From a virus, in IMG/VR virus record IMGVR_UViG_3300036790_000309, positions 1-34,937 of that record: a stretch of DNA of 34,937 nucleotides. One strand, 5' to 3'. The notes under the pieces are model-generated. The model did no database searches. It had not been told where the DNA came from and worked only from the letters and a program-made list of their open reading frames with translations. A program made the position numbers and the translations under genes. Of the stretch, positions 1-34,937 are shown one piece after another (positions within the stretch are counted from its first letter, which is position 1; every line of letters begins with the position of its first letter).

Positions 1-130
1 ATAGATGCCCTATTGCCCAACAACCACTTATTTTCTACGCACGGTCTTTCAGATAAGCTACCGCCAAATGCGGGCATTTCGTTAGATTTCTTCGGAAACT
101 CCGAGGAACTTCTCTCTGACGAAGACTGGT
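1..130. other. Left chromosomal flank without a gene
   Basis: This is host sequence downstream of the tRNA. I see no coding region. It contains two small inverted repeats: AAATGC-GG-GCATTT near 66-79 and a TTCGGA/TCCGAG hairpin near 92-106. Either could end tRNA transcription, but neither has a clear U-run on the minus strand. Confidence 0.4.
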
Positions 131-205
131 TGGTAGCGCTACCGGGAATCGAACCCGGGTTTGAAGATTGAGAATCTTCCGTCCTAACCCCTAGACGATA
201 GCGCC
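131..205 (-). tRNA. tRNA-Glu (anticodon CTC)
   Basis: On the minus strand this folds into a full cloverleaf. The acceptor stem is GGCGCTA/TAGCGCT with a G-U first pair, followed by discriminator A and an encoded CCA. The anticodon stem GAAGA/TCTTC holds the loop TTCTCAA, which reads CTC (glutamate). The T arm contains GGTTCGATTCC. The prophage lies on the 5' side of this gene, so the 5' half up to the anticodon loop was supplied by the phage att site. The 5' end lies two bases from the integrase stop codon (208-210), so the gene no longer sits behind its original promoter. Confidence 0.95.
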
Positions 206-208
206 ATC
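167..208. repeat. attL: 42-bp attachment-site direct repeat
   Basis: An exact 42-bp copy of this sequence lies at 34369-34410, and the two copies bound the prophage. The core runs from the tRNA anticodon loop through the 5' end of the tRNA and three bases beyond. The likely strand-exchange region is the anticodon stem-loop, whose arms GAAGA and TCTTC form the inverted repeat typical of tyrosine recombinase core sites. Only the inner edge of the loop lies in the repeat, because the 3' strand of the anticodon stem diverges in attR. Confidence 0.93.
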
Positions 209-1335
209 TATGACTTAGCAGGATCGCTTGTTGTGATTTGCAACGAATTTGCAAGATAAGCGGTTGTTTTCTGCATCGCTTCGTGAAGATCATCGCTATC
301 GACGATGTTGTATCGCTTGAACACTGAAGCCGTCTTGTGCCCAGAGATTTTCATAGCAATATCTTCTTGAACCTTTGCACGGCGCAGGTTGCGCACACCG
401 CTCCGTCGCAAATCGTGCAGCGTGAGTCCGTCGTACCCTTTATCGTGGTCTTCTGGGTCGCGCCACTTTCCTAATCCTACAGCAACACACGCTTTCCGAA
501 AAGCCTTCGTAAGGTTTGTCGTAGTGAATAACCGCCCAACGCGCTTCTCTTTGGGTGTATCTCTCAACGGCGCTGCAAGCTTCTTATCGAGAGCCAACAG
601 AAGCGGCTCTTTATTTTTCACTTGAGCCGCCCTTAGAAGAATCTCAACTTTGTCTCCGTCAAAGATCACCTGCGGCCATTCAATTTGCTTTGCCGCATTC
701 GTTCGACAGCCAGTGATGTAGAGGTAGTAAAGAACTGGCCGCAGATCCTCTTGCACGGCGTTTTCGAGTTCTGCATACTTTTTCGGCGCCAGAAATCCTT
801 GACGCGGTTCCGGCTCTTTCAACATCGGAACCCAAATGATGCTCCGCAGTTTGTTTTTCCGATGCATGAGCTTGAGCATCCGCTTGAGCAGAGCGCTGCT
901 CCGGTTGATGATGGCAGGTCCTACGCCTTCCTCTTGTCGCTGCTTTATGAAGCCTTCAACATCATCTGATGTGATCCCGGATAGATGCCGTCCACTGAAA
1001 TAGTCATCGAGTTGCTTGAGACCGCAAATGTCTTTGCGGCCATCGGCGCGAGTCAATAGAGAAGAGCGCTTCTCCCGTTCATAATCCGCAATCAGCGCAG
1101 CCCGCGCATCTTCATACGTGAACTTCTTTTGCTCTTGGACAGGTGGAATACCGTCTGCCGCCTCGGTCACGCGTCTCGCAAGCAGCGATGCTGCTACCAT
1201 TTTTGATTCTGAGCGGGTGCTCTCCCGTATCGTCTTGCCCTTGCTCCGGTACCAGATGTAAAAATACGTCGAGCCTTTGACCCTGCCAATGCTACCCTTG
1301 CCTGACCTTCGCTTTTTCTTCTCTACGGTTTCCAT
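208..1335 (-). CDS. int: Site-specific tyrosine recombinase (phage integrase)
   Basis: The protein (375 aa) catalyses recombination between phage and tRNA att sites. The catalytic set is visible: Arg211 in GCRTNAA, a Lys near 240-242, His307 and Arg310 in LHDLRRSG, His333 in ISGHKT, and nucleophile Tyr342 in KRYNI. The basic N-terminus (residues 5-35) fits arm-site binding, and residues 75-165 form the core-binding SAM-like domain. I chose ATG at 1335. An in-frame TTG at 1380 would add 15 residues, but neither start has a strong ribosome binding site. The stop codon overlaps the att core by one base and points into the tRNA, so int transcripts can run into the tRNA. Two TTTGCAA repeats inside the 3' end of the gene are candidate arm sites. 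Confidence 0.95.
   Translation of the reverse strand: METVEKKKRRSGKGSIGRVKGSTYFYIWYRSKGKTIRESTRSESKMVAASLLARRVTEAADGIPPVQEQKKFTYEDARAALIADYEREKRSSLLTRADGRKDICGLKQLDDYFSGRHLSGITSDDVEGFIKQRQEEGVGPAIINRSSALLKRMLKLMHRKNKLRSIIWVPMLKEPEPRQGFLAPKKYAELENAVQEDLRPVLYYLYITGCRTNAAKQIEWPQVIFDGDKVEILLRAAQVKNKEPLLLALDKKLAAPLRDTPKEKRVGRLFTTTNLTKAFRKACVAVGLGKWRDPEDHDKGYDGLTLHDLRRSGVRNLRRAKVQEDIAMKISGHKTASVFKRYNIVDSDDLHEAMQKTTAYLANSLQITTSDPAKS
237..254. promoter_or_regulatory. Candidate integrase arm-type sites (left)
   Basis: Two direct copies of TTTGCAA are separated by four bases (237-243 and 248-254), about 30 to 45 bp inside attL. The same heptamer recurs in both orientations at the right end (34255-34271). 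Paired short repeats near both cores are what the arm-binding domain of a tyrosine integrase would use. The role is inferred from position and repetition only. Confidence 0.5.
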
Positions 1336-1388
1336 ACTGTGGGAGCATAACCCAGAACAGGAAAGGATGGTAGAGCACAAAAGTTATT

Positions 1389-1453
1389 GCACCGATCATG
1401 GTGCTTGTTGTATGATGACCAAGTTCGATGCTCTCGCGGGGAAGATCCCCCGC
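1389..1453. promoter_or_regulatory. Two inverted repeats upstream of int
   Basis: GCACC-GATCAT-GGTGC lies at 1389-1404, and a GC-rich hairpin GCGGGG-AAGATC-CCCCGC at 1436-1453. Both lie in the 239-bp gap between the divergent int and excisionase genes. They could be operator or attenuator elements controlling int or xis. Neither is followed by a U-run, so a simple terminator is less likely. Confidence 0.35.
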
Positions 1454-1574
1454 TTCGGAAGTCTGTCAGGGAGCACCGTTCAGCACTCGGGAAGGTTGAG
1501 TTAAGCCTTGTGATTGCGCTCGCAATCATCGCCCGCTAAGCCAAGACAGGCTCCGACTCAGGAGTCGTCGTCCC

Positions 1575-1781
1575 TTGAAAAATCAAGTCATCACTTCAGC
1601 AGCACAACCTCGTCTTTTGACTGTTCCTCAGGCAGCGTCGTATCTCGCATGCACAATTCCAGCAGTTCGGCAGCTTCAGTGGTCGCGCTCTGTTCCTTTT
1701 CTGAAGATTGGCAAGCGCATCGTTTTTGATCGCGCTGACCTCGATCGCTACGTCGATGCGCAGAAAACCCTCAGCAGTTAA
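1575..1781 (+). CDS. Excisionase / HTH_17-type DNA-binding protein
   Basis: This 68-aa protein carries the AlpA/excisionase helix-turn-helix core: residues 14-52 read LLTVPQAASYLACTIPAV, followed by VPFLKIGKRIVFDRADLDRYV. This is the pattern of the HTH_17 'excisionase family' MerR-like domain. Its place directly divergent from int fits a recombination directionality factor that bends att DNA and promotes excision. The start is a TTG at 1575, about twelve bases after an AGGAG. The call of excisionase over a general regulator is inference from position. Confidence 0.75.
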   Translation: MKNQVITSAAQPRLLTVPQAASYLACTIPAVRQLQWSRSVPFLKIGKRIVFDRADLDRYVDAQKTLSS

Positions 1782-2130
1782 TAGCAGATAGCAGCAGTTG
1801 ACAGCAGTCACTGTATGCAGAACAGAAAAATATTTTTGCTCGAAAAGTGACACGTTGCGAGCTGTTTTCTGAAATCTCTTCCAACTCTTCTGCTTTGAAA
1901 GAGATGCAAGAGAAACAGAAATCGCGTAGCTGTCACAGTTCTCAGGAACAGTGTAGGGCGCCAAAGTTTACGTAGTGATGCCGCTGATAAGTCGGATTTC
2001 TGAGAACGCACAGCGCGGGCTACGCAAACTTTTGATGGCAATTCTTTGACAATTTTTCTACTTGGAATTCACGCTCACTTTTGTGAGCACAACGTGCTGA
2101 GGATATTGGGGCAGCAAAGGAGAGAAGGCA
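1782..2130 (+). promoter_or_regulatory. Early-region leader with repeated motifs and a hairpin
   Basis: This 349-bp stretch has no convincing gene. It holds TTGACA at 2046-2051 without a good -10 at 17 bp, and a perfect inverted repeat GCTCAC-TTTT-GTGAGC at 2073-2088. Three short sequences recur around the next gene. TGACACGTTGC occurs at 1848 and 2390. GCTACGCAAACT occurs at 2019 and 2329. GATTTCTGA occurs at 1995 and within TCAGATTTCTGA at 2381-2392. Repeats before and after an HTH-like gene suggest operators for autoregulation. Confidence 0.4.
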
Positions 2131-2376
2131 ATGGAAAAATCAGTATTCGCACACAGGAAGTCAAAGAAAGCGCAGATTGAAGAGTTCTTCATATCCAACC
2201 TTGGCATGCGCATAGCATCGCCTGAATTGCACACAAAGTTTGGTAGCGCGGTGCGCACGCGCATCTCTGACATCAATCTCGATCCAAATTCCGACATCAA
2301 TATCGCCAACTTTTGGCACTTCGATCCTGCTACGCAAACTGAAGTCTCAGTCTACGTGGCAGGGCTACGCGGATAG
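2131..2376 (+). CDS. Small helix-turn-helix-like protein, possible early regulator
   Basis: The product is 81 aa. Residues 14-60 (KAQIEEFFISNLGMRIASPE onward, with a second helix VRTRISDINLD) resemble the small winged-helix proteins in which a short N-terminal helix is followed by 'G..v.s.eLh...G..v..RIseL'. The resemblance is by pattern only. A strong AAGGAGAG lies eight bases before the ATG. The gene is the first of the early rightward operon and is flanked by the repeated motifs TGACACGTTGC and GATTTCTGA. This makes it the best candidate for a lysogeny or early-gene regulator, since no CI/Cro-type repressor is visible elsewhere. It could equally be an unrelated early protein. Confidence 0.6.
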   Translation: MEKSVFAHRKSKKAQIEEFFISNLGMRIASPELHTKFGSAVRTRISDINLDPNSDINIANFWHFDPATQTEVSVYVAGLRG

Positions 2377-2436
2377 CACGTCAGATTTCTGACACGTTGC
2401 CAGTCGTCAATCTGGTGCAGGAATAAGGAGAGAACA
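2377..2436 (+). promoter_or_regulatory. Candidate operator TCAGATTTCTGA
   Basis: TCAGA-TT-TCTGA at 2381-2392 is a perfect 12-bp inverted repeat, followed at once by CACGTTGC, part of the 11-bp repeat shared with 1848-1858. A variant, TCGGATTTCTGA, lies at 1992-2003 before the preceding gene. The pair could be binding sites for one dimeric regulator. An AAGGAGAG ribosome binding site for the next gene follows. Confidence 0.4.
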
Positions 2437-2886
2437 ATGGCAAATGAAAAGACGCTCGCAGAACGAAGCAAAGCTATTCAAGAAACTCTCAGCAAACCGG
2501 TGCCGAAATTCAGTGAAGATGTTGCTCCAGAAATCCATGATTACAAGGACAACAGAATTTGCTTGATCGTTGGCTCAGATACTTTCAGCAAAATCATGGA
2601 AGCTGTGGAAGCGGCTCTGCATTCAGGAGAACTGTTTGAACTGATGAGAGCTTATTCCTCTTACGGCCAATACAAAGGTGCGCAAGCTATTGTCGCAGAA
2701 ACAGAGGAACGTCATCAGCCAGTCATTTCGTTGACGACCTCGCAAGCACAAGAAGTGGTTGACCAGCTTTGCTGTCAAGAAGCGGATCACAAGACAATCT
2801 GCGCGGCAATAGGTTCACTTTCTGTGCAACTTGGTGAGCATCTCGGATGGAATGAAGAGCAGCAATCCTTTGGAGGTGCAGAATGA
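2437..2886 (+). CDS. Hypothetical early protein
   Basis: I do not recognise this 149-aa protein. It is soluble and acidic, with no signal peptide or membrane segment, and is largely helical by residue pattern. Residues 40-90 alternate hydrophobic and charged positions, and residues 100-140 contain two cysteines. A strong AAGGAGAG precedes the ATG. The stop overlaps the start of the next gene (ATGA), so the two are translationally coupled in the early operon between the regulator and the replication initiator. A role in replication or host takeover is possible only by position. Confidence 0.75.
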   Translation: MANEKTLAERSKAIQETLSKPVPKFSEDVAPEIHDYKDNRICLIVGSDTFSKIMEAVEAALHSGELFELMRAYSSYGQYKGAQAIVAETEERHQPVISLTTSQAQEVVDQLCCQEADHKTICAAIGSLSVQLGEHLGWNEEQQSFGGAE

Positions 2887-3062
2887 CAAAGGCAGAACTG
2901 CTACAGAAACTCGATGGAATGTTCGATGACCTAGAGCGGAATCGAGCGTGGGGAAACATCGAGATTGAAGTACGTGAAGGCGTTCCAAATATGGTGCGCC
3001 GAACCATCAATGAAAAACTTACACAGGAGAACACCCGTGAACGAGCCAGCTACCGAAAGTAA
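2883..3062 (+). CDS. Small hypothetical protein with DUF2292-like pattern
   Basis: The 59-aa product begins MTKAELLQKLDGMFDDLERN and continues with WGNIEIEVREGVPNMVRRT. The pattern of a leading amphipathic helix, then 'WG.IEIE.r.G.p..vrr', is like the small phage and bacterial proteins of the DUF2292 type, which have no known function. The start overlaps the stop of the preceding gene as ATGA. Its 3' end overlaps the GTG start of the replication gene by 26 bp. This tight packing, together with the family-like sequence, supports a real gene. Confidence 0.65.
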   Translation: MTKAELLQKLDGMFDDLERNRAWGNIEIEVREGVPNMVRRTINEKLTQENTRERASYRK

Positions 3063-3945
3063 TTCTACACCCAGTGTGTTTTCAAAAGACGGCTTCTTAG
3101 GCATACGCGCCGGGATCTTCGATCATCTGCATCAGGGGCGCTTTACGCCCAACGCCTGGCTGGTCTATTGCACTCTTCTCCGGCAGTGTAACTGGCGCTC
3201 TGGGCGCTGGTATGGCCACTCTCACTACATCCGCCAAGCTTCTGGGAACGTCATGACTATTCGCCAGATTCAGAGCGCAATGGCGCAGTTGGTTGAACAC
3301 AGATACGTAAAAAGCTTCTATCAGCAGGGGAAAAAAGGTCAGTATGCTGTACTGATCCACAAGTATCGTGTGCCTGTCGGTGAACTGAAAGGCACGGTCT
3401 TGAACGCTTTCAAATCAGACACTTATGAGCGTCCTGTCTACGAAGCTGGATGTGAAAGTGAAGTGATAGACACGCTAAGTGGAAGTGATGTTGAAGTGAG
3501 CTTGAACAGACGTGGAAGTGACGTTGAAGTAATTCAAGATGTTCAAGAAGCAAAGCCCTCAAACCCTCAAGCCCTGACAGACAAGAGTTTCAAGAATTCC
3601 AAAAATGAACAGTCCGTCAGTCAGTCGGAGGAATGGGTGGGCGAGGAAGAATCTTTATCAACCAAGAGCAAAACACAAGCAGAGCGTTGGCAGAGCTTTG
3701 CTTTCAGTAAAGGGGCAATGCTCCCTGATGAGATGAAGCACGCTTTTCCAACAGATGAGGAGCGCGATCAAATCTTAGCGCAACTTGACGAGATCGGCGT
3801 AGAGAATCTTGGTATGGCAATTGGCGAGTGGGTAGAGATGCAAAGTCCGCCGATTTACACGCTCAAGTATCATCGCTGGCAACGCTGGCTGCAAACAGGT
3901 GCGGACAAGTTTGAAGAATGGAAGCCTGACGAAGTGAAGAAATAG
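3037..3945 (+). CDS. Replication initiation protein (winged-helix, O/DnaD-like organisation)
   Basis: The product is 302 aa. Residues 15-115 (GFLGIRAGIFDHLHQGRFTP, NAWLVYCTLLRQCNW, then IRQIQSAMAQLVEHRYV) match the winged-helix head of phage replication initiators and replisome organisers. A low-complexity linker of about 90 residues rich in Ser, Glu and Lys follows, then a C-terminal helical region ending YHRWQRWLQTGADKFEEW. I chose GTG at 3037 because AGGAG sits seven bases upstream; a TTG at 2965 would overlap the previous gene by 98 bp. Inside the gene, iteron-like repeats encode repeated GSDVEV, suggesting that the origin lies within the initiator gene as in lambda O. No helicase loader or helicase follows, so the host helicase is presumably recruited. 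Confidence 0.7.
   Translation: MNEPATESNSTPSVFSKDGFLGIRAGIFDHLHQGRFTPNAWLVYCTLLRQCNWRSGRWYGHSHYIRQASGNVMTIRQIQSAMAQLVEHRYVKSFYQQGKKGQYAVLIHKYRVPVGELKGTVLNAFKSDTYERPVYEAGCESEVIDTLSGSDVEVSLNRRGSDVEVIQDVQEAKPSNPQALTDKSFKNSKNEQSVSQSEEWVGEEESLSTKSKTQAERWQSFAFSKGAMLPDEMKHAFPTDEERDQILAQLDEIGVENLGMAIGEWVEMQSPPIYTLKYHRWQRWLQTGADKFEEWKPDEVKK
3451..3530 (+). repeat. Iteron-like repeats, candidate replication origin
   Basis: The 19-mer GTGGAAGTGATGTTGAAGT at 3479-3497 recurs with one change at 3512-3530, exactly 33 bp apart. A degenerate copy (TGTGAAAGTGAAGTGA) lies at 3451-3466. The spacing of three helical turns places the sites on one face of the DNA. The repeats translate as GSDVEV. Lying in the middle of the initiator gene, they resemble the lambda arrangement in which O binds iterons inside its own gene. 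This is inference. Confidence 0.45.
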
Positions 3946-3973
3946 CGTCACAGAAATAGGGGGAGTCAACATC
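3945..3973 (+). promoter_or_regulatory. Shared leader motif, short copy
   Basis: GCGTCACAG, then AAATAGGGGGAGTC and the ATG at 3974. This looks like a shortened copy of the leader that precedes 9094, 10876, 18256 and 22104: the CGTaACAG block and the ATAGtGGGGAG block are present with the spacer deleted. The GGGGAG serves as ribosome binding site. Confidence 0.45.
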
Positions 3974-4372
3974 ATGAACAACCTTGCCGCATCATTGGTA
4001 GAGCTAAGAATCAACATTCAACGGGCAGCCGACACAGACCGCCCTGTCGTGCGCGAAATCTATCTGCGGAAATCGACGGAGTTGGTTGACGCGCTGCTTA
4101 AATGCACTGCCACGAGTGATAGGAACGGCAGAGGCAAGCCGAAAGTATCAGAGCAGCAGTCAGAGCAGCAACCTCCATTCCCTGCGCTAGGAGATGCGCC
4201 AGCATATTTGGATGCTTTTCAGAAAGAAGTCTGGGCTGAGCTAAGCGCTCGGATGCTGCCTGGGGTTTGCGCCGACTCTGACCGTACAGCTTTTGAGCTA
4301 TTAGTCCTGCTCGTTTGCAAGATGCGCACCGTCGCGCCAGAGGACACTTCATTTGATTTCTGGGCCGCTTAG
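3974..4372 (+). CDS. Truncated paralogue of the terminase small subunit
   Basis: Of the 132 residues, 73-119 (GDAPAYLDAFQKEVWAELSA onward to CKMRT) match 38 of 47 residues of the true small terminase at 7177. The match ends abruptly, and the last 13 residues are unrelated, so the C-terminal third of the terminase is missing. The N-terminal 70 residues (NIQRAADTDRPVVREIYLRK) also differ. It has its own ribosome binding site and an open frame, so it may be expressed as a variant or be a remnant of duplication. Together with the intact gene it brackets the HNH-rich island. Confidence 0.65.
   Translation: MNNLAASLVELRINIQRAADTDRPVVREIYLRKSTELVDALLKCTATSDRNGRGKPKVSEQQSEQQPPFPALGDAPAYLDAFQKEVWAELSARMLPGVCADSDRTAFELLVLLVCKMRTVAPEDTSFDFWAA
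4190..4330 (+). repeat. Terminase duplication, copy 1
   Basis: This 141-bp segment encodes 47 residues, 38 identical to those encoded at 7288-7428, and has long identical DNA tracts such as GGAGATGCGCCAGCATATTT. The two segments form an imperfect direct repeat about 3.1 kb apart around the HNH genes. Confidence 0.75.
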
Positions 4373-4437
4373 TAACTGACCCTTTTGTATTTTTGGGGTA
4401 CTGTACAGAGTTCATTTTCAGAAAATGGAGAATTACC

Positions 4438-4662
4438 ATGTTTGAAGCAGTTTCCAAAGAACTTATCTATGTCGGCTCTGCGCTCGTTGTCGGCGCCTTC
4501 TGTCCGGCGGTTGGTCGCAAGATCAAAGCTGCCTTCGTGAAGTTGTTTACGAAGACCGAGTCGGCATTAGAGAAGCGCATTTCCGCGCTCGAAGCCAAGA
4601 TCGTGGCAGATGGCGAGAAAGCATTGAAAGATGCTGAAGCCGCTGTCGCAAAAGCTGTCTAA
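4438..4662 (+). CDS. Small membrane protein with coiled-coil tail
   Basis: The product is 74 aa. Residues 8-25 (LIYVGSALVVGAFCPAVG) are a single hydrophobic, probably membrane-spanning segment. The remainder is a charged helix with heptad-like spacing (KTESALEKRISALEAKI). I chose the ATG at 4438 because GGAG lies eight bases upstream; a longer in-frame start would lack one. The topology resembles small phage membrane or spanin/holin-accessory proteins, but it lies far from the lysis genes. I do not recognise a family. Confidence 0.6.
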   Translation: MFEAVSKELIYVGSALVVGAFCPAVGRKIKAAFVKLFTKTESALEKRISALEAKIVADGEKALKDAEAAVAKAV

Positions 4663-4669
4663 CAGGCTT

Positions 4670-4722
4670 AGACCGGGGAGCAGACCACATTCCCTGTATG
4701 AGGGAATGCTGCGATCCGGTCT
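4670..4722 (+). terminator. Nested three-part RNA hairpin
   Basis: Three stems nest in one 53-nt element. AGACCGG (4670-4676) pairs with CCGGTCT (4716-4722). GCAG (4680-4683) pairs with CTGC (4709-4712). ATTCCCT (4689-4695) pairs with AGGGAAT (4701-4707) around the loop GTATG. A moderately T-rich stretch follows, so it can act as a terminator for the gene ending at 4662. The bulged design is more elaborate than a terminator needs, and a structured RNA or processing site is possible. Confidence 0.6.
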
Positions 4723-4742
4723 GATTTCATTTTCTGAACTGC

Positions 4743-5126
4743 ATGCCATCGAGTCCCACCCCGCTTTGCCTCCGCTGTGATTCCCGCGCTGTTTCTGGTA
4801 GCAAGTATTGTCTTCCTCACGCGAACACCAAGCAGGAACAATCCACACATTTTGAGCGATACAGGAATGCTGATCCCATTAGGCAACTCTACAAGTCTGC
4901 CAGATGGCAGCAAACGCGGCGCTTCGTTTTCCGGCGCGATATTCTTTGCCAAGATTGTGGATTTCGTGCAGCAAATACCTGCGACCATTTTCCGCTCAGC
5001 GCCCGTGAGATCGTCGCGCAGTTTGGAACCGATGAATTTTACAACCCGGAGCGCTCGCGTGGTTTGTGCAAAAGTTGTCACGATATTTCCACAGCTTCGC
5101 GTGAAGGACGCCTGCGAGGTCATTGA
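4743..5126 (+). CDS. HNH endonuclease with N-terminal zinc motif
   Basis: The product is 127 aa. The C-terminal half is a typical treble-clef HNH domain. Zinc ligands C69 and C72 are in LCQDC, the catalytic pair is D81-H82 in CDHFPLS, and N101 precedes a second zinc pair, C109 and C112, with H113 in CKSCHD. The N-terminus has an extra CLRC..(10)..CLPH cluster (C9, C12, C23, H26) that may bind another zinc. HNH proteins near terminases often assist packaging by nicking DNA, but this one lies 2 kb upstream within a group of HNH genes. A homing role is also possible. No clear ribosome binding site is seen. Confidence 0.85.
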   Translation: MPSSPTPLCLRCDSRAVSGSKYCLPHANTKQEQSTHFERYRNADPIRQLYKSARWQQTRRFVFRRDILCQDCGFRAANTCDHFPLSAREIVAQFGTDEFYNPERSRGLCKSCHDISTASREGRLRGH

Positions 5127-5530
5127 TGACGAAAGCTGACGCTGGAAGGATCAGCGGACTTCTTAACAAGAAGCTCGGTAGAGGTTATTGCGGTCTCACT
5201 CTTGAACAGCGGCAAGAAGCTGGAAGCAAAGGTGGAATGCTCACGGGTTCAGTAAATGGACTCAAGAACAAAGAGCTGGAACGCGGCTGGTTTGCACCGG
5301 GAATGCAAGCTAAGGCTGGCTTCATATCCTGCCACAACCGCTGGCACGCAAAGCGCGGCGTCGTGGATCCATTTTGTGAACTGTGTCAAGGAGAGCAATT
5401 CACAGATGACGATTCCGTTTACGACAGCAAGATTAGGCATCGCGATATCGAGGTAGAAGGTTGCCAATGTCAAGGATGCATCAAGATACGGCGTTCAGAA
5501 AACAAACGCCCCTTCATTCCATCTCACTGA
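5126..5530 (+). CDS. Small Cys/His-rich zinc-binding protein
   Basis: The product is 134 aa and its start overlaps the previous stop (TGATG). Residues 15-50 hold two similar Gly/Lys-rich stretches (LNKKLGRGYCGLTLEQRQEA and LKNKELERGWFAPG) reminiscent of NUMOD-type DNA-binding modules. Residues 69-90 contain CHNRWHAKRGVVDPFCELC, a probable zinc site seen in small phage proteins. A second Cys cluster, CQCQGC, lies near the C-terminus. No HNH catalytic core is visible. Being coupled to an HNH gene, it may be a DNA-binding partner. Function unknown. Confidence 0.65.
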   Translation: MTKADAGRISGLLNKKLGRGYCGLTLEQRQEAGSKGGMLTGSVNGLKNKELERGWFAPGMQAKAGFISCHNRWHAKRGVVDPFCELCQGEQFTDDDSVYDSKIRHRDIEVEGCQCQGCIKIRRSENKRPFIPSH

Positions 5531-5611
5531 AGGCGTAGAAGTAGGCAGAGCGATATTTAGAATCAGATATTGGTAGACCTCATCCATATCTCACAGCTAT
5601 AGTGATACACA

Positions 5612-6061
5612 ATGAACCCGCGATCAATCCTGCAAGAGCGATACCCGCTGGCTGACTTCTCGATTTACTTCCGCCATCTTGATGTTTGCCGTACGGTGAA
5701 GGGTCTCAATACCCACGACCACCACATCTGCCCTCGAAAACAGTTTCCAGAACTAGAGCAGGATCCTGACAACCTAATCACGCTCGCAATCGGCGATCAC
5801 GCTTTTGCTCACAGACTGCTTGAAGCAGCATGCGGAATCTATGCTCCGTCTACTATGTTTTTTGAAATGCAATGTTGGACACCAGAACGGATCAACAAAG
5901 CAATCAAAGCAGGGCGTAGAGGTGGTCATGTTACTAATTCTCGGTTGAGAAGGCTCACAAGAACACGAGCAAAGCGTGCCGACGCCATGATGACTATGCT
6001 TCTGGAGAAGCGCAGGGCAAAAGCAGAGAGACGAATTCCCGCATACTTGCTAATCCGCTAA
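5612..6061 (+). CDS. HNH homing-type endonuclease (copy 1)
   Basis: The product is 149 aa. The motif DHHICP (H37-H38), then N54 in DPDNLITLAIGDHAFAHRLL with H63 and H67, follows the pattern 'HHi.P...N...L...eH..aH.LL' of phage HNH homing endonucleases. The C-terminus is a basic Arg/Lys-rich tail (RRGGHVTNSRLRRLTRTRAK) suited to DNA binding. It is a clear paralogue of the gene at 6297: the first 75 residues align closely and the tails differ. No good ribosome binding site is present. GCTATAG at 5598-5604 is part of a possible promoter. Confidence 0.8.
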   Translation: MNPRSILQERYPLADFSIYFRHLDVCRTVKGLNTHDHHICPRKQFPELEQDPDNLITLAIGDHAFAHRLLEAACGIYAPSTMFFEMQCWTPERINKAIKAGRRGGHVTNSRLRRLTRTRAKRADAMMTMLLEKRRAKAERRIPAYLLIR

Positions 6062-6271
6062 GTGAACATCGCCTCACTAACATGGCGTCCCAGAGAAGGC
6101 AGAGAACTGGCGAAGAGAACAGCCAGAACCCCACACAGATACAAACCCACTCACACACATGGCAGACCAATGAAGCCATTTCCCATTTCCCTACCCCTGA
6201 TAGTCAGAAGCATGATGCACGAATCTGACAGCCATCCGACCGCGAACCGCGCGAATTGTGTTGTCCCTGCC

Positions 6272-6286
6272 ATAACTGCGAGTTAT
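6272..6286. promoter_or_regulatory. Perfect inverted repeat ATAACT-GCG-AGTTAT
   Basis: This 15-bp element lies eleven bases before the ATG of the second HNH gene, which lacks a ribosome binding site. It could be an operator or a short hairpin. The remaining part of the 235-bp gap after the first HNH gene shows nothing else I can name. Confidence 0.35.
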
Positions 6287-6296
6287 ATTGGATATG

Positions 6297-6935
6297 ATGA
6301 ACCCGCGAACAGTCCTGCAAGAGCGCTATCCGCTGGCTGACTTCACGATCTATTTCCGTCATCTTGATGCTTGCCGGACATCCAAGAGCCTCAATACCCA
6401 CGACCACCACATCTGCCCAAAGGCACAGTTCCCAGAGTATAAGGACCTAGATAGCTTCCCTGAGAACAGCATCACGCTCACAATTGACGATCATTCCTTC
6501 GCCCATAAGCTGCTGGAAGCCGCGTGTGGAATCAAAGCTCCTTCAACGGCGTTGTTCGAAGCAACTGCTTGGACGCCTGAGCGCTGTGCCAGGCATTCAG
6601 AACTTCAGATAGCTGTTATGAATCGCCCTGAAGTCAAAGCTCGTAACTCTGCTGCTCAGAAGGTTGCTCAGACCCGACCTGAAGTCAAAGAGCGTGTTAC
6701 TGCTGCTTCGAGAGCAGCATTAACCTCTGAGACAAGATCAGCAGCAGCTAAGCAGTATTGGAATAGCCCAGAAGGGCGCTTGCTGAATGCAGCTACCCAG
6801 AAGCGGGCTAAGAATAGACCTGAGCAAATAAAGCGTGCTTCTCATGCTGCCAAGGCATATTGGAAGCGCCACAAAGCAGAGCTATTTCTCGCTGATGCCC
6901 TTATTGCTGAAGTAGCTGCTTTAGGTCTCGTCTAA
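6297..6935 (+). CDS. HNH homing-type endonuclease (copy 2) with helical DNA-binding repeats
   Basis: The product is 212 aa. I set the start at the second of two adjacent ATGs to match the paralogue's MNPR. Residues 1-80 repeat the HNH domain of copy 1 (THDHHICPKAQFPE, N in ENSITLTIDDHSFAHKLL). Residues 105-190 hold about four imperfect repeats of the form 'RPEVKaR.saA...a' (NRPEVKARNSAAQKVAQTRP, RSAAAKQYWNSPEGR), like the NUMOD-type helical modules of homing endonucleases. The HNH part was duplicated and then joined to a different targeting tail. It is the last gene before the packaging genes. Confidence 0.8.
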   Translation: MNPRTVLQERYPLADFTIYFRHLDACRTSKSLNTHDHHICPKAQFPEYKDLDSFPENSITLTIDDHSFAHKLLEAACGIKAPSTALFEATAWTPERCARHSELQIAVMNRPEVKARNSAAQKVAQTRPEVKERVTAASRAALTSETRSAAAKQYWNSPEGRLLNAATQKRAKNRPEQIKRASHAAKAYWKRHKAELFLADALIAEVAALGLV

Positions 6936-7176
6936 GCGCTCGGTTGCTGCTGGCTGCAAGCTCACAGATAGATTCACGATTCCATGCATAGGAACGACCC
7001 CCGCGGTGGCCTACCGCACCGACCTAACCTACACTCGCGCCGCACCTAATCTCCCAACGCATTGCCTCCTCAGACCGACGCATCCGGTTTTTGCACATAA
7101 CTCCACTTCGGCGGCCAGTCCCGGCCTCCTGACCTGACTGGTTTGGGACTTTTGAGCCGCTATAGAAGGAGTGCTC
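6936..7176. other. Non-coding gap before the terminase; cos candidate region
   Basis: No convincing gene lies in these 241 bp. There is a short hairpin GCGGT-GGCCT-ACCGC at 7003-7017 next to CCGCGG, and the TTGAGCCGCTATAG element at 7152-7165. Non-coding DNA just before the small terminase gene is where cos sites are often found, so this is the first place to look for the packaging site. Nothing in the sequence proves it. Confidence 0.3.
7149..7165 (+). promoter_or_regulatory. TTGAGCCGCTATA element 1 (small terminase)
   Basis: CTTTTGAGCCGCTATAG lies eleven bases before the ATG of the small terminase, with AAGGAG between. It shares GAGCCGCTATA with the copy at 16385 and close variants at 29688 and 29721. 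It is a candidate phage-specific promoter or regulatory site. Confidence 0.5.
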
Positions 7177-7611
7177 ATGCCGCAACCACGAAAACCAACT
7201 GCGATTCTTGATGCGGAAGGCGCATTCATTCGTCACCCGGAACGCGCTCGCGAAAGTGAACCAGAAACTAGCGATAAAAAGCCTCTCGGAGATGCGCCAG
7301 CATATTTGAGTGAGTTTCAGAAAGAGGTTTGGGCGGAAGTGAGCGCTCAAATGTTGCCTGGGGTTTGCTTTGAGTCAGATCGCATCGCTTTCGAGCTATT
7401 AGTGCGCCTGACTTGCAAGATGCGGACTGACACCATCAACCGCTCGGAAGTCTCATCGCTTATCGCGCTGCTTGGACGCTTCGCAATGAATCCGGCAGAT
7501 AGGTCAAAAGTGGCAGTTGAAAAGCCGAAAGAGTCCAAGCTCGATAAATTCCTGCGGCGCACTGCACCCGCCAATTCGATTCAGCAGCCCACGTCTGAGT
7601 TACCCAACTAA
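7177..7611 (+). CDS. terS: Terminase small subunit (P27-like)
   Basis: The 144-aa product has the phage terminase small-subunit layout. A disordered basic N-terminus is followed by helices GDAPAYLSEFQKEVWAEVSA, DRIAFELLVRLTCKMR and SLIALLGRFAMNPADRSKV, the last being the typical 'G..P.dR.kv' signature near the end. It recognises phage DNA and hands it to the large subunit. I chose ATG 7177: AAGGAG lies five bases before it, while GTG 7171 would overlap that site. The capsid gene comes between this and the large subunit, which is unusual. A truncated paralogue lies at 3974. Confidence 0.85.
   Translation: MPQPRKPTAILDAEGAFIRHPERARESEPETSDKKPLGDAPAYLSEFQKEVWAEVSAQMLPGVCFESDRIAFELLVRLTCKMRTDTINRSEVSSLIALLGRFAMNPADRSKVAVEKPKESKLDKFLRRTAPANSIQQPTSELPN
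7288..7428 (+). repeat. Terminase duplication, copy 2
   Basis: This is the partner of 4190-4330: 47 codons encoding 38 identical residues. It lies in the intact small terminase gene. Confidence 0.75.
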
Positions 7612-7620
7612 CTCCTGATT

Positions 7621-7641
7621 GGATTATTGAGCCACTAGTTG
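7621..7641 (+). promoter_or_regulatory. TTGAGCC element 2 (capsid), degenerate
   Basis: GGATTATTGAGCCACTAGTTG lies in the 114-bp gap between the small terminase and the capsid gene. It shares TTATTGAGCC with the copies at 11276 and 16385 but lacks the CTATA part. Confidence 0.4.
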
Positions 7642-7725
7642 AGGCTGCTTCCGATGAAGGGGCTCGCCTGACTGAATTCGTGTCCGCTGATCCGAAAACA
7701 GGGGCGCACAAGGAAAACAAATATC

Positions 7726-8982
7726 ATGGACAGCACCGTACTGAACAAACGCAAGAGCGAAATCCTTGACCAACAGGAACTCATGCTCAAGAAAGCGACC
7801 GAGTCCAAAGTGGCGTTGACTGCCACCGAGGAAGCGCAGTTCACCAACCTGACTGCGGAACTCGATCAGATCAACACCAACATCGCGCGCTTTTCTGCCA
7901 TCGGCAAAGGCCGCGGTGAAGTCGGCGCACCTCGCCAGTCTGCGGTCATCACTGCCAAGGAAGCTGCCAAGAAGTTCTATGCCATGGGCGGTTACCGCGC
8001 TGCGACCGAGTTGCAGCATGAATATGGTGACGCTTTTTGGAAAGCGCTGCGAAGCGGCAAGCACGGCTTTGAAGCCTTTGCTTTCCAGAATGCATCGCTG
8101 GGCGAAGGTGGAACGACCGCTGATGGTTCGGCTCTGGTGCCTGTGCAGACAGACCCCAGCATTCCGAACTTGGCAATCGAAGAGTGTTCTGCTCGCGGTT
8201 TGAGCAAGGTCATTACGACCGAGATGAACCTCAACTTGCCGTATCAGTCTGCCAAAGCGACTGCCGCAGTCAAAGCCGAGTCAAACAACTCCGGCACGAA
8301 CGCATTCGCAACCAACGTTCCTCAGTTCGCGACGACCGAGTTGCAAGCCTATGTGGTCGGCGATTCGATCTACGCTTCTTGGGAACTGTTGCAGGACAGC
8401 AAAGCCTGCGGGGATTTCTTGACGCAGGAACTTGCCCGCATCATCCGTGTTAAGGAAGAGAATCTCTTCGTCAACGGTTCTGGCTCCGGACAACCGCAGG
8501 GTTATCTGGGCAATGCAGCGACTGCGACGGGCGCAAGCATCTCTGGTGGCGCTGCCACTCTGGGAATCAACCCCATCATCGACACGATGGGCTCACTGAA
8601 TGCTGCGTACTACGGTGCTGCTTCTTGGCTCGTCAATCGTGCGGAATTCAATCGCCTGCTGAAAGCGCAAATTCAGGCGAACCAATTCCAAACGTTTGTG
8701 ACGTTCGATCCCAGCGGCAAAGCACGTCTGTTCGGTTATCCGGTTGCGTTCTCGGCTGAGATGCCGACCTACATCTCCTCGCCTTCTACTGAGGGTGCAT
8801 GGCTGTTTGGCGACTTCAACGCGTTCGCTGTAATCGGCGACCGTGGCGACAGCAACATTCGCATCAAGGTCCTCGACCAAGTTGCGGCTCTGAATGGACA
8901 GACGGTGATTCTCGGCTATCGCCGAACCGATCAGCGGGTTGTCCTGGCTGAAGCTGTAATGCAATTGAGCACAAATGGCTAA
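7726..8982 (+). CDS. Major capsid protein, HK97 fold
   Basis: The product is 418 aa. Residues 1-60 form the coiled-coil delta/scaffold-like region (EILDQQELMLKKATESKVAL). A conserved Phage_capsid domain follows: GGTTADGSALVPVQTDPSIP, then EESLFV-type helix EENLFVNGSGSGQPQGYLGN, the P-domain and the C-terminal DRGDSNIRIKVLD. The scaffold part is likely removed by the ClpP-type protease at 12992. An AAGGA precedes the ATG by eleven bases. A strong terminator follows, which would allow higher capsid expression as a separate transcript. Its place between the two terminase genes departs from the usual terS-terL-portal-protease-capsid order. Confidence 0.95.
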   Translation: MDSTVLNKRKSEILDQQELMLKKATESKVALTATEEAQFTNLTAELDQINTNIARFSAIGKGRGEVGAPRQSAVITAKEAAKKFYAMGGYRAATELQHEYGDAFWKALRSGKHGFEAFAFQNASLGEGGTTADGSALVPVQTDPSIPNLAIEECSARGLSKVITTEMNLNLPYQSAKATAAVKAESNNSGTNAFATNVPQFATTELQAYVVGDSIYASWELLQDSKACGDFLTQELARIIRVKEENLFVNGSGSGQPQGYLGNAATATGASISGGAATLGINPIIDTMGSLNAAYYGAASWLVNRAEFNRLLKAQIQANQFQTFVTFDPSGKARLFGYPVAFSAEMPTYISSPSTEGAWLFGDFNAFAVIGDRGDSNIRIKVLDQVAALNGQTVILGYRRTDQRVVLAEAVMQLSTNG

Positions 8983-9012
8983 CAGGTAACTCTCCTGCCT
9001 GTTGTCACAAGA

Positions 9013-9047
9013 GCCTCAAGCAAACCTGCTTGGGGCTTTTGCTCTTT
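9013..9047 (+). terminator. Rho-independent terminator after the capsid gene
   Basis: GCCTCAAGC (9013-9021) pairs with GCTTGGGGC (9028-9036) with one G-U pair around a six-base loop, followed by TTTTGCTCTTT. An AACAGG/CCTGTT inverted repeat lies just upstream. Confidence 0.85.
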
Positions 9048-9054
9048 GTAAGGG

Positions 9055-9093
9055 GCGTAACAGGTTTCAGGAACAGTAGGGAGAGTTACTTGA
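9055..9093 (+). promoter_or_regulatory. Shared leader motif (large terminase)
   Basis: GCGTAACAGG, a spacer, then ACAGTAGGGAGAG and the ATG at 9094. It belongs to the family with copies before 10876, 18256 and 22104, whose consensus is CGTAACAGG, about 10-12 bases, then ATAGTGGGGAGA. The GGGAGA end is the ribosome binding site. It follows the capsid terminator directly, so it may also contain the promoter. Confidence 0.6.
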
Positions 9094-10827
9094 ATGTTTC
9101 AGTTTGAACAGGACATCGAAGACATTGCTTCTGGAAAGATCATTGTCGGCCCGTGGATACGCAAAGCAATAGAACGGCATAAGCGCGACTTAGAGCATGC
9201 GCATGAGCGCGGCTTCTACTTTGATCCAGAAGAAGGACAGCGCGTCATTGACTTTATAGAGATGTTCTGCATTCCACCTGAGTCTGATGACTTGATGGTT
9301 TGCATGTGGTGGCAGCGCGTCATGCTGGGCATCACTTATGGCTGGCGACGCATTGCAGACCATACTCGGCGCTTCCGCCGTGTCTATCTTGAGATCGCCA
9401 AGAAAAATGGAAAAACCGCGCTGGCCGCGGCTCTAGTTCCGTTCCACCTTATTGCCGATGGTGAACAATCGGCGCGTGTGTTCATAGCCGCCACTACGGC
9501 CAAGCAAGCTGATACTTGCTTCAAGCAGGCCGCAGCGCTCTGCGCTCGCAGTCCAGAACTCAGGAGCGTAATTCATCAGGCAGGTAATGATCCGCACATC
9601 CTTGCCCTCTTCACCGATGACTTAGGCCGCGCCAGCAAGATGTCGCGTGAGGCCGGCTCAGAAGATGGCGCAATGGTTAGCTGCTCCATCTTAGATGAGC
9701 TTCACCGCTGGAAGAGTGGCTCTGGTCTTTACAGCATTCTCCGCTACGGTGGCCGTACCAAAAAGCAGCCGCTGATGATTGAAACAACCACCGCTGGTGC
9801 CTCTGCGGATGGAACTTCCCTTTGTTGGTTTGAGCGTGAGTACGGCACAAAGATTCTGGATGAGCACGTTGTTGATGATGAGTTCGCACCGTTCATCTTT
9901 TGCATGGCGGACAAAGACAACTGGAAAGACCCATCAAACTGGGTGAAGTCTAATCCGTCGCTAGGTGTTCTGTTCACCGAAGAACAACTTCTCAAAGAAT
10001 TCACTGAAGCTATTGGAAAGCCTACCTCACTTTCCGAGTTCAAGCGCTTTGCGCTGAACATTTGGTCCTCTGAGTCAGCGGACCCCGCGATCGAAATCGA
10101 GAAGTGGGATGCGTGTTGTGTTGAAGACATTGCTACGCATCCAGACCCCAAGCGCTTGAGGAAAGAAATGCTTGAACGCCTAAAGGGAAGGTTGTGTTTC
10201 GGTGGCATTGACTTGGCACCGAAGTTGGATACTTCGTCTTTAGTGTTGCTGTTTCCGCCGCTAACCTCCGCCGAGAAATGGTGCGCGCTTGAGTATTTTT
10301 GGTGCCCCGCTGACAACATCGCTGATCGCGTAAAACGTGATCGCGTTCCGTATGACGTGTGGCGCGATGACGGCTTTATCGTTCCGACCCCAGGCAATCT
10401 CACCGATGTTCGCTACATCGCAGACCAGATTGCCGACATAAATAAGCAATTCGACCTGAAAGAGGTTGCATACGACGACGCGTGGAGTTCAGAACTCATC
10501 CGCATGCTGGGCGAAGCAAAGTTTCCGATGGAGAAGTTCGTTCCGTTTCCGCAGTCACATCTCCGAATGAACCCGCCGTGTCAGGAATTGATGCGGAAAG
10601 TTCTCCGCCTAGAGTTTTCCCACACCCGCAACCCAGTAATGCGTTGGCAGATGAGCAACCTGCGCTGGAACACTCAATCCGGGACGAACTTCGTTAAGCC
10701 GTCGCGTGATCGAAAGCGAGAAAAGATAGACGGTCCCGCCTCACTCATCATGGCGCTTGCACGCGCTACCGCGCCCGAGAACCAAGTCAAAACTAAGAAA
10801 CCATTTTGGGTAGTCACTTCAGCCTAA
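9094..10827 (+). CDS. terL: Terminase large subunit
   Basis: The product (577 aa) is the packaging motor and genome-cutting enzyme. The ATPase half has a Walker A-type AKKNGKT at 102-108 and Walker B with catalytic acid ILDELH at 199-204. The nuclease half starts near residue 365 with FGGIDLAPKLDTSS (D373 as metal ligand) and continues with EVAYDDAWSSELI and DGPASLIMALA near the end. This is the layout of the Terminase_1 / HK97-like family, which mostly works with cos ends. It stands alone between the capsid terminator and a repeated leader. Confidence 0.95.
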   Translation: MFQFEQDIEDIASGKIIVGPWIRKAIERHKRDLEHAHERGFYFDPEEGQRVIDFIEMFCIPPESDDLMVCMWWQRVMLGITYGWRRIADHTRRFRRVYLEIAKKNGKTALAAALVPFHLIADGEQSARVFIAATTAKQADTCFKQAAALCARSPELRSVIHQAGNDPHILALFTDDLGRASKMSREAGSEDGAMVSCSILDELHRWKSGSGLYSILRYGGRTKKQPLMIETTTAGASADGTSLCWFEREYGTKILDEHVVDDEFAPFIFCMADKDNWKDPSNWVKSNPSLGVLFTEEQLLKEFTEAIGKPTSLSEFKRFALNIWSSESADPAIEIEKWDACCVEDIATHPDPKRLRKEMLERLKGRLCFGGIDLAPKLDTSSLVLLFPPLTSAEKWCALEYFWCPADNIADRVKRDRVPYDVWRDDGFIVPTPGNLTDVRYIADQIADINKQFDLKEVAYDDAWSSELIRMLGEAKFPMEKFVPFPQSHLRMNPPCQELMRKVLRLEFSHTRNPVMRWQMSNLRWNTQSGTNFVKPSRDRKREKIDGPASLIMALARATAPENQVKTKKPFWVVTSA

Positions 10828-10835
10828 GAACAGAG

Positions 10836-10875
10836 GTCGTAACAGGTCCCCAGAGATAGTGGGGAGACATTAGCC
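10836..10875 (+). promoter_or_regulatory. Shared leader motif (HTH gene before portal)
   Basis: GTCGTAACAGG, then CCAGAGATAGTGGGGAGAC, then the ATG at 10876. This copy shares TCGTAACAGG and CAGAGATAGTG exactly with the one at 22053. It can also form a small CCCC/GGGG hairpin that would cover the ribosome binding site. Confidence 0.65.
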
Positions 10876-11370
10876 ATGAGCAGAGCACGCAAAGTAGAGC
10901 ACAAAGCAGTTGAACAATACGCCCAGCAGCATCCTGAAGCAATCCAAACAGACATTGGGCGGTTGTTCGGTATCACGCAGGGGTCTGTAGGTCGGATTCT
11001 GCGTCGGGCTTCATTGACTAACACACATCGCGGAGTCCGCCGCAAAACAACGAAGCCGCCAAAAGGTACGCGGTTTGACCGCTTCGGAAGAGTATGCCCA
11101 GTGCAATCGCCAGACGTTCAGTATTTCTTCTGGGATCAATACCTGCAACAGCTAGGGTTCGGAGTATCGCGGGGTGAAAAGCTCGGGCGGCAACGCATTC
11201 TCTATGGCTACGACCCGCTCCAGCAAGCATTGCAGGATGAGAGCGCCACGCTGTTAGAAGAGGACGAGCCCGAAGGGGTTATTGAGCCACTTACTAGGGA
11301 GCATTCCATTGAACGCTACCTGCCTACAACGGTATCCGCGTCCGCTGATGACGGAGACACATGTCGTTAA
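10876..11370 (+). CDS. Helix-turn-helix protein between terminase and portal
   Basis: The product is 164 aa. Residues 12-46 (VEQYAQQHPEAIQTDIGRLF followed by GITQGSVGRILRR) form a clear helix-turn-helix. A basic linker follows (KTTKPPKGTRFDR), then an unrecognised domain (FFWDQYLQQLGFGVSRGEKL) and an acidic tail. It could regulate late genes or bind packaging DNA next to the terminase. The repeated leader precedes it. The stop lies inside the first codons of the portal gene (10-bp overlap), so the two are co-expressed. No family name can be given. Confidence 0.7.
   Translation: MSRARKVEHKAVEQYAQQHPEAIQTDIGRLFGITQGSVGRILRRASLTNTHRGVRRKTTKPPKGTRFDRFGRVCPVQSPDVQYFFWDQYLQQLGFGVSRGEKLGRQRILYGYDPLQQALQDESATLLEEDEPEGVIEPLTREHSIERYLPTTVSASADDGDTCR
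11276..11299 (+). promoter_or_regulatory. TTGAGCC element 3 (portal), degenerate, inside a gene
   Basis: GGTTATTGAGCCACTTACTA shares TTATTGAGCCACT with element 2. It lies in the 3' end of the HTH gene, about 85 bp before the portal start, where it encodes VIEPLT. Because it is coding here, the match could also reflect chance or a coding constraint. Confidence 0.3.
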
Positions 11371-12995
11371 TCTCGCTGAATCTAAATACCCCGCCATTTC
11401 ATACCTTCCAGAATAGTGGCGCGTCTACTATGGCAGCGCCCAGCGCCGATCTGGTGCAGTCCCTTCTCGGATTTCCGGCGGCTGCTGGCAAGCCTGTAAC
11501 TCGGGCAACAGCTATCCGCGTTGCCGCAGTTCTCTCGTCAGTCAAAGTGCTGGCAAATGACATCGCAAAGATGCCGCTGATTCTGCACGAAACCAAAGAC
11601 GTAGATGGGCACCAGCGACGGCAGCATGCCCTCAAGGATCCGCTCTATTCACTTTTGAAAGACATCCCAAACCGCTGGCAGACGAGCTATCAACTCCGCT
11701 GGTTTCTCGCGTCGCAGTTGATTATGAAAGGCGCTTGCTACTGTCAGAAGATCACCGATCAAAAGGGCGATGTCGTTGAACTCGTCCCACTGAACGCTTG
11801 GGGCATGGACATCAAGTGGGATTACAGCGGCGGTCCTAATCCGCAGCGTGACTTCCGAACTGGCAAAGCGGTGCCCGTCCTGTGCTGGCACTACATGGAC
11901 GGTCATTCAGTCGTTCAAAAGTTCTATCAAGATGACCTCTGGCACGTTACGTCACACAACATCGAAGGCATCGGCGTTGAAGGCGCCTCGATGATTGCGC
12001 TCGGCAAAGAAGCTATCAGTGTTCTGATCGCGGCAGAAGAGACGGCTGGGCGTCAGTTCGCTAACGGACTCGGCATGGGTGGGTTCATATCCTTTCCTGT
12101 TGATGGAGGACCGGACGAATCACAAGCGCAAAACGTCGTGGATCGTCTGAAGAAAGACTTCTCAGGTTCTCAGAATGCAGGAAAGTTCACGATTATTCCC
12201 CACGGCGGCAAGTGGGAAAAGATGACCTTCAACGCGCAAGAGTCGCAACTGCTTGAGTCACGCAAGTGGAATGAGGAAACGGTAGCGCGGATGTTTGGCG
12301 GCGCGCCGCTGGTAGTGAAGCTCGGGCTGGGAGCGCAGAACAGCACTTATGCATCCAGTTCCGCATTCCTCGGCGAGTATTTTCACACGTCACTCCTGCC
12401 TTACACGACTGCGATTGAGCAGTCGATTACGCGGGACCTGATTCAGAAAGAAGATCGCGGCACTAAGTACGCAAAGCATTTTGCGGATGTCATCCTGTAC
12501 GGCTCGCCGGATGACCGCGCCAAGACGAATGCTTCCCTCATTGCCTCTGGGCAGATGACGCTCAATGAAGCCCGTTCCACCGAAGATCGCGACTGGATAG
12601 AAGGCGGCGATGTTCTAGTTCTGGCTGCCAACTCTTGTTTGTTTGATCCAGCAACCCAGTCTTGGTTCATCCCAGGTCAGAAAGTTCCTGTAGATGCGCC
12701 AGATGGTGCTGCGGTTCCGAATGCGGCAGAAGAAGACGAGCCGGATGCTGACGGTGATGACGCACCAGATGCAAAGTCCGCAAAAGTGACAGCGCGGCTG
12801 GCAGCCATTGCGAATTCATTAGCTGAAAGATGTGAACGAAAGTTTGCAAAGTCTGGCGCTCTTGAACCGAAGTTCGTGGCTGAAGTGATGAGCGTTCCCC
12901 TAGAGGAAGCCCAAAGAGTTTGCAGCACCGTGTATTCCAACAAAGATGAAATGCGAGCTGCGCTTGTCGCTCTCGCCACAGGTGAAACGAAATGA
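11361..12995 (+). CDS. Portal protein, HK97 family
   Basis: The product (544 aa) forms the dodecameric ring at the DNA entry vertex. The Phage_portal domain spans about 40-420: IRVAAVLSSVKVLANDIAKM, LYSLLKDIPNRWQTSYQLRW and LESRKWNEETVARMFGGAPL are the typical blocks. Residues 450-475 are very acidic (EEDEPDADGDDAPDA), followed by a helical C-terminal extension. GGAG lies five bases before the ATG at 11361, which overlaps the preceding gene by 10 bp. The stop overlaps the protease start as ATGA. Confidence 0.95.
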   Translation: MSLISLNLNTPPFHTFQNSGASTMAAPSADLVQSLLGFPAAAGKPVTRATAIRVAAVLSSVKVLANDIAKMPLILHETKDVDGHQRRQHALKDPLYSLLKDIPNRWQTSYQLRWFLASQLIMKGACYCQKITDQKGDVVELVPLNAWGMDIKWDYSGGPNPQRDFRTGKAVPVLCWHYMDGHSVVQKFYQDDLWHVTSHNIEGIGVEGASMIALGKEAISVLIAAEETAGRQFANGLGMGGFISFPVDGGPDESQAQNVVDRLKKDFSGSQNAGKFTIIPHGGKWEKMTFNAQESQLLESRKWNEETVARMFGGAPLVVKLGLGAQNSTYASSSAFLGEYFHTSLLPYTTAIEQSITRDLIQKEDRGTKYAKHFADVILYGSPDDRAKTNASLIASGQMTLNEARSTEDRDWIEGGDVLVLAANSCLFDPATQSWFIPGQKVPVDAPDGAAVPNAAEEDEPDADGDDAPDAKSAKVTARLAAIANSLAERCERKFAKSGALEPKFVAEVMSVPLEEAQRVCSTVYSNKDEMRAALVALATGETK

Positions 12996-13960
12996 ACAAA
13001 AAAGTAAATTCCAAAGATCCACGTCGTTTTTTCAACGCCGCTCAAGCAGAGAGCGTGCTGACGCTCGAAGTCTATGACGTGATCGGCGCCGACTTTTTCG
13101 GCGACGGTATCACGGCGTCGGCAGTATCAGACGCGATTGCTCAGGCGGGCACCCACGACAGCATTTCGCTGCGGATCAACAGTCCGGGCGGAGATGCCTT
13201 TGAGGGGGTGGCCATATATAACGTTTTGAAGAACAACGCCAAGCCTGTAAACGTCTACGTTGACGGCCTCGCCGCGTCTGCTGCCAGCATTGTTGCTATG
13301 GCTGGTGACACGATCTGCATGGGAACTGGCGCAATGATGATGATTCACCCCGCCCAAGGGTGCGCAATGGGTGACGCCAAAGCGGTGCGAGAGTTTGCAG
13401 ACACGCTCGATCAGGTCAGCGCATCTATCGCCGACATTTACGTCGAGCGCACCAAGAACAGCAAAAAGTCTGTCACGGACATGATGAACGCTGAAACTTG
13501 GATGTCTGCAAAGGAAGCGGTCAAGAACGGCTTCGCAACTTCAGTTGCTGACACCTCAAAAATGGTCAGCAATGCCTTCGACCTCAGCCAGTTCAAGAAT
13601 GTTCCGGTTGAGTTGAAGAATCAGGCAAAAACTAAAGAGGTTGACGGTGAGCACCTCACCGCCGGTGACTTCGTTTACGTCGGTAACGCGGACGACACCA
13701 GCACTTGGTCTCTCCCCTGGCATTTCTCGTCTGATGAAAAAACGAAGAGCCATCTGCGCGATGCGCTGGCTCGCTTCGATCAGGATGAGGTTATCCCTGC
13801 CTCGCACAAAGATGAGGCGTATGCGAAGCTGCTCCGCCTCTGTGGAGAGTATGGGATTGAAGTATCGCAGCGCGGCAAGGCGAAGAACGAAGCGCCCAGT
13901 TTTGATGCTGCCGCTCATGATATTCGCATGAAGCAGATTCAGATCGCGAGACGCAAATAA
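12992..13960 (+). CDS. ClpP-type prohead protease fused to an extra C-terminal domain
   Basis: The product is 322 aa. Residues 20-190 are a ClpP/S14 serine peptidase: SPGGDAFEGVAIYNVL, the nucleophile Ser96 in GLAASAAS, His119 in MMIHPAQG, and an acidic residue near 168 in AETWMSAKEAVKNGFA. It should process the capsid scaffold region during prohead maturation. Residues 219-292 form a second module, LTAGDFVYVGNADDTSTWSL followed by HLRDALARFDQDEVIPASHK and LRLCGEYGIEV. This resembles the small 'DDpSTWkLP...H...AlaRf...p' domain (DUF6582-like) found in other phage structural proteins. Fusion of the two is uncommon in my experience. Starts and stops overlap both neighbours. Confidence 0.9.
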   Translation: MNKKVNSKDPRRFFNAAQAESVLTLEVYDVIGADFFGDGITASAVSDAIAQAGTHDSISLRINSPGGDAFEGVAIYNVLKNNAKPVNVYVDGLAASAASIVAMAGDTICMGTGAMMMIHPAQGCAMGDAKAVREFADTLDQVSASIADIYVERTKNSKKSVTDMMNAETWMSAKEAVKNGFATSVADTSKMVSNAFDLSQFKNVPVELKNQAKTKEVDGEHLTAGDFVYVGNADDTSTWSLPWHFSSDEKTKSHLRDALARFDQDEVIPASHKDEAYAKLLRLCGEYGIEVSQRGKAKNEAPSFDAAAHDIRMKQIQIARRK

Positions 13961-14970
13961 TGTACCAGAAGACGATCACTTACGCAGAGAATCCCGTCAT
14001 CACGCCTTCACGCCTCGCGGCGTTTGGGCGCTTCGATGTTCCGCAGGAGTACATCACTGGAAGCTCTCCGGCTATGCAGACGGATGACTATACCCTCTTG
14101 GAAGTATTCATCGAAGCTGCGACAGAGCAAGTCGAGATCATGGCGCAGACAGCCTGCCAGACGGAGCAGGTGCTGCTTACGTTGGACTTTTTCCCCAATA
14201 CGCAAGACCCCCGGAACTTCTTGCAATACGAATTGACCTATGCCTTCGCTATCACTCCTTGGTGGTTTTGGGGTTTCCCGACTAAAGATTCTATCGAGCT
14301 TGTCCGCCGCCCGGTACAGGTTCCGAAGCTGACTGGTACCGCAGCCAACATCACGGCTGTTTCCGTTGCTGGCAACATCGTGACTGTAACTTGCGAGAAT
14401 GATTTCGAGGAAGGGAATGTTGTAGTCATCGCGGGTACGGCTGAAGGCAACATCTACAACCCAACGACTACGCCAAGCACGATACCGTTTTTGAATGGCG
14501 CTCCGCTGACCGTGCTGACGGCAAGCGCCACTCAGTTTACTGCTGCTTTCAATTTCTACAATCTTGAAAACGGCAGCCAGATAATTCCACAGACGTACTC
14601 GAACAATGCTGACACAGGAACTGCACAAGTGTGGTCGAATCCCTGCCTCATCACCTATTACGACCAAAACGGCATCTTGCAGACTTGGAACACGACGAAT
14701 TATTCCGTCATGTACGACAAAATCTGTTTGGCAGTGGGCAACTGGTGGCCGCTGACTGATCGCAGACAGGATTGCATCCAGATTTCATATTGGGCGGGCA
14801 ACTCTTCGACGCCTTCTGACACAGATGCACGGTTGCAAATGGCTGTGATGTATCTGGCTGCGCATATGTGGGAAAACCGCTCACTTGTTGCTGTTGAACC
14901 GACTAGCGAAGTCTTCCATACGCTTTGCTTGATGCTCTCGGCATTTCGTACTTTTAGGGTACCACGATGA
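13960..14970 (+). CDS. Head-tail connector (phiE125 gp8-like) with an inserted beta domain
   Basis: The product is 336 aa. The outer parts match the gp6/phiE125 gp8 connector pattern: DDYTLLEVFIEAATEQVEIM, LTLDFFP, IELVRRPVQ, then LITYYDQNGILQTWNTTNYS, WWPLTDRRQDCIQISYWAG and DARLQMAVMYLAAHMWENRS. Between RRPVQ and LITYYD about 100 residues are inserted (roughly 125-228), starting TAANITAVSVAGNIVTVTC and rich in Thr, Val, Asn and Ala. This looks like a beta-sandwich or Ig-like decoration. The family is normally 180-220 aa, so the insertion explains the extra length. Confidence 0.8.
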   Translation: MYQKTITYAENPVITPSRLAAFGRFDVPQEYITGSSPAMQTDDYTLLEVFIEAATEQVEIMAQTACQTEQVLLTLDFFPNTQDPRNFLQYELTYAFAITPWWFWGFPTKDSIELVRRPVQVPKLTGTAANITAVSVAGNIVTVTCENDFEEGNVVVIAGTAEGNIYNPTTTPSTIPFLNGAPLTVLTASATQFTAAFNFYNLENGSQIIPQTYSNNADTGTAQVWSNPCLITYYDQNGILQTWNTTNYSVMYDKICLAVGNWWPLTDRRQDCIQISYWAGNSSTPSDTDARLQMAVMYLAAHMWENRSLVAVEPTSEVFHTLCLMLSAFRTFRVPR

Positions 14971-15359
14971 GCTTGCCTAAGCGCATAAGCGATGGCTTCA
15001 AATATTTGCCGAGTTCCGCGTTCAACACATACGTGAACTTCGTCAACCCTAATGCTGGTCAAGCGGCAGATGGAACTCCGAACGCCCCTGTCACTGTTGC
15101 CTGCGGCATCCATGCGAATGTGTCACCGTGGCGCAGCAAAGAAATCGACAAGCAGGATGTGCGTGTTGCGCAATCAAGCTACAAGATTGTGATTCGCTAT
15201 CCCAAGACTTTTAGCCTCGACACTGGAATGCAGGTTCAAATCATTCATGGCAGTAAGGTGCAGACCCACAACATTGATTCTTTCATGGATCCGAATGCAC
15301 AACAGACTGAGCTTCATATTTTCACGTTTGTGACTGCCGATACCGCGGGGTGCATGTGA
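14967..15359 (+). CDS. Head completion / head-tail joining protein
   Basis: The product is 130 aa. Residues 60-125 (HANVSPWRSKEIDKQDVRVA, YKIVIRYPKTFSLDTGMQVQ, then SFMDPNAQQTELHIF) have the beta-rich form of the SPP1 gp16-like head-tail joining proteins that seal the portal ring. It lies where this protein is expected, between the gp6-like connector and the tail terminator. The start overlaps the upstream stop as ATGA. Assignment rests on pattern and synteny. Confidence 0.7.
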   Translation: MSLPKRISDGFKYLPSSAFNTYVNFVNPNAGQAADGTPNAPVTVACGIHANVSPWRSKEIDKQDVRVAQSSYKIVIRYPKTFSLDTGMQVQIIHGSKVQTHNIDSFMDPNAQQTELHIFTFVTADTAGCM

Positions 15360-15772
15360 TCGAACAGGGAGTCTATCAGCTCATCGAAACTGACGCCGAC
15401 ATTGATGCGCTCGTCAATGGTGCGTACTGGGTTCTTGCTCCAAAGGGTGCGGTTGTTCCGTACTTAGTTCTCAGTCGTGTCGCAACAACGGATGTTTACA
15501 CCATGAACGGCGCAACTGGAATGCGCTCTGCGCTGTTTCAGGTTGATTGCTATGCGACCGACTATTACACAAGCCGTTCCATTGCGTTGGCTGTTCGTCA
15601 GTTGCTGGAATCGTACAGGGGCAATCTACCTGATGTGAACTCTACGGCTGTGGCTGCGGTGCTGACCGAAAAAGATTGGGACATGCCTTACGAAGAGGGC
15701 AGCGGCAAAGGCTTTGTGTTTCGCGCTCTGTTGCAATTTCGCGTTTGGTATTACGACCCAGTAACCGCATGA
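15356..15772 (+). CDS. Tail terminator / tail completion protein (DUF3168)
   Basis: The product is 138 aa from GTG 15356, which overlaps the upstream stop as GTGA. An in-frame GTG six bases earlier is also possible. The opening VIEQGVYQLIETDADIDALV and the middle VVPYLVLSRVATTDVYTMNG followed by RSALFQVDCYATDYYTSRSI are typical of DUF3168, the lambda gpU-like protein that ends tail polymerisation and joins head to tail. Confidence 0.8.
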   Translation: MIEQGVYQLIETDADIDALVNGAYWVLAPKGAVVPYLVLSRVATTDVYTMNGATGMRSALFQVDCYATDYYTSRSIALAVRQLLESYRGNLPDVNSTAVAAVLTEKDWDMPYEEGSGKGFVFRALLQFRVWYYDPVTA

Positions 15773-15781
15773 CGGCAGACT

Positions 15782-16009
15782 ATGAAGCTACCTACTTTTG
15801 TTCTCCACATCCTGACGGAACCCGACAACGCGACATTCTGCCCCGTGCGCATCGTGTCGCTTTTGGGCGTCTTGCAGTATCTTGTGATGTCCGGCGCTCA
15901 TTATGTCCAGCATGCAGTGTTCGAGCCACAGGCTTTTGCTGTCGGCTTTGGCGCTCTCATTAGTGGCGTAGGCGTAGCACTCGGTCTGAAGAAAGACACT
16001 CCAAGGTAG
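15782..16009 (+). CDS. Small two-helix membrane protein, holin-like
   Basis: The product is 75 aa. It has two hydrophobic segments, roughly 22-40 (CPVRIVSLLGVLQYLVMSG) and 50-68 (FAVGFGALISGVGVALGL), and a charged C-terminus KKDTPR. The 'LTEPDN..fCPVRi' opening and the 'FG..faal..gvg.al..K' end recur in small phage membrane proteins of unknown role that are often annotated as holin-like. It sits among tail genes, away from the endolysin, so a true holin role is uncertain. No strong ribosome binding site is visible. Confidence 0.65.
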   Translation: MKLPTFVLHILTEPDNATFCPVRIVSLLGVLQYLVMSGAHYVQHAVFEPQAFAVGFGALISGVGVALGLKKDTPR

Positions 16010-16086
16010 CCAAGGCCCCCTCAATAGGTCCCGGCAGACCGTTGGGAATGAACCCGCCGATGCATCCGCTCAGACTGTAATCCAAT
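16010..16086. other. Short intergenic region between convergent genes
   Basis: This is the tail-to-tail gap between the small membrane protein and the minus-strand gene. I see no strong hairpin. Confidence 0.3.
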
Positions 16087-16302
16087 CTAACTCTTCCGCT
16101 TTTTAGCCGCCCATCGCGCCTTTTGAGCAATGCTCATGGCTTTCCGTTGAGCATTCGTCCACTTGTGAGCTTTGCGCTTGAGCGGAGTCGTTGCAGTAGC
16201 GGCTGGAGTGTGGTTTGTCGCGCCCTCATCAAGGAGTGCTACGACCTTCTGGAGCCGGGAGATTTCACCTTTAACGGCTTGGAGAATCTGCTGTGTATTC
16301 AT
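16087..16302 (-). CDS. Small basic protein, minus-strand cargo gene (moron)
   Basis: The product is 71 aa. Its end (TNAQRKAMSIAQKARWAAKK) matches the 'Rr.isaAqkaRWak.k' tail that is frequent in small proteins of Acidobacteriota and their phages. The N-terminus (ILQAVKGEISRLQKVVALLD) is a helix with coiled-coil spacing. The gene is transcribed against the tail operon. A TATACT hexamer lies seven bases before the ATG, so the mRNA would be leaderless. This is typical of independently expressed cargo genes. A DNA-binding role is plausible from the charge; function unknown. Confidence 0.7.
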   Translation of the reverse strand: MNTQQILQAVKGEISRLQKVVALLDEGATNHTPAATATTPLKRKAHKWTNAQRKAMSIAQKARWAAKKRKS

Positions 16303-16309
16303 GCCGGAA

Positions 16310-16315
16310 AGTATA
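16310..16315 (-). promoter_or_regulatory. -10 element for the moron gene at 16302
   Basis: TATACT on the minus strand, seven bases before the start codon; no Shine-Dalgarno sequence lies between. TAGACA lies 20 bases further upstream as a poorly spaced -35. The arrangement predicts a leaderless transcript. Confidence 0.45.
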
Positions 16316-16384
16316 CATTAACGACCCTTCCGATGTGTCTACTCAGCCGAATCCAGACACTCCCAGAACCCGTTTCGCCCAAGT

Positions 16385-16404
16385 GATTATTGAGCCGCTA
16401 TATG
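16385..16404 (+). promoter_or_regulatory. TTGAGCCGCTATATG element 4 (gp10-like gene)
   Basis: GATTATTGAGCCGCTATATG shares GAGCCGCTATA with element 1, TTATTGAGCC with elements 2 and 3, and CCGCTATATG with element 5. It lies about 120 bp before the gp10-like gene in an otherwise empty 222-bp gap, on the far side of the minus-strand cargo gene, where a fresh late promoter would be needed. Confidence 0.55.
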
Positions 16405-16524
16405 TAAGTGAACTCAAGGGCAGAGTAGCGCCTCAAGGCGAAGACGACAACCTACAGTGCTTTCCATCAACCCGTAGTTGATGCGATTCGTCATTCCTTC
16501 CTTTTGTTCACTTCCAGAAGCAAC

Positions 16525-16920
16525 ATGCCCATTGAAATTGAAGGCTTAGCCGATCTTTCGAGACTGTTGACGGAAGAGTCGCCAGCAGCAGCAAAGCGCT
16601 ATCTGTTGCGGTGCGCCACGCCTGCTGCCCAAGTTGTGATAGATGCAGCGCATGAGACCGTCCCTGTGGATGTGGGCGTGTTGGAAGAGTCTATGGGCTC
16701 GCAAACGGAATGGTCGTCTGGTGACGGCGAGACCGCACTGGAAATCAACGTGGGACCTTTGAAATCTGCTTGGTGGGGATCACTACAGGAATTTGGTACG
16801 AGAACTAACCCTGCCCAACATTGGCTTTCGAGAGCTTGGGAATCGTGCAAGGGCAAAGTACTGGACGTGTTCGCAACCGAAGCCGTTGGACTCGTTCAGG
16901 ACTTGGAGAATAAAAGGTGA
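16525..16920 (+). CDS. HK97 gp10-like head-tail / minor tail protein
   Basis: The product is 131 aa from ATG 16525 (an in-frame TTG at 16504 is less likely). Residues 1-60 (IEGLADLSRLLTEESPAAAK, then VVIDAAHETVPVDVGVLEES) and 85-110 (WWGSLQEFGTRTNPAQHWLS) are the signature of the HK97 gp10 family: 'G...L...L', 'ak..vPv.tG.Lr.s', and 'Y..f.EfGT....a.pfl..A'. It helps assemble the connector-tail junction. The stop overlaps the GTG start of the glycosyltransferase. Confidence 0.85.
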   Translation: MPIEIEGLADLSRLLTEESPAAAKRYLLRCATPAAQVVIDAAHETVPVDVGVLEESMGSQTEWSSGDGETALEINVGPLKSAWWGSLQEFGTRTNPAQHWLSRAWESCKGKVLDVFATEAVGLVQDLENKR

Positions 16921-17708
16921 CTGCTTTCCCAAGCGTCAGTGTGTTGCTGCCAAGTGCAAACGGTAGGTTCGCTGGTACCGCTCTCAATTGCTTTCTCGCT
17001 CAGAGCTACAAAGGCGAGATGGAATTGGTGGTCTTAGACAATGCGGATGATGACTGCCTTTTGTTCAGAGTAAGCAAGCTCGTGAAGCCAGACGGTGCTG
17101 AGGTGCTGGATGGATTCACCGGATTCACTGCACTGCTTGCAAACGGGCAGAGAGTGACATACCTGTCCTTGCCGCACCGACCAATCGGCGCTCTTAGGAA
17201 TACGGGCAACTGGCACGCGCGCGGAGACATTATCGTCCACTTTGATGACGATGACTGGCAGCACCCAGACCGCGTAGCAGTTCAAGTCGCAAGGTTGATG
17301 GATACGGGCAAGGCGGTGACGGGGTTCCATTCCTCTCTGTACTGGAATGATGACGCTGGTGGTTTGTATCGCTATCACTACAGCCCTGGCAGACCGCATG
17401 AGCCGTATGCATACGGTGCGAATCTGGCTTACACACGGCAGTGGTGGGAAAAGCATTCATTCCCAGAAACGGACAGCGAAGACCGCCCATTTACGGATGC
17501 GGCTCTGCACCTGAAGCAGCTTGATTCATGCGATGGCGGACAGCTTATTGCATGTCGAGTCCATGGGCAGAATCTGTGCGCGAAACAAAATTATCTCGGA
17601 AAGCATAAGCAGTGGCCGGCAGTTCAGCGCAGCACTTTCCCAACCGAATTCTTCGCCGCCATTGATGCGGAGAAATGCAGTACAAATCAACCGCCCTTGG
17701 CGGCATAA
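16917..17708 (+). CDS. GT2-family glycosyltransferase
   Basis: The product is 263 aa. The N-terminal Rossmann-like block PSVSVLLPSANGRFAGTALN, the RPIGALRNTGNWHARGDIIV stretch and the metal-binding FDDDDWQHPDR (D110-D113, the DXD site) are those of GT-A fold, family 2 enzymes using nucleotide sugars. No membrane segment or signal peptide is present, so it acts in the cytoplasm. Its GTG start overlaps the stop of the gp10-like gene, and the tail tube gene follows within 16 bp. It is therefore expressed with the virion genes, which suggests sugar addition to a tail or capsid protein rather than lysogenic O-antigen change. The target is unknown. Confidence 0.85.
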   Translation: MTAFPSVSVLLPSANGRFAGTALNCFLAQSYKGEMELVVLDNADDDCLLFRVSKLVKPDGAEVLDGFTGFTALLANGQRVTYLSLPHRPIGALRNTGNWHARGDIIVHFDDDDWQHPDRVAVQVARLMDTGKAVTGFHSSLYWNDDAGGLYRYHYSPGRPHEPYAYGANLAYTRQWWEKHSFPETDSEDRPFTDAALHLKQLDSCDGGQLIACRVHGQNLCAKQNYLGKHKQWPAVQRSTFPTEFFAAIDAEKCSTNQPPLAA

Positions 17709-17723
17709 CTAAGGAGTTACACA

Positions 17724-18149
17724 ATGCCTAATCCAGTACAAGGAATTGTCGGTATCGGCGATAGCTTTGAATTCGCCACAGTCGGCTCTCCCTCAACCTA
17801 CACCGTTCTCGATGGCGTGCTGTCTGTCAGCTTCTCCGGCGACAAAGTTGCCACCGAGAAGACCACGCAGATGGGAACGCCCAACGGCGTAGATACGTTC
17901 ATTTCCAGCACGCAAGATCCGGGGACTTGCGATGTCAAATGTCTCTTTGAACCCGGCGACTCTACGCAGGTTGCTTTGGAAGCGATCCGCCTCTCCGGTG
18001 CTGCCGTGAACATGAAGGCGCTCTACGGCTCCTCGAACAGCACCTCATTCACAGGCATCGTTGAGTCTATGACTCGCGCATTCCCGCTGGACAAGCCCGC
18101 CACGCTTGACGTGAAGATCAAGCTCACAGGTCCTTGGACGCTGGCGTAA
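17724..18149 (+). CDS. Major tail tube protein
   Basis: The product is 141 aa. It is rich in Ser, Thr and Gly and beta-strand patterns: VQGIVGIGDSFEFATVGSPS, SVSFSGDKVATEKTTQMGTP, and a C-terminal DVKIKLTGPWTLA. This fits the single-domain lambda gpV-N / HK97-type tube fold. AAGGAG is well spaced before the ATG. A strong hairpin follows the gene, and the tail chaperones lie directly downstream, which is the standard position for the tube subunit. Confidence 0.8.
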   Translation: MPNPVQGIVGIGDSFEFATVGSPSTYTVLDGVLSVSFSGDKVATEKTTQMGTPNGVDTFISSTQDPGTCDVKCLFEPGDSTQVALEAIRLSGAAVNMKALYGSSNSTSFTGIVESMTRAFPLDKPATLDVKIKLTGPWTLA

Positions 18150-18156
18150 TCGGCCT

Positions 18157-18177
18157 GGGGTGGTGAAAGCCCACCCC
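18157..18177 (+). terminator. Hairpin after the tail tube gene
   Basis: GGGGTGG (18157-18163) pairs perfectly with CCACCCC (18171-18177) around TGAAAGC. Only a weak T-rich stretch follows, so it may act as a partial terminator that raises tube expression over downstream genes. Confidence 0.6.
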
Positions 18178-18215
18178 GCCACTTTACTCAGGTGCTCAAA
18201 GCTAAAGCTCGGAGT

Positions 18216-18255
18216 GTGGTTACAGGTTTTCTGACATATAGGGAGAGTTCACAAA
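18216..18255 (+). promoter_or_regulatory. Shared leader motif (tail chaperone)
   Basis: GTGGTTACAGG, a spacer, then CATATAGGGAGAG and the ATG at 18256. The TTTC-spacer and TAGGGAGAGTT end match the copy before the large terminase. It follows a hairpin, as at 9055. Confidence 0.6.
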
Positions 18256-18660
18256 ATGTCAAAGCAAACAGAAATAAAGACGCGGGTTACTCCGCACTTC
18301 ACCCTCATTCTCGACAGCGAGGACGGCGCTCCAGCGCGTACTTGGCGCCTCTGCTACACGTACAAAGCAATCGCTCGGATCGAAGAAGCTACAGGTCTGG
18401 ACCTGAAAAAGGTTGATGACTGGCAGAAGATTTCGTCCGGCAAGGACTTCCCCAAGATCGTGTGGGGTGGTTTGGAGAAATTCAATCCAGAAGTGACGCT
18501 GGATGAAGTAATCGAAGCGCTCAATCCAGAGGCGCAAAGGCTTTTGTCGGATGAGATTTTTGAATTGATGTTCCCCGGCATTGTCGAAGCGCTGAAAAAG
18601 CATCAGGCGGCGGGTGCAACTGCCGACCCAAACTTGCAAACGGCGACTCTGACCGCATAG
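18256..18660 (+). CDS. Tail assembly chaperone (gpG-like)
   Basis: The product is 134 aa. It begins with a beta-rich part (TRVTPHFTLILDSEDG, RTWRLCYTYKAIARIEEATG) followed by helical blocks (IVWGGLEKFNPEVTLDEVIE, SDEIFELMFPGIVEALKKH). This is the pattern of siphovirus tail assembly chaperones that coat the tape measure during tail building. Near its end lies a canonical -1 slippery heptamer, CCCAAAC at 18627-18633, in frame C-CCA-AAC. The overlapping -1 frame stays open into the following reading frame, so a longer G-T fusion is expected from some ribosomes. Confidence 0.8.
   Translation: MSKQTEIKTRVTPHFTLILDSEDGAPARTWRLCYTYKAIARIEEATGLDLKKVDDWQKISSGKDFPKIVWGGLEKFNPEVTLDEVIEALNPEAQRLLSDEIFELMFPGIVEALKKHQAAGATADPNLQTATLTA
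18627..18633 (+). other. Programmed -1 frameshift site CCCAAAC
   Basis: The zero frame reads GAC CCA AAC and slips to CCC AAA, keeping pairing at both sites. The -1 frame is open from 18564 through 19106, with no stop between the slip site and the second frame. A less perfect alternative, G-AAA-AAG, lies at 18594-18600. Confidence 0.7.
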
Positions 18661-19106
18661 AGGAGCCGCCCGACAACTGGTTGGACCTGTGGGCTTTGGC
18701 GCGTTATGACCTCGGCCTTAGCTGGGAAGAGTTCGAGGAACTTACCCCAGCAATGTTTCAGGCGCTGTGCAAGCGCCGTAACGTTCGGATCAAGTATGAG
18801 CGACTAGCCAATGCTCTGACGGCTTCTGTAGTGGCAAATGTGAACCGCAGCAAGGCAGACGATCCGATCATTCAGCCATTTGATTTCATCCGCGACGGTG
18901 AAAGCGCACAGAAGAAAGAGCGGTTGGATGCAGCGAAGCGCCATTGCAAGAAAGTGATGAATGTTCCCTCGGGCACATCGCTGGAAAAGATTATGGAGAT
19001 ACGCGGCAGGGCAATCAAGGACTTAGAAGCCGCCGGGTATCCAGATGCGGAGCAGATTTTCAATAGTTGCTGGCCGCATTTGAAGCCGAAGAAAGAAAAG
19101 CAATGA
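18633..19106 (+). CDS. Tail assembly chaperone extension (gpT-like), made by -1 frameshift
   Basis: This frame lies at -1 to the gpG-like gene. After slippage at CCCAAAC it continues LANGDSDRIEEPPDNWLDLW, then ARYDLGLSWEEFEELTPAMF. The latter is the typical start of the T part, 'a.. .LG.s..ef..LTp.ef.al'. The fusion would be about 283 aa. An independent start is less likely: the first candidate is a TTG at 18681 with AGGAG fifteen bases away. The C-terminal part is helical and basic (KSADDPI, KKERLDAAKRHCKKVM). Confidence 0.75.
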   Translation, partial: LANGDSDRIEEPPDNWLDLWALARYDLGLSWEEFEELTPAMFQALCKRRNVRIKYERLANALTASVVANVNRSKADDPIIQPFDFIRDGESAQKKERLDAAKRHCKKVMNVPSGTSLEKIMEIRGRAIKDLEAAGYPDAEQIFNSCWPHLKPKKEKQ

Positions 19107-19273
19107 CGTGGGATGAACGCATTGAGAAAGTTCAGAAAGTGATTGACCTGTGCATCAAGGCTGATGCGCATGCGTTCGTCTTAATCATCGCTGGCGTCTT
19201 GATGAAATTACACAACATTGAAGACCCCGGCTTAGTGTTGGCTGGGCTAGCCATTTTCAAAGGAAGGTCCTAA
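19103..19273 (+). CDS. Small protein with one hydrophobic segment
   Basis: The 56-aa product starts at ATG 19103, overlapping the preceding stop as ATGA. Residues 21-35 (AHAFVLIIAGVLMKL) and 45-52 are hydrophobic. Its size, coupling to the chaperone and position four bases before the tape measure gene support a real gene. I recognise no family. Confidence 0.6.
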   Translation: MTWDERIEKVQKVIDLCIKADAHAFVLIIAGVLMKLHNIEDPGLVLAGLAIFKGRS

Positions 19274-19276
19274 GCA

Positions 19277-21388
19277 ATGTCCGAAGTCGGCGCATTGATC
19301 GTTAAGCTCAGAGCAGAGACTGCCGAATTCCGCGAGGACATGGGCAAAGTCAAGTCTGAGCTTGACAGCCTGAAAGACAAAACAGGTGAAGTTGGAAGCA
19401 GCATGGATCACAGCATGGGCGAAGCCCGTGGTGGTCTGATGCTTGTTGAAGAGTCCGTCGGTGTCCGCCTGCCCCGCCATCTGAACACCCTCATCGCCAC
19501 GATTCCTGGGGTTGGACAAGCTTTTGCGCTGATGCTGCCTATCGCTGGTGTTGCTGTTGCGATTGAGATTATTTCAAAGCTGATCGAGCACCAGAAGCAG
19601 GTCGCAGAGCAAGCTCAGAAGCTGGGACTGGCTCAAGCCAGCTTTGGTACCGCCGCTCAGGAAGCATTCAACAAACTCGACGACAAATTGCTACAGGCTG
19701 GTATCCACGCTGATGAACTTCGCGGCGATCACTTAGCCGCATTGCAGAAGCAGCTTGTGTTGATCGACCACCAGAGCATGAATGAGCTGGCCGAGCAGTT
19801 CCGCACTCTTGCGGCTGCCGCCGACAAGACGCTGGCTGACATCAGCGAGCATTGGTATGAAAGCAAAATCGGCGTTGTGGGAGTAAAGGATGCGCTGAAC
19901 AATTTTGAATCCCAGTACACCCAACTGCTGGCGAAGCATGATGACAAGGGCGCGGGTGATCTTCTGGCAGGCACTTTGCAGTCTGCCATCAAGATGAAGG
20001 AACTGATGGAAGCGCAGCAAGGCGGGCACGGCTCTACCCAGTCTGACTTGGATGCTCAAAACGCCCTCATCAATTTGTTGCAGACAGAAGTAGACCTTCG
20101 TAAGCAGAATGCCGTTGTCGTGCTGGCGGAAAAGAAAGAAGCCACAGACAAAGCGGTCAAGGAGACCGTCAAGGATGTGACTGATCGCCAGAAAGAACTG
20201 AATGCATCCATCGTCAAGGGCATGGAAAACTACGTCGCCTTTGGTCGCGCACAGCGTGAAGCCTACAAGGGATCGAACAACAGCGAAGCGTTGCATCAGA
20301 CGGAAGACTTCTTCAAGTCTATTGCTGATGCTCAAAAGATAGCCGCTCAAGAAGAACTTCAAACTGCACAGCAGACCTTCTCTAATCAAGCTGAGGTTGC
20401 TAAAGCATCCTTAGAGCAGCAGAAGGGCGCAATCGCTAATGCATCCGAACTCGGGTTGATTAGCCGCCGTGAAGCTGTCCAGCAGGAAATTGCCCTTATA
20501 CAGCATGAGTCCGGCGTTCGGCTGGTTGCTCTGGCTCAGGAAGTTGCTGCCAAGCGACGGGCTGTGCAGGAAGAAATTGATTCCGACAACCGTGCGGCGG
20601 CTAACGTCCTTGGTGCGAACAACGGCGATAAGTCAGACCCGAAGTACATCGCTTTTCTGAATGATGCTGCGAATAAGATGGCGCAGTTAGACGCCATAAC
20701 CAACAAATACAACGCTGACGTGAAGGTTGCGACCACGACCGCCGCAACGCAGGTCGCTGGGCTGAACACGCAGCTTGCAAAGCTCTACCCAACGTGGCAG
20801 CAGTTCTTCAAAGAGATGAACAAGGATGTTTCCACTCTTGCTCAGAGCATCCACGGCAGCCTGCAATCTAGCGTGACGAAGTTCAATGAGAGCTTCTCGC
20901 AGGGCATAGCAAAAAGCATCGTTGAAGCGAAGAGCCTGTCTTCCGCATTGAAGCAGATCGGCAGGGAAATTGTTGAGGATGCCATCGCCAATTTTATTCG
21001 CTGGAAGTTGATGAATGCTGAAAAAGCTGGTGCGGCCGAGTTCTCCAATGCACTGGCTGAGGGAACTCCGCTACCAATAGCCGTCGCGGAAGGCGCGGGT
21101 GCTTTTGCTAAAGCTCTTGCCTTTGAGCAAGGCGGAACGATCCCAGGCGCTGGCGCTGTTCCCATCATCGGTCACGGTGGGGAAACAGTAGTCACCAAAG
21201 CATTGACGGACAGGGTGAATGCGGCTGAGGGGCGCGGTGGTAGCGCTAGCGGCGTTCACATGCACAACACCTTCGCTCCGCAGATTCATGCTGTTGATGC
21301 AGAGGGCGTGGACAGGCTGCTGGTTAAGCACGCGAGCACATTTCAGCGCCACATGGTCTCTGCCGCCAGAAAGATGAACAAGAGGTAA
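19277..21388 (+). CDS. Tail tape measure protein
   Basis: The 703-aa product sets tail length. The start SEVGALIVKLRAETAEFRED is the usual tape measure N-terminus. Residues 68-105 (LNTLIATIPGVGQAFALMLP and beyond) are a hydrophobic segment expected to enter the host membrane. Most of the rest is long coiled coil (KLIEHQKQVAEQAQ, ASLEQQKGAIANASEL). Near the end AFEQGGTIPGAGAVPIIGHG is the common 'GG.vpG' block. At roughly 1.5 angstrom per residue the tail would be near 100 nm. It follows the frameshifted chaperones, as is standard. Confidence 0.9.
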   Translation: MSEVGALIVKLRAETAEFREDMGKVKSELDSLKDKTGEVGSSMDHSMGEARGGLMLVEESVGVRLPRHLNTLIATIPGVGQAFALMLPIAGVAVAIEIISKLIEHQKQVAEQAQKLGLAQASFGTAAQEAFNKLDDKLLQAGIHADELRGDHLAALQKQLVLIDHQSMNELAEQFRTLAAAADKTLADISEHWYESKIGVVGVKDALNNFESQYTQLLAKHDDKGAGDLLAGTLQSAIKMKELMEAQQGGHGSTQSDLDAQNALINLLQTEVDLRKQNAVVVLAEKKEATDKAVKETVKDVTDRQKELNASIVKGMENYVAFGRAQREAYKGSNNSEALHQTEDFFKSIADAQKIAAQEELQTAQQTFSNQAEVAKASLEQQKGAIANASELGLISRREAVQQEIALIQHESGVRLVALAQEVAAKRRAVQEEIDSDNRAAANVLGANNGDKSDPKYIAFLNDAANKMAQLDAITNKYNADVKVATTTAATQVAGLNTQLAKLYPTWQQFFKEMNKDVSTLAQSIHGSLQSSVTKFNESFSQGIAKSIVEAKSLSSALKQIGREIVEDAIANFIRWKLMNAEKAGAAEFSNALAEGTPLPIAVAEGAGAFAKALAFEQGGTIPGAGAVPIIGHGGETVVTKALTDRVNAAEGRGGSASGVHMHNTFAPQIHAVDAEGVDRLLVKHASTFQRHMVSAARKMNKR

Positions 21389-21390
21389 TC

Positions 21391-22053
21391 ATGTCTTACA
21401 CCATCATGCCGACGATGCCGCTGTCTATGGCAAAGGGTCTGAAAAAGTCTCCGGCATTCAATACGGCATTTCAAAAGGTAGCGGCTGGGCGTGGGAACGC
21501 CTCTGTATCGCTGACTCCCTACGCGCTGTGGGACATGGAATTTGACCTAGACAGCATCACTGGCAATGAAGCTATTGCTTCATCCACCGTCGCAGCATTC
21601 ATGGGAACCATGATGGCATGTCAGGGTCGCAACCAACTATTCCTGTTCACAGATCCACAAGACAACAGTGTTTCGTATGCGAACTCTGGGATGTTGAATG
21701 TCACGAACGGTGCGGCTGCTCCGATGGGGACGACGGGTGACGGAGTCTCAACGCAGTTCCAGCTTGCCCGCTCTATCGGTGGTGTCGCGTGGGACATTAT
21801 TCAGAATCTGAACGGTAGTGCGACCGTCAAGGTCAACGGCTCTGTCGTGACTGCTGTCTCAATTTCCAGCACTGGCGTTGCAACGTTCACTTCGGCGCCC
21901 GCTAATGGCGCAACCATACAGTGGACTGGAAGCTTTTATTTTCTCTGCCGCTTCTCTGAGGACACGATTGATGCAACCCGTTCTTACACCATAAATTCTG
22001 GCACGGACCAGTGGGATTTCACGAGTATAAAGTTCCAAAGTGAATTTGTGTAG
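21391..22053 (+). CDS. Distal tail protein, DUF2460 family
   Basis: The product is 220 aa. The ending FYFLCRFSEDTIDATRSYTI followed by DQWDFTSIKFQSEFV and the middle VNGSVVTAVSISSTGVATFT, with GATIQWTGSFYF, are the hallmarks of DUF2460 (TIGR02217-type). This tail-tip component precedes the DUF2163 hub and NlpC/P60 gene in many siphoviruses and gene transfer agents. The order here is the same. Residues 95-130 are a Gly/Ala/Thr-rich linker. Confidence 0.85.
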   Translation: MSYTIMPTMPLSMAKGLKKSPAFNTAFQKVAAGRGNASVSLTPYALWDMEFDLDSITGNEAIASSTVAAFMGTMMACQGRNQLFLFTDPQDNSVSYANSGMLNVTNGAAAPMGTTGDGVSTQFQLARSIGGVAWDIIQNLNGSATVKVNGSVVTAVSISSTGVATFTSAPANGATIQWTGSFYFLCRFSEDTIDATRSYTINSGTDQWDFTSIKFQSEFV

Positions 22054-22103
22054 TCGTAACAGGAATTCAGAGATAGTGAGAGGATACTCCGATTAAGAGA
22101 CTC
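22053..22103 (+). promoter_or_regulatory. Shared leader motif (DUF2163 gene)
   Basis: GTCGTAACAGG, a spacer, then CAGAGATAGTGAGAGG. It matches the copy at 10836 at TCGTAACAGG and CAGAGATAGTG. The ATG at 22104 is about 20 bases farther away than in other copies, so the element here cannot act only as a ribosome binding site. This favours a transcriptional or RNA-level role. Confidence 0.6.
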
Positions 22104-23033
22104 ATGTCCAGCACGCTGGTTGCTTGGTTAGCCGCCAACAAGAACTGCCTCAAGGCGGATCTTTTTCAGATCACGCTCCCCACTGGCACTGTCTTTTATG
22201 CAACCGAAGGCCAATGGAAAATTACGGTTCCGAGCGGCACCCCCGGCTGGAGCGGATCGACCACAACATTTGAAGCAAACAAGTATGGGCGTTGGCAGCG
22301 CGGCGTCATCACGAGTGAGGCTGGTTTCGATCTGAAAGCGAACACTATGGACCTCATCTGCGTGCCGCAAAGCACAACCACGTATCCGGGCTTGTCATCT
22401 ACAGGTATATTGGCGGCTGCTGCAAGCGGGCTATTCGATGCCGCATCACTCACTGTTTATACGGCTTACTTCGCGGCAGGGCACTACGGCACAATCCCCG
22501 CTGGCGGCATCGAAACAAAGTTTCAGGGAACCATCACGTCGGTAAAAGCGCTCAACCGCCTCAAAGTTGAATTCGAGTGTGGCGATCCGCTGTATCTGGC
22601 GAACCAGAAAGTTCCCAACCGGACGTTTCAGCCAAGCTGTCCGTGGAGCTTCTGCGATTCTAACTGCACGCTCAGCGCCAGCAACTACACGGTGGCTTTC
22701 ACAGCAGCTAGTGGAAGCACGCAGTACGTTCTTGTTCCGACCAGTGCGTTCTCGCAGGCGGCTGGCTACTTTACTCAAGGTGTTGTCACTTGCACAGCTG
22801 GTGCAAATGCTGGACTCAGCCAGACTGTGAAGCTGCATGCTTCTGGTGATCTTGTGACGATGAATCCTTGGATGCTCCCAGTCAGTGCGGGAGATACCTT
22901 CAGCGTCATCGAAGGCTGCGACAAAACGATGACAGCGTGCGCCGGTCGTGTGCAAGCAAACGGAACAGCAGTGAACAATTTGCTGAATTTTGGCGGAACG
23001 CCGTTCACTCCGCCCTCAGCGACTTCACTCTAA
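22104..23033 (+). CDS. Baseplate hub protein, DUF2163 family
   Basis: The product is 309 aa. FQITLPTGTVFYATEGQWKI, EANKYGRWQRGVITSEAGFD and a cysteine-rich centre, FQPSCPWSFCDSNCTLSASN, match DUF2163 (TIGR02218-type) proteins. In gene transfer agents and related siphoviruses this forms the hub between the distal tail ring and the tip megatron. The conserved cysteines, also at EGCDKTMTACAGR, may bind metal. It is followed directly by the peptidase gene. Confidence 0.85.
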   Translation: MSSTLVAWLAANKNCLKADLFQITLPTGTVFYATEGQWKITVPSGTPGWSGSTTTFEANKYGRWQRGVITSEAGFDLKANTMDLICVPQSTTTYPGLSSTGILAAAASGLFDAASLTVYTAYFAAGHYGTIPAGGIETKFQGTITSVKALNRLKVEFECGDPLYLANQKVPNRTFQPSCPWSFCDSNCTLSASNYTVAFTAASGSTQYVLVPTSAFSQAAGYFTQGVVTCTAGANAGLSQTVKLHASGDLVTMNPWMLPVSAGDTFSVIEGCDKTMTACAGRVQANGTAVNNLLNFGGTPFTPPSATSL

Positions 23034-23041
23034 GGGGACTT

Positions 23042-23518
23042 ATGCCGCTCACGACTGAACATAGGGCAAAACTCGTCCGCGAAACAAAGTCATGGATCGG
23101 AACTAGGTACAGAGGATGGAGCAGGGTAAAAGGCAGCAGGGGCGGCGTTGACTGCGGACAAATTCTCGCGGGCGTCTACATCAATGCTGGCTTTCTATCT
23201 CCTGATATTCCCCTGCCGAAGTATTACAGCTTGTCTGTTGCGCAGCACAAAGAATCGACCGAATACATCGACTTAATAAGGACGTATTTTGATGAGATTC
23301 CAGAAGCAGAAGTTCTGCCCGGCGACATCGTTGTTTATAAGCTCGGGCACGCTTTCGCCCACGCGGCGTTGGTTGTTGAGTGGCCGGCTTTCGTAGTTCA
23401 TGCCTTTGCCCACGGTGGCGTGCGCGGTGCATCAGGCGACAAGCACCCGCGCCTGATGAAGACCTCGCGGAAGTTTTTCACGTTGAAGGAAGAGTTCATT
23501 CAGAAAGTGACTGAGTAA
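23042..23518 (+). CDS. Tail-associated NlpC/P60 cysteine peptidase
   Basis: The 158-aa product is an NlpC/P60 peptidase that cuts cell-wall peptides during DNA entry. The nucleophile is Cys38 in GGVDCGQILAGVY. The second catalytic residue is His107 in LGHAFAHAALVV, and His120 in FVVHAFAHGGV is a likely third. The start at 23042 follows AAGGGGA. A longer open frame upstream is an overlap with the hub gene in another frame. It is two bases from the tip protein gene. Confidence 0.85.
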   Translation: MPLTTEHRAKLVRETKSWIGTRYRGWSRVKGSRGGVDCGQILAGVYINAGFLSPDIPLPKYYSLSVAQHKESTEYIDLIRTYFDEIPEAEVLPGDIVVYKLGHAFAHAALVVEWPAFVVHAFAHGGVRGASGDKHPRLMKTSRKFFTLKEEFIQKVTE

Positions 23519-23519
23519 A

Positions 23520-26500
23520 ATGTCCATATTCAGTGAGGGGCAAAAAACCCCAAAGACTGTCAATAATACTTTAATGACTCAGTCCACACAGGGGTATCCG
23601 ATCCCTGCTGCGCTGGGTCAGGTGCGCATCCACCAGAGCCTTATGTTCATCGGACCGATGCAAGAGCAAAAGGTCAGCGGAGCAAAGGGCGGCGGCAAGG
23701 GGGCGAATTCATATCTCTATTACGCTACGGTCGTTGCTGCGCTTTCTGCGACAGAGGTCTCATCTATCGGCAGCGTGTGGGCGGGTCAATCTTGGCTCTC
23801 AACTCTGGGCACGAACGAAGGCATCTCCGTCGTTGCGCATTACTCACCGTCAAGCGCTGCGCTCCTGATTGCAGACAATGGCGTCACGCTGGCAAATACC
23901 TATAGCGATACGTACACAGATTACGGGCAGCCAGCTTCGACGGTCCTGAACGGCACCGACAACGCTCCAATGCAATTGGTCGCGTACAACTATGCGATAT
24001 CGCCAGCGGCTAACTCTTCCGCGCTAACGACAGGACAATATTCGATCAGTACCGCTTCGTTAGGTACGTTCACTCTGTCTGCTGTAGCGAATGCATCGGG
24101 CGGCCATACTGTTTACACTGGCACGTTTAGCTCTCCGAGCGGCTCCTCCAACGGTTTTGTTGGCTTCAAATTCGTAATCGCGGGCTTCACGCATGCCGCC
24201 AACAACGGGACTTTCACTTGCACTGCTTCTTCGGCAACCTCGATCACGCTCAACAATGCAATCGGCGTAGTTGAGACTCATGCTGGCACCGCTAAGGATG
24301 TTGGAAGCACGTATCACTTCTCCTCTGCCGATGCGGGAAAAACAGCAAACGTCTGGTATCAGTTGAACTATTCGCTGCTGGTGCAGCAAGACATCGACGT
24401 GATTCCGTCGTCTTCGGTCATCGGCGGCACAACCGTTCCCTATTCAGTTCAGGTCAGCAACCAATACACTCCAACCTCGAATATCAATGTTCAGTACTAC
24501 GGCGAGAACAATCCGAATGCTGGCGTCACGCTCACGCAAGTCTCTGGCACTCCGACTGTTGCTGGAACCTACAAGTTCGTTGGCGCGGCGAGCATCGGCG
24601 GATCTTACTACACCTATTACCAGTTTTCGGCTGCCGATCTCGGCAACGAGATTATAATGACTTGGGGCTACACGAACCAGTCAGCAGTTGGTCAATCCGC
24701 ACCAGAGCTTATCAACTTCGAGTTGTTCGGTGGTGGACAAGGGCAAGCTGTGTGGCCGTTCTTAGAGAATGGTGGCTCATGGCAACTCGGCGGTGGAAGC
24801 GCCGATGTTGCATCCGGCACGATGCCCGGTGATCCCGGTCAGGCTCTCGGCTATACGAAGATTTCTTACGTCGGCTACGGTCCGATGTTCCTCGGTGAGT
24901 CGGCGCAAGTTCAAGACAACACTTTTGAAATCCTGACCCCTGATGCGTTCGGTGGTGGCATCACCGACTGCAATCCTGTTCAGTGCATTTATCGCGTGCT
25001 CACCGACAATAGCTGGGGCTTGGGCAGCGGCACAGTTCCCTTCCCTGTCTCTGCTATAGACAATGGGTCAAGCGGATCTTGGGGCGGTGCAGTAGGAACG
25101 CCAGGGACTCGTTCTGTGAGCAGCACAGCATGGAACTGGTTCGCTGCTAACAATTTCTTCATCTCACCAAAGCTTGACTCCCAAGAGTCAGCCGCTAGTG
25201 TCATCGGCAAGTGGCTTGAGGCCGGCATGTGCGCGGCGTTCATGTCTGAGGGTCTGCTCAAACTGGTCCCTTACGGCTCGACATCAGCGGCGGCCAACGG
25301 GTGTACGTGGATCGGTCCGCAGTCCTATGTAGCCGCCTTGGACGACACCTGCTTCGTCAGCAAAGAAGGCGAAGATCCGGTCAAGCTGACGCGCTCTCCT
25401 TGGCAAGATGTTATCACCAAGACGCAGATTGGCTTCTGCAACCGAGCCAATCAATATCAAGATGATGTCTGTCAGGAGTCGGATCAAGCTGCAATCAACC
25501 GCTTCGGTCTGCGCGTCGAAGAGCCTGTTTCTTTTGACTTCATCAAGACGCTCACGTCGGCGACCTTTGCAGCCAACATGCGGGTCAAGCGCTCAACGAG
25601 CATACGCAACACCTATGAGTTCGTGCTTCCCTTCATCTATTCCTATCTTGAGCCGATGGACATCGTTACGCTCACGACTTCTAGCGCATGGGCTGCTGGT
25701 CTGAACAACGTCAATCTTAGCGTCAACAATCTGCCTGTCCGCATCACGAAGGTGGAGGATGACCCCGCTGCTGGAATTAAATTCACTTGCGAGGACTATC
25801 AAGCGCTAGCGGCTGAGCCAGTATTGTTCAACAAGCAAATAAGCAGCGCATCGGTGCTGGTCAATCAATGGGCGCAACCCGGTAACTCTGAAGTCGTGAT
25901 GTTCGAAGCAACTAGTAGGCTCACGAAGCAGCAGGGCAACACCATTATGATTGGCGCGTGCGGCACGACGGCGCAGTGGGGCGGCTGCAACATCTGGGTT
26001 TCACGCGATGGTGAGAACTACACCCAAGTCGGAACCATCGAGGATGCAGCACGTATCGGGGTGCTGGCTGATAGCTTTGCATCTGGCTCTGATCCAGACA
26101 CTGTGAATTATCTGGTTGTGGACCTTGCCGAGAACTGCTCTCCGCTGGATGCTGGTTCTGATGCTGATGCCGACAACAATGTGACGATGTGCTTTATCGG
26201 GAGCACCACTGCTGAAGAGGTCATCTCGTATTCAGTTTGTGTAGTCACGGGGGACAACCAGTACTCGATGGGTGATCCTTCACTCGGTGGGTACATCCGG
26301 CGCGGGCAGATGGGCACTTCCATCAACTCATTTGCAGCTGGCTCGTTGTTCATGCGGCTGGATGACAGCGTGTTCCAATACCAATATGATCCGACGTGGG
26401 CTGGGCAAACTCTCTATTTCAAGTTCCAGTCGTTCAACCAGTTCAATAACAATGCTCAGCCGCTGCCCTCTCTCACCGCGACCGCATTCACGGTGCCCGG

Positions 26501-28376
26501 TCTGAATCCGGGCACGATTGACGCAAGCTCGGGACTCGTGCTCAACAGCACGCCAACTATTGGTGCTGGCCCACTCGGTTGGACGCCCGCAGTGTCTAAC
26601 ACGCAAGCCACGATAAATATTGGCAACTACGGTTACTCGGGCATGAGTGCATATGGCTCGCCCGTTATCAACACGTTCTTCTACGCCCGGTTCACAGGTT
26701 GGGTGTTCCCACCATCCACAGGCAAATACACCATCGGCCTGAGCAGCGACGACGGAGCGAACCTTTACTTCGGTGGTCAACTCATTGGGAAAGCCAACCT
26801 TGGCACCGCACGAGCAATGACTGGCAATCTCTCCTATTCTGCTAACTCTTCGGAACAGATTGAACTGACCGCCAACACCCCTTACCAGATCGTGGTGGAG
26901 TGGGCGCAAGGCGCTGGCAATTACGGGTTACAGCTTCTGTGGACTCTGCCCAACGGTACGACTCAGATTATCCCAGCAGCGCGTCTTTCAACTTCGGACA
27001 CAAGCATCACGTCGAACCTCACGCAAACAATCTGGAACGGGTCTAGCGGACTTTACTTTCCAAATGGCGCTGGCCTCATTGATCCAGGCAACACCGTGCT
27101 TTTCGGACCTCCGACCAACGGTGGAGGAACGAGCCTAGTTAACGGTGTTACGGCTGTCACGGGAACTCAGACATCTCCACAAGTCAGCCCGAACACATTC
27201 GTTGGCCCCGGATGGCTAAAAGGGCAGGCATATTCAGCAGCAGGAATCGTTGATATATTCGTGTGCGTTGGTTCCACCACGCAAGGTTACCTGTTCCGCT
27301 TGGACTATCGAAACGGAGCCTCTAGTCTTATTTCAGTCGTATCAAACCTTTCCTCCAGTCTCGGCACCACCATCGCCACGGCTCCCGCAAACTCTGCCGC
27401 AATAACAGGATGGCTGAATTGGGACATTTATGTTGGCTTAAACGGATACATGGCGCTCTGGATCAATGGTGAAGTCGTTTGCCAAGTTGCTGACCTAACC
27501 TATAACACAATTCCATCCAATGGGACTTATACTGGCAATCAGGTTAGATACTTTTACGAAGTCAACACGACTGGCAAGGTGGCTCCAGTTTCCTATGCGG
27601 CGGGGGCGGGCAGCAGCAGCTTGAACGCACAAGGGTCCATCGTGCCAACGCAGCCGTTCGTGATGAGCTTCAGCACTGTCAAGTCTTCGGGAAGCAATGG
27701 CAGCGTGACTTTCACATGGTCAACGCAGACGGTCACTTTAAGCGACGGTAGCACTATCAGCGTGGCATCTGGATCGAAAACGTTCAGCAGTCTCGCTGTG
27801 GCAACCTACTACTGCTACCCATACATTCGTATAACGGACAACACGGTGCAATGGGCGAATGGTGCCACACCGCCGACATCGAATAGCGCAGCCGACGCCA
27901 TCGCGCAGAACTCTGATGGTTGCGCTCCGCTGAGTGTGCAATCCGTAGCTATCGCCAGTGGCTCTGGCTCTGGCACGGGCGGTGGCGGCGGTACTTCTTG
28001 CCCCGCATCGAATGAACTTGTAGATGTGCAGGGTAAAGGGCGTATTGCTGTGGGCGCAGTCAAGCACGGTGACATGCTCAAAGGCTACAGCTTCCAGATG
28101 AAAGCAGATGTCTACCGCAAGGTTGTTTACCTCAACAGCGGAACATGCGCGGCGTGGCGAGTAATCGACGGTCACAAGGTCAGCCCGTGCGAGCCTGTCT
28201 GGAACAAGGATGGAGCTTGCGTCCCTGCATATCAAGTACCCGGCGCGATTCATGACAGCAGCATAGGAACTAAAATCATGATCCATGTGGCTGCTGATGA
28301 ATACGACGAGTGCAACTTCTGGCTATTCGGCGGGAGTGCTCCGCTGCTGGTTCACAACCAAGAAATAGGGAGCTAA
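23520..28376 (+). CDS. Tail tip/host specificity protein with PA14, lectin-like and C-terminal Hint-like regions
   Basis: The 1618-aa product corresponds to the GTA 'megatron' / lambda gpJ position. The N-terminal third builds the tip (GYPIPAALGQVRIHQSLMFI, later GQALGYTKISYVGYGPMFLG). Residues about 660-790 (VKRSTSIRNTYEFVLPFIYS, ITKVEDDPAAGIKFTCEDYQ) are the hub-like part. Residues 1036-1155 are a PA14 carbohydrate-binding domain (FFYARFTGWVFPPSTGKYTI, SSDDGANLYFGGQ). Residues about 1225-1330 look like a LamG/concanavalin fold. After a Gly/Ser linker, residues 1494-1613 resemble a Hint (intein/hedgehog) domain: Cys1494 in SCPASNELVDVQGKGRIAVG, and a terminal LLVHN with His1612-Asn1613 followed by only QEIGS. 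Autoproteolysis is therefore possible. Confidence 0.85.
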   Translation: MSIFSEGQKTPKTVNNTLMTQSTQGYPIPAALGQVRIHQSLMFIGPMQEQKVSGAKGGGKGANSYLYYATVVAALSATEVSSIGSVWAGQSWLSTLGTNEGISVVAHYSPSSAALLIADNGVTLANTYSDTYTDYGQPASTVLNGTDNAPMQLVAYNYAISPAANSSALTTGQYSISTASLGTFTLSAVANASGGHTVYTGTFSSPSGSSNGFVGFKFVIAGFTHAANNGTFTCTASSATSITLNNAIGVVETHAGTAKDVGSTYHFSSADAGKTANVWYQLNYSLLVQQDIDVIPSSSVIGGTTVPYSVQVSNQYTPTSNINVQYYGENNPNAGVTLTQVSGTPTVAGTYKFVGAASIGGSYYTYYQFSAADLGNEIIMTWGYTNQSAVGQSAPELINFELFGGGQGQAVWPFLENGGSWQLGGGSADVASGTMPGDPGQALGYTKISYVGYGPMFLGESAQVQDNTFEILTPDAFGGGITDCNPVQCIYRVLTDNSWGLGSGTVPFPVSAIDNGSSGSWGGAVGTPGTRSVSSTAWNWFAANNFFISPKLDSQESAASVIGKWLEAGMCAAFMSEGLLKLVPYGSTSAAANGCTWIGPQSYVAALDDTCFVSKEGEDPVKLTRSPWQDVITKTQIGFCNRANQYQDDVCQESDQAAINRFGLRVEEPVSFDFIKTLTSATFAANMRVKRSTSIRNTYEFVLPFIYSYLEPMDIVTLTTSSAWAAGLNNVNLSVNNLPVRITKVEDDPAAGIKFTCEDYQALAAEPVLFNKQISSASVLVNQWAQPGNSEVVMFEATSRLTKQQGNTIMIGACGTTAQWGGCNIWVSRDGENYTQVGTIEDAARIGVLADSFASGSDPDTVNYLVVDLAENCSPLDAGSDADADNNVTMCFIGSTTAEEVISYSVCVVTGDNQYSMGDPSLGGYIRRGQMGTSINSFAAGSLFMRLDDSVFQYQYDPTWAGQTLYFKFQSFNQFNNNAQPLPSLTATAFTVPGLNPGTIDASSGLVLNSTPTIGAGPLGWTPAVSNTQATINIGNYGYSGMSAYGSPVINTFFYARFTGWVFPPSTGKYTIGLSSDDGANLYFGGQLIGKANLGTARAMTGNLSYSANSSEQIELTANTPYQIVVEWAQGAGNYGLQLLWTLPNGTTQIIPAARLSTSDTSITSNLTQTIWNGSSGLYFPNGAGLIDPGNTVLFGPPTNGGGTSLVNGVTAVTGTQTSPQVSPNTFVGPGWLKGQAYSAAGIVDIFVCVGSTTQGYLFRLDYRNGASSLISVVSNLSSSLGTTIATAPANSAAITGWLNWDIYVGLNGYMALWINGEVVCQVADLTYNTIPSNGTYTGNQVRYFYEVNTTGKVAPVSYAAGAGSSSLNAQGSIVPTQPFVMSFSTVKSSGSNGSVTFTWSTQTVTLSDGSTISVASGSKTFSSLAVATYYCYPYIRITDNTVQWANGATPPTSNSAADAIAQNSDGCAPLSVQSVAIASGSGSGTGGGGGTSCPASNELVDVQGKGRIAVGAVKHGDMLKGYSFQMKADVYRKVVYLNSGTCAAWRVIDGHKVSPCEPVWNKDGACVPAYQVPGAIHDSSIGTKIMIHVAADEYDECNFWLFGGSAPLLVHNQEIGS

Positions 28377-28378
28377 AC

Positions 28379-28711
28379 ATGGTTTGGATGCTGTCACAAT
28401 TCGTTACGTGTCCGACGTGGAGCACGCCGCACCCAGTCTGCGCTGCTTACTCGAACGGCCATTTGTATCCTGAGCCGCCCGTTACATCGGATGGCTGGGC
28501 GTTCGTTGCCTGCAACTCTGGTTCGCACCAGATTGAGGCTGCGGCACAGGACCCACGAGTGAACATTTACCGCACGCTGTGGGATCCGATCACTCCGCAA
28601 ACGGTGATTAGCTATGCAGCGCAAGGGGCGAAGGCAGGGATGATGCTCGGGCAGTTGATTCAACTCCTTGCACAGACGAACCACAGCTTCATCACGGATA
28701 TGAAGCAATGA
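28379..28711 (+). CDS. Hypothetical protein after the tail tip
   Basis: The product is 110 aa from ATG 28379, with GGGAG well placed inside the tip gene's end. It contains CPTWSTPHPVCAAYSNGHLY, an aromatic- and Pro-rich N-terminus, and a hydrophobic helix AAQGAKAGMMLGQLIQLLAQ near the C-terminus. I do not recognise it. As the last gene of the tail operon it may be a tip accessory or chaperone. A terminator hairpin follows its stop. Confidence 0.7.
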   Translation: MVWMLSQFVTCPTWSTPHPVCAAYSNGHLYPEPPVTSDGWAFVACNSGSHQIEAAAQDPRVNIYRTLWDPITPQTVISYAAQGAKAGMMLGQLIQLLAQTNHSFITDMKQ

Positions 28712-28714
28712 AAA

Positions 28715-28739
28715 GCCGACCAGCAGGGCGCTGATCGGC
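28715..28739. terminator. Bidirectional hairpin between convergent operons
   Basis: GCCGACCAGC (28715-28724) pairs with GCTGATCGGC (28730-28739) with a single C-A mismatch around AGGGC. It ends the rightward tail operon and the leftward cargo operon. The preceding AAAA serves as the U-run on the minus strand. Confidence 0.7.
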
Positions 28740-28762
28740 GTGGTTGATACTGGCGGTGGATT

Positions 28763-28954
28763 TTACAGCGAGATTCTGATGTCTACGTCGTAGTCTCGCT
28801 CTATGGGGAACGTGGTTGTCTTGGTCGCTTTCTGAATACCGAGCTCCGACCGCAGAGCCATGACTCCAGTCTCGCGCGATAGGATGACGCGCAGGTGGTT
28901 GCGTTGTGACTTGCTGAGGGACTTGATGAGATTTGATACGCAGTGGTCCGTCAT
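28763..28954 (-). CDS. Small hypothetical protein coupled to the JAMM gene
   Basis: The product is 63 aa. Its start overlaps the JAMM stop as TAATG, and AGGAG lies eight bases upstream, so the pair is translationally coupled. The sequence (LIKSLSKSQRNHLRVILSRE, RELGIQKATKTTTFPIERDY) is basic and cytoplasmic with no membrane segment. I recognise no family. It might be a partner, chaperone or inhibitor of the JAMM protein. Confidence 0.65.
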   Translation of the reverse strand: MTDHCVSNLIKSLSKSQRNHLRVILSRETGVMALRSELGIQKATKTTTFPIERDYDVDIRISL

Positions 28955-29364
28955 TAGTTTTTCTCCTGTTCTACGGTGCCATCAGGCAGAGCGCACCAAA
29001 TCTCTGAGCGTGTGACCACGCAATTTGGTGCTCCGATTGCGATAGCTGTGTGAATGTCCGTAACGCTAGGTTTCACGCCATCATTCATCGGGTGAGTGTG
29101 GAGCAGCAGCTTGACTGTTCCCGTATGGTTGAATGTTCCTCCCCCGACCCCGCTCTCTTGTCGGTCGAGGGTGGCGTAGGAGACGGCGCCATCGTCGCCA
29201 ATGACTGCGGCATACTCTTCAGTGAACTGCGGGTAGGTGTACGACCGCGATGCGCTGATACGCAGCCTGTTGACGACATCATGGGGGATTGCAACCTGAG
29301 CGCACACGGGAAGCGCTGCTGCACAAAGTGCTAAGATACACGACAGCCTTTGGATTCTCGTCAC
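28954..29364 (-). CDS. Secreted JAMM/JAB-type putative metallopeptidase
   Basis: The product is 136 aa. Residues 1-22 (MTRIQRLSCILALCAAALPV) are a signal peptide with likely cleavage after VCA. Residues 46-105 carry a JAMM-like metal site: Glu49/50 in FTEEYAAVIGDDG, H89-T-H91 in LLLHTHPMND, Ser100 and Asp103 in KPSVTDIHTA. The spacing HTH-x8-S-x2-D is one residue longer than the classical form. Such proteins cut isopeptide or peptide bonds, but secreted single-domain forms are mostly uncharacterised. The start is GTG with AAGGAG six bases before it. As a minus-strand gene in a promoter-bearing operon it is probably expressed in the lysogen. Confidence 0.75.
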   Translation of the reverse strand: MTRIQRLSCILALCAAALPVCAQVAIPHDVVNRLRISASRSYTYPQFTEEYAAVIGDDGAVSYATLDRQESGVGGGTFNHTGTVKLLLHTHPMNDGVKPSVTDIHTAIAIGAPNCVVTRSEIWCALPDGTVEQEKN

Positions 29365-29431
29365 TGGGTTCTCCTTGGGTTAGGCTTTGGTGAGGGCTGG
29401 AACCCTTACCAGAGCCGCTGTTGTTTTGGTG

Positions 29432-29563
29432 CTACTTCACCGCCTTCTTAGGTCTGCCGCCGAGCTTGCCATTCTTGCGTGAAGCACTCTTCTTGGCTGG
29501 CGTTCTTGCTTCTCCGCCCCTCTTTCCAATCTCTCTCAGATACTGTTGAACTGCTTTGTTCAT
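29432..29563 (-). CDS. Small basic protein, first gene of the minus-strand cargo operon
   Basis: The product is 43 aa: MNKAVQQYLREIGKRGGEAR, then a Lys/Ala/Ser-rich part ending NGKLGGRPKKAVK. The 'YL.eIGkrGG.aR......nGklGGRPKk' pattern is common among tiny proteins of Acidobacteriota and may fold as an AT-hook-like DNA contact. A near-consensus promoter lies immediately upstream with no room for a Shine-Dalgarno sequence, so translation would be leaderless. It may regulate its own operon through the palindrome in that promoter. Confidence 0.65.
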   Translation of the reverse strand: MNKAVQQYLREIGKRGGEARTPAKKSASRKNGKLGGRPKKAVK

Positions 29564-29569
29564 GAGACC

Positions 29570-29598
29570 ATAATAATCTAAGCCGCTTAGGTTATCAA
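29570..29598 (-). promoter_or_regulatory. Sigma70-like promoter with palindromic operator in its spacer
   Basis: On the minus strand TTGATA (29593-29598), exactly 17 bases, then TATTAT (29570-29575). The 13-bp palindrome CTAAGC-G-GCTTAG (29578-29590) fills the spacer. The start codon of the 43-aa gene begins seven bases after the -10 box, which predicts a leaderless mRNA. A dimeric repressor on the palindrome would block RNA polymerase directly. Confidence 0.7.
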
Positions 29599-29687
29599 GC
29601 GATTTCTGCGTAACTTATTGCCCGGCAGTAACTTACAGGCAAGTGTCATCCTTTCAATGCCTAACCCGGCTTCTCTTTCCCTGATGT

Positions 29688-29707
29688 GATTTTTGGACCG
29701 CTATATG
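29688..29707 (+). promoter_or_regulatory. CCGCTATATG element 5 (lysis genes)
   Basis: GATTTTTGGACCGCTATATG shares CCGCTATATG with element 4. It is followed by a second copy exactly 33 bp later, and lies about 100 bp before the holin-like gene. Confidence 0.5.
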
Positions 29708-29720
29708 TGGGCGCCTGTGT

Positions 29721-29741
29721 GTATTTTGAGGCGCTATATAG
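29721..29741 (+). promoter_or_regulatory. GCGCTATATAG element 6 (lysis genes)
   Basis: GTATTTTGAGGCGCTATATA, a variant of elements 1 and 4 with GGCG in place of GCCG. The tandem pair precedes the lysis operon with no other gene between. Confidence 0.5.
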
Positions 29742-29802
29742 ACACAGCGCATGTGCTCGTTCACTTCCCGACAGCGCGGTGACTCAATAGGGAGCAGTTC
29801 AG

Positions 29803-30111
29803 ATGTCAGGCGACCAACTCAACGATTTCATTGCGGCACAGCACCAGACGAATCTTCACTTAACGGAGAGCATGGCTCGCGTCGAGACGCTGCTCGCAGA
29901 GAACTCTCGCAGACTCTTTGGCGGTGATGGACAGCTCGGAGCACTGCCGCTGCTGTACGAAAAAGTGAACGTTGTGGAGAAGCGCACGGGAGCGCTCGAA
30001 GGCTGGAAGCGTAGTTCAGTAGCATGGATCGCTGGCGCCATAGCAGTTCTCACCCTGGAAGCATCCGCTTTCGCCCTTTACTTCCAGCACCTCTCAGGCA
30101 AAATCCACTAG
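29803..30111 (+). CDS. Holin-like protein (coiled coil plus one membrane helix)
   Basis: The product is 102 aa. Residues 1-70 are helical with heptads (ESMARVETLLAENSRRLFGG, LYEKVNVVEKRTGALEGWKR). Residues 72-92 (SVAWIAGAIAVLTLEASAFA) span the membrane once, and a short tail follows. This matches the XhlA-like / hemolysin-type phage holin layout. GGGAG precedes the ATG. The endolysin begins seven bases downstream, so a role in timing lysis is likely. Confidence 0.75.
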   Translation: MSGDQLNDFIAAQHQTNLHLTESMARVETLLAENSRRLFGGDGQLGALPLLYEKVNVVEKRTGALEGWKRSSVAWIAGAIAVLTLEASAFALYFQHLSGKIH

Positions 30112-30118
30112 TCCCACC

Positions 30119-30562
30119 ATGAGCAGCTTTCTGTATTCCAAATCTGGACTCTCGCTCACTGAGCGCTTCGAGTCCTGTCGGCTCACTGCATATCAAGACA
30201 TTCGGGGTATATGGACGACTGGATATGGACACACAGGTCCTGAAGTCCATGAAGGGCTGGTGTGGACTCAAGCGCAAGCCGATGCTGCGGCTCTGCAAGA
30301 CACCCAGCATGCTGCTGATGTGGTGAACCGCACCGTAACTTTTGCGATCAACCAGTGTGAGTTTGATGCGCTCGTTGACTTTGCTTACAACGTCGGCTGT
30401 GGAGCGCTGGAGACTTCTACTCTTCTGCACTTACTGAACGCGGGTGATGTCGCTGGCGCTGCTGCCCAGTTTGAGAAGTGGGATTTCGCAGGCGGTGTAG
30501 AGGTCGCCGGATTGCTCCGACGGCGCCTTGCTGAAGAAGCGGAATTCACCAGTGCAGCTTAG
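30119..30562 (+). CDS. Endolysin, GH24 lysozyme
   Basis: The 147-aa product cleaves the glycan strands of peptidoglycan. The catalytic triad of T4-type lysozymes is present with correct spacing: Glu18 in TERFESCRLTAY, Asp27 in YQDIRG, and Thr33 in WTTGYGHT. The central CEFDALVDFAYNVGCGALET is also typical. The enzyme is compact, with no signal peptide or binding domain, so it depends on the holin for release. No clear ribosome binding site precedes it, consistent with coupling to the holin gene. Confidence 0.92.
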   Translation: MSSFLYSKSGLSLTERFESCRLTAYQDIRGIWTTGYGHTGPEVHEGLVWTQAQADAAALQDTQHAADVVNRTVTFAINQCEFDALVDFAYNVGCGALETSTLLHLLNAGDVAGAAAQFEKWDFAGGVEVAGLLRRRLAEEAEFTSAA

Positions 30563-30568
30563 ACCGTC

Positions 30569-30853
30569 ATGCGACGCTATCCCAACCTCGACTCCAATCA
30601 GCCAGACATTGTAAAGGCTCTGCGAGAAGCAGGTGCTTCGGTGACATCACTCGCTAGCGTGGGCGGCGGATGTCCCGATTTGCTGGTTGGAATCCGCAAA
30701 GTGACCACGGTGATGGAGGTCAAGGACGGCGCGAAACCTCCGAGCAAGCGCAAACTGACAGAAGCAGAGCAAGACTGGCACGATGCCTATCGTGGCAGCG
30801 TTCACATTGTAGAATCTGTTGAGCAAGCTTTGGCTGTATTAGCGGCGCTCTAG
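30569..30853 (+). CDS. VRR-NUC-like PD-(D/E)XK nuclease
   Basis: The 94-aa product has the compact VRR-NUC nuclease core: GGGCPDLLVGIRKVTTVMEV gives Asp37, Glu50 and Lys52 (PD...ExK), preceded by a helix with Glu20. LTEAEQDWHDAYRGSVHIVE matches the following 'l...Q..w......g....v.s.e.al' part. Such small phage nucleases act on branched DNA during recombination or packaging. Here it lies six bases after the endolysin, which is unusual for a replication gene. Confidence 0.8.
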   Translation: MRRYPNLDSNQPDIVKALREAGASVTSLASVGGGCPDLLVGIRKVTTVMEVKDGAKPPSKRKLTEAEQDWHDAYRGSVHIVESVEQALAVLAAL

Positions 30854-30866
30854 CCCGAGGTTTCAC

Positions 30867-31250
30867 TCAACGGCGCGACAGCGCAGCACGCGGCTTTGAC
30901 AGCCCAGAGACAACACGGTAGAGATATTCTCCGTTCACGCTAATTCTGTCGATTCGATCTTCTCCCATGTGAGATGCAACCTTTCTGAACTCCTCTACTC
31001 GCACATTGATGAGATTCGCCACGAATGGTTCTGGAAAGTAGTCGTTGTTAGCAGCAACGTTCTCTGTCGCATAGCGTGCCCAAGCGAGTTCCAGTTGGTC
31101 CGACAAAATCTCTATCTTGCGCTTGCTTTCTGCTTCTTCGAGCTGGAACTCAGCTAGCCTTGCGGCTGCTGATTTGGGTTGCGGTTTACGAAAGAGCCCG
31201 TTCAAAACTTTAGGCACTCCTGCGAGGAGCCATTGTAGCCAGCTTGGCAT
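30867..31250 (-). CDS. Hypothetical minus-strand cargo protein
   Basis: The product is 127 aa. The N-terminus MPSWLQWLLAGVPKVLNGLF is an amphipathic or shallow membrane helix, followed by a long charged helix (RLAEFQLEEAESKRKIEILS) and a mixed C-terminal domain (RIDRISVNGEYLYRVVSGLS). A strong AGGAGG lies upstream on the minus strand. It opposes the lysis operon, so it is probably expressed from the prophage. A membrane-linked superinfection role is possible, but no family is recognised. Confidence 0.65.
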   Translation of the reverse strand: MPSWLQWLLAGVPKVLNGLFRKPQPKSAAARLAEFQLEEAESKRKIEILSDQLELAWARYATENVAANNDYFPEPFVANLINVRVEEFRKVASHMGEDRIDRISVNGEYLYRVVSGLSKPRAALSRR

Positions 31251-31336
31251 AGTCAGTCTCCCTTCCTCCTTTCAATTATCCCACTGAGGCGCTGGGGGCA
31301 ACACGCGTATAGAGAACAAAGGGCGAAAGGTGTACC

Positions 31337-31459
31337 ATGCATGAATGGATGAGGGGCGCAAACGGGTAGAGAGTTCCCGCTACGGTTGCCGCCATTTCGG
31401 ATGCTGTGCGCTGGGCAGAGGCAATTCTGAAGGAAATTGACGAGCGGTGGCCCGGTTGA
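31337..31459 (+). pseudogene. Small reading frame interrupted by an in-frame TAG
   Basis: From ATG 31337 (AAAGG six bases upstream) the frame reads MHEWMRGANG, a TAG at 31367-31369, then RVPATVAAISDAVRWAEAIL, KEIDERWPG and a TGA at 31457. The part after the TAG has a protein-like helical pattern ('IsdAVrwAe.IL.EID') seen in small phage proteins. It is either a gene broken by one amber mutation, a case of readthrough, or chance. No alternative start fits the second part well. Confidence 0.35.
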
Positions 31460-31484
31460 CGTTCTCCATTGCGGGGGCTACGCT
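31456..31484 (+). promoter_or_regulatory. Promoter for the gene at 31490
   Basis: TTGACG (31456-31461), a 17-base spacer, then TACGCT (31479-31484). The ATG follows five bases later, so the transcript would start at or near the start codon. Confidence 0.5.
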
Positions 31485-31489
31485 GCATC

Positions 31490-31738
31490 ATGGGTGACTT
31501 ATCTATAAAAATCACTCCCGAAGCTATTGAGTACGCACAGCAGAAGTTTCTGAGGCTGTTTGGGAAGGACAGCGAAAGCACAGAACTGGCAAATTGGTTC
31601 AAGGGCTTACAACAAACGGCTCTGAGTCAAACAGCGTGGGTGCATTGCTTGGGTACGCTGAAACCTTTGCCTTTCGAAAGTATCTATAGCTACTTAGAAA
31701 TAACCACACGTTACCGCTCTTCTGCTCTTGGCAATTGA
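31490..31738 (+). CDS. Hypothetical cargo protein
   Basis: The product is 82 aa: MGDLSIKITPEAIEYAQQKF, then LRLFGKDSESTELANWFKGL and a helical rest. It is small, soluble and mixed in charge. I recognise no family. It has its own promoter with probable leaderless translation and lies just before the restriction gene. By position it could be a controller or partner of the restriction-modification genes, but no helix-turn-helix typical of C proteins is visible. Confidence 0.6.
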   Translation: MGDLSIKITPEAIEYAQQKFLRLFGKDSESTELANWFKGLQQTALSQTAWVHCLGTLKPLPFESIYSYLEITTRYRSSALGN

Positions 31739-31757
31739 CTACTGCGCCCTGTATTCT
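31728..31757 (+). promoter_or_regulatory. Promoter for the restriction gene
   Basis: TTGGCA (31728-31733), 18 bases, then TATTCT (31752-31757). The ATG at 31766 is eight bases downstream without a Shine-Dalgarno sequence, again suggesting a leaderless mRNA. Confidence 0.45.
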
Positions 31758-31765
31758 TTCTGGCG

Positions 31766-32407
31766 ATGGCCGCTCTCATCTTGCCCGAACCCATCGACAA
31801 AGATGGATTCAATCCGAACGCGAAAATCCCGTTTAACGTCACGACTGCTCATGTACATGCAGCGATGCAGGATTTCATCGAGTTCCTTACGCTGATTGAT
31901 GCCCAGCTCCACACCAAGGAAATGGCCACCTTAGAGAACACGATGATGCAGGCAAACTTCAGCAGCTTGGTGGGTGAGATGATGGGCGCTCGCATTCCAA
32001 AGCACTGCCTGACGGTCGTCAAGAATCTCTATCACAACGGACACCCAGACATGCTTCCGGCAGGCAAGTATCCCGGCGACGCAGCGCAGCACGCGGGTAG
32101 TGACGGAATTGAAATCAAAGCTTCGCGATACTTGCAGGGCTGGCAGGGTCACAATGCTGAAGATGTGTGGCTGATGGTCTTCGTCTTTCAGAGCGGGCGT
32201 GAAGGACCCAAAGTGAAGAAGACAACAGCATTCAAATTTCTGCTGGTCGTGGGCGCCATGCTCACGAAGGCTGATTGGCTTTTTGCAGGTCGTTCAGAAA
32301 CTAGCCGTAGGACGATTACGGCAAGTGTGACCAAAGCTGGCGCAGCGAAGATGATGGCAAACTGGATTTACAAGTGTCCAGAGCTACGCCAGCAAGGGGA
32401 ACTTTAG
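31766..32407 (+). CDS. Probable type II restriction endonuclease (PD-(D/E)XK)
   Basis: The 213-aa product has a compact nuclease signature: Glu71 in SLVGEMMG, then HPDMLPAGKYPGDAAQHAGS and DGIEIKASRYLQGWQGHN, giving Asp113, Glu116 and Lys118. WLMVFVFQ follows as the next core strand. The 'DGiEiKas...gWQGHN...W.MVF.F' block is known from phage and bacterial restriction enzymes encoded beside methyltransferases. Here the neighbouring gene on the opposite strand is a DNA methyltransferase, and the two overlap by 24 bp at their ends. The target sequence cannot be read from the protein. Confidence 0.7.
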   Translation: MAALILPEPIDKDGFNPNAKIPFNVTTAHVHAAMQDFIEFLTLIDAQLHTKEMATLENTMMQANFSSLVGEMMGARIPKHCLTVVKNLYHNGHPDMLPAGKYPGDAAQHAGSDGIEIKASRYLQGWQGHNAEDVWLMVFVFQSGREGPKVKKTTAFKFLLVVGAMLTKADWLFAGRSETSRRTITASVTKAGAAKMMANWIYKCPELRQQGEL

Positions 32408-33322
32408 CTGGTCGCGTGGCACAATGACCTTGGTCAACCGTTCGATTGATTGAGCAGCGGTGTCAAAATACTCTTTGTTCTTCTCAACCCCGATACACTG
32501 CACTCCAACGGCATTCCCTGCTGCTACTGTTGACCCTGAACCCATGAATGGGTCAAGCACGATGCCCTTGCCCAGCGGCAGCACAGCATAGACAAGCTCG
32601 CGCAGCAATGCTTGTGGCTTCAGACTTGGATGCTTAGCAAGCTGCCGTTCTGCACGCGGCGTGCGGCCAGCTTCAACGAGATCGGTGAATGGTAACCCTT
32701 CGGGCAAGCGGCGCAAACCGCCAGTTTCAAACTTGCGCAGACAATCACTCACCTTCACACCAGCAGGAACTGGCTTGCGCAGGATCCCCCACGGCTCGTA
32801 GCAGCCACGTGGTAATGAGCATACGTCGGGATATTCCTCTTCTGCATTCTTAGGTCGGTCGCCGCCCCGTAGTGTTTGCACAACACGAATCAGTTGACCG
32901 CGGAACTCAAGCCCGCCCGCTACGAGAGCGCTGTAGACCAACTGGCACAGGAAAGAGTTTGTAGCAATGAAGACGTGACCGCCCGGTCTCAGCACATGCA
33001 CCGCAACCTTCGCCCACTCGGTGAAGAATTCGGTAAGCTGCTTGCGCTCCTTGGCATTCAGCGCAGTGAAGCGTGGAAGAGGCTGGCGCACCGACCCGTC
33101 AAATGACGGTGGAATACGCCAGATGCCACCGTTGCCGTTTGCGCGCTTTTCAAGCTGATCGAACTCATATTCCTTCACGCCGTAGGGCGGGTCGGTGACA
33201 ATACCGTGGATCGAATTTTCCGGAGCGCTCCCCATCCACTCAAAACAATCTGCGTGAACGATGAGTGATTTACCAACTGGCTTGTGCGCGTAGTTGAGGG
33301 CGAAACTTGCAAGCAGGGACAT
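32384..33322 (-). CDS. DNA methyltransferase (N6-adenine or N4-cytosine)
   Basis: The 312-aa product has motif IV DPPY at 44-47, the SAM-binding motif DPFMGSGSTVAAG at 257-269 and LKPQALLRELV near 234. The DPPY-before-FxGxG order and the HPSLKP block indicate a beta-class amino-methyltransferase. The region between (about 140-225) would hold target recognition. It most likely protects the lysogen's DNA against the converging endonuclease. TATACT lies 13 bases before the ATG with no ribosome binding site. Methyltransferase and nuclease have separate promoters, so protection can be established independently of cutting. Confidence 0.9.
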   Translation of the reverse strand: MSLLASFALNYAHKPVGKSLIVHADCFEWMGSAPENSIHGIVTDPPYGVKEYEFDQLEKRANGNGGIWRIPPSFDGSVRQPLPRFTALNAKERKQLTEFFTEWAKVAVHVLRPGGHVFIATNSFLCQLVYSALVAGGLEFRGQLIRVVQTLRGGDRPKNAEEEYPDVCSLPRGCYEPWGILRKPVPAGVKVSDCLRKFETGGLRRLPEGLPFTDLVEAGRTPRAERQLAKHPSLKPQALLRELVYAVLPLGKGIVLDPFMGSGSTVAAGNAVGVQCIGVEKNKEYFDTAAQSIERLTKVIVPRDQLKFPLLA

Positions 33323-33335
33323 CTTGGATTGGGCA

Positions 33336-33341
33336 AGTATA
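33336..33341 (-). promoter_or_regulatory. -10 element for the methyltransferase
   Basis: TATACT on the minus strand, 13 bases before the ATG; no clear -35 is visible. The short interval without a Shine-Dalgarno sequence predicts a very short leader. Confidence 0.4.
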
Positions 33342-33422
33342 ACTCACCTGTGCCGACACGACAGTAATCTTGGCTGCTCAGCGCTGCTCTCGTATCGTGA
33401 AGGCGCCAGACAAACTGCCGCC

Positions 33423-34250
33423 ATGATGATTGATGATGTTAGGGTCTGGCTCGCCAGAGCGAACGGACCGAACAATAGCGCTCTTGTGCAACTCAATGCT
33501 GCACCCGCCTACGAAATATCCGGCGTTATGGCATTTGTCCGCCACTTAAAGAAAAAAGGCAAGCTTGAGGAGTTCACGGTTGATATTGATACCGCTTTTT
33601 CACCCGGTTTTCGTTGGCTAGAAGGGGAAGATCAAGCTGATGACGGCAGTAAAAAGCATCTGGGGTTTCTCGTGTGTGCAGCCGGTCCCCGTTCTTTTAT
33701 TTGCGAGTTCGAAGCTCTACACAATGGTTCGTTCAAAGGTGCTGTACTATTGGCGCAAAACTATCCAGAATCACAAGAAAGCACCGGGGATGAAAGCGGC
33801 TATGGTGGCACTGAAACGAAGCTAGAGAGAGCCTGCCTTTATGCTTGGCTCGTTACTTATTTTGAATCAAATCCAGCTTCAGCAACGATCAGTGTCAAGC
33901 CGGGGCGTCGTGCAAAAGTTAAGAAAGGGAAGGAACTTAAACGCGCTCTTGCCGAAATGCGCACCATTGTGATCGACGGTGTGGAGAAAATATTCACTGC
34001 TGACGGGATTAACTTCCGAGTTCACGCGCGTGGGTGGCATGTTCGGCGTCACAATGTTAAGGAGCACGAGCGGCACTATGCGAACGGCAAAGTAGCTATC
34101 GTGCGCGCTTTCCAGCGAGGTGACATCAACTTGGGCTTCGTGTCTCATGAGAGCCCAGCCGCTCAGTCTGAGACACGTTTTAGTGTGCAGCCTGACAAAG
34201 TGTTTTTTGACACAGAGCAGAAAGCGAAGAGCGCGTCGGCGGGGAAGTGA
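33423..34250 (+). CDS. Hypothetical protein divergent from the methyltransferase
   Basis: The product is 275 aa from ATG 33423; an upstream extension of the frame would run into the methyltransferase promoter. It is soluble. The middle (FLVCAAGPRSFICEFEALHN) is compact, followed by a Lys-rich stretch (KPGRRAKVKKGKELKRALAE). The C-terminus, INFRVHARGWHVRRHNVKEH then IVRAFQRGDINLGF, resembles the 'H.vRGH.Rr......h.RGD...G' ending found in scattered phage and plasmid proteins of unknown role. As the last prophage gene, beside a restriction-modification pair, it may belong to the same defence cargo. Confidence 0.75.
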   Translation: MMIDDVRVWLARANGPNNSALVQLNAAPAYEISGVMAFVRHLKKKGKLEEFTVDIDTAFSPGFRWLEGEDQADDGSKKHLGFLVCAAGPRSFICEFEALHNGSFKGAVLLAQNYPESQESTGDESGYGGTETKLERACLYAWLVTYFESNPASATISVKPGRRAKVKKGKELKRALAEMRTIVIDGVEKIFTADGINFRVHARGWHVRRHNVKEHERHYANGKVAIVRAFQRGDINLGFVSHESPAAQSETRFSVQPDKVFFDTEQKAKSASAGK

Positions 34251-34254
34251 GTTC

Positions 34255-34271
34255 GTTGCAAATTTTGCAAA
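34255..34271. promoter_or_regulatory. Candidate integrase arm-type sites (right)
   Basis: TTGCAAA and TTTGCAA lie back to back as TTGCAAATTTTGCAAA, about 100 bp inside attR. The heptamer is the same as the pair at 237-254 near attL. Nothing else is recognisable in the 97 bp up to attR. Confidence 0.5.
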
Positions 34272-34368
34272 GATAGGGTGAAAAACAGCGGGATTCAGTG
34301 GGATCTGGGAGCAAGTTAAGTTGTTGAGAACACACCCAAGTGCTCTCTTTTCAATGAGTGGATGGCAA

Positions 34369-34410
34369 ATTGAGAATCTTCCGTCCTAACCCCTAGACGA
34401 TAGCGCCATC
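34369..34410. repeat. attR: 42-bp repeat with orphan tRNA-Glu 5' half
   Basis: This is the exact copy of 167-208. It holds the chromosomal 5' half of tRNA-Glu through the anticodon loop. The 3' half is missing, because the sequence beyond the loop is phage DNA. It therefore cannot make a tRNA, but it remains next to the original tRNA promoter. Confidence 0.93.
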
Positions 34411-34420
34411 CGGGAACTCG

Positions 34421-34426
34421 ATTATA
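34421..34426 (-). promoter_or_regulatory. -10 box of the original tRNA-Glu promoter
   Basis: A perfect TATAAT on the minus strand ends 13 bases before the first base of the orphan tRNA half, so transcription would begin about seven bases ahead of it. No strong -35 is visible. It is the natural promoter of the tRNA before integration and would now make an RNA that runs from a 5' tRNA half into the prophage end. Confidence 0.6.
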
Positions 34427-34643
34427 GCAAAGCGTTTCATTGGATTTTGTTATGCCAACGAATCGAGATTTTCATAAGCGAGACTGGTTCCACAGCGTTT
34501 CTCCGTTTATACTGGGGTTAACTCTTACAACTCAAATAACTCCGCCGTCTTCTTTTTAGAAGTTGCGGTAAACATTCATTGGTTACCAAGCAAGAATCAA
34601 TTCATTCCTGGCTTCAGGATGTAAATATAAGGAGTCTCCGAAC
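34427..34643. other. Right chromosomal flank, non-coding
   Basis: This holds the upstream region of the tRNA promoter and the leader of the following host gene. AAGGAG near 34629-34634 is the ribosome binding site for the next ATG. GTTTATACT at 34505-34513 contains TATACT, a possible -10 box, though far from the start codon. I see no further gene. Confidence 0.4.
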
Positions 34644-34937
34644 ATGCCGAGAGCAAAATTCCCCTCAAGCAGCAAAAAGAGCAAAGAACAAAGTGTCGTA
34701 AACAGTCCAGTGATTCCGGATGCGAATCCAACCACAATCGAAGCGTCCGTCGACAGCACGAGTCAGATCGTGGACGCTGGCCTCAAGGCGCAAGCAGCAG
34801 CCGCTGGCGCGACACGATCTGTCGCCGCATCTGAGACGAAGAAATTTGAGTTGCACAAGGTTGAGCCCCGCAGAAACGTGGTGCCCATCAATGTTGAGGA
34901 CGAGATCCGGAGACGCGCCTACGAGATCTTCCAGCAG
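34644..34937 (+). CDS. Host DUF2934-type protein (partial)
   Basis: The first 98 residues are present; the frame runs off the window. The N-terminus is basic and Ser-rich (MPRAKFPSSSKKSKE), a low-complexity Ala/Thr/Ser middle follows, and the end VPINVEDEIRRRAYEIFQQ is the start of a DUF2934 domain ('eeIRrrAYelwe'). Such proteins are frequent and often multicopy in Acidobacteriota; function unknown. AAGGAG is well spaced before the ATG. It is outside the prophage. Confidence 0.7.
   Translation, partial: MPRAKFPSSSKKSKEQSVVNSPVIPDANPTTIEASVDSTSQIVDAGLKAQAAAAGATRSVAASETKKFELHKVEPRRNVVPINVEDEIRRRAYEIFQQ

Follow-up and report, generated by a model that had tools for sequence, protein, structure and literature searches.

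We analysed a window of 34,937 nucleotides (the whole of the DNA considered here, positions 1 to 34,937 of IMG/VR virus record IMGVR_UViG_3300036790_000309), in which a leader of about 38 bases recurs ahead of several genes. The copies of this leader and the genes and signals next to them are as follows.

1931..1961, + strand: decayed leader copy (TGTCACAGTTCTCAGGAACAGTGTAGGGCG) with a broken open reading frame behind it
3946..3973, + strand: shortened leader copy, CGTCACAG followed directly by AAATAGGGGGAG
7726..8982, + strand: major capsid (head) protein gene (PHROG 10, E 9e-46)
8980..9004, + strand: stem-loop over the major capsid stop codon, with a 9-bp stem and the 7-base loop ACTCTCC (8989-8995)
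9008..9041, + strand: intrinsic terminator between the major capsid gene and terL
9056..9093, + strand: leader copy before terL, with the SD sequence GGGAGAG within the copy
9094..10827, + strand: terminase large subunit gene, terL (PHROG 9, E 8e-131)
10838..10875, + strand: leader copy before the HTH gene, in which a 6-bp hairpin TCCCCA[GAGATAG]TGGGGA is possible
10876..11370, + strand: gene for a small HTH protein, seen solely in the five phages that bear the leader
18218..18255, + strand: leader copy before the 18256-18660 gene
18256..18660, + strand: gene behind the third full copy, called a tail chaperone in the preliminary description of this DNA and without a family match
22055..22091, + strand: leader copy before the DUF2163/tail assembly gene
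22104..23033, + strand: tail assembly protein gene, DUF2163-like (PHROG 778, E 7e-36)

A tRNA-Glu (CTC) gene at 131-205 (−) directly adjoins the integrase gene at 208-1380 (−), and because of this adjacency we read the phage as temperate, with tRNA-Glu (CTC) as its probable site of integration; the same tRNA is also present in one relative (G001). Three neighbouring HNH-endonuclease-like reading frames or fragments lie at 5123-6935 (+) and are akin to the HNH-like gene found behind the leader in another relative (G003). An N6/N4 DNA methylase gene occupies 32384-33322 (−). The order terS, major capsid, terL (7171-9094) is unusual, and a strong terminator separates capsid from terL. The reading frame at 7171-7611 matched PHROG 83 (E 5e-14) and, judged by this match, is probably the true terS. 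The preliminary description had treated the leader-bearing genes as unrelated to one another, which they are, and had placed a truncated terS behind the shortened copy; the frame there, 3974-4372, gave a weak, partial match to the family that 7171-7611 matches better.

The leader is a real repeat. All four full copies described earlier, and the shortened one, were recovered, each within one or two bases of its reported position. The earlier claim of shared sequence blocks holds for their repetition and less so for their uniformity, since the second block is looser. The blocks of the 18218 copy are GGTTACAGG...CTGACATATAGGGAGAG and the 9056 copy reads CAGGAACAGTAGGGAGAG, while the full CAGAGATAGTGGGGAGA occurs only at 10838, with a form carrying three mismatches at 22069. 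The 3946 copy has about 11 bases absent from its middle. At the site that matches window position 1931, G003 has both the leader copy and the open reading frame intact.

The larger distance to the ATG at 22053 had been taken as a sign that the element does more than bind ribosomes. This argument fails because an upstream start codon was lost there. In two relatives (G003 and G004), the orthologues of the 22104 gene start ATGAARAGACTCATG, where the window has ATTAAGAGACTCATG; their start, ATGAARAGACTC, lies four codons earlier than the window ATG at 22104. The ancestral start codon is now ATT in the window, at 22092-22094, 12 bases upstream of 22104, and the ancestral spacing was normal.

A search of IMG/VR with the terL protein yielded 37 loci, four of which are leader-bearing relatives: G001 (locus L002, 91% terL identity), G002 (L003, 87%), G003 (L004, 85%), and G004 (L010, 62%). 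Copies in these contigs were located by position matrix and orthology. In total, we identified 21 copies across five related phages (the window and the four IMG/VR contigs), all in the coding direction; given that the five phages are relatives of one another, the copies do not count as independent, and most of the contigs are incomplete. Additional IMG/VR scans with the HTH, capsid, DUF2163, and major tail proteins added more distant contigs, and the leader was not found in ∼45 more distant relatives.

In the five clade phages, the pattern of block A (the 8-base block that opens the leader), GGAG, and [AG]TG had 14 matches on the + strand and none on the − strand; each of the 14 was in the coding direction and was followed by a start codon. 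Order-2 Markov shuffles produced 5 matches in 5.27 Mb (∼0.1 expected for the clade), and relatives outside the clade had 1 in 686 kb of strand sequence. As the preliminary description had proposed, we built a position matrix from the window copies and scanned the related phages with it. For the matrix of the four full window copies, the top match was a true gene-start copy in each of the other four phages (4/4); below it, weaker copies were intermixed with chance matches. The first pattern scan of IMG/VR returned one chance match and the second returned none, and none of the leader-model matches read in other relatives (best E, 0.1 to 0.3) was at a gene start. Rfam had no family at the leader or at the capsid untranslated region (UTR). 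A crude pairwise test, weak even for the window, found no other repeated leaders in relatives. In L024 (IMG/VR contig 3300047539_000162), the upstream stretch GGCACCGGCCCCGCAAC is common to two putative gene starts and is possibly another repeated leader or a coding repeat.

The consensus of the leader is YGTMACAG-N6/7-G-NN-A-YAR-t-n-GGGAG(AG). The 6 to 7 bases after block A are pyrimidine-rich and mostly end in A; after GNNAYAR come about two bases, the SD sequence GGGAG(AG), and ∼5 to 10 bases to an ATG or GTG. Block A lies 36.4 bases from the start codon (sd, 2.3) and 23.5 bases from the SD core (sd, 1.2); in these figures the DUF2163 start was set a few bases early for the window and for G004, which leaves the picture unchanged. 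The element begins 0 to 10 bases past the upstream stop codon behind terL, DUF2460, and other genes, and hardly any conservation is seen in the 40 bases that precede block A. Information content is high at block A, G16 (present in 19/21 copies), and A19 (18/21), the latter two being loop positions and all of them lying outside the SD sequence. Thus, conservation does extend beyond a ribosome binding site, as was first proposed, and in the related phages it is not confined to the GGGAG core. The 3' end region of 16S rRNA contains GUCGUAACAAGG and CCGUCACACC. Both variants of block A, as in the window copies at 9056 and 10838 among others, are similar to these, which may be coincidence.

The genes behind the leader across the five phages comprise terL, the HTH gene, the 18256 gene, the DUF2163 gene, a terS-like fragment, two small genes, and endonucleases. 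Endonuclease genes sit directly behind the leader in all four relatives (GIY-YIG type, by inspection, in G001, G002, and G004; HNH-like in G003). In such cases at the capsid/terL or DUF2163 site, the start of the displaced gene falls at the end of the endonuclease gene or inside that end, and in sister phages the leader stands directly before terL or the DUF2163 gene. The leader is a portable module, because in relatives homing-endonuclease genes sit behind it, displacing terL or DUF2163.

The HTH orthologue is preceded by the leader in 5/5 phages. A check against sigma factor families gave only sub-threshold HTH matches for the protein, and only a three-helix domain of its predicted structure was confident. 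Its matches to PDB structures were generic and weak, and no sequence relative was found in the PDB. Because its gene carries the leader in every leader-bearing phage and was found only there, the HTH protein is, by association, a candidate for the factor that reads the leader.

A small leader hairpin that hides the SD sequence is plausible but unproven, with modest support from covariation. In the register with a 7-base loop anchored on the conserved G, arm covariation gave a permutation P of 0.004 (4 pairs) and a P of 0.007 to 0.017 when shuffled within phage, from tests that tried several registers and lengths on related copies. The covariation score was equalled by 11 of 500 shuffles. Slid registers gave no signal (P of 0.26 to 0.93), and the energy-based permutation in which arms were swapped between copies was not significant (P of 0.2 to 0.33). 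Paired cells made up 79% of the arms versus 75.2% after shuffling, and each of the two loop-closing pairs was broken in 6/20 copies.

The second RNA structure lies after the capsid gene. A stem-loop of 9 to 12 bp stands there, before the terminator, in 5/5 phages, and it was not present in the capsid/terL gap of ∼15 relatives. Its loop, (A or C)CTCTCC with the anti-SD core CUCUCC, and the closing TA/TG are invariant, and there are four different stems with compensatory changes. In the window, the loop at 8989-8995 is complementary to the SD sequence of the terL leader. The leader that comes next after the stem-loop has GGAGAG in 5/5 phages versus 6/16 for the other leaders (P = 0.023), and the duplex energy of the stem-loop was −23.5 kcal/mol with the leader in cis versus −17.6 kcal/mol with other leaders of the same genome. 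The cis pairing ranked 4 of 120 assignments, with ties since two of the hairpins are identical. On a joint transcript, the SD sequence was predicted to be hidden nearly completely in the window and G003, and slightly or not at all by the capsid UTR in G001, G002, and G004. Pairing of the UTR loop in trans with all leaders was mostly within the range of random sites and at best weak, and by eye no matched changes were seen between the base after GGAGAG and the first base of the UTR loop (A or C). This capsid stem-loop, with an anti-SD loop complementary to the leader of the next gene, is new.

We favor, at a probability of roughly 0.5, the reading of the repeat as a portable 5' leader that acts at the RNA level and sets the translation of genes with their own intergenic gap. 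An RNA-level leader would explain the orientation and spacing of the repeat, why the SD sequence is part of it, and how inserted genes can come to use it. Downstream of block A, the RNA would fold back onto the SD sequence in a small hairpin whose 7-base loop is GNNAYAR, leaving the SD partly hidden. Before terL, or before an endonuclease in the place of terL, the anti-SD stem-loop at the capsid stop may in addition pair with the leader on read-through transcripts. From here on we infer mechanistic steps that go beyond sequence anatomy: block A and the loop could be the tag by which an RNA-binding factor of phage or host origin, or the ribosome itself, recognizes the leader and opens or locks its SD, and the anti-SD loop might be covered by a ribosome that completes the capsid gene, so that terL translation would be coupled to capsid translation. 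It is doubtful, if conceivable, that all of this amounts to a post-transcriptional regulon, in which a single RNA-binding factor would act on the late genes and endonucleases that the SD-hiding leader marks, and the stem-loop at the capsid stop would pair with the next leader, possibly with others in trans, to couple terminase synthesis to capsid translation.

The least improbable alternative, itself unlikely, is that the repeat serves as a promoter, either phage-specific or phage-modified, whose transcripts would carry only a very short leader; block A and the middle block would then be contacts, and GGGAG would double as start site and SD. In its favor, copies occupy the narrow space that separates a strong terminator from terL, a place where renewed transcription would be of use; NAYAGT, the middle block, looks like a weak −10, the 3' end of the 18218 copy is TATAGGGAGA, as in T7 class promoters, and the extended start-associated sequence of the Cluster K phage Adephagia has been reinterpreted as holding a SigA-like promoter (PMC11373665). 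However, the promoter suggested earlier gains no support from a sigma-70 scan, which found no match at the three copies it covered (window 1-19900), and no −35 or other signal is conserved upstream of block A. The end of conservation at block A leaves little space for an ordinary promoter from which the SD would be transcribed as well; were the −10 in the middle block, the SD would fall upstream of the transcription start. Nor is there a terminator ahead of the HTH, DUF2163, and terS copies. A promoter for a T7-like single-subunit polymerase was considered and rejected: the spacing from block A to the SD varies by 4 to 5 bases, and no open reading frame of polymerase size is left unassigned in the window.

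We consider it improbable that the repeat is a DNA operator through which a phage DNA-binding protein, such as the HTH protein, co-ordinates late genes. The TGTNACA at its 5' end is a short palindrome, and the restriction of the HTH gene to leader-bearing phages, always behind a copy, fits such a role, but its one orientation and its nearly constant spacing from the SD and the start codon do not, the SD region is half of the element, and the arms conserve complementarity rather than sequence. Just as improbable is a strong ribosome binding site spread by duplication with no regulatory role. Nearly every copy ends in an SD, and ahead of the 18256 orthologue two relatives carry AAGGAGAG but no block A; against this, the most conserved positions fall outside the SD, the upstream flanks show no shared ancestry, and the DUF2163 copy of G003 keeps block A while its SD has decayed. 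That the repeat is the mark of a homing-endonuclease insertion, left after endonuclease loss, is very improbable: four copies do precede GIY-YIG or HNH-like genes at places where sister phages have no endonuclease, but the HTH, terS-like, and 18256 copies lack one in any phage seen, and the HTH copy is retained in all five.

Among known systems, hairpins that sequester the ribosome binding site have been described for T4 soc, e, I-TevI, and segB and for Aeh1 mobE (reviewed in PMC2988022). The RNA-level leader would resemble these in that the SD can be hidden on read-through transcripts, including ahead of homing-endonuclease genes. As to SD pairing of the T4 type, arm covariation gave a P of 0.004 to 0.03 in one register and the energy test a P of 0.2 to 0.33. 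The T4 and Aeh1 cases concern single genes, each with its own hairpin and a late promoter inside, whereas here a repeated short leader is combined with a separate anti-SD stem-loop in the 3' UTR of the upstream gene, and no promoter was identified.

The closer comparison is with the start-associated sequences (SAS) of Cluster K mycobacteriophages, and the likeness drawn in the preliminary description is borne out in position and use. The Cluster K SAS has a 13-bp consensus, GGGATAGGAGCCC, with at most two deviations (PMC3203893), and is accompanied by an extended SAS (ESAS) (PMC3203893, PMC11373665); SAS/ESAS-like motifs also occur in Microbacterium Cluster EF phages (PMC7302621). Like the SAS, the leader is present in multiple copies in nearly one orientation, lies at the ribosome binding site a few bases from the start codon of several unrelated genes, is conserved beyond the SD, is absent from most other phages, and has a second conserved part upstream. 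Unlike the SAS, its consensus is YGTMACAG...GGGAGAG, and it precedes terL, tail and other late genes, and endonucleases, whereas the Cluster K SAS is restricted to non-structural genes and their half of the genome (PMC3203893, PMC11373665). The ESAS is a 17-bp imperfect inverted repeat upstream of the SAS, with SigA-like −35 and −10 hexamers 17 to 18 bp apart (PMC3203893, PMC11373665); the upstream part of the leader is instead one 8-base block without such a repeat, beyond which the upstream sequence is nearly unconserved, and no promoter-like match was found at the copies within window 1-19900. The leader is thus best read as analogous to the Cluster K SAS, although its sequence and the set of genes it precedes place it outside that family. 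What start-associated sequences do has been an open question since 2011, and the leader adds a further, separate case, distinct in sequence and with late genes as its targets. The endonuclease genes that have taken over the leader are natural replacements, and the anti-SD stem-loop with its compensatory changes is a concrete, testable partner; together they make the question of translation versus promoter directly testable with reporter constructs.
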